Of a stretch of DNA of 64,000 nt, positions 1-64,000 are shown in pieces; positions within the stretch are counted from its first letter, which is position 1, and the number at the start of each line of letters is the position of its first letter. A program made the translations under genes and the position numbers. Origin of the DNA: a bacterium. Lineage in GTDB: Bacteria; Chloroflexota; Dormibacteria; Dormibacterales; Dormibacteraceae. The DNA lies in contig SCQL01000019.1 of the NCBI GenBank assembly GCA_004299235.1, positions 1-64,000 of the forward strand, written 5' to 3'. The notes beneath the pieces were generated by a model, which was not told the origin of the DNA, ran no database searches, and saw only the letters and a list, made by a program, of their open reading frames with translations.

Positions 1-221
1 CACCGCACGAGGACCTCGCCGCGGCGGAATGAGGCGATAGTCCTGAACCCTGTCTCCAAGGACTCCTGTGCGAGATCCTCGGCATCCTCGTTGGAAAAGT
101 GTTTGCTCATCGCGAACTTGATTAGCGGCGTCTGGAACCGGTTGAAAAACGCCTCCTGGGCCACGATGTCGCCGCGCTGGACTGCGTCGGCCAATTCGTC
201 GTCGTTGTCGTAGTCGATCAT
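1..221 (-). CDS. ECF-type RNA polymerase sigma factor, partial (C-terminus beyond window)
   Basis: Reading the minus strand from the ATG at 221 gives about 73 residues before the window edge. They start MIDYDNDDELADAVQRGD and continue into a sigma-70 region 2 pattern, with the DAEDLAQE core-binding helix and the aromatic/basic FRTIASFRRG segment used for promoter melting. Region 4 lies outside the window. The ATG directly follows the stop codon of the upstream gene (222-587), so the two are probably translationally coupled. Family assignment is fairly secure; which promoters it serves cannot be seen. It may belong to the mobile island rather than the chromosome. Confidence 0.75.
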   Translation of the reverse strand, partial: MIDYDNDDELADAVQRGDIVAQEAFFNRFQTPLIKFAMSKHFSNEDAEDLAQESLETGFRTIASFRRGEVLVR

Positions 222-587
222 CTAGTCCTCGTCGACGGGCTTCACGCCCGACCCCACACGAGCCAACTGTTGAAGTAGCACCAGCTCCTCTCGAAGGCGC
301 TGAGCTGAACTGTCCTGCGAGCCCCGAATCTGACGTAGAAGATCTGCTGTCAGGTCCGCAAGTGACTCCGCGTCGAGCTCGTTCTCGAACTCGGTGCTGA
401 ATTCGCCGAGGCCGAGTTCTTCAAGGTCTTCGGCGATCGCGGCCAACTCGAACTGGCACGAACAGCGCTGCCCGCGCCTCGCCTTCTCACAGTATGCGAA
501 AGCGCGACGCGGGTTACCCGGGTCGCACGGCGGTGGGTCCGCGACCATGGTCCACGGCCCTGAGACAAACTTCCTAGGTTTAGGCAT
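222..587 (-). CDS. Small Cys-containing hypothetical protein upstream of sigma factor
   Basis: A 121-residue protein of unknown function. The N-terminal half carries four cysteines in a basic setting (a PPPCDPG turn, then a C-x8-C-x-C group near residues 33-44) that could bind a metal. The C-terminal half is acidic, leucine-rich and predicted helical. Its stop codon abuts the ATG of the sigma factor gene, so the pair forms an operon and the protein might regulate that sigma factor. I see no known anti-sigma signature such as HxxxCxxC, so this is only a contextual guess. It is not recognised as a named family. Confidence 0.55.
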   Translation of the reverse strand: MPKPRKFVSGPWTMVADPPPCDPGNPRRAFAYCEKARRGQRCSCQFELAAIAEDLEELGLGEFSTEFENELDAESLADLTADLLRQIRGSQDSSAQRLREELVLLQQLARVGSGVKPVDED

Positions 588-767
588 CGTCTACCACGTA
601 TTCAGCTTCTGGTAACAGCCCCTAACCGACCAGGTGGGCGCGTTTATCGGTGAATGAGTACCCAGGCATATCGTACATTTGTTCCCACGGCGATGGACAG
701 CCTCATTAGGTCTGAACTGCTGGAGGGCCGCCTGGATTGTTCTCCTCTATCAGTCGGCCGCCGCCGG

Positions 768-1043
768 CTAAGCTGCCAGACTCAATTGCGGGTCGGCGAG
801 CTGCAGTCGAACGGTGTCACCCCAGATGGCCTTGGCCTGAAGGCCAACGAGGTCGGCCAAGTAGGCCGCCCAGGGACTGCGAAGGAATTCGCCAGCCTCG
901 ACGTTGAGCCCTCCCTTCGTCCGCTTCACCGGCGCGGGTTCGTCGTGGCCGTACCACACGCCCAGGGAGTCCGCAACGGCGAGCCGGAAGACCGCGAGGA
1001 TCAGATCCCGCGCGCCGATGGCCCGTCCTTCCTCCAACTTCAA
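768..1043 (-). CDS. Small hypothetical protein downstream of HTH gene
   Basis: A 91-residue protein from a TTG start at 1043 that overlaps the TGA of the preceding HTH gene (TTGA overlap), which supports co-translation. The sequence has an FLRSPWAAYLADLVGL segment resembling a short helical motif seen in small proteins of phage and integrative elements. That resemblance is from memory and does not give a function. The HTH-plus-small-protein arrangement could be a regulatory pair of the mobile element or a toxin-antitoxin-like pair. No catalytic residues can be assigned. Confidence 0.5.
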   Translation of the reverse strand: MKLEEGRAIGARDLILAVFRLAVADSLGVWYGHDEPAPVKRTKGGLNVEAGEFLRSPWAAYLADLVGLQAKAIWGDTVRLQLADPQLSLAA

Positions 1044-1246
1044 GCCACCTTGAGCAGTTGACCGAGTTGGGTCGGAGCGCCTTGCTCAAGCGCCCTGGCA
1101 ACCTTCCAAGCTGTCCGCGATCGCACCGGCTGGCCGCGCAACGCGCTCGCCAATGTTGGTCGTGAAATCCCGGCGCGCCGAGCAAGCTCCGATAGGCTCC
1201 ACCCTCGCTCGGCACACGCTTTCTTGACTGCGTGCGATGACAGCAC
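1040..1246 (-). CDS. XRE-family helix-turn-helix DNA-binding protein
   Basis: A 68-residue protein. An open frame extends upstream to 1477, but that part runs through two perfect palindromes and has no convincing protein character, so I chose the GTG at 1246 (VLSSHAVKKACAERGWSL). The HTH is clear: GWSLSELARRAGISRPTLAS matches the helix-2/turn/helix-3 pattern of XRE/Cro repressors, followed by a short helical tail (AWKVARALEQG). It overlaps the small gene downstream. A likely role is local transcriptional control on the mobile element; the target is unknown. Confidence 0.65.
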   Translation of the reverse strand: MLSSHAVKKACAERGWSLSELARRAGISRPTLASALRGQPVRSRTAWKVARALEQGAPTQLGQLLKVA

Positions 1247-1327
1247 AACTACAAGTCCCGCAGGCCCAACCTCGAAGGCGTTCGGATTAGCCGCGCCGGC
1301 TACCCTTCGATCCAGGGTCGGCTGCGG

Positions 1328-1352
1328 GAGGGGGCCGGACTCCGGCCCCCTC
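1328..1352. repeat. Perfect GC-rich palindrome (12-bp arms)
   Basis: The sequence GAGGGGGCCGGA, one central base, then its reverse complement. It lies in the gap between the Replic_Relax gene and the HTH gene, both on the minus strand. It could act as a transcription terminator hairpin, although no T-run is visible on either side, or as a protein-binding dyad. Confidence 0.55.
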
Positions 1353-1411
1353 AGGTGGTCCGCGAGTGACCTCAGACCAGGCTCACTCGGTGAGCTCGCG
1401 AAGTCGGTTAG

Positions 1412-1430
1412 GGGGTCAGATTCTGACCCC
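1412..1430. repeat. Perfect palindrome GGGGTCAGA-T-TCTGACCCC
   Basis: Nine-base arms around a single central T, 8 bases downstream (minus-strand sense) of the Replic_Relax stop codon at 1438. The position suggests a terminator or mRNA-stabilising hairpin for the conjugation genes. It is a different sequence from the neighbouring palindrome at 1328-1352 but has the same compact design. Confidence 0.55.
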
Positions 1431-1437
1431 TGCCGGC

Positions 1438-2532
1438 TCACGAGCCCCCGCCTCCGCCCGGGCGCCGCAGCCACCACGCTGGCTTGCCGACAGCGTCTTC
1501 AACGTGTCGGTCCGACCTAGGAAGGCCTGCCATGTCCAGCACGGAGACCCTCCGACCAGAGCCATTGCCGGCCCACACAGCTCCGAGCGGCCCGGCGGCA
1601 GCGATGAAGGCGGTCGTCGTCGTCCACAATCTGCAGGTTTCGCGGTCGGTGTCGACGTGGTCCGGCAACAGGCCGCCGATCTGTCGCTCCCGCTGCTCGG
1701 TCGGTGCAACGAACAGAACTTGGTTAGCGGACGCGCCGGCGCGGTCGGAGAAGTAGGACGTGTACGCATGGAGCTTGGCGCGAAGGCGACGTGGTTGCTC
1801 AGTGCCGCGATCCCACTCGAGGTGGATCAACACCTCCCGGTCGGGCGCGAGCAACCGACCCCATCCGTCCGGGATTGGTCCGCGTTCGTCGCCTTCCGCG
1901 TACGCGTCCTGAACACCGTGCTCGCCGACCCAGTGGTAGAGGCCGTGGCCGGGCAGCTCGCGTGCGGCGAAGGCAAGGTCGACGAAGAACTGGTTGGCCT
2001 CGAGTTGGTGGACAAGGTGAAAGCGTCGCTCGAGTGCGTGCTCCGCTCGCCGGAGGTATGGCCGCGGGTCCTCGTCAAGCCACTCTGCCAGTGCGACCGC
2101 CCCCCGCCGCGAGAGTAGGTAGATCGAGAATCGGCACACGCGTCCGGGTCGCATGACGACGCGCCACGTATGCACGAGTCCATGCCCGACGAGCCAGCGG
2201 AGTCGGTACTGGCAGCTTCGCGAACCGGAGAAGAAGAGCGCCTGGAGTTGGCCGCGGTCGAGGTAGCGATAGGAATCGAGAGCCATCAGCATCGCCATGT
2301 CGCGCGGTGTCGGCGTGTAGTCGGACGTCGACCTCAATGGAGAGTCAGCAAGTTGCAGCTCGACGGTTCGAATGGTTCTCGTAGACGATGCGGATAGGGG
2401 AGACAGTCCCGGGGACGGAATCGGCCAGCTGGAACTTGGCAAGGGGTTCGCGCCACGGCGCGAATGGCGGCGCGAAGCTGGCTGGAGTTCGCGGCGCGAA
2501 GAGTTGCGCGCAGGGATCGCTGCCGTGTTCAT
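1438..2532 (-). CDS. Replication-relaxation (Replic_Relax) family protein
   Basis: A 364-residue protein. After a low-complexity Arg/Ser/Pro N-terminus (residues 1-70) comes a winged-helix-like region (PTPRDMAMLMALDSYRYLDRG, then LFFSGSRSCQYRLRWLVGHGL) followed by a mixed alpha/beta part with LIHLEWDRGTEQPRRLRAK. This is the layout of the Replic_Relax family found beside conjugation ATPases in actinobacterial and Chloroflexi plasmids and integrative elements, where it probably binds DNA at the transfer or replication origin. The start overlaps the stop of the coupling protein by 4 bases (ATGA), so the two are co-translated. The extreme C-terminus is a Gly-rich tail. Confidence 0.75.
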   Translation of the reverse strand: MNTAAIPARNSSRRELQPASRRHSRRGANPLPSSSWPIPSPGLSPLSASSTRTIRTVELQLADSPLRSTSDYTPTPRDMAMLMALDSYRYLDRGQLQALFFSGSRSCQYRLRWLVGHGLVHTWRVVMRPGRVCRFSIYLLSRRGAVALAEWLDEDPRPYLRRAEHALERRFHLVHQLEANQFFVDLAFAARELPGHGLYHWVGEHGVQDAYAEGDERGPIPDGWGRLLAPDREVLIHLEWDRGTEQPRRLRAKLHAYTSYFSDRAGASANQVLFVAPTEQRERQIGGLLPDHVDTDRETCRLWTTTTAFIAAAGPLGAVWAGNGSGRRVSVLDMAGLPRSDRHVEDAVGKPAWWLRRPGGGGGS

Positions 2533-5027
2533 GCGATCTCCCTGAAGCCGCCGGCGGCTCCGAACCGGCCAAGGCGCGCAATGATCTCGGCCTCAACCTC
2601 AACCACTGGCCGCCCGTAGCGGGCCGAGCTCGCGGTAGCCACTGCGGCCGCGTGTTCCTCACCCAAACCCGCCGGCGCCGGCAACGTCGTACCTGTGAAC
2701 GGCGGTTGGGTGTGGCCGTCCACGCTGAGCCGTACTGCGATCTGAAAGCGATCCAGGGACTGGAGCTGGTGGATAGAGAGCGGCTCGAAGTCGCGGGCCA
2801 CCTGGCGCGCATCATCCGGCCCGCACTGGAAAACGATGCGCGTTCGCGCGTTGGAGGCAACCGCCTGTCGGGTGGACTCGTGCAGCTGAGCCAGATGCTG
2901 GTTGGCTAGCGTCAGATTGAGCCGGTAAGCCCGCGCCTCAGCGAGCACATCGTCGATCGATTGGGGCAAGTGGAGGTAGTTGTGGAATTCGTCGAGATAG
3001 AGGTTGAAGTCCGGGCGCCACGCTTTCGGGCGGCTTGCGCGCGCGAGCGCCGCCTGCCAGAGGCGCGACATCACGAAGGAACCCACGAGGCGGCTCGTTT
3101 CCTCGCCGAGCGCGCCTTTTGCGAGGTTTACGAGCAAGATCCCGCCGCCGTCGATCACCTCGCGCAGGTCGATGGTCGACCGACTCTGGCCCAGGACGTT
3201 GCGCACAGTCGGCCGCATCAGGAAGGTTCGCAGCTTGTTTAGAACCGGGCCGACCATCTGCAGTCGCTGCCCCTCCGTCTGCGCCTCGTACTCTTGCCAG
3301 AACGGCTTAAGGCCGACCGGGTCGCCGAGGTTCTTGGTCAGACGAGCCCGAACGCGTTGGTTGAGCAGCAGAAGCGGCACCTCCGTCAGAGTCGCGCCCG
3401 GATGGCGAAGGAGGGTAAGGAGCGCCGCGCGAAGCACGTCGTCAGTGCGCGGCCCCCAGAAGTGCTCGAAGTTCTTGCGAAAGATCGTGACTACGCCGTC
3501 GGTGACGAGCTCGCGCTGACTCGGGTCGTCGCACTCAAGGACGTTGAGCCCGACCGGGCGCTCGCGGGTCGAAGGATCGAGCAGGATGACGCGGTTCGCG
3601 TGGTGGGCCGGGATGCGCTCGAGCAGGTCGCGGATGAGGTCGCCCTTGGGATCGATAATGCCGACGCCGATACCGGCCGCGATGTCCTGTAGCGCGAGGT
3701 TGAGCAGAAGCGTGCTCTTGCCCGCACCAGTCGGACCGACAGCGTGCAGGTGGTGACGCCGGTCGGCCTGGCTAATCTTCACGACAGCACTGCGATCGTC
3801 GTCCAGCCGGCACAAGACGCTGCCCTCGCCCGCGACTAGGGACGGGCGTCGCGGCATCACGCGGACACGCGCCGAGTCCATCGACACGCCAGCCAGCGGC
3901 AGGTGGAACAGCTGTACCGCTTCTCCAGGTGACAGCACCATCGAGGTGTGCCCGGGTCCGAGGCGCTTAGTTAGCGCGCTATCGAAACCGAGCGGCCACC
4001 AAACTTTCGCGACGCGAAGCCGGTTCTCGCCGTCTAGCGCCTGAAACGCCGACGCGATCGGGCGCAACGAGCTAACGGCCGACGCTCTGCGCGACGCCCA
4101 ACAGCAGAGTCGCACCTCGATCCGCCAGCAGGCCTGGAAAGCTTTATCCGTCGGCGGGAGCGGAGTAGCAGTCCGCGACGGCAGCGTAGGTATCGAAGTG
4201 AGCGTGGGGTGAGGAAACCAGAAGTCGAAAAGTTCCAGTGGGAGGCGAAGGAGCTTCCACAAGATGCTCTCGTGTGAGTCGATGCCGGACAGCTGATCAA
4301 GTCGCTTGGCCGCACGGGCCTCCCACCCGGTGTCCGGCGCCATCGCGACCTGGATAACTCCGTCGCCAGCCTCGGTGAGTGCATCAACCGCGGTCGCAAC
4401 TGCATCCGTGTGGGATGCGCCGAGCGGGAAGAGATCCTCACGCCACAAGCGGAGCCGAGCCCGAGCGGCCGCAGGTCGATCTAGTGCAGGGCCATCGTCG
4501 ATGGGTGCGACGTTGGCGCCCGGGAGTGCGCTGCGGATCGCGGCCGCCACGAGGCTGCGGGCCTGGGTCGGAAACCAGCAGCGGGCGATAACGTGTCCCT
4601 CGCGAGCCTCGAGTTCAAACACGAGCCAGGCCTGGCCGAACAGAGCGCGCTTCCACCATGGCGCCGAAATTGCATGGAGCATCCTGAAGAGTGCCACCCA
4701 GCTCGCCGAGTTGTATTCACCCTCCACGGGCGGCACGATGCGCACCGAAGTGAGTCGAGACAGGCCCAGTTGGCGATGGAGCCGTGGTACTGCGGTCTTG
4801 ACGAGTAGCCAGACGATTGCGATTGGGACCACGGCGGCCACTATCACGTGGGCCACAACGACAACCACGTGTCCCAGGAGGATTACCAGGCCGTCAAGCG
4901 CCGCCTGGATTGCGCTGATGAGCCTCATCAACTGGTCCACCCGTTGATCGACTTGCTGTTGTGAGGCACCGCCGGCACTGAGTCGTGGCGCGGCCAACGC
5001 CAAGGCCATGAAGATCGAATTCGGCAT
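2529..5027 (-). CDS. VirD4/TraD-like conjugative coupling ATPase (type IV secretion DNA-binding domain)
   Basis: An 832-residue membrane-anchored ATPase. Residues about 45-77 form hydrophobic segments (VILLGHVVVVVAHVIVAAVV). A long connector follows, then the P-loop GPTGAGKST starting at residue 431. The motif GVGIIDPKGDL downstream is typical of TraD/VirD4/TraG-type motor proteins that handle relaxosome DNA, and LYLDEFHNYLHLP near residue 680 is the Walker B region with its catalytic Glu. It probably pumps DNA during conjugation of the element. It is the first gene of a minus-strand operon with the Replic_Relax protein and diverges from the HTH gene at 5202. No relaxase or mating-pore genes are visible in this window; they may lie to the left. 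Confidence 0.85.
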   Translation of the reverse strand: MPNSIFMALALAAPRLSAGGASQQQVDQRVDQLMRLISAIQAALDGLVILLGHVVVVVAHVIVAAVVPIAIVWLLVKTAVPRLHRQLGLSRLTSVRIVPPVEGEYNSASWVALFRMLHAISAPWWKRALFGQAWLVFELEAREGHVIARCWFPTQARSLVAAAIRSALPGANVAPIDDGPALDRPAAARARLRLWREDLFPLGASHTDAVATAVDALTEAGDGVIQVAMAPDTGWEARAAKRLDQLSGIDSHESILWKLLRLPLELFDFWFPHPTLTSIPTLPSRTATPLPPTDKAFQACWRIEVRLCCWASRRASAVSSLRPIASAFQALDGENRLRVAKVWWPLGFDSALTKRLGPGHTSMVLSPGEAVQLFHLPLAGVSMDSARVRVMPRRPSLVAGEGSVLCRLDDDRSAVVKISQADRRHHLHAVGPTGAGKSTLLLNLALQDIAAGIGVGIIDPKGDLIRDLLERIPAHHANRVILLDPSTRERPVGLNVLECDDPSQRELVTDGVVTIFRKNFEHFWGPRTDDVLRAALLTLLRHPGATLTEVPLLLLNQRVRARLTKNLGDPVGLKPFWQEYEAQTEGQRLQMVGPVLNKLRTFLMRPTVRNVLGQSRSTIDLREVIDGGGILLVNLAKGALGEETSRLVGSFVMSRLWQAALARASRPKAWRPDFNLYLDEFHNYLHLPQSIDDVLAEARAYRLNLTLANQHLAQLHESTRQAVASNARTRIVFQCGPDDARQVARDFEPLSIHQLQSLDRFQIAVRLSVDGHTQPPFTGTTLPAPAGLGEEHAAAVATASSARYGRPVVEVEAEIIARLGRFGAAGGFREIA

Positions 5028-5201
5028 CCCGTTCCTCCTCGATGACTATCGAAAGCAAACCTGAAGCGCGATCGCCAATGCGGCGCGGTCTCTCCCAGAC
5101 GAGCTAGGCCATTTGGCCAAGTCCGCACCGCTTCTGGCGAATTAGCCTCTATAAATAAAATCCCCAATGAGACACGTCCGAATTACCTTGAATCTGGATA
5201 C
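5028..5201. promoter_or_regulatory. Divergent promoter region between conjugation and defence operons
   Basis: This 174-base gap separates two divergent operons. It contains an unusually AT-rich patch (CTATAAATAAAAT, about 5149-5161) that could supply a -10 element for the plus-strand operon. It also has a short dyad GGCCATTTGGCC at about 5106-5117. No -35 element can be fixed with confidence. The HTH protein encoded at 5202 is the obvious candidate to bind here. Confidence 0.4.
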
Positions 5202-5792
5202 ATGAACGAAGCGGACTCGAAGGCGATCGAGATGGTCAGGCTCGACGAAGCGGCGCGCCGACTCGGATGTCACGTCGAGACGCTGCGCATTCGAGTGCGC
5301 GACGGCCGCTTACGCGCCGTCCGTGGACCGCACGGTGCCTACTACGTGGCCGAGCGTGATCTAGTGGAACTTCCGGAGCCGCGGCGAGGATGGCCACCCC
5401 GGCGTACCTTCACTAGAAGCCAAGTAGAGGGTTCGTGGGAGTTGGTTGATGCCATCCTGAGTCCCGCCAAACAGTGGTCGAGACGTGAACTGGCGCTTGT
5501 CGGCGAGCTCCGAGCGAGGCCAGCCGCGAACATACCGCTCTACCGTCTCATTTCGGTCCACCGTCTCCGCAGGCTCGGCCTCGCTTTTGAGGATATTGGC
5601 GAGGAGCTCGGGATCACCGAACGCCACGCCCGTCGGTTGTTCGGGCGGAGAGTGTTCATTGCCTTGCGTCGCCACCTTATGAGGGGAGATCGCGCGGAGG
5701 CCAAACGCGAACGCGAGCTCGCTCGGCGCCAGACCCGCCTTGGGAGGCGCCGCGGTCGGCGCTGGCGACGCCAACCAGGATCGGAGGCATGA
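5202..5792 (+). CDS. mad1: HTH DNA-binding protein, MAD1-like, first gene of the defence operon
   Basis: A 196-residue basic protein. Residues about 10-55 form an excisionase/MerR-type winged helix (VRLDEAARRLGCHVETLRIR, then AVRGPHGAYYV). Residues about 115-155 give a second helix-turn-helix like sigma region 4 (LGLAFEDIGEELGITERHAR). The C-terminus is strongly Arg-rich. It sits at the head of the plus-strand operon and opposite the conjugation genes, as expected for the operon's own regulator. In published MADS loci the first gene encodes an HTH protein (MAD1); the match rests on position and domain type, not on a search. The frame is unusually rich in arginine at its end, so the last 20 residues may be less constrained. 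Confidence 0.65.
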   Translation: MNEADSKAIEMVRLDEAARRLGCHVETLRIRVRDGRLRAVRGPHGAYYVAERDLVELPEPRRGWPPRRTFTRSQVEGSWELVDAILSPAKQWSRRELALVGELRARPAANIPLYRLISVHRLRRLGLAFEDIGEELGITERHARRLFGRRVFIALRRHLMRGDRAEAKRERELARRQTRLGRRRGRRWRRQPGSEA

Positions 5793-5847
5793 GGCCGCCG
5801 GTCGGCGGATTGGCTCCAAGGATGTTAGCCTTGGACGGCAACCAAGG

Positions 5848-6099
5848 ATGCCTAAACTCAAAGCTGAAGCGCAAGGCAGAGTGCTTCCGACTGGAGAATG
5901 CTGGTGCGGCTGCGGTGGCGCGACGCCAGTGGGCTCTTTCTTCCTATCGGGTCATGACAAGAGGGCTGAGTCAGCGGTCATCTTGGTCGAGTTCGGAGGT
6001 GTCCCTGAATTTCTCCGCGCTATGGGGTACGGCCCAGGCGGTAAGAATGCTCAGAACGCGCTGGCGACCTGGAAGAAATCGTCCAATCGACGCCGTTAG
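5848..6099 (+). CDS. Small protein with CxCGCG...GHD signature
   Basis: An 83-residue protein; the ATG at 5848 is preferred over the in-frame ATG at 5740, which would overlap the end of the previous gene. Near the N-terminus is GECWCGCGGATPVGSFFLSG followed by HD, a compact Cys/His cluster (C-x-C-x-C plus a GHD) that resembles a metal-binding knuckle seen in small proteins of mobile elements. The rest is helical with a basic tail. It lies between the HTH gene and the methyltransferase gene, separated by 53 bases from the latter. Function unknown. It is not one of the eight MADS families I know of and may be an accessory of this locus. Confidence 0.6.
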   Translation: MPKLKAEAQGRVLPTGECWCGCGGATPVGSFFLSGHDKRAESAVILVEFGGVPEFLRAMGYGPGGKNAQNALATWKKSSNRRR

Positions 6100-6152
6100 C
6101 GCTGCGGCTTAGGTGCTCACCCGTTGTTTTGGTGAGCCCGTGAGGACCAGCG

Positions 6153-8186
6153 ATGCTTGACGTCACTGGCGAAGAGACTCCAGCTCCGGAGCCGGAGGAA
6201 GATACCCTCGCCGACCTACTCACGGGTGCCGAGCGCAAGGCATCGGATCTTGAGCTGATTGTCCAACGCATGATCCGAGTGCTGGCCGGCGAGTATCACT
6301 TTCCCCTTGAGACGATAGGTCGCGACGTAACTATCACAGTCAGTCTGGATGGCAAGAATCGAAAGAAGCGCGCCGAACTGGTCGTATATGGGACGGGCGT
6401 CGATAAGGATCCACCAATCGAACGCATTGTTTCTATCCGGAGACCAGGCACGAAACCGACCGACCGCGTTTCAGGTCTCGAATCTTTAGAGGACCTTATG
6501 GACGCCGTCGGCGAGTGCGAATTCGGACTATGGACAAACGGCAGAGACGTCGCCTACCTGCAGAAAAAGAAAGGGGCGCTACAGTCGCGTTTCGTTGAGC
6601 TATCGGACTTCCCGGGAGCCGGCGAGAGATTGGATGACCTCGATCGACCCGATCGGAGAATAGCTCGCATCGCTGTCGCTGAAGACTTGCGAGAGACGGT
6701 TCTGAGGTGTCACGACTACCTATACGGAAACCAATCGATGACTGCCAACCGCGCATTCGCGGAGATGCTCAAGCTCATTTTTTGCAAGATATATGACGAG
6801 CGTCAGCTCCGAGCACGGAATACTTATCAGCGCCAGTTCTGGGTCGGAGTGACGGAACGCAACGACACTGCGGGCCAGCAACGCATCGCTACGCGCATAC
6901 GTGAGCTGTTCGCGCAGGTGAAGCGAGACCGGGACCTGCGCGACATCTTCAAGCCGGCAGACGAAGTCGAGCTCGAGCCGCGACAGCTTGCGTGGGTATC
7001 AAGCGAACTAGCCCGTTACCAGTTCCTTGACGCCGAGGTCGATGTTAAGGGCTTGGCTTACGAGGCAATGGTTGCAATGACGATGAAGAAGGAGCGAGGG
7101 CAGTTCTTCACTCCCCGCAACGTCGTCGAGGCTATGGTCGCGATGCTGGATCCGAAGCCGGAAGAGCGAGTGCTGGATCCCGCCTGCGGCAGCGGTCGGT
7201 TCCTTGTAGCTTGTCTTGACCGCTATAGGAACAGCCGAGCCACCGAACTCGCTGGTGCAGCTGCAGGCGAGGTTGAAATGAGGCGACTCCGCAATTCCGA
7301 CTCTGTCCTTGGCGAAGCCGCTGCCTATGCGCGCTCCTGTCTCGTTGGCGTCGATCTGGATCCTGAGCTCCAGCGAGCCGCGAGAATGAACATGCTCATC
7401 AACAATGATGGCCACGGGAGCATATTCAGCTTCAACAGCCTCAGTTTGACGCGCACCGACCTTAGCGCTGGTGCCGTCAAGGGAGCAGAGCTGGTCGGAT
7501 TCGAGACGTTTGACATCGTTCTAACGAACCCTCCGTTCGGCGCCAACATACCCGTCGACGATCCGGACATATTGCGGAACTTCGAGTTGGCCCATCGCTG
7601 GGATAAAACACCCGATGGCAGCTTTGCGATGCGCCAGGACGACTTGCAATCAAAGATGCCCCCCGAAATCCTTTTCATTGAGCGCTGCATGCAATGGCTC
7701 CGAGAGGGTGGAAGGATGGGTATTGTGCTGCCCGACGGCATTTTGGGAAATCCGGACACGGAATATATCCGCTACTGGATTCTTCAGCACTCCCGGATCC
7801 TCGCTTCGGTCGATCTTCCGGTTGAAGCATTTCTCCCGCAGGTAGGCGTCCAAGCATCTCTGCTCTTCCTTCAGAAGCGACCCGCAGCCGAAGTACGCGC
7901 CGGCGTGCAGGACGAGTACCCGATCTTCATGGCTGTTGTTGAATTTGTCGGTCACGACCGACGCGGCAACACGATATACAGAAGGGATCCAGATGGCTTC
8001 GAAATATTCGCCAATCGGGCGGAAACCCTCGAGGTGCGACGAGGCGGCGAGTCGGTCGTGGAGATGCGGACCCTCAGAATGCGGGTGCCCGCCGATGACC
8101 TACCAAGCGTAGCCTCACGGTACCGCCGATGGCGTGACACGGGATCGATTGAGTCCAATCCTGGCCCCGTGCCTGCTCGCGGGTGA
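6153..8186 (+). CDS. mad2: N6-adenine DNA methyltransferase (HsdM/MAD2-like)
   Basis: A 677-residue type I-like modification subunit. An N-terminal HsdR_N-type domain (residues about 20-150, with GLWTNGRDVAYL) precedes the catalytic core. Motif I, DPACGSGRFLVACL, begins at residue 342 (S-adenosylmethionine binding), and motif IV, TNPPFG at about 458-463, is the adenine-methylation signature. A linker then leads to the C-terminal region. It should protect self DNA by methylating a site chosen by the HsdS-like partner encoded next, whose GTG start overlaps this stop by 4 bases. There is no HsdR helicase-nuclease in the operon, which argues against a classical type I system. MADS places such a methyltransferase as MAD2; that name is by domain and order. 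Confidence 0.85.
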   Translation: MLDVTGEETPAPEPEEDTLADLLTGAERKASDLELIVQRMIRVLAGEYHFPLETIGRDVTITVSLDGKNRKKRAELVVYGTGVDKDPPIERIVSIRRPGTKPTDRVSGLESLEDLMDAVGECEFGLWTNGRDVAYLQKKKGALQSRFVELSDFPGAGERLDDLDRPDRRIARIAVAEDLRETVLRCHDYLYGNQSMTANRAFAEMLKLIFCKIYDERQLRARNTYQRQFWVGVTERNDTAGQQRIATRIRELFAQVKRDRDLRDIFKPADEVELEPRQLAWVSSELARYQFLDAEVDVKGLAYEAMVAMTMKKERGQFFTPRNVVEAMVAMLDPKPEERVLDPACGSGRFLVACLDRYRNSRATELAGAAAGEVEMRRLRNSDSVLGEAAAYARSCLVGVDLDPELQRAARMNMLINNDGHGSIFSFNSLSLTRTDLSAGAVKGAELVGFETFDIVLTNPPFGANIPVDDPDILRNFELAHRWDKTPDGSFAMRQDDLQSKMPPEILFIERCMQWLREGGRMGIVLPDGILGNPDTEYIRYWILQHSRILASVDLPVEAFLPQVGVQASLLFLQKRPAAEVRAGVQDEYPIFMAVVEFVGHDRRGNTIYRRDPDGFEIFANRAETLEVRRGGESVVEMRTLRMRVPADDLPSVASRYRRWRDTGSIESNPGPVPARG

Positions 8187-9511
8187 GCACTGTCATCGCG
8201 AGCAGCGCTTGGCTTGACCAGGAGCAACGGCGCCTTGACGCGGGTGCATTCCGTGAAGGTGGACAGGCCGTCCGAGCGCGAATTAGAGGCTTGGGCGCTC
8301 CGGTACGACGACTGGATCGGGTTGCGTCTATCTACAGCGAATCAAGATTCGCTCGGACGTACGTACCTGATCCAACTCGGGGCCTTCCGTATCTGACGGG
8401 CTCGGACATGCTCCTGCTAGATCTTCAGGGCCTGCTGCAGATATCCCGCGCGCGAACGAAGCAGGCTAGCGCTCTACGCATATTGGAGGGGTGGACGCTA
8501 ATCTCGTGCTCCGGCACGATAGGGCGCACCGCCTTTGTGCGGCGCGAGATTGCCGGCCACATCCTCTCCCACGATGTGATCCGGGCTGTACCCCACGACG
8601 GTGACATCAAGAAGGGCTATTTATTTGCCTTCTTATCGTCGCGTCAGGCCTTAGCGATGATCCGACAGAAGACCTACGGAAGTGTCGTCCAACACATTGA
8701 GCCGGGACACATCGCGGATCTCCCCGTGCCAACACCGGACTCCGCTGATGAGGACAACATCGATCGGCTCGTGTGCACCGCTGCTGAAGCGCGGACCGAA
8801 GCAGCAATGCTGCTCGACGCGGCGAGTGCCCATTTCGATTCGCTTGGTCCCCACTTCACCTATACGCAAGAACACCAACGCGCCGAGGGTGTTATCACAA
8901 AGGTCCGCCCCGGTCGGCGGCTAGATGCCTTTCATCATGTCGGGTGGGCCTCGCAGACTAACTTGTCCGACGGCGACCATTTGGGGGACCTCGGTCCGGT
9001 GTCACGCCCCGGCATGATCAAGCGGGTATTTGTTGAGCGAGGGGTGCCGTTCATTTCCGGCGTTGACGTATATCAAGTGAGGCCACCGTTCCGAACCCGA
9101 CTGATGACCCTGGAGGCAGAGCGCGCCAATGCTTTAGTCACCGCCGGGCAGATTGTGGTGCAGCGGTCGGGACAAAGGTACGGGCTACTCGGGCGACCGG
9201 CGCTGATCGGTCGGCGCCTGGATGGCTACGCAGCATCGGACCACCTTATGCGCATCTCCCCGGTAAGCCCGGAGGCTAGGGCACGCATCTTTGCATTTCT
9301 GCGATCAGAGCTTGGCCGGCGGTCTCTGCTCCGGACGAGCTACGGCACGTCGATCCCCACGCTAAATCCGGATGGTCTTGCCGACCAACGGGTGCCGGCA
9401 CTGCCTCTCGAACTTGTAAGTGCCGCCGAACGCGCCCTTCAATTGCGAGAGCAAGCTGACGCCGATGAGGAACAGGCGATCCGCAAGGTCGAGGCGTGGC
9501 TCGACTCGTAG
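8183..9511 (+). CDS. mad5: HsdS-like target recognition subunit (MAD5-like)
   Basis: A 442-residue protein with the two-half plan of type I specificity subunits. Target-recognition segments include YLTGSDMLLLDLQGLLQIS and WTLISCSGTIGRTAFV in the first half. A corresponding set in the second half has PFISGVDVYQVRPPFRT and QIVVQRSGQRYGLLG. Each half ends with helical spacer material (about residues 200-220 and 410-440). It pairs with the methyltransferase to set sequence specificity. Start and stop overlap both neighbours (4 bases upstream, 16 bases downstream), so translation is coupled. In MADS the S-type subunit is MAD5; here it follows the methyltransferase directly, with no genes between. 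Confidence 0.8.
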   Translation: MSTVIASSAWLDQEQRRLDAGAFREGGQAVRARIRGLGAPVRRLDRVASIYSESRFARTYVPDPTRGLPYLTGSDMLLLDLQGLLQISRARTKQASALRILEGWTLISCSGTIGRTAFVRREIAGHILSHDVIRAVPHDGDIKKGYLFAFLSSRQALAMIRQKTYGSVVQHIEPGHIADLPVPTPDSADEDNIDRLVCTAAEARTEAAMLLDAASAHFDSLGPHFTYTQEHQRAEGVITKVRPGRRLDAFHHVGWASQTNLSDGDHLGDLGPVSRPGMIKRVFVERGVPFISGVDVYQVRPPFRTRLMTLEAERANALVTAGQIVVQRSGQRYGLLGRPALIGRRLDGYAASDHLMRISPVSPEARARIFAFLRSELGRRSLLRTSYGTSIPTLNPDGLADQRVPALPLELVSAAERALQLREQADADEEQAIRKVEAWLDS

Positions 9512-12500
9512 AGGTGGCCGGCGCGGAAGGCCCTGCGAACGATTCCGAGCGAATCGCCGTACGCCAGTTTGTCGGTCAGCTACCCGCCGACTACTTCGTT
9601 ATTCCGAACTTTGTCTTAGAGGAGCGTGGTGGGCAGCGATTCGAGTACGACGTTGCGATTGTGGCTCCGCACGGAGTGTATGCGGTCGAGCTCAAGGGTT
9701 GGCGCGGCTCGATTTATGGGGACGCGGTCGAGTGGTCGGTGAATGGTAGAACCCGCAAGGCGCCGACGATGCTCATCGAACGCAAGGCGAAGGTTCTCAA
9801 ATCACACCTCATCGACGCCCAACAGGCCTGGGCACGTGTTCGAGTCGAGTCGATGGTTGTCCTTACGGACGCCGCCGTTCGGCTTGATTTGGCGGAGGGG
9901 AGCGGCGACCGAGTCTTCGATATGGCAGCGTGCATGAGTTTTCTTCAGGGCCCCGAGAGCATCAGACAGGGCAAGGGGTCAATCGCGGAATTCGCCCCTG
10001 AAATCGCGCGCTCGATAGCGTCGATCGGGCGCACCCGCAAGCCGGAGTTGACATTTGGGGACTATGTCGTCATCGAGGCGCTCGAGCAGAGTGATGACGA
10101 GACGATCTACCGAGCTCGAAATCGAGATATGCCAGCTGCCCCGGAAGTCCTACTTCGTGTCGTTACATTGTCGCCATACCTCCTCACCGAACAGCAGAAG
10201 TCTCTCCGGAAGGCTCAACTCTTCCGTGAGGCAGAGGCGCTGCTGACCATGGGTAGCCACCCAAATGTGGTAGCCGCCCGATCGGTTTTCACGGACGACA
10301 TCGGACGTGTCGTTCTTGTGAACGATGCGAGCGAGGGGCGAAGCCTTCGGCAGAGGTTGATGAACGGAACGCCACTGGCCGTTGAAGAGCGACTCGAGAT
10401 CCTAATCGGCCTCGCCCGCGGTCTGCGGCACGCTCACTCGCATGGCGTCATCCATCGACAGGTGGCACCACAAAACGTCTTGCTGGATGACCGAGGGACC
10501 GCGCAACTCGCCCACTTCGGCCTAGCCAAACTCTTGAAGCCGGAAGCTGGGACTGTGTGGGAGTCCGATGCGGTATCGCCGACCGTGGCGCCGTACTTAG
10601 CCCCTGAGCTTGCCGACGCAGACCTCGGTCCTCCGTGCCCTGGCACGGATTTGTTCGGTCTTGGTTGTATCGCGTACGAGCTGTTCGCTGGACACGCGCC
10701 ATCCCTAGCCGGCGGAAACAAAGACTCAGTCGCCTCGATGGACCGTCCCGACGGAGCTCCAGCCGGCCTTTGGGAACTACTCCCCGACCTGCTTAGGTTT
10801 GATCCCGCCGCTCGAGCAGGAGACACGGCTGCGATTGTTCAAGCACTTGAGTCTCTGAACCGTAAGGGTCGGACACCTTCCACCGGCCCCAAGAATGAGT
10901 ACAAACCTGGAGATCTTATAGACGGAAAGTTCGAGGTTCGGTCTCGACTCGGTGAAGGCGGATTCTCGAGCGTCTACCGCGTCTATCACGCCATCGAGGA
11001 TCGGGAGTTCGCCCTGAAGATTTTCAACGCTGGGAGCTTCGAAAAGCTGCAGCGAGAAACCCAAGTGCTTAGGACCATCAACCACCCTCATGTGGTGAAG
11101 GTGATTTGGGCTGATCAGACGCAGACCAAGCAGTGGTATTTGGTAAGTGAGCTGGTGGACGGCCAGCCCCTATCGGACTACATAGGAACCGCAAAAAAGC
11201 TCGGGCCGCAGGAAGCCGTTCGTGTTGTCCTCGATCTGCTCGGGGCTTTAGAAGCGATCCATCCTGACGAGCAGCGTATCGCCCAGCTAAAGGAGGCGGG
11301 CTCAAATCGAGATCTCACGACCGACGAGTTCAACGAGCTCCAATCGTTGCAGCAACGAGGCGTTGTGCACCGTGACATCAAACCTCAAAACCTAATGCTT
11401 ACCGAGCAAGGCGTGGTGCTGATTGACTTCAACATCGCCTCGAGAGCCGGCGCTCCAGTAGTGACCGTTTCAGGAACGCCTCCTTACCAACCGCCTGATG
11501 CTAACTACACGCGATGGACCGTGAGTACGGACCTGTTCGCCACTGGGGTCGTCCTCTTCGAGCTGCTGTGTGGCGACCATCCCTATGAAGACGGCCACCC
11601 GCGTAATGACCGATTACCTCGCGATCCGAGGTCGATGCGCCCAGAGCTCTCAGAGGAGATGTCGGAGTTCCTCCTCAAGGCCTGCGCTCCTGAATCCGAA
11701 CAGAGATTCCAATCCGCTAGGGAGATGCGAGCAGCACTGGCCTCGATAGATGTCGTGGTGTCCAACACCGCATCGGAAGTTCATGTGGGACTGCCATCTC
11801 GGCTAGCAGCCTTACTGGCGGCAAGCCCACCAAATGTCAATCCATTTGTCAGGGAATTCTTGTCTCTTGCCAGCCAGGCCCGTCTCACGAATAAGAACGC
11901 GAGAGGACTGAATGACCTTGCCGAAGTGACCTACGTGGAAACCCGCCTCGATGCCGAGTTAACGGACGCCATTCTCGAAGGCCGGCATCAGTTGGTGGTG
12001 ATCACCGGCAACGCTGGAGACGGAAAGACCGCTTTCATTCAACAGGTAGAGTCGCAAGCGTTGCAACGCGGTGCTAAGCGCCTTGAGCAGTCGGCGAACG
12101 GCGGCCGCCTGCGCTTCATGGCGCGAGACGTGATCACTGTGTACGACGGTAGTCAGGACGAAGACGACAAAGCCAGTGACGAGGTTCTGCACACCTTCTT
12201 TGCGCCGTTTGCGGCCCAGGGTGCTTCAGATGGCTCGGTGCGAGTCGCAGCCATTAATGAGGGGCGGTTGCGGGACTTTGTCCTCGGCTTCCGTGACCGA
12301 TACCCGCGGCTTGTTGACGTATTGGTGGAGCTGGATGACGCGGCTTATCGTTCGGAAGATCAAGCCATCGCGCTCGTCAACCTGAACTGGCGCTCTGTTA
12401 CAGCCGGTGGTTACGAATCAATCTTCAGTCGCCAGGTGCATGCGGTAGTCAGCGGCCCATTCTGGGAGAAGTGCCAGGCATGCGATTTCCGCGCAAGATG

Positions 12501-13560
12501 CCCCATCAAGCACAACGTTGATACGTTGCGCGACAGCACTGCAGGTCCTGTGGTTATAGAACGACTCCGCCGCTTGGTCGACCTCGTACGGCTTCGCCAG
12601 CGACGCCATCTGACGATGCGGGATATTCGCTCGCTCATTTCGTTTCTACTCTTCCGAGACCGCACATGTGAAGAGATCGCTGAAGCTCTTCAAAGTGATG
12701 ATCCGTTAGTGGTCGCAAACCTTGCCTACTTCCAGGCTGTGGGCGCACTGGGGCAACCGGCTGGCAGTGTTGTTGATCGCTCGGCGCTTCTGCTGGCGGA
12801 GGCGGACATTGCCCTCGTAGCTAGTCCTGTCGAGGATCGCGCCGTAGCTCTCGGCAAGTTGCCACGGCGCTTGGCTGTCCCAACGAGGGAGAGCGACCAT
12901 CCAGCGGAGTTACTGCTTGAGGCACAAAGGCGCGCGGGATACGGGTACGAGAGCGACGCAGCGCAGTCGTCTCGGATTCTGCAAGGACTCAGAAGGCTTG
13001 TCTTCTTCGAGCGGAGCGATGAGAAGTGGTGGGACATGGTGCCCTACCGCAAGCTCCAAGCCCTGGAGAAGGCTCTCGAGCCCAATGCTGAGAATGCCCG
13101 TCAATCCCTGGGTGCGGAGATCATTACCGCCTTATCCACGTCAGAAGGCATCGATGACGTTACACGCGCTTCTCAGGCGTTGTGGCTTGCCACCACCGAC
13201 GAGACCGAAGTCGGAGTCAAGTCATACAAGCGTTTCGCCGCCAGCGACTTCAATGTCCGCATAGCCGCTGCGCAACGGCCCTATGTGGAGGCTGCCCCCG
13301 ACCACCTCGAGTTGATCCACTCGCCAAGCGGGATTGTCCTGGGCGTGACTGTTGATGTGCTTGAGGTTCTCGAACGACTTCAAGAGGGTCACGTGCCTTC
13401 GCTCGAAGAGGCACGTGGATTGCTGGTCAATCTCAAACTGTTCAAGCATCGCCTTCTTGCTCTTCCAACATCTTCCCTTGTACTCGTCGCAGAAGACGGT
13501 GAGTACGAAATCGCGGGACATTTGGATGGCCGTGTGGAGCTTATCGAGGCCAAGAAGTGA
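9496..13560 (+). CDS. mad6: NERD domain / pseudokinase / Ser-Thr kinase / P-loop protein (MAD6, PglW-like)
   Basis: A 1354-residue multidomain protein. Residues about 15-150 are a NERD nuclease-related domain (YDVAIVAPHGVYAVELKGWR, with the E-x-K pair). Residues about 185-430 are a kinase fold with a degenerate active site (HRQVAPQN at 320 in place of HRD, and HFG for DFG). Residues about 471-755 are an apparently active kinase: GEGGFSSVY at 486, HRDIKPQN at 625, DFN at 644. A second ATP-binding module has the Walker A GNAGDGKT at 838-845, and a Cys cluster CQACDFRARC lies near residue 993. PglW of BREX type 2 and MAD6 of MADS share NERD plus kinase. A downstream GTG at 9514 is an alternative start. 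It probably senses infection and signals by phosphorylation. Confidence 0.85.
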   Translation: MARLVEVAGAEGPANDSERIAVRQFVGQLPADYFVIPNFVLEERGGQRFEYDVAIVAPHGVYAVELKGWRGSIYGDAVEWSVNGRTRKAPTMLIERKAKVLKSHLIDAQQAWARVRVESMVVLTDAAVRLDLAEGSGDRVFDMAACMSFLQGPESIRQGKGSIAEFAPEIARSIASIGRTRKPELTFGDYVVIEALEQSDDETIYRARNRDMPAAPEVLLRVVTLSPYLLTEQQKSLRKAQLFREAEALLTMGSHPNVVAARSVFTDDIGRVVLVNDASEGRSLRQRLMNGTPLAVEERLEILIGLARGLRHAHSHGVIHRQVAPQNVLLDDRGTAQLAHFGLAKLLKPEAGTVWESDAVSPTVAPYLAPELADADLGPPCPGTDLFGLGCIAYELFAGHAPSLAGGNKDSVASMDRPDGAPAGLWELLPDLLRFDPAARAGDTAAIVQALESLNRKGRTPSTGPKNEYKPGDLIDGKFEVRSRLGEGGFSSVYRVYHAIEDREFALKIFNAGSFEKLQRETQVLRTINHPHVVKVIWADQTQTKQWYLVSELVDGQPLSDYIGTAKKLGPQEAVRVVLDLLGALEAIHPDEQRIAQLKEAGSNRDLTTDEFNELQSLQQRGVVHRDIKPQNLMLTEQGVVLIDFNIASRAGAPVVTVSGTPPYQPPDANYTRWTVSTDLFATGVVLFELLCGDHPYEDGHPRNDRLPRDPRSMRPELSEEMSEFLLKACAPESEQRFQSAREMRAALASIDVVVSNTASEVHVGLPSRLAALLAASPPNVNPFVREFLSLASQARLTNKNARGLNDLAEVTYVETRLDAELTDAILEGRHQLVVITGNAGDGKTAFIQQVESQALQRGAKRLEQSANGGRLRFMARDVITVYDGSQDEDDKASDEVLHTFFAPFAAQGASDGSVRVAAINEGRLRDFVLGFRDRYPRLVDVLVELDDAAYRSEDQAIALVNLNWRSVTAGGYESIFSRQVHAVVSGPFWEKCQACDFRARCPIKHNVDTLRDSTAGPVVIERLRRLVDLVRLRQRRHLTMRDIRSLISFLLFRDRTCEEIAEALQSDDPLVVANLAYFQAVGALGQPAGSVVDRSALLLAEADIALVASPVEDRAVALGKLPRRLAVPTRESDHPAELLLEAQRRAGYGYESDAAQSSRILQGLRRLVFFERSDEKWWDMVPYRKLQALEKALEPNAENARQSLGAEIITALSTSEGIDDVTRASQALWLATTDETEVGVKSYKRFAASDFNVRIAAAQRPYVEAAPDHLELIHSPSGIVLGVTVDVLEVLERLQEGHVPSLEEARGLLVNLKLFKHRLLALPTSSLVLVAEDGEYEIAGHLDGRVELIEAKK

Positions 13561-15170
13561 ATTCCCTCACTAAGTCTCAAGTCGCTTTCAAGACCGAAGA
13601 GATCACCTATCTCGATCGCAAGTCAATCCTGTTGGATCGAATGCTTCTCCGACTCTTCGAGCTTCTCAGATATGACGGGAGGAAGGTCCATCGACGCCGC
13701 ACTCGCTCTGTTGACGTTGCCACTGTGACGCAGGCAATGCTCGATAACCCGGGCCGTTTTCCAGGTTTTGCGACCCATCCTGATATTGCCCGGGCCTGGC
13801 TCCGAAATGATCTCCTCGAGATCATGAACCGAGGGCGACGTGGCACGGAAGTCGTTGTCGGCCCACGCCCGTTTCATCTCAGCGCGTTCAAACTTGCCAA
13901 TCCGAAGGCCGCCCAGGACTACGGTGCTTCTGATCAAGTTTGGGCTCTGCTGTATCACGCCGATCGTCCGATTCTTGCGCAGCTGAAGGAGTTCTTTGGT
14001 CGGGGACTGGATCCAGCGCTGGACAGATACGACAAATCCACAATCTTGGATTTGGAGACACTGGCAATTCTGGGGCTCGCCGATGACATTGAGGTGAGCC
14101 CAGCAACAGCGGCGCCGGCGGAACCGACGCGACCGCTGTGCATGGCGCAGGGTCGGATTCTGGCGGACGATCTGCGTCGTCTTCTCGCCTACGACGGCAG
14201 CGTGCCGCGCAACGTTCTGGCTGACTACATCCGCAACGTCATCGGGTTGCACTTGGCTCTACTCATGCTCCGCCTGCTTCGGCTTGTCCCGCACAAGGTT
14301 GACGAGGCCCGTCACGCCGGTCCCTCGGTCACGTGCCCGGCCGAGGATCACGCCGTAGCGGACTGCGCCAACTGCCCCTTCGGCGCTGAGATCACGGTCG
14401 ACATGACGGACGATCCTGCGTCGCCACCGGGACTCCTCGCGCGGCGATCAGCCGTCGACCATTACGGTCGTATCCCCGAGTATGTGCGGGCAGTCTTCAC
14501 CGTAAACAGGCTGAAGGACTATGCCCAGGTCTTAACCGCTTCCGGAAGGCGTGCGCACGCGCGGTCACTCGCTGACCTTCTAAGCATTTTGCACGATCCC
14601 CCGTCCGATGCTGAAGGCTTCTTTGGCGCCAGGATTGCCGATGTCCTTACCCGAGACAACGATGGAGACGAGGAAGAAGACCCAATTGTTCGTCAGATTG
14701 TGGCTAGCGACATGACCTCGATGGATCGCTTTGTGGAACTGATCTGTCTCCAGCGCCTTAGGAATGAAGCCAAGCGGGTCACTGAGCTTGTGGACTCCCT
14801 AACTCAAAAGAATCGCCCCGGCGGCTTCCTTCGCCAGACTGTCGGCAGTCGCGCCCCACGATGGTTCGTCATGTCAAGCGGCCTTCTCGAGACGCTGGCT
14901 CAGATTGCAGTTGTCGAGCGAAATGAGGGCCGCCTCGATACCCGCCCAGTACTCCTGGACGACTTTGTGACCTGGCTGCGCCGTAGATACGGCTTCGTCA
15001 TATATGCCCCAACACATCGCGAGGTTCCGCCAGATGAGTACGCAGCCTGGCAGCAGAACGAGCGAGCATTGAGAGATCGCCTGCATGAAATCGGCTTCTT
15101 CGTAGATTTGTCCGATGCATATAACTCCCAGACCCTGAGGCCTCGGTATCAATTGGGGAGCTCTTCGTGA
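13557..15170 (+). CDS. mad7: Unknown defence-operon protein (MAD7-like)
   Basis: A 537-residue soluble protein without a recognisable catalytic motif. It opens with TYLDRKSILLDRMLLRLFEL and is mostly helical. A possible zinc site lies mid-protein (TCPAEDHAVADCANCPFG, cysteines at about 260, 270 and 273). A very acidic linker (NDGDEEEDP) is near residue 365. The GTG start overlaps the stop of the kinase gene and its stop overlaps the next GTG, each by 4 bases, so it is probably needed in fixed ratio with both. Order kinase-unknown-ATPase matches MAD6-MAD7-MAD8. The name is positional; I cannot assign an activity. Confidence 0.7.
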   Translation: MNSLTKSQVAFKTEEITYLDRKSILLDRMLLRLFELLRYDGRKVHRRRTRSVDVATVTQAMLDNPGRFPGFATHPDIARAWLRNDLLEIMNRGRRGTEVVVGPRPFHLSAFKLANPKAAQDYGASDQVWALLYHADRPILAQLKEFFGRGLDPALDRYDKSTILDLETLAILGLADDIEVSPATAAPAEPTRPLCMAQGRILADDLRRLLAYDGSVPRNVLADYIRNVIGLHLALLMLRLLRLVPHKVDEARHAGPSVTCPAEDHAVADCANCPFGAEITVDMTDDPASPPGLLARRSAVDHYGRIPEYVRAVFTVNRLKDYAQVLTASGRRAHARSLADLLSILHDPPSDAEGFFGARIADVLTRDNDGDEEEDPIVRQIVASDMTSMDRFVELICLQRLRNEAKRVTELVDSLTQKNRPGGFLRQTVGSRAPRWFVMSSGLLETLAQIAVVERNEGRLDTRPVLLDDFVTWLRRRYGFVIYAPTHREVPPDEYAAWQQNERALRDRLHEIGFFVDLSDAYNSQTLRPRYQLGSSS

Positions 15171-18100
15171 CAGGCCAAAGGGTCTTGGTCGCGATGCCGG
15201 AAGGAGACGTCCAGGCTGCTTGGCTCGAAGTCCTCCTTGGGCATCTCAAAGAGGAACTGGCTCATGCCGAACCGGGACAGTGTCTAAGGGTTGGCGGCCT
15301 ACCCCGCTCGCTTCTCGAGACAGCAATCGGCTCGCTCTACGCCGGGAATGGCACCACGGTTCGCATCGGGCTCGTTGACCGAACCAGCGGACCCGAGCCG
15401 TGGCGTGTTGGTGTTCACCGGATCGTGGAATATCGGAATCTGGAAGGCCCGGTCGTCCTGGCAGCGATACCCCCTGATGTGAAGCTGGCGGCCGGCGATA
15501 GCGTCGACATATCCGTATTTCGCGAAATTCGCACGGAGAGTCTTGGAGATCTGGTGACCCTGACGCTGTTGGCTCAGCTGAACGGATGGGTGGGGCCTTC
15601 CGTCGAGCTTCTTCTTGAGGACCTTGATAGAAGGGGTTTTGCATTCTCAGAGAGTCAGCAACACGAGTTCCTCGCCACCGTCGCGAGTCAGCCTCGGGAA
15701 GTATGGGCAGTCGGTGCGGCGCTCGGGGTTCTCGGTCTCGTGCCCGATTTCGCGCTGTTTGACCAGCCCGGGGAGATGTCGTTTCGTCTGGGCCAGCGGA
15801 ATCTCCCGGTGGTTAAGGCGCTCGAAGGAAAGTCGGGGACGTTGCTTGAGCGAGTTCTTCGACTTCCGGTCACCGAGCAGCCCTTTCGAGAGAAGCTCTT
15901 CAAGCTCCTAACCAGTTATGGCGGTGATATCGCGCCAGCCCTCCGGGCTATAGCCACTGAACTTCGGTGGCGCGACCTGTCTCTTGATCTCTGGCCATTT
16001 GGCGACGAAGTGGTGCCTCCAGGCGAAATCCGGGTCGAGGTGTCGCCTCTCCGACTCCCACGACGCATTGACGATGGCCTGTTGTTGTGGGACCCCGGGA
16101 CAAAGGTGAAAGTGGGATGGAGTACGACACCACCGCCGGCCGATGTCACCGGCCTTGCAGCCTTCCGAGTGGAGCTCGTGACCTCGGAGCGGGAGGTAGT
16201 CTGGGAGTCTCCCCTCATACGTCGGGGTACCGGCAAGTCCAGTCACCGGAGCCGGACCGTGCGTGACCTCCACGACATTGAGCCCGGCATCCACTTCTTC
16301 CGTGTCACGGCAAATGCCGAGTCTGCCGATCCCTTTCCTGTTCAACCACTGCGTAATCCCGAAGAGGGCGACGGTGGCAAGCGGACTAATGAGACCGAAG
16401 ACTTCCTTGTGCTCGCTCCCAGTGATGTCGGTGAGACTTCGGTCGCACCCACCAGAGCCTACTTCGTGGGTGGGCATACGGAGGCCGAACTGCTCGCGCG
16501 TTCGGCTGCCATTGGGTCTACGCGACCTGTCGATGGAATCGTAATGACCGACGCATCCTGGGACAACAGCATTGAGGCTGCCACCGACGTAGCCACGGCT
16601 ACCCTCAGATTTGATCTGCGCCAGTACACCGTTCGCCTGAGTCAACGGCTCCGGCAGCTCGAAACTCAACTCCTCGCGACGCCAACTCACGGCGGGCACG
16701 TCTACGTCAACCTTGATCGACGGCACGGCGACCCCGAGGTTGTGCCGCTGGTGATGCCGTCGGAATTTGTCGCGGCGCGACAAGATGCGTTTGAAGCTAT
16801 TGGGCGAGCATCGTCTCTTGAGGACGGTGGGCCTGCGGTTTGTCTTGTTGATCTATCGAAGGCGTCGGACCAAATCGAGAGGTATGCCCACGCGTACCTA
16901 GACTGGCTTGTGAACCGCGACGCTCAAGCGCTTCTGGTTGACGTCATTCGTGTGGACCTGGGCCACGCAGGTCGAGTTGCTCTAGTCGCTCCAACTCACC
17001 CGCTCAGACTCCTTTGGATGCTTCAGCATCAAGCCGTCGCGCGTGATTGGATCCGACGACTGGCCGGAGCAGCGTTACCTGTGATGGATCCTATTCAGTT
17101 GTTTCGTGACAGTTTCAATGGGTTCGGGTTGCCGCCGCTGGCCGTTCTCGGTGCAAGCGAAGGCTACGTGGACGCTGGCGTCCTTCCTGGTGGATGGGGC
17201 CTGTATGTACCACCTAGGCTCAGAGACTCACGGACAATGCTCGCCTCGTTGAAGTCACGCCTCGGTGTGGCGGCGGAGCAGCGTGCCGAGACGGATCTCC
17301 AACCTCGGATTTTGGCGGACAAGTTGGAGGCATACCTTCAGCAACATCCCTATACGCCGGCCCTCGTGCTCAACGTCCTAAACCCAGGGGATGGCGGCCT
17401 TGTCGTGGCCGCGCTGATTGACTTGGAGAGCCGCATGATGCGCGCTGATCGCACCCTGCGGTATGAGGTCCGACTGTTTGCGGAGGATCCGTCAACTGAG
17501 GTTGTAGGTGAGGCCTTCCGCGACTTGATGGAACCAGAACGCCAGGTTGCCGAGGCCGCCGCTCGCCTTGCGGGCCCCGGACGATCGTTCTTGTTCCCGA
17601 AGCTCGCCTGGTCGCGCAAGGCAACCGCCCGCTTCCTTGAGGACCCCGAGCGCTTTCCAGCGCACGTAACAATCATTCTCGACGCGTTTCCAGTGATGCT
17701 CCGAGTGGCACGTGTCGACCCGGACGATCGCAGCAGCTTCGTCCATGGTTTGATCCAGGAAGCCCCGCGTCGATTCGTGGGTAGGGGCGACGCCTTCTCA
17801 TGGATACGGCGCCCGGCGCCACGGGCCTGCACCGAACTTGTTGGCGCTCCGGATAGGGCTGCGCTCATTGCAGGTTTGGTTGCCGAAATGGGCTCAACCC
17901 AAGCTGCGGTGTTAGCGCCTGGTGCGGATTCGGAGGCAATCACCGGAGTTTCAGCACTGGACCTCTCTCTGGCCGGCCAAACGTTGTTGTACGCGGCGCA
18001 TTTGGTTTCGACTTGGGTCCTTACGGTCGATTCGAATCTCGGCGTTGACTACTTTGATGCGGCTAGCCGCCAGGAACGCCCCGGTTATCTACTGGATTTC

Positions 18101-20446
18101 ACTCCGGAGTTCGTTGCAACAGGAGGCCGCCAGGTACTGCTGACCACTCGGGCCGCGGATGAGGTCACCCGCTTGGTGGCGCCTCTGACCGAGCAGCTGG
18201 ACGTAGATCCAGACGGGCCCGGACCATTGCTACTCCTCGAGGCACTGAGGTCGCTATCGGGTCGCCTCGCGATGCGCCTTATGTCGGCACCGAGCCAAGT
18301 TCAAGGTGCCCTTGGTATGGCGCTGTCGAGGATCTTCCTTGAGGCCCACGGTCTGCTGGAGGACGCGATCATCATCCCGCTCGACGCCCATCCAGAACTC
18401 GCCGTGCCAACGGAAGAGGGAGCGGCCGCCTTGCGAGGGGACCTGTTGGTGGTTTCGGTCGATGCGACCGAGCGCCTTATCGATTTCATGGTGATCGAGA
18501 GCAAGTGCCACCGTGGTACCGGCCTGGGCGACGACCTAAGGAATCGCATCGCGCAGCAAGTGACGGCAAGTGCGGAGCGCCTTAGGGCGCTGTTCTGGCC
18601 TCTCGAAACGGAGGACCGAGTGGATCGCGCGCTGCGCAGCTGGCAACTCACAACCGTACTGGGTTTCTATCTCGACCGGGCTCGGCGCTATGGTTTGGTC
18701 CGACCAACGGCAGCCGCCGCGTTCCACCGATTTATTGCTGACCTTGACCGCGGATACCGTATGTCGATTCGCCGGGCAGGGCTCGTTTTCAGACTCGACG
18801 AGCAGTCCTCGTGGTTGGACGAATCCGATCCTGAGATTCCAATTTGGGTCATCGGCAAAGGCTCTATCACGAACATGTTGACTGAGGCGATCCGAGACTT
18901 CGTAGTCGCGGCGGAGGAGCCTACGTCTGAGACGGCGTCTGAGTCCGCGGGCGTGAGCCGATTGATCACGAGCACCCGCGATCGCGAACCCACCTGGGAG
19001 GATGTCCGGCACACATTCGGTGGACCCGGCTTGGCGACTCGAAGTCGCGATGATAGGGCGGGGAGTGGCGGCGATGATGTAGCAGCGGGTGCCGATCCAT
19101 CGGGCGAACCGACCGGCGATTTGAACGAAGGCGCCGAGGTCACCCGTGCAAAGGAATCCGCCACTGGTGACGCACCACATCCGAGCACCGTGAAGTCGCA
19201 TTCAGAAATTGAGGGCGGCGATTTAGACGCAACAGACGGTCCGTCGTGGGATGTGCTTTTAGGCGAATCGCGGTCAACCCCTCAGTACGGCCTTTTGGCA
19301 TCGGTAGCCTCCGAACCGTGGCGATCAGTAGCACTTGACCTGAACGGCTGCAACACGATCTCCGTTTTCGGTGTGCAAGGAGGAGGTAAGAGCTACACGC
19401 TTGGTTCGATTATCGAAATGGCGTGTCAGGAAATACCGGCGATAAGCCGAATCCCACGGCCATTGGGGGCGGTGGTCTTTCACTATCACCAGACGCAGGA
19501 TTACCCGCCTGAATTCGTCTCGATGGTTGCTCCAAACAAGCACGCAGAGGAAGTGGAGGCGCTCAGGAAAATGGGCGCGGAGCCGGCTGCATTAGACGAC
19601 GTCCTTCTGTTGACGACCCCCGACACTCTGAGTCGGCGCCGCGAACAGTTCCCCAACATTCAGGTCGAACCGATTGCCTTCTCGAGCGCCGAGTTGACGG
19701 TGGCCGACTGGCGCTTTCTCATGGCTGCAACCGGATCGGATGCGCTCTATCTGCGCCTGGTCAATGAGGTGATGCGGCTGCAGCGGGATGATCTCAACCT
19801 CGCGAGGATCAGAGACGGCTTGTCGCATGCTGGACTGAATGACGGCCAACTTCGGTTGGCAACCACCAGGCTCGACTTCGCGGCACGTTTTATTGATGAT
19901 CGGCGCTCACTGCGTTCACTGATGAGACCAGGACGCTTGGTGGTGGTTGATCTGCGCGACGAGTTCGTCGAACGCGATGAGGCACTCGGTCTTTTCGTGA
20001 CCATGCTCAATGTGTTCTCAGGGGCAGGTATTGACAAGGATCCCTTCAACAAGCTCATCGTCTTTGACGAAGCGCACAAATACATGGGAGGCTCGCTGAT
20101 CGGCCAGGTCGTCGAGGTCATACGAGAGATGCGGCACAAAGGCGTGTCGATAGTGGTTGCGTCGCAGGACCCTGTGAATGTCCCGTCGTCGGTCATCGAG
20201 TTGTCCTCGGCGGTAGTTCTCCATCGGTTCAATTCTCCGAATTGGCTGAAGCACATCCAGCGGTCGCTGACATCGTTGGGGGAACTCACCCCAGGCGCGA
20301 TGAATGCTCTCCAGCCGGGTGAGGCCTTCGTTTGGTCTAACCGATCAACGGATCCGGTATTTACTCGGCGCGCCGTCAAGGTTCGGATGCGTCCTCGTGT
20401 GACCAACCACGGTGGGGCAACGAGGACCGCCGTCGACGATGCATAG
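15167..20446 (+). CDS. mad8: Giant PD-(D/E)XK-like and HerA-type ATPase fusion (MAD8-like)
   Basis: A 1759-residue protein. The first 1000 residues are not recognisable, though FVARQD and DWLVNRDAQALLVDV segments look folded. At about 1090-1112 the pattern GDLLVVSVD then FMVIESKCH fits the D-x(n)-E-x-K core of PD-(D/E)XK nucleases. A low-complexity linker (about 1265-1350) leads to a HerA/DUF87-type ATPase: Walker A GVQGGGKSYT near 1400-1410, Walker B NKLIVFDEAHKYMGG at about 1627-1640, and SIVVASQDPVNVP as the following sensor strand. HerA-type motors translocate along DNA and usually pair with nucleases, so this is the likely effector. It is the last gene of the overlapped operon. MADS ends with an ATP-binding protein, MAD8. 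Confidence 0.75.
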   Translation: MTGQRVLVAMPEGDVQAAWLEVLLGHLKEELAHAEPGQCLRVGGLPRSLLETAIGSLYAGNGTTVRIGLVDRTSGPEPWRVGVHRIVEYRNLEGPVVLAAIPPDVKLAAGDSVDISVFREIRTESLGDLVTLTLLAQLNGWVGPSVELLLEDLDRRGFAFSESQQHEFLATVASQPREVWAVGAALGVLGLVPDFALFDQPGEMSFRLGQRNLPVVKALEGKSGTLLERVLRLPVTEQPFREKLFKLLTSYGGDIAPALRAIATELRWRDLSLDLWPFGDEVVPPGEIRVEVSPLRLPRRIDDGLLLWDPGTKVKVGWSTTPPPADVTGLAAFRVELVTSEREVVWESPLIRRGTGKSSHRSRTVRDLHDIEPGIHFFRVTANAESADPFPVQPLRNPEEGDGGKRTNETEDFLVLAPSDVGETSVAPTRAYFVGGHTEAELLARSAAIGSTRPVDGIVMTDASWDNSIEAATDVATATLRFDLRQYTVRLSQRLRQLETQLLATPTHGGHVYVNLDRRHGDPEVVPLVMPSEFVAARQDAFEAIGRASSLEDGGPAVCLVDLSKASDQIERYAHAYLDWLVNRDAQALLVDVIRVDLGHAGRVALVAPTHPLRLLWMLQHQAVARDWIRRLAGAALPVMDPIQLFRDSFNGFGLPPLAVLGASEGYVDAGVLPGGWGLYVPPRLRDSRTMLASLKSRLGVAAEQRAETDLQPRILADKLEAYLQQHPYTPALVLNVLNPGDGGLVVAALIDLESRMMRADRTLRYEVRLFAEDPSTEVVGEAFRDLMEPERQVAEAAARLAGPGRSFLFPKLAWSRKATARFLEDPERFPAHVTIILDAFPVMLRVARVDPDDRSSFVHGLIQEAPRRFVGRGDAFSWIRRPAPRACTELVGAPDRAALIAGLVAEMGSTQAAVLAPGADSEAITGVSALDLSLAGQTLLYAAHLVSTWVLTVDSNLGVDYFDAASRQERPGYLLDFTPEFVATGGRQVLLTTRAADEVTRLVAPLTEQLDVDPDGPGPLLLLEALRSLSGRLAMRLMSAPSQVQGALGMALSRIFLEAHGLLEDAIIIPLDAHPELAVPTEEGAAALRGDLLVVSVDATERLIDFMVIESKCHRGTGLGDDLRNRIAQQVTASAERLRALFWPLETEDRVDRALRSWQLTTVLGFYLDRARRYGLVRPTAAAAFHRFIADLDRGYRMSIRRAGLVFRLDEQSSWLDESDPEIPIWVIGKGSITNMLTEAIRDFVVAAEEPTSETASESAGVSRLITSTRDREPTWEDVRHTFGGPGLATRSRDDRAGSGGDDVAAGADPSGEPTGDLNEGAEVTRAKESATGDAPHPSTVKSHSEIEGGDLDATDGPSWDVLLGESRSTPQYGLLASVASEPWRSVALDLNGCNTISVFGVQGGGKSYTLGSIIEMACQEIPAISRIPRPLGAVVFHYHQTQDYPPEFVSMVAPNKHAEEVEALRKMGAEPAALDDVLLLTTPDTLSRRREQFPNIQVEPIAFSSAELTVADWRFLMAATGSDALYLRLVNEVMRLQRDDLNLARIRDGLSHAGLNDGQLRLATTRLDFAARFIDDRRSLRSLMRPGRLVVVDLRDEFVERDEALGLFVTMLNVFSGAGIDKDPFNKLIVFDEAHKYMGGSLIGQVVEVIREMRHKGVSIVVASQDPVNVPSSVIELSSAVVLHRFNSPNWLKHIQRSLTSLGELTPGAMNALQPGEAFVWSNRSTDPVFTRRAVKVRMRPRVTNHGGATRTAVDDA

Positions 20447-20866
20447 ACTCCTGTAAGCGAACCCGCCGAGTAGGTGGATTCCCCTTAACCGGCAGGGTTC
20501 CAATCTGGATCGCGTGCGGGGATTCTTTGATCCATGGCGGACAACGCGGGGCGTTACAGCATCCAAGTGATCGTGGCTATTCAGCACCGGAATCGGAATG
20601 ATGCCTTAGCACACCTGCGGCGGAGGCTCGCCGAATGGATGATGGAGGACATCGATGGTAGTGGCAGCTCGCCACTCGCGGGCTCCCTGCTGCATTACAC
20701 CGTGCTCAGTCATCGATACATCGGGGGAGCTATGAAGGGAAGCCGCACGATCGAGGGGAAGGCTCGAGGTCGTGACTCCGGGGGCCAATGCCTGGTCGAA
20801 GGAGAGATTTGAGGAGTTGGCCGGGTGAATCAAGGGAAATAGCTTCGCCACTTGCATTACACACCC
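20447..20866. other. Spacer between defence operon and AbiE with one weak ORF
   Basis: Apart from the weak plus-strand frame annotated at 20534-20812 I see no gene here. It is a convergent junction between the plus-strand operon and the minus-strand abiE pair. No hairpin with a T-run stood out. Confidence 0.4.
20534..20812 (+). CDS. Possible small hypothetical protein
   Basis: A 92-residue frame beginning MADNAGRYSIQVIVAIQHRN, with a plausible amphipathic helix (NDALAHLRRRLAEWMMEDID). It starts 87 bases after the ATPase stop on the same strand. The ribosome site is weak (GGGG 13 bases upstream). It could be a real small accessory of the defence operon or a chance frame in the spacer. No family is recognised. 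Confidence 0.3.
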   Translation: MADNAGRYSIQVIVAIQHRNRNDALAHLRRRLAEWMMEDIDGSGSSPLAGSLLHYTVLSHRYIGGAMKGSRTIEGKARGRDSGGQCLVEGEI

Positions 20867-21712
20867 TTAGGTCTTCGTTGATGCGCGCCAGCGACCATCT
20901 CTGATCGCATCCAAACCCGGGGCGTGCGCCAAGCGGCTCGCCAGCCGCTCCATGACAAGATCCGCAGCGGCCACGAGCTCGTAGCCGGCAGGCGTGGCCG
21001 TGACCAAATCATTCAGGTCGCCCGCGAAGTCACGGTCGGCGAGCTTCTCCGCTAGGTTGCCGGCGAAGTCGGAATAGGTGAAGGCGCCGCCCTGCATGTA
21101 GTGGTTGAACGCCTGAATGATTCGCTCGTCGTTTGCCTCTGACTCGATGAGGACGTGCCAAAGATCGAAAAGGTCGCGGCCCTTGCTCCGTTGATAGAGG
21201 GCGCGGAGCTTCGTGCCCATGAGTTCGTCAAGTTGGAACGTGGGGATGTCAGCCTCACCTGACCACCAGGTTGACGACACCTTGTAATTGCGATTGGTTC
21301 TTTCGAAGCAAGGCTCCGTCTCCCGAACATTCATCTCGATGTCGATCCTTATACGCCGCGATCCATCCGTGGATTCCGTGACGAAGACCATGTGGACCAT
21401 CTGGCCGACCTGCAAGAAACTGTGCTCGACGAGCCCAACGTCGATGGCGATCTTTCGCAGCGCCGCCATGTAGGGCTTGATCCCCGAATGAGTGCGACGC
21501 ACGTAGTCAAGATCTTCCGAATAGCGCAGAGGCTGGGGCAGATGGAGCTTGTGAAGGCAGGTCCCGCCGCGCATCGCCAACTCATCCCTTAGCAATTCAT
21601 CGTTGGCGATCTGCACCATGAGCCGCGACAAGATCAAATCCTGTTCGACGTCAGCTTCTGTCGGCCACGGTGCGCGCGCGGCCCACTCTGTGATCTGCGC
21701 GCGAGGTATCAA
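20867..21712 (-). CDS. abiEii: AbiEii-type nucleotidyltransferase toxin
   Basis: A 281-residue protein from a TTG start at 21712 (LIPRAQITEW). This start overlaps the antitoxin stop (GTTTGA) and matches the usual AbiEii beginning; an ATG at 21751 would add 13 residues inside the antitoxin gene. The nucleotidyltransferase motif is seen in MRGGTCLHKL and LRYSEDLDYV (GG...S-x-DLD). A conserved RIDIEMN strand and the motif LDELMGTKLRALYQRSKGRD with FDLW follow. AbiEii toxins of this type IV system transfer nucleotides to RNA (shown for tRNA in related toxins), halting growth during phage infection. Confidence 0.85.
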   Translation of the reverse strand: MIPRAQITEWAARAPWPTEADVEQDLILSRLMVQIANDELLRDELAMRGGTCLHKLHLPQPLRYSEDLDYVRRTHSGIKPYMAALRKIAIDVGLVEHSFLQVGQMVHMVFVTESTDGSRRIRIDIEMNVRETEPCFERTNRNYKVSSTWWSGEADIPTFQLDELMGTKLRALYQRSKGRDLFDLWHVLIESEANDERIIQAFNHYMQGGAFTYSDFAGNLAEKLADRDFAGDLNDLVTATPAGYELVAAADLVMERLASRLAHAPGLDAIRDGRWRASTKT

Positions 21713-22494
21713 ACGTCGGGCTCCACAGCAGCGTTGATTCGAAGTCCCCATCTTCGATCAAGCTCTCCCCGCTTGCGACCGGGAACCAGCAGCGCCGGCT
21801 CTCCTTCTTCTGGTCGAGCGACCACGCGCAACCAGTGCGAATCAAGATCAGTGCGAAATCGCTCTATCAACCAGCCGACGCGGCGGACCGTCGCCCTGTT
21901 TCGCAGGGGTGCTATGCGGGCGAGGACTTCAGTGTCGAGTTGCCCGATCTCCTTCAGAACCGTCGCAACATTACTGATGCCTCCAGCGAGGCTCGGTCGC
22001 CAAGCGAGGTCGACGACCGTCGTTTCAGAGGACGCCACTGTCATGTAACCGGTTTGAACGGTGCGGCGCTCGGTTGGCATATCGGCCACATGCTGGCTGG
22101 CAGTGAAACGCAATCGGACTCTCTCGAAGTCGCGATCTGGCAGGGCTTGGGTCGTGACGACACGGAACGTCTGCGGCGCTTGGTGCGATGCCCCATGCAG
22201 CGCCGCGGCGTTCAGGAAGCCGACGTAGTAATCGCGTCGTAAGTGCTTCATCATCGCGTCGATGAACCACTCGGCTGGCACAACCTTCCAGGACCGAAAC
22301 TCTGCCGGAACTACGACATAGAGGCCTCGGGCCGGGCTAAACAGCCGGCCTTCTTTGGTCAAGCGCGCAAGCGATGTTCGCAGGACGGCGTGCTTCTGGC
22401 CGGTCATCTCCTCGAGCTCAGCGGTCGTTGCCCAATAGCGGCCCTTGGCGATTAGGACGTCGGGGGTCTCTGACGGGGGAACAGTTGTGGTCAT
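21709..22494 (-). CDS. abiEi: AbiEi-type antitoxin and autorepressor
   Basis: A 261-residue protein with an N-terminal winged helix (GRYWATTAELEEMTGQKHAV then TSLARLTKEGRLFSPARGLY). A C-terminal antitoxin domain follows, including YYVGFLNAAALHGASHQAPQ and VVTTQALPDRDFERVRLRF, both standard for AbiEi. The winged helix binds the promoter and represses the operon; the C-terminal part neutralises the toxin without stable binding (type IV). It is the first gene of the pair, overlapping the toxin start. Upstream lie two matching dyads at 22503-22529 and 22566-22592 that fit autoregulation. Confidence 0.85.
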   Translation of the reverse strand: MTTTVPPSETPDVLIAKGRYWATTAELEEMTGQKHAVLRTSLARLTKEGRLFSPARGLYVVVPAEFRSWKVVPAEWFIDAMMKHLRRDYYVGFLNAAALHGASHQAPQTFRVVTTQALPDRDFERVRLRFTASQHVADMPTERRTVQTGYMTVASSETTVVDLAWRPSLAGGISNVATVLKEIGQLDTEVLARIAPLRNRATVRRVGWLIERFRTDLDSHWLRVVARPEEGEPALLVPGRKRGELDRRWGLRINAAVEPDV

Positions 22495-22502
22495 TGTTTC
22501 GG

Positions 22503-22529
22503 GTGAAGTATACCTCTGAGCTACTTTAC
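22503..22529. promoter_or_regulatory. Proximal AbiEi operator candidate (imperfect dyad)
   Basis: Arms GTGAAGTAT and CTACTTTAC are separated by 9 bases. Comparing one arm with the reverse complement of the other gives 7 matches of 9. It lies 9 bases upstream of the antitoxin start and has the same 9-9-9 geometry as the perfect dyad further upstream, so it is probably bound by the same repressor and blocks the promoter. Confidence 0.55.
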
Positions 22530-22565
22530 GTCAAACAATAGACTCCACGAGGGTGATTAGATCGG

Positions 22566-22592
22566 CTAAAGTATATGGTTTCAATACTTTAG
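22566..22592. promoter_or_regulatory. Distal AbiEi operator candidate (perfect dyad)
   Basis: A perfect inverted repeat CTAAAGTAT, 9-base spacer, ATACTTTAG. Its start is 63 bases from that of the proximal dyad, close to six helical turns, so two bound repressors would lie on the same face of the DNA. It is also upstream of the plus-strand gene at 22685 and could influence that gene. Confidence 0.6.
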
Positions 22593-22684
22593 AAGAGCTA
22601 GACACCATGGATCGCTTGGTAGCGCCTTTGAATCTATTGCACTCTGGCCAACACTAACGGTGGGGACGAAATGGAGGTGGACAC

Positions 22685-23398
22685 ATGAAAATCACGATTG
22701 ACATCGACGACGACGAGATTCGCCGCCTTCTCGCTCCGCTGGCTCAGCAAGTGCCCGCTCCCCTGGAGCAGACGACAACAAGGCTATTGAACGTCAGGGA
22801 GGTAGCCGACCGCCTTGGCGTCAGCCGCAACAAGGTGTATGAGTTGCTCTACAAGGGGGAAATCCACTCGCTAGCTATAGGCCGCACCAGGCGGATCTCA
22901 CCCGTTGCTCTCGCCGAGTTCATTTCCAGACCGAGAGAGAACACGGTGGACTACGCCCCACCGCCACCGCGGGCTGAGCCCGAGCGATCGGCGAGCTACC
23001 GGAGGTCGCCCCGAACCCCTAGCCCGCGAGCTGAACAGCCCAAAACGCGTCGGTCGAAGCCAGGCGATGTGATTGACCTGTCTCCCAAGCCGCTGCCTCC
23101 TGCGTCTCGTGATTTGAACATGAGCAGCGAAGAGTTCGAGCGCGCTCTCGCCTCCATGGTCGAGAAGGGCTGGCCGGCGGACGTGGTCGATCAGATCCGA
23201 GCCGACCGCAAGGAAGGAGTCCATCGGGTCAATTTACTGACAATCAACGACGCCGCCAAGTACCTGGGTTTGAGTCGCTATGGGGTCGAAAAATTGGTCA
23301 AGGCCGGCAAACTACGCCGCTTGACAATCGCACCCATGTATCGGGATCAGAAGCCGGAAACGCGTATCCCAGCCAAAGACATTTTGGCTCTCACTTAG
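22685..23398 (+). CDS. Double excisionase-type HTH protein (candidate Xis/directionality factor)
   Basis: A 237-residue protein. After a short acidic start (KITIDIDDDEIRRLLAPLA), residues about 37-78 form an excisionase-family HTH (LLNVREVADRLGVSRNKVYE, then IHSLAIGRTRRISPVALAEF). A Pro/Arg-rich linker follows (residues 80-140). A second similar HTH occupies residues about 182-235 (LLTINDAAKYLGLSRYGVEK). It sits about 400 bases from the putative right attachment site, where recombination directionality factors are often found, although the matching integrase is not in the window. The ribosome site GGAGGTGG lies a few bases before the ATG. Confidence 0.7.
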   Translation: MKITIDIDDDEIRRLLAPLAQQVPAPLEQTTTRLLNVREVADRLGVSRNKVYELLYKGEIHSLAIGRTRRISPVALAEFISRPRENTVDYAPPPPRAEPERSASYRRSPRTPSPRAEQPKTRRSKPGDVIDLSPKPLPPASRDLNMSSEEFERALASMVEKGWPADVVDQIRADRKEGVHRVNLLTINDAAKYLGLSRYGVEKLVKAGKLRRLTIAPMYRDQKPETRIPAKDILALT

Positions 23399-23645
23399 GC
23401 ACCCTCCGGGCACGTCCAGTGGCTTGCTGCTGCTGCTGCTGCCTGCCGGGTTGCGACCTCGCTCGCGAAGTGTCCGCGCTCCTCAGAATTGCGGCAATGC
23501 GCGTGAGCACAACGGGGTCAGTGACCTTCGGTGGGAAACCTTGCGCCGCTCGTTCGGCAACCAGCCGCGCGGCGGCTTCGCGTATCTGCTCAGGCGGAGC
23601 CTCGGGCCGGCGCCTGGCGCGAGCGTCATACATGGGCATCGACAT
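23391..23645 (-). CDS. Small basic hypothetical protein
   Basis: An 84-residue protein: IREAAARLVAERAAQGFPPK then a VTDPVVLTRIAAIL helix, followed by a Gln run encoded by repeated CAG codons and a basic tail. Short proteins with this TDP...IAAIL pattern accompany integrases and Replic genes on actinobacterial-type mobile elements, in my recollection, but no function is known. It is convergent with, and overlaps by 8 bases, the HTH gene. Start may be either of two closely spaced ATGs (23645 or 23636 region). Confidence 0.5.
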   Translation of the reverse strand: MSMPMYDARARRRPEAPPEQIREAAARLVAERAAQGFPPKVTDPVVLTRIAAILRSADTSRARSQPGRQQQQQQATGRARRVPK

Positions 23646-23814
23646 CAGGCTATCGCCTTGCGTGTGTCATCGACCCCAACGGTCGCGCAGTTTTTCTAGC
23701 GCCAGGTAAAATGCGAGGGTTCGCTGAAGACGATCAGCGAGCCGCCCAAACGGTTAGTGGACCGTTGGGTTAAGGGCCCTTTGGGGCCGGTTCTGAATTC
23801 AACAACACCACAAG

Positions 23815-23885
23815 GGTCTTCAAAACCGTCTGCGGGGCGCTGCTGAGGCGTCCTGGGTGGGTTCGATTCCCATCCATCCCCGCCA
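23815..23885 (+). pseudogene. selC': 3' part of tRNA-Sec(UCA): likely right attachment site (attR)
   Basis: From the anticodon loop to the CCA end this is a selenocysteine tRNA. It has loop CTTCAAA with anticodon TCA and a long variable arm (GGGGCGC paired with GCGTCCT, two G-U). The T-arm is GTGGG-TTCGATT-CCCAT, the 3' acceptor half has 8 bases (CCATCCCC), then discriminator G and encoded CCA. The 5' half is missing: bases before the loop do not pair with ACCGTC beyond GGT, and no D-arm is present. GGGGCCGG at 23783 would pair with only six of eight acceptor bases. A 3' tRNA copy in this orientation marks the far end of an element integrated in selC. Confidence 0.7.
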
Positions 23886-23920
23886 AGTTCGGCGCCGATG
23901 ACAGCCACGGAGTCACCGAC

Positions 23921-24952
23921 CTACTGAAGCGGAAACGGCGGCTGCCACCAGGCAGGCACGTCGTCGACCTCGATGGCGCCCACCCATTTGACCCACCAGA
24001 AGCCGCGCCCTTCGGGTACGACCAGGCGTGCGGGGAAGCCGTGCCCGGGATCCAGTGCGTAGCCCCCGACGCGAGTGGCCAGCAGGAGTGAGCTCGCCTG
24101 ATCGATCGGGAACCGGCGGTCGTAGCCGGTGATCGAGACGACGCGGATGCTTGTGCCGTCCACTTTTCCAATCAGGTGATCCAGTCGTGCGCCGGTCCAC
24201 TCTTGGGTCGAGAAAAAACCGCCGGTGCAGTCTAGCGTTGCCCTCATTCGGTCATCGAAGGCGAAGAGCTCGGCATACGACCATTCGCGCCCGCCCGCGG
24301 TCAACCGCCACGCGTGCTGGTTGGTCTGCGGGACCGCATCGAACATCCATGAGCTGATGGGCATCAGGTCTGGCTGGTAAGAGCCGGCCTCGTATGAGCC
24401 GGTGAACCGGCGCACCGCGCCTGGCATGGCGGTCGCCCTGACCACGACTTCGCTTGCCGCATAGGCCACGGTCGCGCCGGCGACGACGGCTCCCGCAAGC
24501 AGCACGTTGCGCCGGGACAGATCGGTAGGGCGGACGCGGACAGGCCGCGAGGCCACATGCCAGATGGCGAACGGAACTGCGGCGATCGCACTCCCCACGT
24601 GAAAGTCCATCGCGGTGAGAGGACCCCAATAGATGAGCAGGCCGGTGGAGTGGAGCAGGCCGGCCACCAGCGAGATCAGCACCAGCACACCGAAAAGGAC
24701 GGACGCCCAACGACCGGGCCGGGGTCGACCAAGTCCCCGCCGACCGATCATCGACTTCCAAGGCAGCAGGATGAGGATCCCGAAGCCACCCGCCGCGTGG
24801 ATGGCAAGCGACCATCGAGCAGGTGCGGTGGCGAAGGCGAACGCGAGCCAGCCAGTGAGGAATGCGATCGCCAGGAAAGCGAGCAAGGCAAGGTTGGTTC
24901 GCGCCCCACGCGCGATGGCCACCGGCGGCCACGCCGAGAGCCGTGCGCTCAT
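23921..24952 (-). CDS. Membrane-anchored molybdopterin oxidoreductase (sulfite-oxidase/YedY family)
   Basis: A 343-residue protein. Residues 1-170 hold about four to five hydrophobic helices (ALLAFLAIAFLTGWLAFAFA and others) with histidines that could bind heme b. Residues 185-340 are the Oxidored_molyb domain: LDCTGGFFSTQEWTG supplies the molybdenum-ligating cysteine (residue 242), and later strands include RVVSITGYDRRFP and GFWWVKWVGAIEV near the C-terminus. Such proteins reduce or oxidise small sulfur or nitrogen compounds on the outer face of the membrane; the substrate is not known. First chromosomal gene after the island. Confidence 0.8.
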   Translation of the reverse strand: MSARLSAWPPVAIARGARTNLALLAFLAIAFLTGWLAFAFATAPARWSLAIHAAGGFGILILLPWKSMIGRRGLGRPRPGRWASVLFGVLVLISLVAGLLHSTGLLIYWGPLTAMDFHVGSAIAAVPFAIWHVASRPVRVRPTDLSRRNVLLAGAVVAGATVAYAASEVVVRATAMPGAVRRFTGSYEAGSYQPDLMPISSWMFDAVPQTNQHAWRLTAGGREWSYAELFAFDDRMRATLDCTGGFFSTQEWTGARLDHLIGKVDGTSIRVVSITGYDRRFPIDQASSLLLATRVGGYALDPGHGFPARLVVPEGRGFWWVKWVGAIEVDDVPAWWQPPFPLQ

Positions 24953-25142
24953 GGTGTGAGCCTACGGCCCGTCTAACTGGGTCGCAAGCAGCAGCCAGAC
25001 CGCGCAGCGCGGCCGCCCGTCCCAAGTCCCCAGGGCCAGCGAGGCAATGCACCGATAGGTGTCCAAATGCCAACCGTAAGGGAGTTGTCAACTGGCTTGG
25101 GGTCCATACTTAACGGGCTCGACGCGGGCGACGCCAAGCACC

Positions 25143-27059
25143 ATGCGAACTCACGAAGGGAGCGCCAGTAGAACCCTGTCCGGCTTGCCAGCGTCGGAAG
25201 TTGCAAGTGTTGATGGCGAGACGGCCGGCGGAGCCGAACTCATGCGGGCGGCGCTGGGTGGCGAAGGGCGCTATGAACCGCACGAGGTTAGCCGAGCCCG
25301 GGCTGTCATCTGGTTAAACCTGGCTTGCGTTGCAGCATGGGTTGTCATCAACAGTGCCGCGGCCTGGTGGCTGCATAACGTTCGGCCCCTCGGCGTCGCC
25401 GGGGCGGGGTTGGCAATGGCCGTAACGTGGACTTGGGCGCTCCGAGATATCTCGCACGGTCGAATGCCGCGGGCGGTTGCGGCCTACACCGTGTCGGGCC
25501 TGCTGCTTCTCCTGGCCATGGGGCTGTTCGTTCCGGAGCTGTCGCTCTTGTTCACCTTCGCGACGTTCATATTCCTGGCGTTCGGTTTGTCGTACATGAG
25601 CGGACGCGCATCGATGCAGGTGGTGGCCTTGACAGTTGGGGTCGCGCTGATTTTGCTTGTTACCTCGGTCGCGCTGCGCTGGACGAGCGGCGTCCCGGAC
25701 CAGCTCTACCGATGGGTCAATCTGGTCGGCATGCTGATGGCGCTATCGATTGATGGAACCATGTTCATCATGCTCCGCCGAACCCTGGAGGCTCGAGCCA
25801 GTCGCGTAATCGATGCCGAACGTGCAGCGGCGGAGTTGAAGCAGAAGCTTTCCCAGCAGGAGCGACTCGAGAGCCTGGGTCAGCTCGCCGGCGGCGTCGC
25901 GCACGACTTCAACAACCTGCTCGGCGTAATCCTCAACTTCGCGCTGTTCGCCAAAGAGAAGATCTTGGCCTCGGGCCAAGCAGATGGCGAGCTCAACACT
26001 GAACAACTGACGTCAGCCGCCAGCGATATCGATCGAGTCGTCAGAGCGAGCGAAAGCGCATCGCGGTTGACGCATCAATTGCTCGCGTTCGCCCGACGAG
26101 AGGTGTTACGGCCACAGCCGCTGGAGGTGAACGCGGTCGTGCGTGAGTTGGAGCCACTCTTACGTCGAACTCTCGGCGAGCATATCGAGTTCAGCACTTC
26201 ATTGAGCGCGGAACCGTGGCGTGCCCTAGTGGATAAGGGCCAGCTCGAGCAGGTTCTGACCAATTTGGCGATCAACGCACGCGACGCGATGCCCAACGGT
26301 GGCCGGCTCGTGATCGATACCGACAACGTGGATGCTGACGAGGCGTACGCGGCTGGTCGCCCGGGGTTCAAACCCGGACGTTATGTGAGAGTCCGGGTCA
26401 CCGACACCGGGACGGGGATGGACGAACACACCCTCCAGCACGTTTTCGAGCCGTTCTTCACCACCAAGGAAAGGGGGCGTGGCACTGGCCTGGGACTTGC
26501 GACTGTGCATGGGATCATCGAGCAGTCCGGCGGATTCATCACCATCTATTCGGAGCTCGGACACGGAACCCGTGTGAGCGCGATGCTGCCGGCGACTGAG
26601 CACATGCCCGCCGGGCTCAGCGTTCAGCCGAAGCCAATGGGGCATGTGGAGTCTGGGACGATCCTCGTCGTTGAGGACGCTGCCGACTTGCGCGAGGTGA
26701 CGGAGCGAATCCTGACCGGAAATGGCTATAACGTCATCTCAGCCAGCGACGGGCCGATGGCAATTGAAGCGGCTCGCCGCTATGAGGCCAAGATCGACCT
26801 TTTGCTGACCGACGTGGTGATGCCGAAGATGGACGGCCAGGACCTAGCCGATGCCATCGCTTCAACCCGGCCTGACATCCACGTACTTTTCATGTCTGGT
26901 TATGCCGAGCCAATGCTCGGAAAGTCAGGGGTTTTGGACGCGAGCATCCTCCTTTTGGAGAAACCTTTCACCGGGCTAACTTTGTTGGCCCGAGTGCGTG
27001 AAGCCTTCGGCACCATTACCCCGGCAGCGCCCGCAACGACGCCCCCTTCAATCACGTGA
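25143..27059 (+). CDS. Hybrid sensor histidine kinase with C-terminal receiver
   Basis: A 638-residue protein. Residues about 55-205 contain roughly six hydrophobic helices (MASE-like integral membrane sensor). A short coiled segment then leads to the HisKA domain with GGVAHDFNNLLG (phospho-acceptor His 254). The HATPase domain follows (NARDAMPNGG, DTGTGMD, GRGTGLGLATV). Residues about 505-620 are a receiver domain with phospho-acceptor Asp 557 in LLLTDVVMPKMDG and a Lys near EKPF. The HDFNN box is typical of kinases that pass phosphate to their own receiver. Signal and partner regulator are unknown. It stands alone upstream of the stressosome genes. Confidence 0.85.
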   Translation: MRTHEGSASRTLSGLPASEVASVDGETAGGAELMRAALGGEGRYEPHEVSRARAVIWLNLACVAAWVVINSAAAWWLHNVRPLGVAGAGLAMAVTWTWALRDISHGRMPRAVAAYTVSGLLLLLAMGLFVPELSLLFTFATFIFLAFGLSYMSGRASMQVVALTVGVALILLVTSVALRWTSGVPDQLYRWVNLVGMLMALSIDGTMFIMLRRTLEARASRVIDAERAAAELKQKLSQQERLESLGQLAGGVAHDFNNLLGVILNFALFAKEKILASGQADGELNTEQLTSAASDIDRVVRASESASRLTHQLLAFARREVLRPQPLEVNAVVRELEPLLRRTLGEHIEFSTSLSAEPWRALVDKGQLEQVLTNLAINARDAMPNGGRLVIDTDNVDADEAYAAGRPGFKPGRYVRVRVTDTGTGMDEHTLQHVFEPFFTTKERGRGTGLGLATVHGIIEQSGGFITIYSELGHGTRVSAMLPATEHMPAGLSVQPKPMGHVESGTILVVEDAADLREVTERILTGNGYNVISASDGPMAIEAARRYEAKIDLLLTDVVMPKMDGQDLADAIASTRPDIHVLFMSGYAEPMLGKSGVLDASILLLEKPFTGLTLLARVREAFGTITPAAPATTPPSIT

Positions 27060-27297
27060 AGCACAACACCTCCGGCGGCCCCCGGCGTCACGCCACCTGG
27101 TGCAGCAACGCCGGTAATGAACCGTGACAAATGCTGGCGCTTAGCGACTTGATTGAAGTGCTTCGACCCAAACCCATCGAGGTGTGTTCAAAGCCGACGA
27201 CCGCCACGTTGAGTCTGTATGGTTGCGGTTAACGTCCGCGTGCAAGCGTTGGCTGCAACGTTTTTGCGAATACTTCCCCGATGTTGTGAGGCAATTC

Positions 27298-28233
27298 ATG
27301 AGCACCAAGCAGATTGATCCAGTCGGAGCGGAGCTGTTCACTGAAGCGGAACAGGAGGCGCTCCGACACCTCTGGGACGTGTACGAGCGGCATTTCGATG
27401 AGATCCAGGCCGCCACGATGACCGCTGCGGTGGCTGATCCGGACCTCAAGAATATCCTCGCCCAGATGTCACCGAGCCGGATGGAGGCCGAACAGCTGAG
27501 GTCCAAACTTCAACTGCAGCGGGCGATGCAGGAGGGCCACTGGCAGCCGGTCCTCGACGATATCCGCCAGCAGGGCGGCCACTACGCGCGGATTGGGCTG
27601 CCATTCTCGTCATGGTTTTTGATTGTCACCGCGGCTCAGAAGGCGATCCTGGAGCGGCTGTTTGAGGCGTACAGCAAGGATCCGGCCGGCCTCCAGCGGA
27701 TCGTGCTGGCGCTGAACAAGTGGCTCTTCGACATCTCGCTGGCGCGCATTGGCGAGCAATATCTGGACACCAGGGAACATGTCATCAAGCAGCAGCAGCA
27801 GGCAATCAAAGAACTTTCAACCCCCGTCCTGCCGGTCCGCAGCGGGCTGCTCCTGCTGCCGATCATCGGCGTCATTGACAGTGAGCGGGCGCGGCAGCTG
27901 ACGGAGCAATTGCTGGAGGGAATCCGCACTCATCGAGCCAAGGCGGTGGTGATCGACCTCACCGGCGTGCCGGCCGTGGATTCGGCGGTGGCCAACCACC
28001 TCTTGCAGACAGTTCGCGCGGCCAAGCTGCTGGGGGCTAACGCCGTGATAACCGGGATTTCGACCGAGAACGCGCAGACCCTGACGCGGATCGGAGTCGA
28101 CCTGAGCGGTCTTTTGACCACGAGCGACCTGCAGAGTGGAATCGACGAGGCGGAATGGTTGCTCCAAGTCGCCCGGGCTCATCGCGAATCGGCGGCCAAT
28201 GGGCTGCACGCGCAGCAAGCGACCAATCGCTAG
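27298..28233 (+). CDS. rsbR: RsbR-like stressosome scaffold protein (protoglobin-like N-terminus + STAS)
   Basis: A 311-residue protein; the ATG at 27298 has a GTGAGG ribosome site, while the longer frame from 27184 has none. Residues 1-175 are helical, like the globin-type sensor of RsbR (LRHLWDVYERHFDEIQ and FEAYSKDPAGLQRIVLALNK). Residues about 190-300 form a STAS domain (AVVIDLTGVPAVDSAVANHL). The first stressosome phosphosite is Ser here (DSAVA) where B. subtilis RsbRA has Thr; the second Thr is kept in ENAQTLTR. With RsbS it would form the large cytoplasmic complex that holds RsbT. Confidence 0.85.
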   Translation: MSTKQIDPVGAELFTEAEQEALRHLWDVYERHFDEIQAATMTAAVADPDLKNILAQMSPSRMEAEQLRSKLQLQRAMQEGHWQPVLDDIRQQGGHYARIGLPFSSWFLIVTAAQKAILERLFEAYSKDPAGLQRIVLALNKWLFDISLARIGEQYLDTREHVIKQQQQAIKELSTPVLPVRSGLLLLPIIGVIDSERARQLTEQLLEGIRTHRAKAVVIDLTGVPAVDSAVANHLLQTVRAAKLLGANAVITGISTENAQTLTRIGVDLSGLLTTSDLQSGIDEAEWLLQVARAHRESAANGLHAQQATNR

Positions 28234-28239
28234 CAGCGT

Positions 28240-28614
28240 ATGGCAGTGCCAATCCTGAAGCAAGGGGACTACCTGATCGGCTCGATACAGAGCGCGCTCA
28301 CCGATACCGACATGATCGACTTTCGGAGCACGCTCGCCGACCAGGTCGGCAAGAACCGATCACGGGCGGTCATCATCGATGTGAGCGGCTTGGACGTCAT
28401 CGACTCGTTTACGGCGCGGACCCTGCAAGACATCACCCACACCGTAAAGCTGAAGGGAGCCGCGGCGGTGGTGGTCGGCATTCAGCCGCAAGTGGCGTTT
28501 GCGATGGTTCAGCTTGGTCTGTACCTCGATGGCGTTGCTACCGCCCTGGACCTCGATGAGGGCCTCGCCTTGCTGAATGCGGCGACTGCAGGTTGGCGTG
28601 CGCGTGGCCGATGA
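28240..28614 (+). CDS. rsbS: RsbS-like STAS anti-anti-sigma stressosome protein
   Basis: A 124-residue single STAS domain. It starts PILKQGDYLIGSIQSALTD and keeps the phosphorylatable serine in IIDVSGLDVIDSFTAR, the segment phosphorylated by RsbT in B. subtilis. It is only 6 bases after the RsbR stop and overlaps the RsbT frame. Together with RsbR it should sequester RsbT until a stress signal arrives. Confidence 0.9.
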   Translation: MAVPILKQGDYLIGSIQSALTDTDMIDFRSTLADQVGKNRSRAVIIDVSGLDVIDSFTARTLQDITHTVKLKGAAAVVVGIQPQVAFAMVQLGLYLDGVATALDLDEGLALLNAATAGWRARGR

Positions 28615-29005
28615 ACTACACATCCCGATCGTTTCCGAAGTCGATATCGTCATGGCTCGTCAGCAAGGGCGCGCACTCGCCGCGGAGCTGGGCTTTGCGA
28701 GCAGTGAGCAGGCTCTCATCGCGACCGCGATTTCAGAGCTGGCGCGCAACATCCTCCTTTATGCCGGCCGGGGTCTGGTCCAAATCACCACGGAGCACAG
28801 AGCCGGGCGTGCAGGGATTGGTGTAGTCGCCAGCGATCGAGGCCCCGGCATCCAAGATCTGCAACGAGCCCTCGAGGATGGGTTCTCAACCGGAAGGGGA
28901 CTGGGCCTCGGCCTTCCTGGCACCAAGCGAATCATGGACGACTTCGAGCTGGTTTCTGAAGTCGGCAAGGGTACCCGCGTGGCCGTCAAGAAATGGGTTC
29001 GCTGA
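28577..29005 (+). CDS. rsbT: RsbT-like serine/threonine kinase of the stressosome
   Basis: A 142-residue GHKL-type kinase. Motifs: ATAISELARNILLYAGRG (N-box), SDRGPGIQDL (D-x-G-x-G), TGRGLGLGLPGTKRIMDDFE (G-box). It phosphorylates RsbR and RsbS and then leaves to activate a downstream partner, in B. subtilis RsbU. The ATG at 28577 lies inside rsbS; internal GTGs at 28598 or 28604 would fit the RsbT N-terminus better (start of VADELHIPIVSE). No separate RsbU phosphatase is seen; the hybrid kinase encoded at 29768 may be the target. Confidence 0.85.
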   Translation: MRRLQVGVRVADELHIPIVSEVDIVMARQQGRALAAELGFASSEQALIATAISELARNILLYAGRGLVQITTEHRAGRAGIGVVASDRGPGIQDLQRALEDGFSTGRGLGLGLPGTKRIMDDFELVSEVGKGTRVAVKKWVR

Positions 29006-29643
29006 TGTTCCAGGAGCCGGCGGCGCTTCGGCTGGATTGGGGCGTGGCCTTGCAGGCGCAGCCAGGTCAGTCGGAATGCGGGGACGCCTGGGCCGTTGAG
29101 CCTGTCCCGGACGGGTTCCTTTTGGCAGTGGTCGACGGGCTCGGCCACGGCGCGGCAGCGGCTCGCGCGTCCCGGCGCGCGGTCGAGATCATCAGGAGCC
29201 TGGCTTCGAAGCCTCTTGAAACCATCTTCGGCGCGTGCCACAAAGCTCTGCTTGGCTCTCGTGGCGCCGCCATCAGCGCCGCGCGAATCAATACCAGCGG
29301 TCTGAGTCTGATGTGGCTGAGCGTCGGTAACGTCGAGGGCCTGGTCATCAACCGAGCTACCGGACACCCGCCTGAGCGGCAGCGCGAAACTCTATTGGAG
29401 CGAGGGGGCGTCGTCGGATACGAGCTTCCGACGTTGCGGCCCGCCACCATCTCATTCGAGCCGGGAGCGGTTCTGGTGCTGGCGACGGATGGCGTCAGGC
29501 ATGGGTTTGCGCTCGACGTGCGCACCGAGCTGGAAGCCCAGCCGGCGGCTGACCACATCCTTGCCCGCTACGGCCGTGGGACCGACGACGCCCTGGTGAT
29601 GGTCGCACGGCTGCTACGAGGCGGCAGAGATCAAGACTCCTGA
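29005..29643 (+). CDS. rsbX: RsbX-like PP2C/SpoIIE phosphatase
   Basis: A 212-residue phosphatase. The ATG at 29005 overlaps the RsbT stop (TGATG); an ATG at 28993 is an alternative. Metal-binding motifs appear as CGDAWAVEP, AVVDGLGHGAAAARAS and LVLATDGVRHGF, plus GTDDALVMVARL at the end. It lacks extra sensory domains and is the size of RsbX, which dephosphorylates the stressosome and resets it. Its stop overlaps the upstream part of the next gene. Confidence 0.85.
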   Translation: MFQEPAALRLDWGVALQAQPGQSECGDAWAVEPVPDGFLLAVVDGLGHGAAAARASRRAVEIIRSLASKPLETIFGACHKALLGSRGAAISAARINTSGLSLMWLSVGNVEGLVINRATGHPPERQRETLLERGGVVGYELPTLRPATISFEPGAVLVLATDGVRHGFALDVRTELEAQPAADHILARYGRGTDDALVMVARLLRGGRDQDS

Positions 29644-29767
29644 GCCGGAGCCAAGACAGCGGTACAGAGAAGCACTCCGGGAGTACGTCGGGGGAGGCGG
29701 TGAGGACTCGCTGCTTGTCGGCTATTCGATCGGCAGGGAGACGATAGCCGAAGGGCTGACCTCGCTC

Positions 29768-31465
29768 GTGGCTCTGCATGGCGAAGCCCTCAAGCATTTG
29801 GTCACGGGTGAGGCGGCACCAGAGCACCTTTCGGGGATCGTCGAGCTTTCGACGCAATTCCTGGAGGAAGCTTTGGCGCCGTTCGAAATGACGGTTCGGG
29901 GCTTTCAGGAAGCCAACGACCGGCTCGTACTCGCCAACATGGAGTTGAAGCGGGCGGACGAGATGGAGAAGCGCTTCCTGGCGAACATGAGCCACGAGCT
30001 GCGCACTCCGCTCAACGCGATACTCGGCTTTGCGGAGCTTCTGCTGGACGACCGCGAAAATGGGTTGAGGCCTGAACGCCGCCGCGCCTTCCTGGAGACC
30101 ATCCATCGATCTGGCAAGCATCTCCTGGCCGTCATCAATGACATCTTGGACCTGGCCAAGGTCGATGCAGGGCAGATGACCATCGCCGCTGAGCCGGTGG
30201 CCGGCGCTGATGCGGTCTCGGAGGTGATCGGCCTGATCGAGCCTCTGGCCCGAGAACGGGGCATCGTCCTGGAGGCCAAGGTTAGGCCTTCCATCCGGAT
30301 CATCGCGGACCCAGGCCGGCTAAAGCAGATCCTGCTCAACCTGCTGTCCAACGCGATCAAGTTCAGCCAGAACGGAGGCCGGGTCTGCGTGACCGCGCGC
30401 CGGCAACGTCACGAGATCCGTTTTGAGGTCACCGACACCGGTATCGGGATCGCCCCCGAGGACCACAGGCGCCTGTTCGTCGAATTCCAGCAGCTGGCTG
30501 GCGGTCTGGATCGGCGCCAGCAAGGCACGGGTCTCGGATTGGCGCTCACCAAACGCTTGGTCGAGCTGCACGGCGGCAAGATTGGTGTCCGCAGCGCTCT
30601 GGCCCAGGGCAGCACGTTCTGGTTCACGATGCCCGTCGCCTTGGATACCGAGACAGGCGCGGAGCCACTGGCGCGGGAATTGGAAGGCGATAGCACCGGG
30701 CCGCTTGTGTTGGTGGTTGAAGACGATCCCAAAGCGGCTGAGCTGCTGGTTCATTACCTGCGGTCGGCCGGGTACCGGCCGGAGGTGGCCAGACACGGTG
30801 GGGAAGCGCTCGAGAAGGCAAAGCGCCTGCAGCCCGTGGCCATAACGCTGGACGTTCTGCTGCCGAAGCTGGACGGCTGGGAGGTGCTCGCCCGGCTCAA
30901 GCGCGACAGGAAGACGGCCCACATCCCGGTGGTGGTGGTCTCGGTCGTCGACGAACAGTCGCTCGGCCGAGTCCTGGGTGCGGCCGACTACTTCGTCAAG
31001 CCGGTCAGCCGGGACGCCCTCATCGCCCGCCTCAGCCGCTACGCCTTCACCGCCAAAGTGAAGGAGCGCGAGGTCACAGTACTGCTCGTGGACGATGAGC
31101 TCGAGGCGTTGGAACTTCTCGCCAACATCCTTGAGCCACTCGGCTTCACGGTCATCAAAGCGGCGAGTGGTGAGGAGGGCATCCAATCGACCAGGCGGTG
31201 CCGGCCCGACCTGGTGATTCTCGACCTCATGATGCCGGGCATGACTGGATTCGAGGTCGTCAAGGTGCTGAAGGCGGATCTGTACACGCGGGCCATCCCC
31301 ATCCTGATCGTCACCGCCAAAGACATGAACGAGCACGACAAGGCGGCGCTCAATGGTGATGTGGAGGCGGTGCTCAGCAAGGGCTCGCTCGCCTCAATGG
31401 ATCTGCTCGCCTGGTTGGAGGAAGCGCTCGGCGCTCATGCGCCCAGGGCTGACACCGCAGTCTGA
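29768..31465 (+). CDS. Hybrid histidine kinase with RsbU_N-like head and two receivers
   Basis: From the first canonical start (GTG 29768) 565 residues. The N-terminus (FLEEALAPFEMTVRGFQEAN) resembles the RsbT-binding domain of RsbU. The open frame continues upstream to 29600 with PEPRQRYREALREYVGGGGE and YSIGRETIAEGLTSLV, which also look like RsbU_N, so the true start is probably earlier. HisKA: MSHELRTPLNAILGF (His 76). HATPase: NAIKFSQNGGRV, DTGIGIAPED, GTGLGLALTKRL. Two receivers follow with Asp in ITLDVLLPKLDG and in LVILDLMMPGMTG. It likely receives RsbT and passes the signal into a phosphorelay. Confidence 0.85.
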   Translation: MALHGEALKHLVTGEAAPEHLSGIVELSTQFLEEALAPFEMTVRGFQEANDRLVLANMELKRADEMEKRFLANMSHELRTPLNAILGFAELLLDDRENGLRPERRRAFLETIHRSGKHLLAVINDILDLAKVDAGQMTIAAEPVAGADAVSEVIGLIEPLARERGIVLEAKVRPSIRIIADPGRLKQILLNLLSNAIKFSQNGGRVCVTARRQRHEIRFEVTDTGIGIAPEDHRRLFVEFQQLAGGLDRRQQGTGLGLALTKRLVELHGGKIGVRSALAQGSTFWFTMPVALDTETGAEPLARELEGDSTGPLVLVVEDDPKAAELLVHYLRSAGYRPEVARHGGEALEKAKRLQPVAITLDVLLPKLDGWEVLARLKRDRKTAHIPVVVVSVVDEQSLGRVLGAADYFVKPVSRDALIARLSRYAFTAKVKEREVTVLLVDDELEALELLANILEPLGFTVIKAASGEEGIQSTRRCRPDLVILDLMMPGMTGFEVVKVLKADLYTRAIPILIVTAKDMNEHDKAALNGDVEAVLSKGSLASMDLLAWLEEALGAHAPRADTAV

Positions 31466-31508
31466 GCACCGGCGAACCCCTTGCCGTCAGCTGCCGCGCG
31501 CCGTGCGC

Positions 31509-32714
31509 TCAGGTTCGGGCTGAGTCGACTGTCCGGCGCACGGCGTCCAGGTCGTGCGCGGCGGAAACGAACCACGCTTCGTACTGAGACGGTGGCAACA
31601 GCACGCCGTGCGCCCGCATCAGGTTGAAGAAACGCGCGAACTCGGCAGGCCCCCCAGGCAGGAACACGGTCAGTAAGGACGCAACGCGAGCGATCCGGGC
31701 GTTGGGCAGAGCGCGCCGGAGACCCGCCTCGAGTTCGGCCGAAACATCCTCAAGCCGCTCGTAGACCGCGGGCTCAAGGCTGCGCAACGTCGCCTCGCCG
31801 GCCGCCATGACCGCGGGGTGGCCGGAGAGCGTGCCCGCCTGGTAGACAGGCCCGGACGGCGCCACCAGGTCCATGAGATCCGACCGCCCCCCGTATGCCC
31901 CGATCGGGAGTCCGCCGCCGATCACCTTGCCGAGCACGGTCAAATCCGGTGTGACTCCATACCTTTCCTGGGCGCCGCCGCGGGCGACCCGGAAGCCCGT
32001 GATCACCTCGTCGAAGACCAACAGAGCCCCGTGCTCGGAGGTGACTCGACGCAGGCCTTCGAGGAAGCCTGGCGCCGGCGGAACCACGCCCATGTTCGCC
32101 GCCACCGGCTCCACGATCACGGCGGCGACCTTCCCGGGGTTGGCGGCGAGGGCGGAAGCCACCGCTTCGAGGTCGTTGTAGGGCCCCACCAGTGTCTGGG
32201 CCGCAACCGCTTCTGTCACCCCGGCGCTCCCGGGCAGGCTCAACGTCGCCAGGCCGGATCCTGCTCGGGCGAGGAGGCCGTCGGAGTGCCCGTGGTAGCA
32301 ACCTTCGAACTTCAGGACCAGGTCTCGCCCGGTCGCGGCCCGAGCGACCCGAAGCGCGCTCATGACCGCCTCCGTCCCCGAGTTGACGAAGCGCATCCGT
32401 TCGACCGATGGCATGCGCTCGCGGATCAGAGCCCCCAGCCGAACCTCCGCCGAGGTGGTGACTCCGAATGGGCCTCCGGCCGCCACCGCGGCCGCCACCG
32501 CGGTGCTGACGGCGGGGTGAGCGTGGCCGAGGATGAGTGGCCCGTAGGCGCACACATAGTCGACATACTCACGACCGGCCTCGTCCCACACGCGAGCGCC
32601 CTGGCCGCGTACGAGCAACGGCGGCTCGCCGCCGACCGCACCGTAGGCGCGCACCGGGCTGTTGACGCCGCCGGGGAAGAGGTCCGCGGCCTTCACCGGG
32701 CCGGATTCATGCAT
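31509..32714 (-). CDS. hemL: Glutamate-1-semialdehyde 2,1-aminomutase
   Basis: A 401-residue PLP enzyme making 5-aminolevulinate from glutamate-1-semialdehyde, the second step of C5 tetrapyrrole synthesis. Signatures: PGGVNSPVRAYGAVGG, FVNSGTEAVMSALRVARA, GCYHGHSDGLL, VFDEVITGFRV, and the PLP lysine in TVLGKVIGGG (Lys 263). I chose the ATG at 32714, 5 bases after the hemA stop, over the upstream in-frame ATG at 32744, which would overlap hemA. Length is slightly below the usual 425. Confidence 0.92.
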   Translation of the reverse strand: MHESGPVKAADLFPGGVNSPVRAYGAVGGEPPLLVRGQGARVWDEAGREYVDYVCAYGPLILGHAHPAVSTAVAAAVAAGGPFGVTTSAEVRLGALIRERMPSVERMRFVNSGTEAVMSALRVARAATGRDLVLKFEGCYHGHSDGLLARAGSGLATLSLPGSAGVTEAVAAQTLVGPYNDLEAVASALAANPGKVAAVIVEPVAANMGVVPPAPGFLEGLRRVTSEHGALLVFDEVITGFRVARGGAQERYGVTPDLTVLGKVIGGGLPIGAYGGRSDLMDLVAPSGPVYQAGTLSGHPAVMAAGEATLRSLEPAVYERLEDVSAELEAGLRRALPNARIARVASLLTVFLPGGPAEFARFFNLMRAHGVLLPPSQYEAWFVSAAHDLDAVRRTVDSART

Positions 32715-32719
32715 ACCCG

Positions 32720-33652
32720 TCACGAGCGGTGTCGCGGTCGGCACTCCAGCCAGCGCATGTAATCGGCGGTCTTGAGCTCGACCACGGACTGGGCGGCTTC
32801 GACGTACGCCTGGGGCCCGGACTGACTGCGGTCGTACAAGTCGTCGATGGCCAAAAAGTCCGCGCCCAAACGCAGGCGCTCACGCGCCGCCACGGCTGGA
32901 GGCGAGGACAGGTCCGCCGTCGGCGGGAGTCCGGCCGCCGCCGCCCAGGGGCCGGCCAGCGCCACCGCGATGGCGGACATCTGGGGCGCGAGACCGACGG
33001 CTTCCGCCAGGTCCGCCGCCGACGCCTTACGTTCTCGGGCCAGCCGCTCCGCGCGCGTCCGCGTCCGGCTCGCGATCGTCACCTGTGCCTGCCGGCGGTT
33101 GAGCGCTCTCGCCAGGAGCGCACCCATTCGGCCCGCGCCGACCACCAACACCGGCTCGCCGCCGAGCGGCACCCGACCGGACAACCACTCGACGGCGCGG
33201 TCGGCCAGGCTGGGCGCTTCGCTCCGGCGTCCAGTCCGCACCCGGCGTCCGGTCGCGATGGCGGTCTCGAATAACCGGATCAGGGAGCCGTCGATGAGCC
33301 GATCCGCCCGCGCATCGGCCAGTCCCTGGCGGACCTGGTGCAGGACCTCGTCCTCTCCGGTCACGGCGCTTTCAATACCGGCCGCGACCCGGAGCAGGTG
33401 CGCCACAGCCGAGGTCGACTGCAGTTGCGGTACGTGGTCAGTGGGGATGGCTCCCAGCCCGTACAGCTCGACGCGGTGACATGTGGCCAGGAGGACGCGG
33501 CGGCTGTCCGACCGGCTCTCGCTCTCCCACCGCTCCTTGAGCACTTCGCGCTCCGCGGCGGAAAACTCTCCTGCGGTGGCGGTCAACGCCCAGGGGGCGT
33601 CCATCGGGACTTCACCAATGGGGGCCCGGTCCCTGGCCACGAGCTCTTCCAT
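32720..33652 (-). CDS. hemA: Glutamyl-tRNA reductase, short form
   Basis: A 310-residue protein from the ATG at 33652; the frame is open up to 33886 but the added Arg-rich stretch looks non-coding. The catalytic Cys lies in LLATCHRVELYG. GIESAVTGEDEVLHQVRQGL is the second family signature, and VLVVGAGRMGALLARALNRR the NADPH-binding fold. It reduces glutamyl-tRNA to glutamate-1-semialdehyde for HemL, encoded next. It is about 100 residues shorter than usual: the C-terminal dimerisation domain is essentially missing. Confidence 0.85.
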   Translation of the reverse strand: MEELVARDRAPIGEVPMDAPWALTATAGEFSAAEREVLKERWESESRSDSRRVLLATCHRVELYGLGAIPTDHVPQLQSTSAVAHLLRVAAGIESAVTGEDEVLHQVRQGLADARADRLIDGSLIRLFETAIATGRRVRTGRRSEAPSLADRAVEWLSGRVPLGGEPVLVVGAGRMGALLARALNRRQAQVTIASRTRTRAERLARERKASAADLAEAVGLAPQMSAIAVALAGPWAAAAGLPPTADLSSPPAVAARERLRLGADFLAIDDLYDRSQSGPQAYVEAAQSVVELKTADYMRWLECRPRHRS

Positions 33653-33827
33653 CGTTCGAAGTCTACGCAAACCAGCCGTTCGCCCCGGCCCTTCCCGCCG
33701 GCGCGCGCGGCTGCTCAATCTGTGTCGCCGGACGCCTCGACTCGGCACATCGGGGGCATTGCCGCCTCGCCCGCCGGGTCGCAAGAGTTGATCAACAGTC
33801 GGTTCGGCTTTCAAGCGGAGGAAGCTC

Positions 33828-35729
33828 ATGCGACGAATGCGACGGTCCTTCCACTCAATTGGGGCCAACATGCTCCGAGAAGCCAAGGAGGCGAATCAGG
33901 AGGCGGCGGCCACGGGGGTCCCCCTCGATGAGGTGACCGACATGCGCGCGGAGCGGCGCGCCCATGCACGGGCCGGCGCCAAGGAGCGGTTGGAAACCTA
34001 CAACGACGCCGCGCGGCGAGTGGTCGAGCGCGGCTCGCAAGAGGACCACGTGGACAAATGGGTGGCGATGGGGAATCTCCGATTGGCCCGAAGCGCCGGT
34101 CGGGATGAGGCGTTCGGGGGGAATGCGCAAGAGGACCGTGTGGCCCGGTGGTTTGCCTCGCAGGACAAGCTCATGACCAGGCGCACCCTGCTCAAGGGCG
34201 CCGGTGCCGCCGCGGCCGGCCTCGCCGCTGCGGCGATGCTCGGGGGTGGCTTGCAGCCCAAGCGAGTTGCCGCCGGCGGCGTACCCACCATCGCGATCAT
34301 CGGCGGCGGGCTGGCGGGTCTCCGCTGTGGGCACGTCCTCGCGACCAGCGGCGGCGGGGGAACGCCCTTCAATCTCTACGACGCGCAGGGTTTCGGCGGG
34401 CGTTGCGAGACCAATCGGGGCTATTTCCTCAACGGCCAGGTCGCCGACGACCACGGCGAGTCCATCTCCTCCGAGCACGCCTCGATGCTCAGCCTGGTGA
34501 CCCTGTTCAACCTCCAGCTGGAGGACACCAATCTCGCCGAGTCAAACGGACGGGTGACCGCCTACTGGGTCAACGGGGGCCGCTATACGCAGGCCCAGGT
34601 CAACACGGACTGGCACAACACCTACTACCAGGTCATCCACAACGCGGTGGTCGCCGCTCCGTGGCCGCAGTCCTACAGCAACCACAACGCACAGGGCGTG
34701 GCCTGGGACAACCAGGACGTCGTCACCTGGATGAACCAGAACTTCCCAGGGGGCTCGACGACCAACTTCGGGGCGGTTTGCATGCAGGTCATCCGGGACG
34801 AGTACGGAGGCGAGCCCAGCGACTCGTCGGCGCTCGACCTGACCATGATCCTGGGCTACAACGACAGCATCGGCGGCAGGGGCTTCCAGAACAACACCAG
34901 CCCCGTATGGGCGGGCACGGACGAGCGATGGCACGTCATCGGGGGCAACGACCAAATAGTCACCGGGCTGATCAATCAGATCCCCGCCGGCCAGCTCCAC
35001 TCGAACGTGGCGCTCGTGAAGATCAACAACAATGGCAGCACGACCGGGCCTTACACCCTGACGCTCCAGCCACAACCCAGTGGCTCCAGCTACACCGTGA
35101 CGGTCCAGGGCCTGGTGCTTTGCAATCCGTTCAAGTCGATGCGCAGCAAGGTCGACCTCACGCAGGCCGGCTTCACGAGCCTGAAGATGAACGCCATCAA
35201 CAACCTGGGCATGGGGACCAGCGGCAAGCTCTTCATGCAGTTCAACGGGCACCCCTGGCAAACCAACGGCTACAGCGGAGTGACCTTTCAGGACAACGGC
35301 TTCATCAGCTCCGGGTGGGAGGTGCCCAACAACAACTACGCGGGAGCGACTTCGATCTGGGTCGCGTTCCCGGGCGGGAACTACACCAACCAGATCCTGA
35401 CCACCTACGGCATCACCCAGCACGAGCAGGTCACGCCCGCCCAGTGCATCACCGACACGCTGGCGCAGCTTGAACCGGTTCTGCCTGGGGTGACCGCGGC
35501 GTACAACGGCAAGGCCTGGGCCCATTTCGGCAGCAACGACCCCTGGGTGCAGGGTGGTTACTCGTACTGGCGGGTCGGCCAGGCGACGACCATCGGCGGC
35601 TACGAGGGGGTGCAGGAGGGCTACGTTCACTTCGGCGGAGAGCACACCAGCCATGACTTCCAGGGGTTCATGGAGGGCGCGACCACCAGCGGGGAGCGTT
35701 GCGCCAAGGAGATCGGGCCCAAGGGCTGA
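33828..35729 (+). CDS. Tat-type FAD-dependent amine oxidase family protein with N-terminal extension
   Basis: A 633-residue flavoprotein. Start ATG 33828 has a strong GGAGGAAG site. Residues 1-115 are charged and contain a tandem motif (SQEDHVDKWVA, then AQEDRVARWFA). Then MTRRTLLKGAGAAAAGLAAA looks like a twin-arginine signal (ATG 34173 would make it the N-terminus). Residues about 155-185 are the FAD-binding fold (TIAIIGGGLAGLRCGHVLA) followed by GFGGRCETN. The C-terminus HFGGEHTSHDFQGFMEGATT matches the closing FAD motif of amine oxidases. The middle is rich in Asn/Gly/Gln. Substrate is unknown. Confidence 0.8.
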   Translation: MRRMRRSFHSIGANMLREAKEANQEAAATGVPLDEVTDMRAERRAHARAGAKERLETYNDAARRVVERGSQEDHVDKWVAMGNLRLARSAGRDEAFGGNAQEDRVARWFASQDKLMTRRTLLKGAGAAAAGLAAAAMLGGGLQPKRVAAGGVPTIAIIGGGLAGLRCGHVLATSGGGGTPFNLYDAQGFGGRCETNRGYFLNGQVADDHGESISSEHASMLSLVTLFNLQLEDTNLAESNGRVTAYWVNGGRYTQAQVNTDWHNTYYQVIHNAVVAAPWPQSYSNHNAQGVAWDNQDVVTWMNQNFPGGSTTNFGAVCMQVIRDEYGGEPSDSSALDLTMILGYNDSIGGRGFQNNTSPVWAGTDERWHVIGGNDQIVTGLINQIPAGQLHSNVALVKINNNGSTTGPYTLTLQPQPSGSSYTVTVQGLVLCNPFKSMRSKVDLTQAGFTSLKMNAINNLGMGTSGKLFMQFNGHPWQTNGYSGVTFQDNGFISSGWEVPNNNYAGATSIWVAFPGGNYTNQILTTYGITQHEQVTPAQCITDTLAQLEPVLPGVTAAYNGKAWAHFGSNDPWVQGGYSYWRVGQATTIGGYEGVQEGYVHFGGEHTSHDFQGFMEGATTSGERCAKEIGPKG

Positions 35730-35756
35730 CGCCTGAGGCTTGACGCGACCGGTCGA

Positions 35757-35784
35757 CTGAGGGGGCCACGCTCGGCCCCCTCAG
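35757..35784 (+). terminator. Hairpin after amine oxidase gene
   Basis: CTGAGGGGGCC, 6-base loop, GGCCCCCTCAG: an 11-bp perfect stem starting 27 bases after the stop codon. No T-run follows, as is common in high-GC genomes. Confidence 0.6.
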
Positions 35785-36002
35785 CACATGCATCGTCGGC
35801 GTCGAGACCATGGCGGCAGAAGGTCATGGGGTTGGCGCAGCGCGAACTGTGACGTTGCCCGACCGGGGCTGGCGCACAGTGGCTGCCCGAGGTCGGGCGT
35901 AAACGGCTACAAAGGAATCGTCGTGCTGCCTTTGGATCCGCCACGAGCGCCGGCGTCTGTTTTTGGAGTTGCCGCCACGCTCCTGCAGACCGGGGAGGAG
36001 AC

Positions 36003-37262
36003 GTGACAGCGAAAGGTCGGCTGGCGCCCGGCGGCCAAAGCGTCAGCGGCGTGGTGCCGCGGCGGATGTTTGCGCAGGTGGTCCGTCAAGACCGCTTCGG
36101 CGATCCCCGCACGGCCTTTCAGATCGAGCAGGTGGCGGTCCCCGAGATCCGGCCGGACGAGGTCCTGATCCGGGTGATGGCCGCCGGGGTCAACTTCAAC
36201 AACGTGTGGGCCGCACGCGGCGTCCCCATCGACGTGATCGCCAGCCGCCAGCGCGCGGGCGAGCCATGGGATTTCCACATCGGCGGCAGCGACGCATCCG
36301 GCGTCGTCCAAGCGGTGGGCTCGGCGGTGACCAATGTCCACGCCGACGACGAAGTCATCGTCCATCCCGGCTATTGGGACGCTGAGGATCCCTGGGTCAA
36401 GTCAGGCCGCGACCCGATGGTCAATGGTCGAATCTGGGGCTACGACACCAACTTCGGCTCCTTCGCCGAGTTCTGCGTCGCCCAGGGCCATCAGGTCCTG
36501 CCCAAGGCCGAGCACCTGACCTGGGAAGAGGCGGCGGCCCCCACGCTGGTCGGCACCACCGCCTACCGGATGCTCCACGGCTGGAGGGGCCATGAGGTGA
36601 AGCGGGGCGACGTGGTCCTCGTCTGGGGAGGCTCTGGCGGGTTGGGCGGCCAGGCCGTCCAGCTCTGCCGGCTGGCCGGCGCTCGCGCCGTGGCCGTGGT
36701 CTCCAGTGACGAGCGCGGCGAGTACTGCAAGCGGCTGGGAGCGGCCGGCTACGTCGACCGCAAGCAGTTCAATCACTGGGGCGTCCCACCCCATTGGGAC
36801 GATGCCCAGGGGCAGAAGGCTTGGACCGGGGAGGCGCGCCGCTTCGGCAAGGCGATCTGGGAGGCACTCGGCGAGCGGCGCAATCCGGCGATCGTTTTCG
36901 AGCACCCCGGCGAGGAGACCATCCCAATTTCGATCTTCGTCTGCGAAGAGGGCGGCATGGTCGTCATCTGCGCCGGGACGACCGGCTACTCGGCGATGGT
37001 CGACGTCCGCTACCTGTGGGTGCGGCAGAAGCGCTTCCAGGGGTCGCACGGATGCAACGACGAGCAGGCGATTGCCTACAACGACCTCGTGCGCGCCGGG
37101 AAGATCGATCCCTGCCTGGGCCGCGTGGTGAAGTTCGAGGAGGTCGGCCAGGTCCACCATGAGATGGGCGAGGGCAGCGCGCCCGCGGGCAACACGGTCG
37201 TCCTTGTCGGCGCGGCGCAACCGGGGCTGGGCAGGCGCTCAGACAAGATCGTCGCGGATTGA
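36003..37262 (+). CDS. ccr: Crotonyl-CoA carboxylase/reductase
   Basis: A 419-residue medium-chain reductase with a GTG start behind GGGGAGGAG. Family signatures: AGVNFNNVWAARG, HIGGSDASGVVQAVG, WGYDTNFGSFAEFCV, the NADPH loop VLVWGGSGGLGGQAV, IVFEHPGEETIPISIFVC and KRFQGSHGCNDEQA (active-site His). These distinguish Ccr from plain enoyl reductases. Ccr reductively carboxylates crotonyl-CoA to ethylmalonyl-CoA and also accepts acrylyl-CoA. Here it leads an operon with an acyl-CoA ligase (4-base overlap) and an aminoacyl-CoA ammonia-lyase instead of the usual ethylmalonyl-CoA mutase genes. Confidence 0.9.
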   Translation: MTAKGRLAPGGQSVSGVVPRRMFAQVVRQDRFGDPRTAFQIEQVAVPEIRPDEVLIRVMAAGVNFNNVWAARGVPIDVIASRQRAGEPWDFHIGGSDASGVVQAVGSAVTNVHADDEVIVHPGYWDAEDPWVKSGRDPMVNGRIWGYDTNFGSFAEFCVAQGHQVLPKAEHLTWEEAAAPTLVGTTAYRMLHGWRGHEVKRGDVVLVWGGSGGLGGQAVQLCRLAGARAVAVVSSDERGEYCKRLGAAGYVDRKQFNHWGVPPHWDDAQGQKAWTGEARRFGKAIWEALGERRNPAIVFEHPGEETIPISIFVCEEGGMVVICAGTTGYSAMVDVRYLWVRQKRFQGSHGCNDEQAIAYNDLVRAGKIDPCLGRVVKFEEVGQVHHEMGEGSAPAGNTVVLVGAAQPGLGRRSDKIVAD

Positions 37263-39346
37263 TGGCCGCGTCTGAGCCGGCGCCGGTGCTCGCGGAGCTG
37301 ACCAAGGCAAAGGTGGTGGCCGTCGTCGGTGCATCGCCACGGAATGCGGCCGCCCAGGTCACGATCTCGAACCTGCGCCGGTTCGGCGCCGGCGGTCGTT
37401 GCTACGCGGTCCACCCAGGAGCGAGCTCGGACGCGGGTGCGATCCCGGTCGCCTCGCTGGCGGATATTCCGGAGCCCGTCGACCTGTGCGTCCCCCTGGT
37501 TGGAGCCGGCAGCCTGCTGAGCGTCGTGGACGCGGCGGCCGGGTTCGGTGTGAAGCGCTTCGTCATCCCAGGCGGTGGCGGGAACGAGGGCGGTCTGGAG
37601 ATCGCGAACGACCTCAAGGCGCTGATCCGCGCGCGCGGCCTGAGCATCGTCGGGCCCAATTGCATGGGGTTCGTCTCGTTTCGGAACGGCCCGGCTCCCT
37701 ACATCGGAAGCATCGAGCCGGGAGTGCAAGCCGGCCATGTCGGCCTGGTGTCCCACTCGGGATCGATCTGCGAGATCTGCACCGCCCTCCCATGGCGCAT
37801 CGGGTTCTCTCACGTCATTTCGCTGGGCAACGAGTTCGGGCTCGACATGGCGGCGGCGCTGGAGTTCCTTGTCGCCGACGCCGAGACCAGAGTCATCGGG
37901 CTCTTCGTCGAAGGCATCCGGCGTCCTTCTGAGTTACGGGAGGGTCTGGAGGCGGCGGCGCGACTCGACAAGCCGGTGGTCGTCCTGAAGGTTGGCCGCT
38001 CCGCGATCGGCCGTTTGGGAGCGGCCTCGCACACGGGGTCCATGGTCGGCGACTGCGACGTTTTCAGCGGCGTGCTGCGGGCCGCCAACGCCATCGAGGT
38101 CCGCGACGTCGACCAGATGCTCGTGCTGCTGGAGATCCTGGGCAAGGGTCTGCTGCGGCCGGCGGGAAAGGTGGTCCTGGTCGGGGATTCGGGCGGCCAG
38201 GCCAACCTCTTTGCGGACCTCGCCTCGGATCACGGTGTCGATCTTCCCCGCCTGGGCGAGGACACCGCTTCTGAGCTGAGGCGTCTTTTTCCCAAGCTCC
38301 ACCCCGCCGCGAATCCGCTCGACCTGTGGGCCCTGGGGCCCCCTCGGGAGGTCTATGACAAAGGCGTCTCAACGCTGCTCTCGGGAGAGCCCCATCTGAC
38401 CGTGTTCGGCCTCGACAAGTTTCTTTCGACCAGTCAGGCGGGGCGCGACCTGGTCGCGGCGGCGCTCGCTGGGGTGAGCACGCCGGGCAGCGCTCTGCTC
38501 ATGGCCTACGGCGGCTCGGACTCCGCCGACCCCGCTCTGCTGGAGGCGTGCTGGCGCCAGGGCATTGCCGTCACCAAAGGAGCGGACCTCACCCTCGCGG
38601 CGCTCGCTGCAGTGGACCGCTGGCATGCCTGGCGTGGCGGTTCCAAGACTCGGGACGGGGCGCGCGGAGCAGTCGAGGAGGCGGCGTTCGAAGCGCTCGC
38701 GGAGGCGCTTGGGGATGGTGAGCTTGCCTGGAGCGAGCACGCCTCGAAGCAATTGCTGCAACGCGTCGGCATACCGGTGCCGAACGAGGTCGAGGTCAGG
38801 ACCGTGGACGCGGCGGTCGCCAGCGCCTCCGACATGGGCTATCCCGTCGCGATCAAGGCTTCCCGGCCGAATCTTCCGCATAAGAGCGACGGCAACGGCG
38901 TGCGGCTGAATCTGGGCTCGGAGGGGGCCGTCGCCGGTGCAGCGGCCGAATTGCTGGCCGCCTTTCCCGCCGTGTTGGTTTGCGAGCAGGTCTCAGCCGA
39001 GCTGGAGCTAATCGTCTCCGCCTTTTGCGATCCCGACTTTGGGCCCTGCTGCCTGGTTGGCGTGGGTGGATCCTGGGTCGAGATGCTCGGAGATCCCATC
39101 GTGGTCGCCGGTCCCGGATCGTTCGAGGCGGTCAGGCGCGCGCTCGCGTCTCGGCGCTGGGGCCGGCTCCTTCTCGACGGGGCCCGGGGACGCCAGTTTC
39201 CAGTCGACGCGGTGGCTGCAATCGTCCTCCGGCTGATTGGCGTGGTCGGAAGTGCCCGAGGCCGGGTCAAGGTGATCGAGGTGAATCCGCTGTTCGTGCG
39301 GGCGAACGGCGTGGTGGCGGTCGACGCGCTGGTGATTCCCGCATAA
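37259..39346 (+). CDS. ADP-forming acyl-CoA synthetase (acetate-CoA ligase family)
   Basis: A 695-residue fused alpha-beta subunit enzyme. Order: CoA-binding Rossmann domain (VVAVVGASPRNAAAQVTISN), succinyl-CoA-ligase-like domains with LVSHSGSICEICTALP and the phospho-His in SHTGSMVGDCDVFSG (His 258), and a C-terminal ATP-grasp (YPVAIKASRPNLPHKSDGNG and later GPCCLVGVGGSWVEMLGDP). The family makes acyl-CoA from acid, ATP and CoA (or the reverse). In context the acid may be a beta-amino acid or a short-chain acid, but nothing in the sequence fixes the substrate. Start ATGA overlaps ccr. Confidence 0.85.
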   Translation: MMAASEPAPVLAELTKAKVVAVVGASPRNAAAQVTISNLRRFGAGGRCYAVHPGASSDAGAIPVASLADIPEPVDLCVPLVGAGSLLSVVDAAAGFGVKRFVIPGGGGNEGGLEIANDLKALIRARGLSIVGPNCMGFVSFRNGPAPYIGSIEPGVQAGHVGLVSHSGSICEICTALPWRIGFSHVISLGNEFGLDMAAALEFLVADAETRVIGLFVEGIRRPSELREGLEAAARLDKPVVVLKVGRSAIGRLGAASHTGSMVGDCDVFSGVLRAANAIEVRDVDQMLVLLEILGKGLLRPAGKVVLVGDSGGQANLFADLASDHGVDLPRLGEDTASELRRLFPKLHPAANPLDLWALGPPREVYDKGVSTLLSGEPHLTVFGLDKFLSTSQAGRDLVAAALAGVSTPGSALLMAYGGSDSADPALLEACWRQGIAVTKGADLTLAALAAVDRWHAWRGGSKTRDGARGAVEEAAFEALAEALGDGELAWSEHASKQLLQRVGIPVPNEVEVRTVDAAVASASDMGYPVAIKASRPNLPHKSDGNGVRLNLGSEGAVAGAAAELLAAFPAVLVCEQVSAELELIVSAFCDPDFGPCCLVGVGGSWVEMLGDPIVVAGPGSFEAVRRALASRRWGRLLLDGARGRQFPVDAVAAIVLRLIGVVGSARGRVKVIEVNPLFVRANGVVAVDALVIPA

Positions 39347-39360
39347 GGGAGGAAATCGTC

Positions 39361-39765
39361 ATGTCAGGCGAGTGGGTCGTGCTCAGAGAGCGGATGGGTG
39401 CCGAAGACGTGCACTACGGTGGGAACCTGGTGGCCGGCGCGACCATGTTGAGGCTGTTCGGCGACCTCGTCACCCAGATTGCCATCGAGCAGGATGGGGA
39501 CGAGGGATTGCTCGCCGGCTACGAGATGGTCGAGTTCCTCGCGCCGGTGTACGGCGGGGACTTCATCGAGGCGCGGGCTCGCCTGGTTCGGCTTGGCGAG
39601 ACGTCACGGAAGTGCGAGTTCGAGGCCCGCAAGCTGGCACAGCTGCGTGCCGACATCTCCGACTCCGCGGCGGAGATGCTCGTCGAACCCGTGGTGGTGT
39701 GCCGGGCGGTCGGCACCACGGTCGTGAGAAAAGAGCGCCAGAGGCCTCTCGGCGCTCGGCCGTGA
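39361..39765 (+). CDS. kal: 3-aminobutyryl-CoA / beta-alanyl-CoA ammonia-lyase
   Basis: A 134-residue hot-dog-fold protein. ATG at 39361 follows GGGAGG. Signatures: RMGAEDVHYGGNLVAGATML, LFGDLVTQIAIEQDGDEGLL, YEMVEFLAPVYGGDFIEARA and GETSRKCEFEARKLA; this closely follows the 3-aminobutyryl-CoA ammonia-lyase (lysine fermentation) and beta-alanyl-CoA ammonia-lyase pattern, which release ammonia to give crotonyl-CoA or acrylyl-CoA. Both products are Ccr substrates, and ccr is two genes upstream. The choice between the two substrates is open. Confidence 0.8.
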   Translation: MSGEWVVLRERMGAEDVHYGGNLVAGATMLRLFGDLVTQIAIEQDGDEGLLAGYEMVEFLAPVYGGDFIEARARLVRLGETSRKCEFEARKLAQLRADISDSAAEMLVEPVVVCRAVGTTVVRKERQRPLGARP

Positions 39766-39818
39766 CTCACCGGCAGCCTCCGGTGGGGCCGCGCCGGCAC
39801 GAACCGGGAGGGGAGCCG

Positions 39819-41597
39819 TTGTCTTTCGGCGTTCTACGCGGGGATGCGGGACCTACTATTGCCGCACACGTGCCGACCGTCGCCGAGGTACTGGGGCTGG
39901 ACGTCTTCCGCGAGGCTGAGGCTGAGGTGGTGGCCGGCCAGCGGAACCTCGGCGGTCGGGTGCGCTGGGTGCACATCGCGGAGATGCTCAATGTGGCGCA
40001 TCTCCTGAAGGGCGGCGAACTCCTGCTGACCACCGGAATGGGTTTGCGCGGCGAGGATCCGCACCGGCAGGCCGAATACGTCGCCGAGCTGAAGCGAGCC
40101 GGTGTCGCGGGCGTGGTGATCGAGCTCGGGCCGACCCTTCCGCAGGTGCCTGCGTCCGTCGTCGAGGCCGCCGAGACGGAAGGGCTGCCCCTGATCGTGC
40201 TGCATCGCGAGACCCTTTACGTGGAGATCACCGAACAGGTCCACGCCAGCATCATCAACCGCCAGTACCAGCTGCTCGAGCGGGCTGACGAAATCACCCA
40301 TACCTTCACTGAACTGCTCATCCACGGCGTGACGCGCGGCCACATCGTTCACAAACTGGCCGGCCTGGTCGACAATCCGGTCGTCCTCGAGGACGGTGCT
40401 CACCAGATCATCGAGTTTGCCCCTCAATCCGCGGCGACGGCTTCGCTGGTCGAGGGTTGGCACGCGCATTCGCGCCAGGCGCACACCTCAGTTCCCGGCG
40501 ACGGACTCAAGGTGCGCATCGAGCAGACGGACCCGGTCTGCGCGTGGCTGCCGATCACGGTGCGGGCCCAGCCCTGGGGGCGTCTGCATATGCTCGCGAT
40601 CAACAAGCCCTTGGACGATCTGGATCGGCTCGCGCTCGACCGTACGGCGGCCGTCATCAATCTCTCGCTCCTGACCGATCAAGCGGTTGTTCACTGGTCG
40701 GAGCAGGCAAGAGGCGTGCTGATCTTCGATTTGTTGAAAGGCAACTACATGTCGGGCGATGACGTTCTGCGCCGGGCTCGGGCGGCGGGGGTGGATCTGG
40801 AGGCGCTCCGGCTGGCCGCGGTTGTGGTCGACCTTCTGGGCCTCGCCGATCACATGGACGAGCGCGGGCTGTCTGAGCTGGAGCGACAGCAGGCGTACGG
40901 GCATATCGCGGCGTGGGTCCGTGCCGCGCTCGAGCGCGGTCACTGCCGCGGAGTCGTGGCGTTCGACGGCGACCGCGTCATGGCCCTGGTCGGCGTGAAG
41001 CCGAAGGACGTCCTCAAGGACGTGCTCACGCAGGTCGGCGAACAGGCGGCGAGCCGCATCGCCGAGCGCATGGCTGGCGTGCGGGTCATCGTCGGCGTCA
41101 GCCAGGAGGCTGCCCCGGAGGCGGCGCATCGGGCGTTCAAAGAAGCACGGGAGGCCGCGCAGCGGGGTCGATACCTGACCATCGGCAGCTCCGTGCACCA
41201 CTACGGCGACTTCGGCTTCGAGGATCTGGTCCTTCGGATGACCGACGGGCCGGACATCGCGCGTTTCGTCGAGGGCGAGCTCGGGCCCATCCTCGAGCAC
41301 GACGCGCGGTCGCCGGTACCGCTGCTCTCCACCCTGCGGGCCTACCTCCGGAGCCGCAATGTCCAGGCGGCGGCCCGCGCCCTGAATATCGAACGGCGCT
41401 CCCTCTATCACCGCCTGGGTCGCATCACAGACCTTCTGGGCCATGGTCTCGACGATTCCGACGACCGCATGCGGCTGTGGCTGGCGCTGAGGAGCCTGGA
41501 CATCCTGGCGGCCCGCCCCGGGGTCTCGGGATTGGGCCGGGCGGCGAAAACCGCCGCTCTGGGTGAAGCCGGGAAGCCCGGAGCCGCCGCCGAGTAG
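39819..41597 (+). CDS. PucR-family transcriptional regulator
   Basis: About 592 residues from a TTG start at 39819 with a GGGAGGGG site; a GTG at 39762 overlapping the lyase stop (GTGA) is the alternative. N-terminal PucR domain (VPTVAEVLGLDVFREAEAEV, MLNVAHLLKGGELLLTTGMG, VAGVVIELG). A middle GGDEF-like/CdaR region follows, with RVMALVGVKPKDVLK. The C-terminal HTH_30 has LLSTLRAYLRSRNVQAAARA then LNIERRSLYHRLGRI. PucR proteins activate purine, amino-acid and GABA catabolic genes, so this is the likely local regulator of the cluster on both sides. Confidence 0.88.
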   Translation: MSFGVLRGDAGPTIAAHVPTVAEVLGLDVFREAEAEVVAGQRNLGGRVRWVHIAEMLNVAHLLKGGELLLTTGMGLRGEDPHRQAEYVAELKRAGVAGVVIELGPTLPQVPASVVEAAETEGLPLIVLHRETLYVEITEQVHASIINRQYQLLERADEITHTFTELLIHGVTRGHIVHKLAGLVDNPVVLEDGAHQIIEFAPQSAATASLVEGWHAHSRQAHTSVPGDGLKVRIEQTDPVCAWLPITVRAQPWGRLHMLAINKPLDDLDRLALDRTAAVINLSLLTDQAVVHWSEQARGVLIFDLLKGNYMSGDDVLRRARAAGVDLEALRLAAVVVDLLGLADHMDERGLSELERQQAYGHIAAWVRAALERGHCRGVVAFDGDRVMALVGVKPKDVLKDVLTQVGEQAASRIAERMAGVRVIVGVSQEAAPEAAHRAFKEAREAAQRGRYLTIGSSVHHYGDFGFEDLVLRMTDGPDIARFVEGELGPILEHDARSPVPLLSTLRAYLRSRNVQAAARALNIERRSLYHRLGRITDLLGHGLDDSDDRMRLWLALRSLDILAARPGVSGLGRAAKTAALGEAGKPGAAAE

Positions 41598-41796
41598 CCG
41601 GTACCGCGTCCCCGGGCCGGTCCGCAACTCGGTCGAAACGAACGCACTGTGACACGGACGGCAAGGACGCGGCTCAAAGTGGGCGTTGCCGGATCTCGGA
41701 TGCCCCAGCAATCTAACCTCCGGGCCTGTGGCGCCTTGGCCGAGGAGTCGGCAGAACCGGCCCATCCAATTTACCGCGACTTTGAGGAGGCAGAGA

Positions 41797-43269
41797 ATGG
41801 CTGTTCAAACGGCACGTGATCAGCACACGCTGATGGCCGACGCGGTCGGCTTGGGGGGAGCGTTTGTCGCGTCGATCGCGTGCGTTGCTCCGTCGAGCAC
41901 CGTCGCGTTCACGCTGGCTCTGCTCGCGTCCTTCGCCGGATTCGGGTCGCCTCTGGCGATCGTCGTGGTCGGAGCCTTCATGATCATGGTGGCCGGCGGG
42001 TATGCCCGGCTGAACAACTGGAAGCCTCATGCGGGCGCCCCCTTCGTTTGGGTCGGCGAAGCCGTCGCGCCGGTTCTCGGCTACGCCACTGGGCTGCTGG
42101 CGATCATGGCCTCGACGGTCGCGATCATTGCTGATGTCGCGCTCGCGGGTACCTATGCGCTCGGTCTGATTCAGCCCGGCGGCACGTTCTCGGCGATCCT
42201 GGTGTTCGTCACGGCCGTCGTTTTCATGGGCCTCGTCACCTACCTCGCGATTCGCGGCGTGCGGCCGTCGATCGAGGTGCAGACGGCGATTGTCATCTTC
42301 GAGTACGCCGTCGTGCTGGTCTTTGTCGCCCTCACTCTGAAGCGCGAGATAATCGACCACGTCGCGGGTACGACCGCCCCGTCGTGGAACGTCTTCCTGC
42401 CCAGCACCTCACCGACCGGGCTGGCCGGCCTCATCGGCGCGGGCGTCGTTTGCGGCTTTCTCTACGCGGGCTGGGAGTCGCCGCTGATCCTTGGCGAGGA
42501 AACCAAGAAGCCGAAGCGGTACCCCGGCCTCGGGGCGATCCTGGGCATGGTCTTCCTCACCGGCTACTACGCCTTCCTCGTCACGGTGTTCCAGGGCCTG
42601 GCCTCCCCCGCGGACATCCAGAAGAACGGTACTGACATCCTTGCCTACGCTGGTGGGCTGCTCGCGCCGGATCCGTGGGGTAGGTTGCTTCCCCTGGCGG
42701 TGCTCTCAGCGCTCTTCGGGACCACCCAGATGATGCTGGTGGAATCAAGCCGGCTGACGTTCGCGATGGCCCGAGACCGGCTGCTGCCCAAGCGACTGTC
42801 GGCTGTGCATTGGAACTTCAAGACCCCGTGGGTTGCCTCCCTAGTGATTGCGCTGCTGGCACCCCTCGCCCTGATCCCGTACCTGGCCAACGCTTCCGCG
42901 AACTCCGCCATCGGCTACCTGCTCAGCGCAGACGGTCTGCTCTACCTCGCCATGTACGGCATCGTCGCCCTGGCGTGTGTGTGGTACTACCGTCAGTTGC
43001 TGACGACCTCGTTCAGAAACTTCATGCTGAGCGGCCTGTTCCCGCTGATCGGCGGCGTGGCGATGATCGCCATATTGGCTTACGGGCTGGCCACCCAGCT
43101 ACGACCGATCTCCCTGGTCGCGGCCGGCATCCTCGTTGCCTGCCTCGTCATTGCCGTGATCGTGGGCGTCAAGAGCAAGGCCACGTACTTCTCCGACCCA
43201 CGCAAGGCCCATGTGGTCGAGACGAACCTGTCCATCGGGTCGGTCGCTGTCGAGGAGCGCGCCGGCTGA
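41797..43269 (+). CDS. APC-family amino acid/polyamine permease
   Basis: A 490-residue membrane protein with about 12 helices. The ATG at 41797 has GAGGAGG 7 bases upstream; the frame is open to 41686 but without a site. The first helix carries the substrate loop AFVASIACVAPSSTVAFTLA, and GAPFVWVGEAVAPVLGYATG follows. YAGWESPLILGEETKKPKRY and TTQMMLVESSRLTFAMARDR are typical of the family. It probably brings in the amino acid or polyamine degraded by the enzymes encoded next. Confidence 0.88.
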   Translation: MAVQTARDQHTLMADAVGLGGAFVASIACVAPSSTVAFTLALLASFAGFGSPLAIVVVGAFMIMVAGGYARLNNWKPHAGAPFVWVGEAVAPVLGYATGLLAIMASTVAIIADVALAGTYALGLIQPGGTFSAILVFVTAVVFMGLVTYLAIRGVRPSIEVQTAIVIFEYAVVLVFVALTLKREIIDHVAGTTAPSWNVFLPSTSPTGLAGLIGAGVVCGFLYAGWESPLILGEETKKPKRYPGLGAILGMVFLTGYYAFLVTVFQGLASPADIQKNGTDILAYAGGLLAPDPWGRLLPLAVLSALFGTTQMMLVESSRLTFAMARDRLLPKRLSAVHWNFKTPWVASLVIALLAPLALIPYLANASANSAIGYLLSADGLLYLAMYGIVALACVWYYRQLLTTSFRNFMLSGLFPLIGGVAMIAILAYGLATQLRPISLVAAGILVACLVIAVIVGVKSKATYFSDPRKAHVVETNLSIGSVAVEERAG

Positions 43270-43301
43270 CGGCGCAGTCGAAATTCCCATTGATCCCCGA
43301 A

Positions 43302-43748
43302 ATGGAACTCACGTCGGTCGACATTCAGCTCGACGCTGCCAATGCGATCCTTGCGGCGTGCTTCGACGAGGCACGCCGCATCGGCGTACAGGTCTCTGCC
43401 GCCGTGGTCGATGCCGGCGGCAATCTCAAAGCCTTCGCCCGCATGGACGGCGCTGAGGTCGCAGGGCCGGTGCTGGCGACTGACAAGGCGTATACCGCGC
43501 TCGCCCACCGCACGCCCACGCACGAACTGGCCGAGCTGGCGGCGCCGGGCGGCCCCCTGTTCGGCTTGCACGCCAACGGTGGCGGCCGCTACGTCATCTT
43601 CGGCGGCGGGATTCCGATCACCCTCGGCGGCCGGGTCGTGGGGGCGATCGGGGTCAGCGGAGCGGCGGTCGGCCAGGACGTCTCGTGCGCCAGAGCAGGT
43701 CTGGCCGCGGCCGAGCGTCTGCTGGTCGGTGAGAGGCCGCGCGCATGA
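43302..43748 (+). CDS. GlcG/HbpS family protein
   Basis: A 148-residue protein starting MELTSVDIQLDAANAILAA (a TTG at 43290 is possible). The middle AAVVDAGGNLKAFARMDGAE and the end GGIPITLGGRVVGAIGVSGA mark the GlcG/HbpS (Haem_degrading) family. Members bind heme or corrinoid, or accompany diol and glycolate catabolic operons, with no settled catalytic role. Its stop overlaps the next start by 4 bases. Confidence 0.8.
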   Translation: MELTSVDIQLDAANAILAACFDEARRIGVQVSAAVVDAGGNLKAFARMDGAEVAGPVLATDKAYTALAHRTPTHELAELAAPGGPLFGLHANGGGRYVIFGGGIPITLGGRVVGAIGVSGAAVGQDVSCARAGLAAAERLLVGERPRA

Positions 43749-45040
43749 CGGCGACGGGACTCAGCACGTCGGAGAAGTACAGGCAATTCCTGATCCTGAG
43801 CTCGGTCCAGAGCGTGGAACCGATCACCGTCGAGCGGGCGCGCGATGCGCTGGTCTGGTCGACCGACGGCACCGAGTACGTGGACTGCTTCGCCGGCATC
43901 GCTGTGGTCAACGCCGGCCACTGCGAGCCGCGTGTGCTGGAGGCGGCGCGGCGTCAGATGGAGCGGCTCGTGCACATCGGCTCCCTGTTGTACGAGGTGC
44001 CGGTGGTCGCGGACCTCGCCGAGAAGCTGGCCTGGATCACGCCCGGCCGGCTCGAGAAGACCTTCTTCTGCAACAGCGGGGCCGAGGCGGTCGAGGGCGC
44101 GCTCCGGTTGGCCAAGGCCAGCACCGGCCGCAGTGAGTTCATCGCCCTCGAGCTCGGGTTTCACGGCCGGACCAACGCCACCCTGAGCGTGACGGGCAAC
44201 CGAAAGCGCAAGCAGCACGGGGGGCCCTACCTGCCCGGGGTGGCGTTTGCGCCACCTCCGCATCCGTACCGCTGCCGGCTGTGCAACGGGAAGTGCTCCC
44301 TGGCCTGCGCCGACGCCGTCTCCGACGTCATCGACTACCACACGTCCGGTGATGTGGCGGCTTTCATCGCCGAGCCGGTGATGGGCGAGGGCGGCATCAT
44401 CGTGCCGCCGGAGGGCTACTTCGAGCGCGTCAAGAAGATCCTGGACGATCGCGGCATCCTCTTCATCGCCGACGAGGTGCAATCCGGCTTCGGCCGCACC
44501 GGCACGATGTTCGCCATCGAGCGTTCGGGAGTCGCCCCGGACATCATGACCATGGCCAAAGGCATCGGTGACGGCTTCCCTCTCGCCGGCTTCACCGCGC
44601 GTCCCGACGTGGCGGACTCGTTTCGACCGGGCGAGCACCTGTCGACCTTCGGCGGCAACCCGGTGTGCTGCGCCGCCGGCCTGGCGAGCATCGAGGTCCT
44701 CGAAGCCGACGGCCTGGTCGCTCGCTCAGCCGGCCTGGGATCCTGGCTGCGACCTCAATTGGAGCGGCTGGCTGAACGGCATGTGGCCGTCGGCGATGTA
44801 CGCGGCGCGGGGCTCATGCAGGGGCTCGAGCTGGTGCGCGACCGCGTCACCCGAGAGCCGGCCCCGGAGCTGGCCGCACGGATCAAGGCGTCCTGCCGTC
44901 AGCGAGGAGTGCTCATCGGGGTCGGCGGTTACTTTGGCAACGTGCTGAGGATCCAGCCGCCGCTGACGATCACTCAGGAGCAGCTGGGATTCGTCGCCGA
45001 GGTCCTTGACGGGGCTCTGTCCGAAGCCATGGCCTCTTGA
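43745..45040 (+). CDS. Class III aminotransferase (GABA/putrescine/beta-alanine type)
   Basis: A 431-residue PLP enzyme. Signatures: VDCFAGIAVVNAGHCEPRVL, TFFCNSGAEAVEGALRLAKA, ELGFHGRTNATLSVTGN, LFIADEVQSGFGRTGTMF (PLP-binding Asp), and the Schiff-base lysine in TMAKGIGDGFPLAG. A Cys-rich loop YRCRLCNGKCSLACADA sits near residues 174-189; a similar loop exists in AGXT2-like relatives. It would convert an omega- or beta-amino acid, or putrescine, to a semialdehyde for the two dehydrogenases encoded downstream. Confidence 0.88.
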   Translation: MTATGLSTSEKYRQFLILSSVQSVEPITVERARDALVWSTDGTEYVDCFAGIAVVNAGHCEPRVLEAARRQMERLVHIGSLLYEVPVVADLAEKLAWITPGRLEKTFFCNSGAEAVEGALRLAKASTGRSEFIALELGFHGRTNATLSVTGNRKRKQHGGPYLPGVAFAPPPHPYRCRLCNGKCSLACADAVSDVIDYHTSGDVAAFIAEPVMGEGGIIVPPEGYFERVKKILDDRGILFIADEVQSGFGRTGTMFAIERSGVAPDIMTMAKGIGDGFPLAGFTARPDVADSFRPGEHLSTFGGNPVCCAAGLASIEVLEADGLVARSAGLGSWLRPQLERLAERHVAVGDVRGAGLMQGLELVRDRVTREPAPELAARIKASCRQRGVLIGVGGYFGNVLRIQPPLTITQEQLGFVAEVLDGALSEAMAS

Positions 45041-45062
45041 GGCGGATGGAGCCCGCCTGAGC

Positions 45063-46490
45063 GTGCTGGGCAACCTGATCGGAGGTCGATGGGTGGGGAC
45101 GGAGGCGGAGGGCCTGCCCGTTTACAACCCCGCTACCGGCGAGGTCATTGACGAGGTCCCGCTTTCGGGAGCCGCCGAGGTGCAAGCGGCCGTGCAGGCC
45201 GCCGTCGAGGCATTCGAGACCTGGTCGCGCACCTCACTGCTCGAGCGCGTGAGGCTCATGTTCGCCTACAAGGGCCGGCTCGAGGCACATTTCGAAGAGC
45301 TGGCGGCGATCGTCACCAGGCACCACGGGAAGACCCTGGACGAGGCCCGGGGCGAAGTTCGCCGAGGCATTGAGGTCGTGGACTTCGCATGCGGCGCCCC
45401 AACCCTTCTCCAGGGGCGAACGCTGCGGTCGGTTTCGGGTGGTGTCGACCAGGACCTTTACCGCTACCCCGTTGGCGTCTGCGCCGGCATCCCGCCTTTC
45501 AACTTCCCTGTGATGATCCCGCTGTGGATGTTCCCGCTTGCGGTCGTGGCTGGAAACACGTACATCCTGAAGCCGTCCGAGCGAACCCCGCTTGGCGCCG
45601 TGCGTCTGGCCGAGCTGTTCTTAGAGGCCGGGTTCCCGGAAGGCGTGCTCAATGTCGTGCACGGGGCGAAGCCGGCCGTCGACGCTCTGCTCCAGCACCC
45701 TGATGTCCGGGCCATCTCGTTCGTCGGCTCCGAGCCGGTCGCCCGCCACATCTACGCGGAGGCGGCACGCTACGGCAAGCGCGTCCAGGCTTTGGGCGGC
45801 GCGAAAAACCACATGGTGGTCATGCCCGACGCGGACATCTCGGAGGTCGTGCCGCACCTCCTGAATGCGGGTTTTGGGAACGCGGGCGAGCGGTGCCTGG
45901 CCGGCAGCGTCGCCGTCGCCGTCGGCGGTTCGGCATCCGGCCTGCTCGAGGCACTGGTCGCAAGCACCGAGAAGCTCGTCGTCGGCCCCGGTGACCAGCC
46001 GGACGTCCAGGTCGGGCCGCTGATCCGTGACAGTCACCGCAAGAAGGTCGCCGAGTACATCGACCAGGGGGCGCGCGAAGGCGCCGAGATCCTGGTTGAC
46101 GGTCGCTCTTACATGGAGCGTCCCGGCTTCTTTCTCGGACCGACGATCCTGGACGGGGTCGTGCCGTCCATGACGGTTGGCCGGGAGGAGATCTTCGGCC
46201 CGGTGCTCTCGGTTTCCCGCGCGCCGTCGCTCGACGAAGCGATCGCGATGGTCAACAGCATGACCCTCGGCAACATGGCCGTCGTGTTCACGAAGAGCGG
46301 TGGGGTGGCGCGCGAGTTCCGTGAACGGGTCGAGGCGGGCATGGTCGGTGTCAACGTCCCGATCGCCCAGCCGTTCGCATTCTTCCCGTTCTCAGGCTGG
46401 AAGAACTCCTTCTATGGCGACCTGCACGTGCATGGCACCGACGGGATCGAGTTCTACACGCGCAAGAAGGCGTTCATCAGCCGTTGGTGA
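45063..46490 (+). CDS. mmsA: Methylmalonate/malonate-semialdehyde dehydrogenase (CoA-acylating)
   Basis: A 475-residue aldehyde dehydrogenase; GTG at 45063 is preferred because the TTG at 45006 lies inside the aminotransferase gene. Signatures: LIGGRWVGTEAEGLPVYNPA, GVCAGIPPFNFPVMIPLWMF, KPSERTPLGAV, ALGGAKNHMVVMPDAD and the catalytic Cys in NAGERCLAGSVAVAV. These are MmsA features; the enzyme gives acetyl-CoA from malonate semialdehyde or propionyl-CoA from methylmalonate semialdehyde, using NAD and CoA. It fits beta-alanine or 3-aminoisobutyrate breakdown after transamination. Confidence 0.9.
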   Translation: MLGNLIGGRWVGTEAEGLPVYNPATGEVIDEVPLSGAAEVQAAVQAAVEAFETWSRTSLLERVRLMFAYKGRLEAHFEELAAIVTRHHGKTLDEARGEVRRGIEVVDFACGAPTLLQGRTLRSVSGGVDQDLYRYPVGVCAGIPPFNFPVMIPLWMFPLAVVAGNTYILKPSERTPLGAVRLAELFLEAGFPEGVLNVVHGAKPAVDALLQHPDVRAISFVGSEPVARHIYAEAARYGKRVQALGGAKNHMVVMPDADISEVVPHLLNAGFGNAGERCLAGSVAVAVGGSASGLLEALVASTEKLVVGPGDQPDVQVGPLIRDSHRKKVAEYIDQGAREGAEILVDGRSYMERPGFFLGPTILDGVVPSMTVGREEIFGPVLSVSRAPSLDEAIAMVNSMTLGNMAVVFTKSGGVAREFRERVEAGMVGVNVPIAQPFAFFPFSGWKNSFYGDLHVHGTDGIEFYTRKKAFISRW

Positions 46491-46525
46491 ACGGTGGCGA
46501 GAGACTCGCATGGAGGACCGACTAG

Positions 46526-48037
46526 ATGGCCACCACCGCCGCCATAGAACATCACGGCCTGTGGATCAACGGGTGCTCGGTACCTGGCTCCGAGCGTGAG
46601 CGGCGCGTCGACAACCCTGCCGACGGTGAGGCTCTCGCCATGGTCGCGAGCGCCGGCCCTGAAGAGGTGCAAAAGGCCGTGGAGGCGGCGCGAACGGCGT
46701 TTCGCGGCTGGTCGCGCACCCTGCCGGCGGAGCGAGCCGCGGTCATCTGGAAGATCGCCGATCTGCTCGAGGCGGAGAAGGAGCGGGTGGCCGACCTCGA
46801 GAGCCGCAACACCGGCAAGACGCTCCGGATGGCGCGCGATTTCGACGTCGCCGGCAGCATCGACAACATCCGCTTCTACGCGGGCGCCGCGCGCAACCTC
46901 GAGGGCAAGGCCGCGGCCGAATACATGCCCGGGATCACCAGCCTCATCCGGAGAGAGCCCATCGGGGTCGTCGCGTCGATCTCGCCGTGGAACTACCCGC
47001 TCCAGATGGCGGTGTGGAAGATCTTTCCCGCCATCGCCGCCGGCAACACCGTCATCCTCAAGCCGGCATCGCTGACTCCGCTCTCGAGCCTCCGGCTGGC
47101 GGAGCTGTGCACCAGGGCGGGACTCCCGGACGGAGTCGTCAACGTGGTGAGCGGCCGAGGCGAGCTCATCGGCCCGGTGCTGTGCCAGCACCGAGACGTC
47201 GACATGATCTCGATCACGGGCGACACCACCACCGGGGCCGAGATCATGAGACTGGCGGCGCCGAGCCTGAAGAAGCTTCACCTGGAGTTGGGCGGAAAGG
47301 CCCCGTTCGTGGTCTTTCCCGACGCCGACCTCGAGGCGGCGGCCAACGGAGCGATCGCGGGTGGATTCGTCAACGTGGGCCAGGACTGCACCGCCGCCAC
47401 CCGTTTCTACGTCCATCACGACGTCTATGCGCGGTTTCGAGACCTGGTGGTCGAGAAGACCTCTTCAGTCGTGGTCGGCGACCCGCAAGACATGAAGACC
47501 GATCTCGGCCCGCTCATCAGCACCGGCCACCGCGACCGGGTCGCGGGCTTCGTCGAGAGAGCGCGCGCGCAGGGGGCGAAAGTCCTGGTCGGCGGTGAGG
47601 TGCCGGGTGCATCGTCGCTGGCACGCGGAGCGTTCTACACGCCGACCGTGATCGAAGGGGTGGGGCAGAAGGACGAGATCGTGCAGCGCGAGGTCTTCGG
47701 CCCGGTGCTCGCCCTGCTGCCCTTCGCCTCCGAGGACCAGGCGCTTGAGCTGGCCAACGATGTGGACTACGGGTTGGCGGCCTCGGTGTGGACCGGCGAC
47801 GTGGCCCGCGCCATGCGGGCCTCTCAGCGCCTGCGGTTCGGCACCGTATGGGTCAACGAACACATTCCGATCACGTCCGAGATGCCCCACGGCGGCTTCA
47901 AACAGTCGGGGACCGGCAAGGACATGAGCCAGTACAGCGTGGACGAGTACACCATCGTCAAGCACGTGGCCATCGACAACACCGGTGAGTCGTCGCGACC
48001 ATGGCACGAAATCGTGTGGCGCCGACCGGCGCGGTAG
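46526..48037 (+). CDS. NAD-dependent aldehyde dehydrogenase, aminobutyraldehyde-type
   Basis: A 503-residue enzyme with a GGAGG site before the ATG. Key parts: SISPWNYPLQMAVWKIFPAI, ILKPASLTPLSSLRLAELCT, LELGGKAPFVVFPDADLEAA (general-base Glu) and the catalytic Cys in NVGQDCTAATRFYVH, a form common in gamma-aminobutyraldehyde dehydrogenases. The end HGGFKQSGTGKDMSQYSVDE is also typical of that group. It would oxidise aldehydes made by transamination of putrescine or related amines to GABA-like acids. Exact substrate is inferred. Confidence 0.85.
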   Translation: MATTAAIEHHGLWINGCSVPGSERERRVDNPADGEALAMVASAGPEEVQKAVEAARTAFRGWSRTLPAERAAVIWKIADLLEAEKERVADLESRNTGKTLRMARDFDVAGSIDNIRFYAGAARNLEGKAAAEYMPGITSLIRREPIGVVASISPWNYPLQMAVWKIFPAIAAGNTVILKPASLTPLSSLRLAELCTRAGLPDGVVNVVSGRGELIGPVLCQHRDVDMISITGDTTTGAEIMRLAAPSLKKLHLELGGKAPFVVFPDADLEAAANGAIAGGFVNVGQDCTAATRFYVHHDVYARFRDLVVEKTSSVVVGDPQDMKTDLGPLISTGHRDRVAGFVERARAQGAKVLVGGEVPGASSLARGAFYTPTVIEGVGQKDEIVQREVFGPVLALLPFASEDQALELANDVDYGLAASVWTGDVARAMRASQRLRFGTVWVNEHIPITSEMPHGGFKQSGTGKDMSQYSVDEYTIVKHVAIDNTGESSRPWHEIVWRRPAR

Positions 48038-48098
48038 CACTCCTGAGGCCTGGCCGCCAGACGACGCTGACGTCGTTACACTGCGCCCCACACCTCAC

Positions 48099-49682
48099 AT
48101 GTTTTGCGTCGTCGGGTCAGGCCCAGCAGGCGTCGCCTGCGCGCACGCCCTGTTGCGGGCGGGTGCCAAGGTCACGCTGTTGGATGCCGGGCTCGAGCTC
48201 GAACCCCAAAGGCGAGAGCGGCTGGCCGCGCTTCAACGGCTGTCCCCGCGGGACTGGGACCAGGCGTCACTGAGCTTCATCCGGGACGGCGTCACCGTCG
48301 CCGCCGGGGGGATTCCCATGAAACTGGCCTACGGCTCGCGGTTCCCCTACCGGGAACCGGTGGACCTGCCCATCACGCGTGACGGAGTCGAGGGCCAGCC
48401 CTCCTTCGCCCAGGGAGGGCTGAGCAACGTGTGGGGCGCAAGCGTCCTGCCCTTCCGCACCGAAGACATGAATGGCTGGCCGATCACGGCCGAAGATCTC
48501 AAACCTCACTACCGCGCCGTGCTGGAGGTGATGCCATTCTCTGCTCGACACGACCGGCTCGAGGCCGCGTTCCCGCTGTATCACGATCGCCCGGGCGACC
48601 TCAACGCGAGCAGCCAGGCGGCGGCGTTTCTTGGTGACCTCGAGGCTGCGCATGCCACCCTCCTGGCGCACGGGGTTCGCTTCGGAGCCTCTCGCCTGGC
48701 CGTTCAGGGATCCGCCGATGGTCGAGGGGGGTGTGTTTACTGCGCTCAATGCATGTACGGCTGCCCTTACGGGTACATCTACAACTCGAGCCAGACGCTT
48801 GATCGGCTGCGCGCCCACCCTGCGTTCGACTACCGCCCGGGAGCGCTCGTGGAGCAGGTGAGCGAGCTCGGTGCGGAAGTTGAGCTGCGCGGTCGGAATC
48901 TCGAGGACGGGACACCATTGCGCCTGCGCGCGGAGGGGGTGTTTCTCGCTTGCGGAGCGCTTTCGACAGCCAGGGTCCTGCTGGCTTCGCTGGAGGCCTA
49001 CGAGCACCCGGTTCAGGCCGCCGACAACTGCTACTTCCTGCTGCCCCTCCTCCGTTACCGGCAGCAGGCAGGCGCGACTCGCGAATCGCTTCACACGCTC
49101 GCGCACGTCTTCCTGGAGATCGTCGACCCGGAGGTCGGCCCGCATACCTCCCACCTCCAGATCTACACCTACAACGAGCTCTTTCGGGAACAGGTTCGCA
49201 ATCTCCTCGGGCCGGCCGCCGGAGTGCTCGGGGCTGCCGTCGAGCGAGCCCTGCTCGGCCGGATGCTCCTGATCCAGGGCTACCTTCACTCAGATCTCTC
49301 ACCCGGGATCAGGCTCACTCTTCAACGCGGCAGCCCGGGGCACGCCGCCAGGCTCGCTTTGAGCGTCGAGCCGAACGCAACGACCCGTCCGGCCCTTGCC
49401 GCCCTGCAACGGAGGCTCTGGGCGGAGCGCCGATCGATGCGAGCGATCCCCCTCTCGCCGGCAATGAGAGTCGGCAAGCCCGGGCGTGGTTTCCATACCG
49501 GCGGCACATTTCCCATGCGATCGCAACCCAAGCCCTTTGAGACCGACAGCCTGGGACGGCCCTACGGCTTTTCGCGCGTGCACCTGGTCGATGCCAGCGT
49601 GTTCCCGACGCTCCCCGCCACGACAATCACGCTGAGCGTCATGGCGAACGCTCACCGGATCGGCGCCGGGGCCGCCGCTTGA
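48099..49682 (+). CDS. GMC-family flavoprotein oxidoreductase
   Basis: About 527 residues from ATG 48099; an earlier start (47985) would lie inside the dehydrogenase gene. FAD-binding FCVVGSGPAGVACAHALLRA opens it, GLSNVWGASVLPF marks the substrate/FAD loop, and CVYCAQCMYGCPYGYIYNS (first Cys at about 212) is the Cys cluster found in a bacterial GMC subgroup, arranged like a ferredoxin motif. The end VHLVDASVFPTLPATTITLS matches the C-terminal GMC motif. Substrate unknown; it may act on alcohols or sugars. Its TGA overlaps the next ATG by one base. Confidence 0.82.
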   Translation: MFCVVGSGPAGVACAHALLRAGAKVTLLDAGLELEPQRRERLAALQRLSPRDWDQASLSFIRDGVTVAAGGIPMKLAYGSRFPYREPVDLPITRDGVEGQPSFAQGGLSNVWGASVLPFRTEDMNGWPITAEDLKPHYRAVLEVMPFSARHDRLEAAFPLYHDRPGDLNASSQAAAFLGDLEAAHATLLAHGVRFGASRLAVQGSADGRGGCVYCAQCMYGCPYGYIYNSSQTLDRLRAHPAFDYRPGALVEQVSELGAEVELRGRNLEDGTPLRLRAEGVFLACGALSTARVLLASLEAYEHPVQAADNCYFLLPLLRYRQQAGATRESLHTLAHVFLEIVDPEVGPHTSHLQIYTYNELFREQVRNLLGPAAGVLGAAVERALLGRMLLIQGYLHSDLSPGIRLTLQRGSPGHAARLALSVEPNATTRPALAALQRRLWAERRSMRAIPLSPAMRVGKPGRGFHTGGTFPMRSQPKPFETDSLGRPYGFSRVHLVDASVFPTLPATTITLSVMANAHRIGAGAAA

Positions 49683-50578
49683 TGGGTCACGATCCGAGGC
49701 TTACCGGCGCGGATCAGAACAGGGTCGCCATCACCGGCGCTTCGGGATTTGTCGGCGCCCAATTGGTCGACCGCTTCGAACACGCCGGGTGGTCGGTGAC
49801 TCGATTCACGCGAGCTGCCGGCGAAGGCGCCGGCGGCACCGTGCGTTTCCGCCTGGCTGACGAGGTGAACCCGGATGATTTCCGCTCCAGGCGCATCGCC
49901 GCCCTCGTCCACTGCGCTTACGACTTCGGGCCGGTGACTTGGTCCGACATCCGCCGCGTCAACGTCGAAGGTTCGCGGAGGCTGATGGCCGCGGCCAGGG
50001 CCGGTGGAGTCGAAACGATGGTGGTGATCTCCACGATCAGCGCATTTGCCGGCTGCCGTTCGCTGTACGGCCGGGCCAAGCTCGAGATCGAGGCGGCGGC
50101 TGCCGACGCCGGAGCCTTCGTGGTCCGCCCCGGCCTTGTCTACGGCGACGTCCCCACCCCGGTCGGAGGGATGTTCGGCAGTCTGATGAAGAGCGTGCGC
50201 GCGCCCCTGGTGCCGCTGATCGATGGCGGCGTCCATCCCCAGTACCTGGTTCACGTCGATGACCTGTTCGGATTGGTCAGCCGCCTCTGCGCCGGCGATC
50301 TGGGTGAGCCGGCCGGACCGATCGTGGCGGCTTCGTCCCGGGCCTGGCCGATGCGCGAGCTGCTGCGGGAATTGGCGCGTCGCCAGAGGCGTGCGCCGAG
50401 ATTCATCGGCGTTCCCTGGCAGGCGGTGTGGGCTGGTCTCAAGCTGGCGGAGCTCGCCCGGCTGCGCCTGGGTTACCGCAGCGACAGCGTCGTCAGCCTG
50501 GTGCATCAGGACCCCCGTCCCGATTTCGGATCCCTGAGCGAGCTGGGCGTGGGGGTGCGCGATTTCAGCGGCCGCTGA
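49682..50578 (+). CDS. NAD-dependent epimerase/dehydratase family protein
   Basis: A 298-residue short-chain dehydrogenase of the extended type. NAD-binding RVAITGASGFVGAQLVDRFE opens it. The central HCAYDFGPVTWSDIRRVNVE segment and the Y-x3-K pair in SLYGRAKLEIE follow. VRPGLVYGDVPTPVGGMFGS and VHVDDLFGLVSRL are typical of sugar-nucleotide epimerases. The ATG at 49682 overlaps the GMC stop (TGATG). Coupling to the GMC enzyme suggests the same pathway or a cell-envelope sugar modification. Confidence 0.82.
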   Translation: MGHDPRLTGADQNRVAITGASGFVGAQLVDRFEHAGWSVTRFTRAAGEGAGGTVRFRLADEVNPDDFRSRRIAALVHCAYDFGPVTWSDIRRVNVEGSRRLMAAARAGGVETMVVISTISAFAGCRSLYGRAKLEIEAAAADAGAFVVRPGLVYGDVPTPVGGMFGSLMKSVRAPLVPLIDGGVHPQYLVHVDDLFGLVSRLCAGDLGEPAGPIVAASSRAWPMRELLRELARRQRRAPRFIGVPWQAVWAGLKLAELARLRLGYRSDSVVSLVHQDPRPDFGSLSELGVGVRDFSGR

Positions 50579-50617
50579 CGCCTTCCGGCCGGCAACCGAG
50601 TGCTAGTGTGGCGGCCG

Positions 50618-51781
50618 ATGCTTCGCGGCCTCGACCGCCGCCGGCTCCTGTTCGCGATGGCGATGGGCGCCCTTGTGCCGCTGGCGGTGCTGATGGTCGT
50701 GAGCGCGATTCGCACCGCCATCCTCGCGCCGTACCGCAGCGACTTCGCCGTCTACTACGGCATGTCGACGATCGGCCTCCAGTCCGGGTTCTCGCACCTG
50801 TACGACGACTTTCTGCGGCAGCGGGTTTGGGACGCCCTCGGCATCGCCCTGGGCGGCCCGCTGCATCCCTACCCGATCATTCAGCTGCCGACCCTGGCGG
50901 TGGCGATCGCTCCCCTGGCGCTGATGCCTTTCATGGTCGCCTACGCCATCTGGCTGTCGCTCCTCGGGACGGCCATCCTCATCGGCTGGTGGATGGGTGC
51001 GCCGGGCGGGCGCTGGGGCCGTGGAGGCCACCTCGTGGCGCTGTTGGCTCTGCTCCCGGTCGGCCTGGGCCTGTACGTCGGCCAGGTGGAGTTCGTGGTC
51101 TTCGCGTCGGTGCTGGCGGCCTGGTGGCTGCTGCGGCGCGGCCACGATGTGGCGGCGGGGTTGGTGCTCCTGCTCATCGTGCTCAAACCCCAGGAAGCGA
51201 TCCTTTTGCCATTCGCGCTGCTCCTGGCCGGCCGGCGCCGGACCTTCGCCGTCTGGGCCGCCGGCGCCGCGTTGATCGCATCGGCACTGCTGGCGGTGAT
51301 CGGCGTTTCGAGCCTTGCCGTCTACCTCGACCGGCTCGGCGAGGTCGCGCGGCATCCCGGGATCTGGGAATCCGTACCCGGCATGTCGCTGCCGAGCCTG
51401 CTCGGCGGAGGCCTCCTGGGAAGCTTCTCCCAGCTCCTCGTGGCGGCCTTTGCCCTCTTGGCCGCGTGGCGGCGGCGTGGTGAGGGCATCGAGCTGCCGA
51501 TGGCGATAGCGATCGTCGGGTCGATGGTGATGACGCCATACCTCCACGAGCCCGACACCGTCATGCTGGTCGCCGCCGGTTGGCTGTACCTTCGCACCCA
51601 ACCATCGCCATGGGCGATGGCCTACCTGGTGGCGGGCTACATCGCGATCGATCTCGGGCAGGCGCCGCGCGTCGGCTGGACGCCCCTCCTCGGGCTCGAG
51701 ATCGCATGGCTCCTCTCGATGGGCCTGTCACCGCGGGCATCACGGCCCGCGGTCTCCGCGCCGGCTCGCGCGACCGTTTAG
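50618..51781 (+). CDS. GT87-type (DUF2029) membrane glycosyltransferase
   Basis: A 387-residue polytopic protein with about nine to ten helices. The first loop has the acidic motif YRSDFAVYYGMSTIGLQSG and then HLYDDFLRQRVWDALG, the pattern of GT-C mannosyl/arabinosyltransferases of the GT87 family. IVLKPQEAILLPFALLLAGR is the second conserved loop. It probably adds a sugar from a polyprenyl donor to a cell-envelope glycan. ATG at 50618; GTGs at 50600 and 50606 are in frame. Confidence 0.75.
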   Translation: MLRGLDRRRLLFAMAMGALVPLAVLMVVSAIRTAILAPYRSDFAVYYGMSTIGLQSGFSHLYDDFLRQRVWDALGIALGGPLHPYPIIQLPTLAVAIAPLALMPFMVAYAIWLSLLGTAILIGWWMGAPGGRWGRGGHLVALLALLPVGLGLYVGQVEFVVFASVLAAWWLLRRGHDVAAGLVLLLIVLKPQEAILLPFALLLAGRRRTFAVWAAGAALIASALLAVIGVSSLAVYLDRLGEVARHPGIWESVPGMSLPSLLGGGLLGSFSQLLVAAFALLAAWRRRGEGIELPMAIAIVGSMVMTPYLHEPDTVMLVAAGWLYLRTQPSPWAMAYLVAGYIAIDLGQAPRVGWTPLLGLEIAWLLSMGLSPRASRPAVSAPARATV

Positions 51782-51867
51782 CCCCGGGGCCCGCTATCCT
51801 TTCGCCCGCCGGGCTCGCAGGCGTACCGGCGGCCTGATCGGATGCGCCTGTTCAGGAGGAAGCGGCG

Positions 51868-52272
51868 ATGAGCGGTTTCAAGACCTTCCTGCTCCGGGGC
51901 AACCTGGTGGACATGTCGGTCGGCATCGTCATCGGTGTCGCCTTCGGCACCGTCGTCACGGCCTTCGTCAAGGACGTCATCACGCCGATCATCGCCGCGC
52001 TCGTCGGCCAGCCGGACTTCTCGGGCCTGTACTTCACGATCAACAACAGCAGGTTCCTCTTCGGCGAATTCATCAACGCCGTGGTCGCCTTCCTCATCGT
52101 CGCGGCGGTTCTGTACTTCCTGGTCGTCGCACCGTACGCGCGGCTGAGGTCACGATTCGAGACGCCGCCCGTCCCCGAACCGGCGAAGAAGGAATGCCCG
52201 CGCTGCCTGAGCGCCATTCCCGTGGGCGCGAGCCGCTGCGCGTTCTGCGCGGCGGACCTCGACCGGGTCTGA
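51868..52272 (+). CDS. mscL: Large-conductance mechanosensitive channel with C-terminal zinc ribbon
   Basis: A 134-residue channel behind an AGGAGGAAG site. N-terminal amphipathic helix and TM1 (FKTFLLRGNLVDMSVGIVIG, VAFGTVVTAFVKDVITP) match MscL. TM2 is INAVVAFLIVAAVLYFLVV. The C-terminal tail has two Cys pairs (CPRCLSAIPVGASRCAFC), a zinc-ribbon hairpin placed where most MscL proteins have a short helical bundle. Role: emergency release of solutes on osmotic downshock. Confidence 0.93.
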   Translation: MSGFKTFLLRGNLVDMSVGIVIGVAFGTVVTAFVKDVITPIIAALVGQPDFSGLYFTINNSRFLFGEFINAVVAFLIVAAVLYFLVVAPYARLRSRFETPPVPEPAKKECPRCLSAIPVGASRCAFCAADLDRV

Positions 52273-52302
52273 TCGCCGGCGCCCTGAGCGGTCTTCCTCT
52301 CG

Positions 52303-52330
52303 CGAGGCCGTGCCGCATGGCTCGGCCTCG
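52303..52330 (+). terminator. Hairpin with T-run after mscL
   Basis: CGAGGCCG, 12-base loop, CGGCCTCG then TTT, 31 bases after the mscL stop: a likely intrinsic terminator. Confidence 0.6.
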
Positions 52331-52382
52331 TTTCGTGCCGGAACGGCGGATTGAAGCGCTGAGACCTTAGGCTTGCCACATC

Positions 52383-53501
52383 GTGGGGACCCAAGAGGCC
52401 GCCATCACGTTCGCCGTCAATCCCGCCGCCACGCGCGTGCCGGTGGAGGAGCGGGAGCGGATGCTGCTCGAGCCGGGGTTCGGAAGGATCTTCACCGAGC
52501 ACATGGCCCGCATCGACTGGGATGACAGCCGGGGCTGGCACGACGCCGAGCTGCGGCCCTACGCACCCCTTCAGCTCGACCCCGGCGCCTCCGTCCTCCA
52601 CTACTCGCAGTCGGTGTTCGAAGGCCTCAAGGCGTTCCGGCAGGCCGATGGCGGGATTGCCGTCTTTCGCCCCGACGCGCATGCGGCCCGGTTCCGTCGC
52701 TCCTCGCGCCGGCTGGCATTGCCGGAGCTCCCGGAGCGCACCTTCATCGAAGCCGTCGACCTGCTCCTGAGCGTCGACGGCGGCTGGGTGCCCGCGGCTC
52801 CCGACCACAGCCTCTACCTCCGGCCTTTGACGTTCGCGAGCGAGACGAGCCTGGCGGTGCACCCGGCTTCGCAAGTCACATTCCTTCTGATCGGCTCGCC
52901 CTCTGGGCCCTACTTTCCCAGCGGGGTCAAGCCGGTCACGGTGTGGCTGTCGGAGGACTTCAGCCGGGCGGCGCCGGGCGGCACCGGGGCGGCGAAGACC
53001 GGCGGCAACTATGCGGGAGGCCTGCTCGCTCAGGCCCAGGCGGCCGAGCAAGGTTGCGAGCAGGTGGTGTGGCTCGATTCGCAGGAGCATCGATGGGTCG
53101 AGGAGATGGGCGGCATGAACCTTTTCTTCGTTTACGGCGCGGGATCGAACGCAAGGCTCCTCACCCCCGCGCTGACCGGCACGCTGCTGCCCGGCGTCAC
53201 CCGCAACGCGCTACTGCAGCTTGGCGTCGACCTGGGGTTCAAGGCCGAGGAGGGAAGGATCAGCACCGCCGAGTGGCAGTCGGGCTGCGCTGACGGATCG
53301 CTGACCGAGGTCTTCGCATGCGGCACGGCCGCCGTGATCACGCCTGTGGGGGCGGTCAAGTCGGCCGGTGGTTCCTGGACGGTGGGCGACGGCCGGCCGG
53401 GCGAAGTCACGATGCGGCTGCGCCAGGCGCTCGTCGACATCCAGAAGGGCGAGGCTCTCGACCCGCACGGCTGGATGCACCGCGTGCCGAACACTCACTG
53501 A
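52383..53501 (+). CDS. ilvE: Branched-chain amino acid aminotransferase
   Basis: A 372-residue fold-type IV PLP enzyme with a GTG start. Features: LHYSQSVFEGLKAFRQADGG, YLRPLTFASETSLAVHPASQ, the PLP lysine in GAAKTGGNYAGG (Lys 205), EEMGGMNLFFVYGAG, and the phosphate-binding AWACGT-equivalent EVFACGTAAVITPVG. It performs the last step of valine, leucine and isoleucine synthesis and the first of their breakdown. It stands alone between two hairpin-separated units. Confidence 0.93.
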   Translation: MGTQEAAITFAVNPAATRVPVEERERMLLEPGFGRIFTEHMARIDWDDSRGWHDAELRPYAPLQLDPGASVLHYSQSVFEGLKAFRQADGGIAVFRPDAHAARFRRSSRRLALPELPERTFIEAVDLLLSVDGGWVPAAPDHSLYLRPLTFASETSLAVHPASQVTFLLIGSPSGPYFPSGVKPVTVWLSEDFSRAAPGGTGAAKTGGNYAGGLLAQAQAAEQGCEQVVWLDSQEHRWVEEMGGMNLFFVYGAGSNARLLTPALTGTLLPGVTRNALLQLGVDLGFKAEEGRISTAEWQSGCADGSLTEVFACGTAAVITPVGAVKSAGGSWTVGDGRPGEVTMRLRQALVDIQKGEALDPHGWMHRVPNTH

Positions 53502-53556
53502 ACCTGAGCGGCGCCCCCGCGGGCGACCCGTCGCCGGTCGGTTGCGGGCGCGACCG

Positions 53557-54876
53557 CTAGGTCAGGAGCCGGAGGAGATGAGCGACGTCTGGCGAGCCAA
53601 GTCCGGTGGCCGCGTCCCAGCCAGGAGCGGCGGAGAAACCCGCAAGACCCGCATACCCGTTGTTGCCGCTGGTGACGTCGTGGAAGGCGCTGCCGTAGGA
53701 GTCGCTCTTGGCGATGTGGTAGAGCGCCTTGTTGATCGGGCCGAGCCGGCGGCCGGCCTCCTGGTCGGCAAGCGCCGCGATCCCCGCCCACTGTGGCGTC
53801 CCGGCGCTGGTGCCGCCGAACCTCAGGATCGCCACGCCGAGCGGGCAGGGGAAGGCCAAGCCGCACAGGACGCTCCAGGTCCCCAGGACGCCTGTGTTGG
53901 GGTCTGCGTCATAGGCGACGTCCGGCAAGCCGCGCTCCCGTTCGTTGCCGTTGAACGGCGCCTGGTAGCCCGGGCGGCTGTAGACGCTGCTGAATCCGCC
54001 GCCGGACCTGTTCCAGGCGGACTCGGACCGATATGCGCCGCTGACGCCGTCGGCCGCCAGGCGGGTGCCGCCCACGGCGGTCACCTGCGGGTCTGAGGCG
54101 GGGGTCGATGCGCTGATGAACAGCGTGGCTCCGTCGCATGTGGGCTGGCCTGAGCCGAAGTCTCCCGATGCGGCGAAGAGCGCGATCCCCCTGTCGGACG
54201 CCGCCTCGAACAGAGCGTGCTCCTGCTCCAGGAGCCTGGGGTCAGCGCAGGCTTCAGCCTCGCCGAAGCTTTGCGAGATCACGTCGCCGAGGTTGTGCTC
54301 GACAGCGAACCTCGTGGCCCTCAGCATGTCGGCGTCCTGGCTGCTCCTGGCCAGCACCAGGTCGATGGCGGCGCCGGGCGCCACGGCGTGGGCCCACTCC
54401 ACGTCGACCGAGATCTCGGCCGACCAGATCACCTGGTTGCGGTCCGCCACGTTGAACGCCGGCACGCCGTCGGGCGCAAGGATCTTGAAGCGCGGCGGCG
54501 CCGGGAGGTTCCAGATCCTGTCGAACCAGGCCAGGTCTGAGTGGATCGTCGGGCTCGAGTAGGCGTCGATGATGACGATCGTGCGGCCGGAGCCCGTGAT
54601 CCCGCTGTCCAGGACCGGCTGGATGTCGTAGGCGGCGCGGATCTGGTCCGGACCGAAGCAGGCGCCGGCCGCCTGACAGCCGCCCAAGACCCTGCCGGAC
54701 GGCATGTCGGCACCGACGTATCGATAGAGGATGCCGTCATCGACGGCGGGGGTCATGGCGTGGGTGGCGACGGCGGCGGATGCCGGCAGGGCCCCGGCCA
54801 AAAGCATGGGCAGGGTGATCGCCAGCGCGCCGACCTGCGCCGCTGCCAGGCGCGCTGAAGACAACACTGACCGCAA
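53557..54876 (-). CDS. Secreted sedolisin (S53) protease
   Basis: A 439-residue secreted serine protease. Residues 1-35 are a signal peptide (LAITLPMLLAGALPASA). The catalytic pair Glu 154 and Asp 158 is in AEISVDVEWAHAVAPGAA, the oxyanion Asp in ASGDFGSGQPTCDG, and Ser 357 in GGTSAGTPQWAG. DPNTGVLG and a final GWDAATGLGSPD match the calcium-binding end of the family. The large propeptide normal for sedolisins is missing: the catalytic domain starts soon after the signal peptide. Such enzymes act at acidic pH outside the cell. Confidence 0.9.
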   Translation of the reverse strand: MRSVLSSARLAAAQVGALAITLPMLLAGALPASAAVATHAMTPAVDDGILYRYVGADMPSGRVLGGCQAAGACFGPDQIRAAYDIQPVLDSGITGSGRTIVIIDAYSSPTIHSDLAWFDRIWNLPAPPRFKILAPDGVPAFNVADRNQVIWSAEISVDVEWAHAVAPGAAIDLVLARSSQDADMLRATRFAVEHNLGDVISQSFGEAEACADPRLLEQEHALFEAASDRGIALFAASGDFGSGQPTCDGATLFISASTPASDPQVTAVGGTRLAADGVSGAYRSESAWNRSGGGFSSVYSRPGYQAPFNGNERERGLPDVAYDADPNTGVLGTWSVLCGLAFPCPLGVAILRFGGTSAGTPQWAGIAALADQEAGRRLGPINKALYHIAKSDSYGSAFHDVTSGNNGYAGLAGFSAAPGWDAATGLGSPDVAHLLRLLT

Positions 54877-55083
54877 GGACCCTTCCTCCCTCTTCGCGAC
54901 TCGGTGGAACCGGGTTGGCTGTGAGCCGGAATTCTATGACCAATCCGCTCCGGCGCGGCAAGTTAACGCGTCAATTGTTGTTAGCCGCCGCCGGGCTGCG
55001 TCAGGGGATCGTCCCCGCCGACCCAGTTGCCCGAAACTCGTATTGTCTGAAATGCCGCTGGTCGATTTTCAGGAGGTCGTCTC

Positions 55084-56313
55084 ATGGCTGGGAAACGGGT
55101 TGTGATCGTCGGGGGAGGCGGAGCCGGTGACTACGCGGCGTTCACGTTGCGCAAGCAGGGCTTCGACGGCGAGGTGGTGATCCTGAGCGCGGACCACGAC
55201 CGGCCCTACGATCGCCCGTATCTCTCCAAGGAGTTCCTGCGGGGGGAGGTCGAGCTCCCGAAGATCTTCCTCCACGACACGGCCGACTACTCGAAACAGA
55301 ACATCGATCTCCGCCTCGAGCACCAGGTGACCGGCGGCTCGCTATCGGAGCGCAAGCTCACCCTGGAAGATGGCGCCCAGATCGCGTTCGACACGCTCGT
55401 ACTCGGCCTGGGCGGGACTCCCAGGCGGCTGCCGGACGTTCCGCAGGCGGAGAACATGCTCACCCTCCGATCGCTGCGGGACAGCCAGGCGATCCGCCAG
55501 GCGCTCAGCCGCTGCTCGCGCCTGCTGCTGATCGGCGCCGGCTTCATCGGCGCCGAGGTGGGCGCCTCCGCCCGCCAGCTGGGCAAGGAGGTCCTGATGG
55601 TCGAGGCGGCCCCGGTACCGCTCTCGCGGGCCCTCGGCCACGAGGTCGGTGCGATCTACGCCACCATCCACCGCTCCAAAGGCGTCGACGTCCGCCTGGG
55701 CACCACCGTGCAGAAGTGGCACACCGACGGCCAGAGAGTGGTCGCGGTGACCCTGTCCGACGGGCGCCGCGAGGAGGTGGACCTCGTCCTGCTGGCGGTC
55801 GGCATCCAGCCCAACCTGGACCTGCCCCGGGCGCTCGGCCTGCCACTCGAGGGGGGCGGCGTGGCCGTGGACGAAGGGCTGCGCGCCGCCGACGGCGTTT
55901 ACTGCGGCGGGGACATTGCCTTCCACCCCCACCCGGTGCTCGGCCGGGCGATCCGGGTCGAGCACTGGGAGGTCGCCAAGAACCAGGGCCGCGGGATCGC
56001 CGCCGCCATCACCGGCGGGGCCGCCCCGTACACCAAGCTGCCGTACTTCTGGTCGGATCAGTACGACGTCAGCCTGGAATACCGCGGTCATGCCTCCGGC
56101 GACGACCATGCGGTCTGGCGCGGTGACCGCGACGGGCTTTCGTTCTCGGTCTTCTATCTCCGCGACGGGCTCATCGACGGAGTGCTGTCGATGAACGACG
56201 GGAAGACGAACGAGCTGGGTGGCAAGCTGATCGAAAGCCGCCGGCCGGTGAGCGAGTCGGCCCTGTCAAGCCTGGGCGCCGACCTCTCGGAGCTGCTGGG
56301 CGCCGCTGGCTAA
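55084..56313 (+). CDS. FAD-dependent NAD(P)H oxidoreductase (ferredoxin-reductase type)
   Basis: A 409-residue pyridine nucleotide-disulfide oxidoreductase fold. FAD loop VVIVGGGGAGDYAAFTLRKQ, NAD loop RLLLIGAGFIGAEVGASARQ, and GVYCGGDIAFHPHPVLGRAI as the second FAD-contact. A C-terminal Reductase_C domain has YFWSDQYDVSLEYRGHA. It resembles AIF-like and rubredoxin/ferredoxin reductases of oxygenase systems. The partner is not encoded nearby. An AGGAGG-type site precedes the ATG. Confidence 0.85.
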   Translation: MAGKRVVIVGGGGAGDYAAFTLRKQGFDGEVVILSADHDRPYDRPYLSKEFLRGEVELPKIFLHDTADYSKQNIDLRLEHQVTGGSLSERKLTLEDGAQIAFDTLVLGLGGTPRRLPDVPQAENMLTLRSLRDSQAIRQALSRCSRLLLIGAGFIGAEVGASARQLGKEVLMVEAAPVPLSRALGHEVGAIYATIHRSKGVDVRLGTTVQKWHTDGQRVVAVTLSDGRREEVDLVLLAVGIQPNLDLPRALGLPLEGGGVAVDEGLRAADGVYCGGDIAFHPHPVLGRAIRVEHWEVAKNQGRGIAAAITGGAAPYTKLPYFWSDQYDVSLEYRGHASGDDHAVWRGDRDGLSFSVFYLRDGLIDGVLSMNDGKTNELGGKLIESRRPVSESALSSLGADLSELLGAAG

Positions 56314-56735
56314 TCGGCCAGGAGCCAGGGCAGGGCCTCGGCCAGGGGCCGCTTCAAGGTCGCGGCCTGCTCCTTGGTGATCAGGTGGCCGGCCACGAGG
56401 CCCAGGGCGGCCGCGAAGGCCGCGTCCTCGGCTTTGTGGCCGATCTCGCCATGCTCGGCCTTCCACGAAACCAGCGCGGCGCCCGACTCGGTCAAGCCGA
56501 ACAACGACTTTCGCACCTGGTCCCACGCACCACCGCGGTCGGCCCGCTCGATGGCGTGCAGAGCGGCCTTCTCGGCGTCGTGAAGAGCCTGGAGCCCGTG
56601 CTCACCGACGTGGCGGTCCCAGCCCAGCGCCACCCGCTCGACGCCGGCGGGAGACAGGACCCGCACGTCGTCCGTCAACCTGGCCAGCGTCTGCTGGTGC
56701 TCCGGGAACCCATAACCCTCGGCGTCGACGCTCAC
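56310..56735 (-). CDS. Conserved-looking hypothetical protein
   Basis: A 141-residue soluble, mostly helical protein from the GTG at 56735 (VSVDAEGYGFPEHQQTLARL); the frame is open further upstream into the preceding gene region. HVGEHGLQALHDAEKAALHA and LVAGHLITKEQAATLKRPLA look structured. It is 25 bases downstream of the DoxX-like gene, so probably co-transcribed. No catalytic motif or named family recognised. The stop overlaps the stop of the convergent flavoprotein gene. Confidence 0.55.
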   Translation of the reverse strand: MSVDAEGYGFPEHQQTLARLTDDVRVLSPAGVERVALGWDRHVGEHGLQALHDAEKAALHAIERADRGGAWDQVRKSLFGLTESGAALVSWKAEHGEIGHKAEDAAFAAALGLVAGHLITKEQAATLKRPLAEALPWLLAD

Positions 56736-56760
56736 GACGTCTAGCGTAACCGCCCCAGCC

Positions 56761-57204
56761 TCAGCGCAGGTAGGCCGGCACCCAGTTGAAACGCGCCAGG
56801 GCGAACGGTCCAGGTCCGGAGACGATGACCTGTGCATTGGCCAGGACCGCCAGGTAGTAGAGCCACCGGAAGCCGTCGTCGTGGACCGCGAATGCGACCG
56901 TCAGCGCGAGGTTGCCCGCGAGCAGCAGGCCGAGCACTCCCGCCCAGCGGGTGCCCAGCCCAAGGATCAGCAGGAGGGCGACCAGCGTTTCTCCCGCTGC
57001 CTGCGCGAGCGCGAATGGCTGCCAGTTCGGAACGACCACGGACACCAGGAACTCGTGGAGCCCTGGGAGCGGGTTGGCGTTTGCGGTCGACGTGATCACA
57101 CCGCGCATCCAGCCGACGCCCTGCCATTTCTGGCTCGCGAAATACAGCCAGAACAATCCCACCGCGAAGCGGTACAGGCTCGGCCAGGCTTCACTCATGC
57201 GCAA
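56761..57204 (-). CDS. DoxX-like membrane protein
   Basis: A 147-residue protein with four predicted helices. PSLYRFAVGLFWLYFASQKW opens it, QAAGETLVALLLILGLGTRW gives the conserved G/E turn of the DoxX superfamily, and the last helix ends before FNWVPAYL. DoxX-type proteins are small membrane partners in quinone or thiosulfate redox systems, though many members are uncharacterised. A second ATG lies 6 bases inside. Confidence 0.7.
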   Translation of the reverse strand: MRMSEAWPSLYRFAVGLFWLYFASQKWQGVGWMRGVITSTANANPLPGLHEFLVSVVVPNWQPFALAQAAGETLVALLLILGLGTRWAGVLGLLLAGNLALTVAFAVHDDGFRWLYYLAVLANAQVIVSGPGPFALARFNWVPAYLR

Positions 57205-57256
57205 GGACCACGACTACAAGATCGGGCAACGGCTGGCCAAGGCGCAAGCGCGCCCC

Positions 57257-58594
57257 TCAGCGAAGCGCTCGCAACAACGGGTTGGTGGCGAGCTCGAAGG
57301 CGCGGGCGGCGGGTTGCAGGTGCATGCGGTTCAAGCGGTGCTGGATGGCGCCCTTCAGGATCGCCGCGCGGAGCTTGTGCTCGGAGAAGTCGGTATTGAA
57401 GAGCAGGCGGTTGTGACGCACCTTGTGCCACTCCCCGCGCCGGCGGCGCTCCCGTACGCGCTCGTAGAAACCGGTGCCGGGCAGCGGGTAGGCGATCGTG
57501 TAGCTCACGTAGTCGAGCGGCAGGCTGCTCGAAAAGTTGATGCTGCGGATCAGCGATTCGGTCGTCTCGCCGAGGTATCCGACCATGAAGAACCCAGCCG
57601 CCTTGATGCCGGCCTGGACACAGGCCTCGACGGCCGCCCGGGCCTGGTCGGGGGTGATGCCCTTCTTCATCTCCTTCAGCACCCGCTCGTCACCCGACTC
57701 GATGCCGAAGAATATTCGCTTGCAGCCGGCGCGGCGCATCTGCTCGAACAGTGCGCCGTCGACGTGGGTGACGCGGCTGAGGCACTCCCACGTGAGCGGT
57801 AGGTGCGCATCCTCGATGGCTTCGGCCAGCTCGAAAGTGCGCTTGTAGTTCAGCGTGAAGAGGTCGTCCGACATCCAGATGTGGTCGTAACCGAGCTCAG
57901 CGATCTCGCGCATCTCCGCCACCACGGACTCCACCGGCCGCGCGCTGAACAACTCACCGAATACCGACTTGTGGCAGAAGTCGCAGCGGAAAGGACAACC
58001 GCGCGTGGACATCAGCGGCGTGGTCGCGTCCTTCCAGTGCTTGCGCCAGTACCGGATGTACTCGGCATTCGGGACGTCACCGCGGTAGGGCAGCGGGAGT
58101 TGGGACATGTCCTTGGTGCGGACCCGGGCCTGGCCCCGCACGATTTCGTCGTCCCGCTTGAAGACCAAGCCGGGGATCTCCTCGAAGCGCCGGTCGTCGA
58201 GGTGCCGCATGATCTGGACGATCGTCTCCTCGCCCTCGCCGACCGCCACCAGGTCGAACTGGTCGACGAACGTGTCGGGTTCTCCCGAGGGATACGGACC
58301 GCCGACGACCGTCAGCGCTTGGCCGCGCACCTGCCGCGCGAGGGAGAGTGCCTCGTCCTGCATGGTGATCATGCAGTAGATGCCGATGACCGCCGGCCGC
58401 AACCGGCTGATCTCGTCCAGCACCTCGCGGCGCTCCATGAAGGTGTGGTCGATGTGCCTCACCGTGTAACCGGCGCGGCGGAGGGAAGCGCTGAGGTACA
58501 TGAGCCCGAGCGAGGGCATGATCCAGTGGCGGCCCCGCTCGGGGACTCGCTGCGGATAGACGAGCACCACGTCGGCTCTTTCCATTGGCGTCAT
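57257..58594 (-). CDS. B12-binding-domain radical SAM protein
   Basis: A 445-residue protein. Residues about 1-150 form a cobalamin-binding-like Rossmann domain (PSLGLMYLSASLRRAGYTVR, TVVGGPYPSGEPDTFVDQFD). The radical SAM core has the [4Fe-4S] motif CPFRCDFC (GCPFRCDFCHKSVFG). HIWMSDDLFTLNYKRTFELA and KRIFFGIESGDERVLKEMKK are typical of the group that includes lipid- and glycan-modifying enzymes. Its start overlaps by 4 bases the stop of the glycosyltransferase gene, suggesting a shared envelope-modification pathway. Substrate unknown. Confidence 0.85.
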   Translation of the reverse strand: MTPMERADVVLVYPQRVPERGRHWIMPSLGLMYLSASLRRAGYTVRHIDHTFMERREVLDEISRLRPAVIGIYCMITMQDEALSLARQVRGQALTVVGGPYPSGEPDTFVDQFDLVAVGEGEETIVQIMRHLDDRRFEEIPGLVFKRDDEIVRGQARVRTKDMSQLPLPYRGDVPNAEYIRYWRKHWKDATTPLMSTRGCPFRCDFCHKSVFGELFSARPVESVVAEMREIAELGYDHIWMSDDLFTLNYKRTFELAEAIEDAHLPLTWECLSRVTHVDGALFEQMRRAGCKRIFFGIESGDERVLKEMKKGITPDQARAAVEACVQAGIKAAGFFMVGYLGETTESLIRSINFSSSLPLDYVSYTIAYPLPGTGFYERVRERRRRGEWHKVRHNRLLFNTDFSEHKLRAAILKGAIQHRLNRMHLQPAARAFELATNPLLRALR

Positions 58595-61500
58595 CTAGCC
58601 TCCTGCACATTGATCTGATAGGTGGTGCCGGCGAAGGACGCCGGGAAGAGGTAGTCGAGTCCCGCCCAGTCGAAATCGGGTGGGATGAGCTCGCGGCCCC
58701 CGTGCAGGGTCGCGCCCGGCAGCGCCGGCACCGACCACTCGACGTCCAGGCGGGCGGAGCGAAGCCGCGCCCAGCTGCCGGTGACGGGCATCCAGTTGCC
58801 GAAGTCGCCATCGACGTAGGTGCGGCTCTGGTCGGCGGCGAAATCGTTGAAGGCGGCCGACTGCTCGTTGAGGATCCCCACCTGGCTGTAGCCGGTCGCG
58901 AGCCACAGAGGCCGCACCGTGATGGAGATGCCGCTCGGGTCGACGGTGTAGGTGACCTGGACCTGGCCGCGTGGGGCGATCGGCACGAAGGCATAGCGAT
59001 GGGCGGCGTCGCCTCCGATCTCGTCCAGGTCGAAGGTGCGCTGCCAGATCGCATGGGTCGAAGTGGAGACGTCGACCGTGGTCGCGGTCCGCGAGTAGAC
59101 CCAGCCGTCGGCGTAGCGCACGATCGGGACGCCGAAGCCCATGCCCTCTCCGGCGATGTCGGTGCGAGCCACCTTGAGCGTGACCCCCTTGGTGAGTGGT
59201 GCGGTTTTGCCCCGCGCGGGCATGGGCGAGATCGCCGCCTCGACGCCCGGGTAGATCGACTGCAGGGCCAGGGCGGCGCCCAACCTGTACGCGTAGACAG
59301 GCTTGCCGCCGCTGACCTGGTAGCGGCTCGGCTCGCCGAGCGATTCGAAGGGAGGGCTCGCCCGGCCCGCGGCCAGGTCGGGAAACACGATGGCCGCGCG
59401 GTAGTAGCTGACGTTTTCGACCACGAACTCGGTCACCCCCCTGGCACGCAGCCAATCGATCGCCCGGCCGCGGTCGAGCGGAAGCGCTTGCGAACCGGTG
59501 ATCTCCGACGGTGGCTTGCCGCTGTAGAACGCGACCACGGGCGAGTCCGTGACGAGCAAGCCGGAGCTGCCGCTCGCCGCCCTGCCGGCCGCGACCAGCC
59601 CAGTGTTGTCTGCGGCAAAGCTCGCGAACACGGGTAGGAACGCGACCGCCAGCAGGCCCGCCGCGCCGGCCGCCGCGAGGCGAAGCGGGGAAGCGTGCCG
59701 GTCCAGCACCGCCGCCGCGAGCAGGGCCAGCGCCGGCAGGGCCGGGTATAGGTAGCGATGGCTGCCGGAATACGCGCCGATCGCGACCAGGGCGAAAACC
59801 GCGGCCAGGTACACGAGGGCGGGGACGTAGAGGAATCGAAGCACGGACTTGCCGCCCGTGGCGTCGGGTTGGCGGACCGCCATCGCCAAGCCGGCCAGCC
59901 CCAAGGCGAAGAGCGGCAGCGCCGCGAGCCCGAAGCTGCCGGCGAGCTCCGCCAGCCTGGCCATCGCCCCGCCCGGCAGGCTGCCGCGAGCGGTCGCGGA
60001 CATGACCTCGACCGAGCCCCGGGCGACCGAGTGGCTCGCGGGCGCGAAGCCGAGCTGAAAAAAGACCAGGAGGGCGATCGCGGGCACCGCCCAGGCGATC
60101 GCGGGCGCCTGCCACCCGGCCCCACGGCGCCTGCCCGCCAGCCCCCTTCCGTGGGGAGCGGGGGCGGCCGCGAGCAGCGACTCCACCACGGCGAAGGCGA
60201 CGGCGGCGGCGACCCAGATCCAGGCCTTGGTCGCGGTGGCGCCCGCCAGCGCGGCCAACAGAGCCGCGACCTTCATGCGCCCACGGATGGCGGCGAGCGC
60301 GGCGCCCGTCAGCAGCGCGGTGAGCAAGGGCTCCACGACCGTGGATCCGGACGTGAACAGGAAGACCGGGTTGAGCACCAGCAGCGCCACCGCGAGACGG
60401 GCCTGGCGAACGCTGGACGCGAGTGCGTAAACGCAGGCGAGCGTGGTCACGCCAAGCAGGGCGCCGAGGGCTTTCAACGCCCCGATCTGCCACAGGCCGA
60501 AGAGGCGGAGCACGGCGGCCGCGAGCAGGTGGTAGCCGGGCAGCCAGGTGTCCTCCATCCCGAAGAGCGGGTCGTGCAGCTGCCCGGTCGAGGCCAGGTT
60601 CGCGGCGATGAGCCAGTGTCCGTAGCCGTCCTCGAAGGGCTCGGGCATCTGCGCCGCTGCCAGCAGCAGCAGTCCGCAGACGGCCAGCAGGCCGAGCGCC
60701 GGGGCCGCGGTCCGAAGCCGTGACAGCGCCCGCCGTCCGAGGTTGCGCAGCGTGAGCACCTCCAGGAACTCGAGCCCGCTCAGCGCCGCCACGGTGAGAA
60801 AGCCGAGCCCGAACATGCTCGAGTACACGGCGACCATCTCCCGGCCCATCGAGACGGCGAACGGCACGATGGCGAGCGCGGCCAGACCGAGCAGCGCTTC
60901 GGCCAGCGCCCGCGGATCGCCAACCCGGACGTAGGCCTGGTCGCGCCACTCCTGTCCGCGCTGCACGATGCGGTGCTTCGGGGTGCGGACGAACTCCCCG
61001 CCGTGACGCATGGCCGAGAACAGCGCGATCATCGCCGTCAGCGACATCCCGGCGCCGACGACCTGGCACAGCAGCGACGGCAGCCCCGCCCACCAGCTGC
61101 GCCCGCGCCGGGTCTGCGCGACGATGAAGCCGATCCACGGCGAGACGCCGATGAGGATCACGAGCACGGAGGCGTCGGCAAGCTGCCACGGAAGCTCGTG
61201 CCGGCCGACGATGAGCAGGAGCGCCGGGTAGCACATGAGCTGGACGAGCATCAGCGGCCCGACGCCGTAAGCCAGCAGGTGGACGGTCGCCTGGAGCTTG
61301 ACCGCGGCCCGGTTGCGGCTGCGAAGCACCGGCACCAGCAGCTTGAAGGCGGATTGAAAGCTGCCGGTCGCCCAGCGGGACTGCTGGCGGCGATACGCGT
61401 CGATCGAAACGGGAAGCTCTTCCGGCACGACCAGGTCTTCGAGATAGGCGGCCCTCCACCCGCAAAGCTGGGCGCGGTAGCTCAGGTCCAGGTCCTCCGT

Positions 61501-62196
61501 CAGAGTCGCGGCGCTCCAGCCACCCGATGCTTCGATCGCGATGCGCCGCCACACTCCGGCGGTGCCGGTGAAGTTGGTGAAATAGCCGTTCGCCGACCGC
61601 ACCGGCTGCTCGATGAGGAAGTGGAAGTCGATCGCCAGCGCCTGCAGGCGGGTGAACCACGAGTACGCCTCGTCGAGGTGGCCCCACCTGGCCTGCGCGA
61701 ACCCGACCGCGGGGTCGTCGAAGGCGGCCATGATCCGCCGGAGAAAGTCCGGCGGAGGCACGAAGTCGGCGTCGAAGATGGCGATGAACGGCGCGTCTGT
61801 AAGCTCCAGGCCGTGGGCGAGCGCGCCGGCCTTGTAACCGGCGCGCGAACCGCGCCTGACGTGGGTGGCACGGATCCCCTTCCGGCGCCAATGAGCCACC
61901 CGGCGCGCGGCGATCGAGGTGGTCTCGTCGTCGGAGTCGTCCAGGACCTGGACCTCCAACCGATCGGCGGGCCAGTCGAGGGCACAGACCGCGTCGAGGA
62001 CGCGCTCGGCGACGTAGCGCTCGTTGTAGATCGGCACCTGCACGCACACGTGCGGCTCCTCCCCCTGGGCGATGGAGCGGCGCGGGCGGGCCCGCAGGCG
62101 AGTTGCCCGCCACGTGAGGAACAGCAGGTTCACGCCGAAGGCGAAGAGGGCGGTGGTCGTGACGGCGAGGATGCCGACGATGATCGCGCTGATCAA
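58591..62196 (-). CDS. Bifunctional GT2 - GT-C membrane glycosyltransferase
   Basis: About 1201 residues from a TTG start at 62196 that overlaps the previous stop (ATTGA); the longer open frame to 62994 only shadows the nucleotidyltransferase gene. Residues 1-490: GT2 of the processive type, with VQVPIYNERYVAERVLDAVC, the DxD in AIFDADFVPPP, TEDLDLSYRAQ and QQSRWATG (near 270), then several helices. Residues 500-1000: GT-C/ArnT-like membrane domain with MPEPFEDGYGHWLIAANLAS. Residues 1000-1201: beta-rich extracytoplasmic tail. It may build and transfer a glycan using a polyprenyl-linked sugar. Confidence 0.82.
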   Translation of the reverse strand: MISAIIVGILAVTTTALFAFGVNLLFLTWRATRLRARPRRSIAQGEEPHVCVQVPIYNERYVAERVLDAVCALDWPADRLEVQVLDDSDDETTSIAARRVAHWRRKGIRATHVRRGSRAGYKAGALAHGLELTDAPFIAIFDADFVPPPDFLRRIMAAFDDPAVGFAQARWGHLDEAYSWFTRLQALAIDFHFLIEQPVRSANGYFTNFTGTAGVWRRIAIEASGGWSAATLTEDLDLSYRAQLCGWRAAYLEDLVVPEELPVSIDAYRRQQSRWATGSFQSAFKLLVPVLRSRNRAAVKLQATVHLLAYGVGPLMLVQLMCYPALLLIVGRHELPWQLADASVLVILIGVSPWIGFIVAQTRRGRSWWAGLPSLLCQVVGAGMSLTAMIALFSAMRHGGEFVRTPKHRIVQRGQEWRDQAYVRVGDPRALAEALLGLAALAIVPFAVSMGREMVAVYSSMFGLGFLTVAALSGLEFLEVLTLRNLGRRALSRLRTAAPALGLLAVCGLLLLAAAQMPEPFEDGYGHWLIAANLASTGQLHDPLFGMEDTWLPGYHLLAAAVLRLFGLWQIGALKALGALLGVTTLACVYALASSVRQARLAVALLVLNPVFLFTSGSTVVEPLLTALLTGAALAAIRGRMKVAALLAALAGATATKAWIWVAAAVAFAVVESLLAAAPAPHGRGLAGRRRGAGWQAPAIAWAVPAIALLVFFQLGFAPASHSVARGSVEVMSATARGSLPGGAMARLAELAGSFGLAALPLFALGLAGLAMAVRQPDATGGKSVLRFLYVPALVYLAAVFALVAIGAYSGSHRYLYPALPALALLAAAVLDRHASPLRLAAAGAAGLLAVAFLPVFASFAADNTGLVAAGRAASGSSGLLVTDSPVVAFYSGKPPSEITGSQALPLDRGRAIDWLRARGVTEFVVENVSYYRAAIVFPDLAAGRASPPFESLGEPSRYQVSGGKPVYAYRLGAALALQSIYPGVEAAISPMPARGKTAPLTKGVTLKVARTDIAGEGMGFGVPIVRYADGWVYSRTATTVDVSTSTHAIWQRTFDLDEIGGDAAHRYAFVPIAPRGQVQVTYTVDPSGISITVRPLWLATGYSQVGILNEQSAAFNDFAADQSRTYVDGDFGNWMPVTGSWARLRSARLDVEWSVPALPGATLHGGRELIPPDFDWAGLDYLFPASFAGTTYQINVQEAR

Positions 62197-63107
62197 TCGG
62201 CGCGCGATCCGTCGAACAGGGTGTAGGGACGCATGGTCGCGCGCACGAAGGCGACGCGCGCGAGCGCTTCCGGACGGTGGCGGCGCGTCCACTGCATGTA
62301 TCGCCATGCGGTATGGCCAAAGACTCGAGCCGCGCCGTCGAGGCGCTTGGGGAAGAGCGCGGCCGGCACGCGCCGGGCGGGTGGATCGATGAGGAGGGGC
62401 GCGGGCTTGCGGGCCAGCTGCGGGAAGTGGTCGAGCAGCGGCGGGTTGGCGTCGATCAGCTCGTTGATCGCATCCAGTCCGAAGACGGGCTCGGCCACCA
62501 ATAGCTCGAACGCCATGTCCGCGTCCTGCCGCCGCAGCGGCAGGCACTGGGAGCGCTCGAGGATCAGGTTGGCGGTCATCAGGCGCGGCGCCAAGGGCCG
62601 TCGCGTGAGGTCGTCCACTGGCTTGGCGCGATGGGGGATCGCATGCAGCAGGCCCAGAAGGTTGACGGCGACGTAGGCCAGGTGGCGGTGGCCGTCGTCG
62701 ACGATGAGGTTCAGGTCGACGTCGTCCGATTCGCGAAAACCGCCGCTCGCGAGCGAGCCCGCGATCGAGACGCTCCGGATGAAGGGCGCCAGGGCGACCA
62801 GGGCGCGGACGAAGCCAACGGTCAACCGCACGTAACGCCCCGCCTCCGAGCCGTGCGCCAGCGCTCGCGAGCGGATGTCCGCCACCCGGCTGGCCGCGGC
62901 GCGATCGACCACCAGGTCCTGCACCAGCTCCAGGTCCGGGCTGGCGGCCACCGCCCAGCGGACCTCGTCGCCGGAGATCGAGCCGCCAAGGCACAGCCCG
63001 GCGAGGCGCTCGGGCGTCAGCGCGTAGCCGCGCCGCTGCAGCAGCGCGACCGTCTGGCGGACCCGGTCCGACGTGGGTGCAGAACGGGCTGGGGCGTAGC
63101 CAACCAC
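62193..63107 (-). CDS. Nucleotidyltransferase-fold protein
   Basis: A 304-residue protein. A GS...DVDLNLIVDD pattern (SVSIAGSLASGGFRESDDVD) marks a polymerase-beta-like nucleotidyltransferase. Residues 1-100 are helical and the C-terminal part is rich in Arg/Pro with HTAWRYMQWTRRHRPEALAR. It starts the operon with the dual glycosyltransferase and radical SAM genes, overlapping the former. It could activate a sugar or modify the glycan, but the acceptor cannot be predicted. Confidence 0.7.
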   Translation of the reverse strand: MVGYAPARSAPTSDRVRQTVALLQRRGYALTPERLAGLCLGGSISGDEVRWAVAASPDLELVQDLVVDRAAASRVADIRSRALAHGSEAGRYVRLTVGFVRALVALAPFIRSVSIAGSLASGGFRESDDVDLNLIVDDGHRHLAYVAVNLLGLLHAIPHRAKPVDDLTRRPLAPRLMTANLILERSQCLPLRRQDADMAFELLVAEPVFGLDAINELIDANPPLLDHFPQLARKPAPLLIDPPARRVPAALFPKRLDGAARVFGHTAWRYMQWTRRHRPEALARVAFVRATMRPYTLFDGSRAD

Positions 63108-63226
63108 CGCGGCGCCTCCAAAAGTGATGACCGAGTCAAGGTTGGATACGAGGCCGGGTTACGTCGGACGCCCGATTGGGTCATCATCGACGGTGACCCC
63201 ACCAAGCCAACACGCGAGGAGCGGAG

Positions 63227-64000
63227 ATGACGGCCGACGGACACTTCCGAGTCCCCAACCCAGTCAACGAGCCGGTGCGCCCGTACACCCCCGGCGATCC
63301 CCACCGCAAGAGCCTGAAGGCCCGGCTCGCCGAGCTCACCGACGCCCGCACCGAGGTGCCGATGCAGATCGGCGGCGAACGCCGCTGGGGCGCATCGAAG
63401 GGCGACCTGCGCTCGCCCCACCGGCACGAGCTCACGATCGCTGAGTACGCGAACGGTGCGAGCAAGGACTTCGATGACGCGGTCGAGGCCGCGCTCGCGG
63501 CGCGAAGGATGTGGGCGGCCACCTCGTACGCCGAGAGGGCGGCCGTGCTCCTGCGGGCCGCGGCGCTGCTGGCGGGCCCCTGGCGCGACACGATCAACGC
63601 CGCGACGATGCTCGGCCAGTCCAAGACCGTGCACCAGGCCGAGATCGATGCCGCGTGCGAGACGATCGACTTCTGGCGCTACAACGCCCACTTCGGCGAC
63701 CAGCTTCTGAGCCAGCAGCCGTTCAACGACGGCACGGCCTGGAACCGGCTCGAATACCGGCCGCTCGAGGGCTTCGTCTTTGCGGTCAGCCCCTTCAACT
63801 TCACCTCGATCGCCGGCAACCTGCCCACCGCGCCGATGCTCATGGGCAACACGGTGATCTTCAAGCCGGCCACCCAGACCTTGCTGGTCAGCCACTTCCT
63901 GATGGAGCTGTTGAACGAAGCTGGGCTTCCGCCGGGCGTGATCAACATGGTCAGCGGCAGCGCGGCCGAGATCTCGGAGCGGGTGATCGGTCACCGGGAG
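63227..64000 (+). CDS. pruA: L-glutamate gamma-semialdehyde (1-pyrroline-5-carboxylate) dehydrogenase, partial
   Basis: The first 258 residues of an aldehyde dehydrogenase from the ATG at 63227 (GAGGAGCGG site), running off the window. The opening FRVPNPVNEPVRPYTPGDPH and VPMQIGGERRWG are specific to the delta-1-pyrroline-5-carboxylate dehydrogenase group, and FAVSPFNFTSIAGNLPTAPM with VIFKPATQTLLVSHFLMELL is the NAD-binding core. The catalytic Cys lies outside the window. It completes proline breakdown to glutamate. Confidence 0.88.
   Translation, partial: MTADGHFRVPNPVNEPVRPYTPGDPHRKSLKARLAELTDARTEVPMQIGGERRWGASKGDLRSPHRHELTIAEYANGASKDFDDAVEAALAARRMWAATSYAERAAVLLRAAALLAGPWRDTINAATMLGQSKTVHQAEIDAACETIDFWRYNAHFGDQLLSQQPFNDGTAWNRLEYRPLEGFVFAVSPFNFTSIAGNLPTAPMLMGNTVIFKPATQTLLVSHFLMELLNEAGLPPGVINMVSGSAAEISERVIGHRE

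Follow-up and report, generated by a model that had tools for sequence, protein, structure and literature searches.

A displaced selC 3' fragment as the probable right end of an integrated island in a Dormibacterota genome

We analyzed a 64,000-nucleotide stretch of DNA (referred to here as the window), which corresponds to positions 1 to 64,000 of contig SCQL01000019.1 (C19; G000:C19:1-64000) in assembly GCA_004299235.1. A 71-base piece of a tRNA-Sec gene (selC) in this window is, with a probability that we put at about 93%, the attR end of an integrated and probably mobilizable island that inserted at selC in a Dormibacterota genome. According to this reading, a tyrosine integrase encoded at the left end of the island would have recombined the anticodon stem-loop of selC with a matching core on a circular element. 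The element would have brought along a new 3' half, leaving selC intact at the left end, beside the integrase on a second contig (C15), while the original 3' half would have been displaced by at least 33 kb and would persist as the 71-base remnant. Islands targeted to tRNA genes are an ordinary and well-known kind of event, and the added interest of this one comes from its host phylum and from the selC hotspot described below. The reading would fix the right boundary and the insertion mechanism for a defense-carrying, probably mobile island of an uncultured and poorly known phylum of soil bacteria, and it presents selC as an insertion target in Dormibacterota.

The selC fragment and the intact selC gene

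The right boundary of the proposed island comprises the following features of the window.

23483..23836, plus strand: conserved right terminus of the element family (359-bp match of 80.5% identity to DMCH01000109.1 [L200]; shorter matches in G028 and G020)
23815..23836, plus strand: 22-bp crossover core GGTCTTCAAAACCGTCTGCGGG, anticodon stem-loop region (selC homology from 23815; right-end homology of relatives stops at 23836)
23815..23885, plus strand: displaced selC 3' fragment (attR side), ending in CCA (70 of 71 bases shared with C15:9488-9558; 33.2 bits with RF01852, cut-off 47)
23899..23907, plus strand: one TGACAGCCA copy immediately after the fragment, corresponding to half of a paired repeat that stands beside selC in relatives
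23921..24952, minus strand: first gene outside the island, a molybdopterin-binding oxidoreductase (PF00174, 65.8 bits; orthologues in 33 of 42 family genomes)

A BLAST search of window positions 23700-23990 against the host genome returned one other strong match, C15:9488-9558 on the minus strand (99% over 71 bp, E = 3.9e-29). This match belongs to an intact tRNA-Sec gene (C15:9488-9587, minus strand), of which it forms the 3' part. ARAGORN calls that gene as tRNA-SeC (tca), its score with the Rfam model RF01852 for tRNA-Sec is 68.6 bits (gathering score 47), and its folding energy of -53.7 kcal/mol is far lower than that of shuffled versions (z = -3.55). The initial annotation, made from the letters of the window, had placed and dissected the fragment correctly and had foreseen a second, intact copy in the genome. 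It had expected the 71 bases to be identical, but one of them differs, being C in the fragment and T in the intact gene. No selC homology precedes position 23815, giving the fragment a sharp left edge.

An integrase gene had likewise been expected beside the intact copy, and a tyrosine integrase gene (L012:8337-9374; PF00589, 94.9 bits) indeed starts 114 bp past the CCA of selC; on its opposite side, selC is bordered by a thioredoxin gene. The intact gene had been predicted to lie to the left of the window. The relative orientation of selC and the fragment agrees with this, fitting an order of reverse-complemented C15 followed by C19, as do the relatives that link both ends (see below), but the two contigs are not joined, and, since the window begins at base 1 of C19, no sequence to its left leads on to selC. 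The host assembly is fragmented into 100 contigs, and no direct overlap between the ends of C15 and C19 was found. The island is therefore split between 9.5 kb at its left on C15 and 23.8 kb at its right on C19, with a size of at least 33 kb. Because these pieces lie on separate contigs without overlap, additional DNA or another element may separate them. The island-side end of C15 (L012:1-225) is a 225-bp imperfect palindrome (89%), which is perhaps what broke the assembly there.

Orthologues of the oxidoreductase gene to the right of the fragment are located away from selC in the relatives examined; this counts against the proposed reading, and for that reason also a search for the empty site by means of this gene was dropped. 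Farther to the right (window 25143-31465) lies a cluster of genes for hybrid histidine kinases and for protoglobin-STAS, STAS, and SpoIIE-type phosphatase proteins.

The crossover core and the link between both ends

In the element family, four right ends, namely, those of the window, G025, G028, and G020 (contig C24), resemble one another as far as the core and differ beyond it, the last three running into unrelated DNA. Given that selC homology begins at 23815 and right-end homology stops at 23836, the crossover must lie inside GGTCTTCAAAACCGTCTGCGGG. From the way in which tyrosine recombinases work, the 7-base loop CTTCAAA, flanked by CGGT and ACCG, is likely to be the overlap region. Of the two main site classes in the Islander catalogue (PMC4383910), one is anticodon-centered.

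Both ends of the island are connected through relatives. In G020, whose contig matches PLYZ01000084.1 (Candidatus Dormiibacterota, palsa_870), a single contig carries selC followed by an integrase 94.5% identical to that on C15, an AbiE pair, and Replic_Relax and TrwB-like genes; the latter two are 86% and 87% identical to the genes at window positions 1438-5027, with conserved order and orientation. A single contig of UBA10874, DMCH01000109.1, carries both the right end that matches the window and, about 5 kb from it, an integrase gene that is related but interrupted. The base composition of the two island pieces is also alike, with a GC content of 0.609 on C15 and 0.606 on C19 versus 0.670 and 0.676 outside. 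Taken from these sequences, C15 and C19 are probably neighbors in the genome, their ends being joined via relatives and not by the assembly.

A different arrangement would be that at least two elements sit in tandem at selC; the integrase on C15 would then be part of the first of them, the fragment at 23815 would terminate the second, and C15 and C19 would not carry one element. Tandem selC fragments are indeed known in relatives and the assembly lacks the middle of the region, but the right terminus of the window and the C15 integrase share one element family, the mobilization genes near the left edge of the window adjoin that integrase in G020, and just two selC 3' ends are present in the assembly. 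We thus regard this arrangement as improbable. There is very little left to recommend a chance match, an assembly artifact, or a random duplication with no tie to integration: the 100 contigs and the palindrome at the end of C15 might invite such a view, but the E value, the correct orientation, and the integrase in its predicted place speak against it, as do the independent right ends that stop at the same core in other genomes, and the linked ends in relatives contradict it. Equally hard to credit is a working, unusual tRNA-Sec or tRNA-like RNA, since the covariance model does thread a full-length alignment through the fragment, but with a score below the gathering score because the 5' half is unrelated to selC and aberrant, with broken pairs, while ARAGORN calls no tRNA in the window and the fragment folds no better than its shuffles (z = -1.05). 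The covariance scan of both copies proposed in the initial annotation separates them, and the two findings named there as fatal to the idea, a complete tRNA-Sec in the window or the lack of a second copy, did not materialize. We therefore retain the single island with its attR end at the fragment.

Cargo, mobilization genes, and host

The part of the island inside the window contains the following features.

1..23814, no strand: right part of the island (GC content of 0.606 versus 0.676 right of the fragment; gene content)
1438..2532, minus strand: Replic_Relax family protein (PF13814, 83.5 bits; homologue on the G020 selC island)
2529..5027, minus strand: TrwB/TraD-like coupling ATPase (PF10412, 33.2 bits; homologue on the G020 selC island)
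5202..20446, plus strand: MADS-like defense cluster with mad1-, mad2-, mad5-, mad6-, mad7-, and mad8-like genes (PADLOC; NCBIfam MAD2)
20867..22494, minus strand: AbiEi/AbiEii gene pair (PF09407 and PF08843; PADLOC AbiEi/AbiEii)
22685..23398, plus strand: helix-turn-helix protein with a mad1-like domain (PF12728, 76.1 bits; PADLOC mad1, 43.6 bits)

The NCBIfam MAD2 model reaches 716.1 bits, just short of its cut-off of 720, and neither mad3 nor mad4 was recognized among the proteins scanned. The last protein of the MADS-like cluster (1,759 amino acids) shows mad8-like matches at both of its ends, in different libraries. A CapP-like peptidase is also among the cargo, and the left part of the island (L012:893-3214) encodes a 773-amino-acid protein with a C-terminal ThiF/E1 domain that matches PADLOC E1-E2 models.

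No conjugation pore genes were recognized among the proteins scanned. The Replic_Relax and TrwB-like genes suggest that the island would transfer by using the conjugation machinery of another element, and it is probably mobile.

The initial annotation had also supposed that the host uses selenocysteine. The host encodes adjacent selA and selB genes, which fit such use, and our literature search found no paper on Dormibacterota and selenocysteine.

The selC hotspot in relatives and comparison with known systems

Across the relatives examined, no conserved gene follows selC, and the DNA downstream of it differs in nearly every one of them. Several genomes (G005, G030, G016, G020, G023, G062, and G063; loci L077, L079, L074, and L202-L208) contain additional selC 3' fragments, in one orientation per contig. 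Some of them stand in tandem rows downstream of intact selC, mostly without a nearby integrase. The paired repeat TGACAGCCAAnnTGACAGCCA was found in 21 of 42 relatives, often by selC 3' fragments, while a reversed control pattern gave no match. Copies next to a fragment are spaced about 120 bp from it upstream and 13 bp downstream (about 100 bp downstream in genus g4). Unrelated genes lie between the fragments, coding, for example, for a PIN protein, a DUF4386 protein, a glycosyltransferase, and an alcohol dehydrogenase; some cassettes are very small (about 1.3 to 1.8 kb), and the arm layout is conserved across genera. An apparent 280-bp insertion inside the selC copies of G025 turned out to be a scaffold gap of N.

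Integrases are scarce in these arrays. Over 394 kb of array stretches, two local integrase profiles matched at only three loci, and in G030, which has two short cassettes, the single PF00589 protein of the genome is encoded on another contig. The integrase gene beside the array platform that defines an integron is lacking, as most array stretches hold no integrase. The G003 integrase was considered as a trans-acting candidate and rejected, its best relative being 56% identical (G025) and the others 49% or less.

Decayed cis-mobilizable elements (PMC5704250) or arrays like those at ssrA in Dehalococcoides (PMC3146451) would explain the cassettes most simply. A bolder and, in our estimate, rather doubtful idea is that selC of this family anchors a gene-cassette array, in which short cassettes (from about 1.3 kb), each with a selC 3' core and paired TGACAGCCA arms at near-fixed spacing, would be captured successively by a recombinase acting in trans, accumulating accessory genes in an integron-like manner; the island in the window would then be a separate element using that core. 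A family-wide selC hotspot with a conserved attachment-site layout could help show how genes line up at a single tRNA gene when no integrase is encoded nearby.

Relatives of the integrase on C15 adjoin tRNA-Ser, tRNA-Leu, and tRNA-Tyr genes (L197, L198, L199, L102, L113, and L217). These three and tRNA-Sec make up the class of tRNAs that have a long variable arm, and in this small sample the integrase subfamily seems to favor genes of that class.

The island resembles the tRNA and tmRNA islands of Islander (PMC4383910) in having a regenerated tRNA gene at one end and a displaced 3' fragment at the other, a tyrosine integrase beside the intact gene, and an anticodon-centered crossover; it differs from them in its target, selC in Dormibacterota, and in having its ends on separate contigs. 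With its integrase, its Replic_Relax protein (a putative relaxase), and its TrwB-like ATPase, and with no pore genes recognized among the proteins scanned, it is also similar to integrative and mobilizable elements (PMC5704250), a comparison that may lack the middle part of the island. The selC arrays of the relatives share with the ssrA islands of Dehalococcoides, about half of which have no integration module, the tandem direct repeats of the 3' end of an RNA gene (PMC3146451). Those islands, however, involve a serine recombinase and ssrA, whereas the relatives studied here have tyrosine recombinases, tRNA-Sec, and conserved paired arm repeats. The cassettes also fit cis-mobilizable elements arising by accretion (PMC5704250), as they are in tandem and keep attachment sites while integrase and transfer genes are absent, but, unlike such elements, some of them measure only about 1.3 to 1.8 kb and have an arm layout common to several genera.
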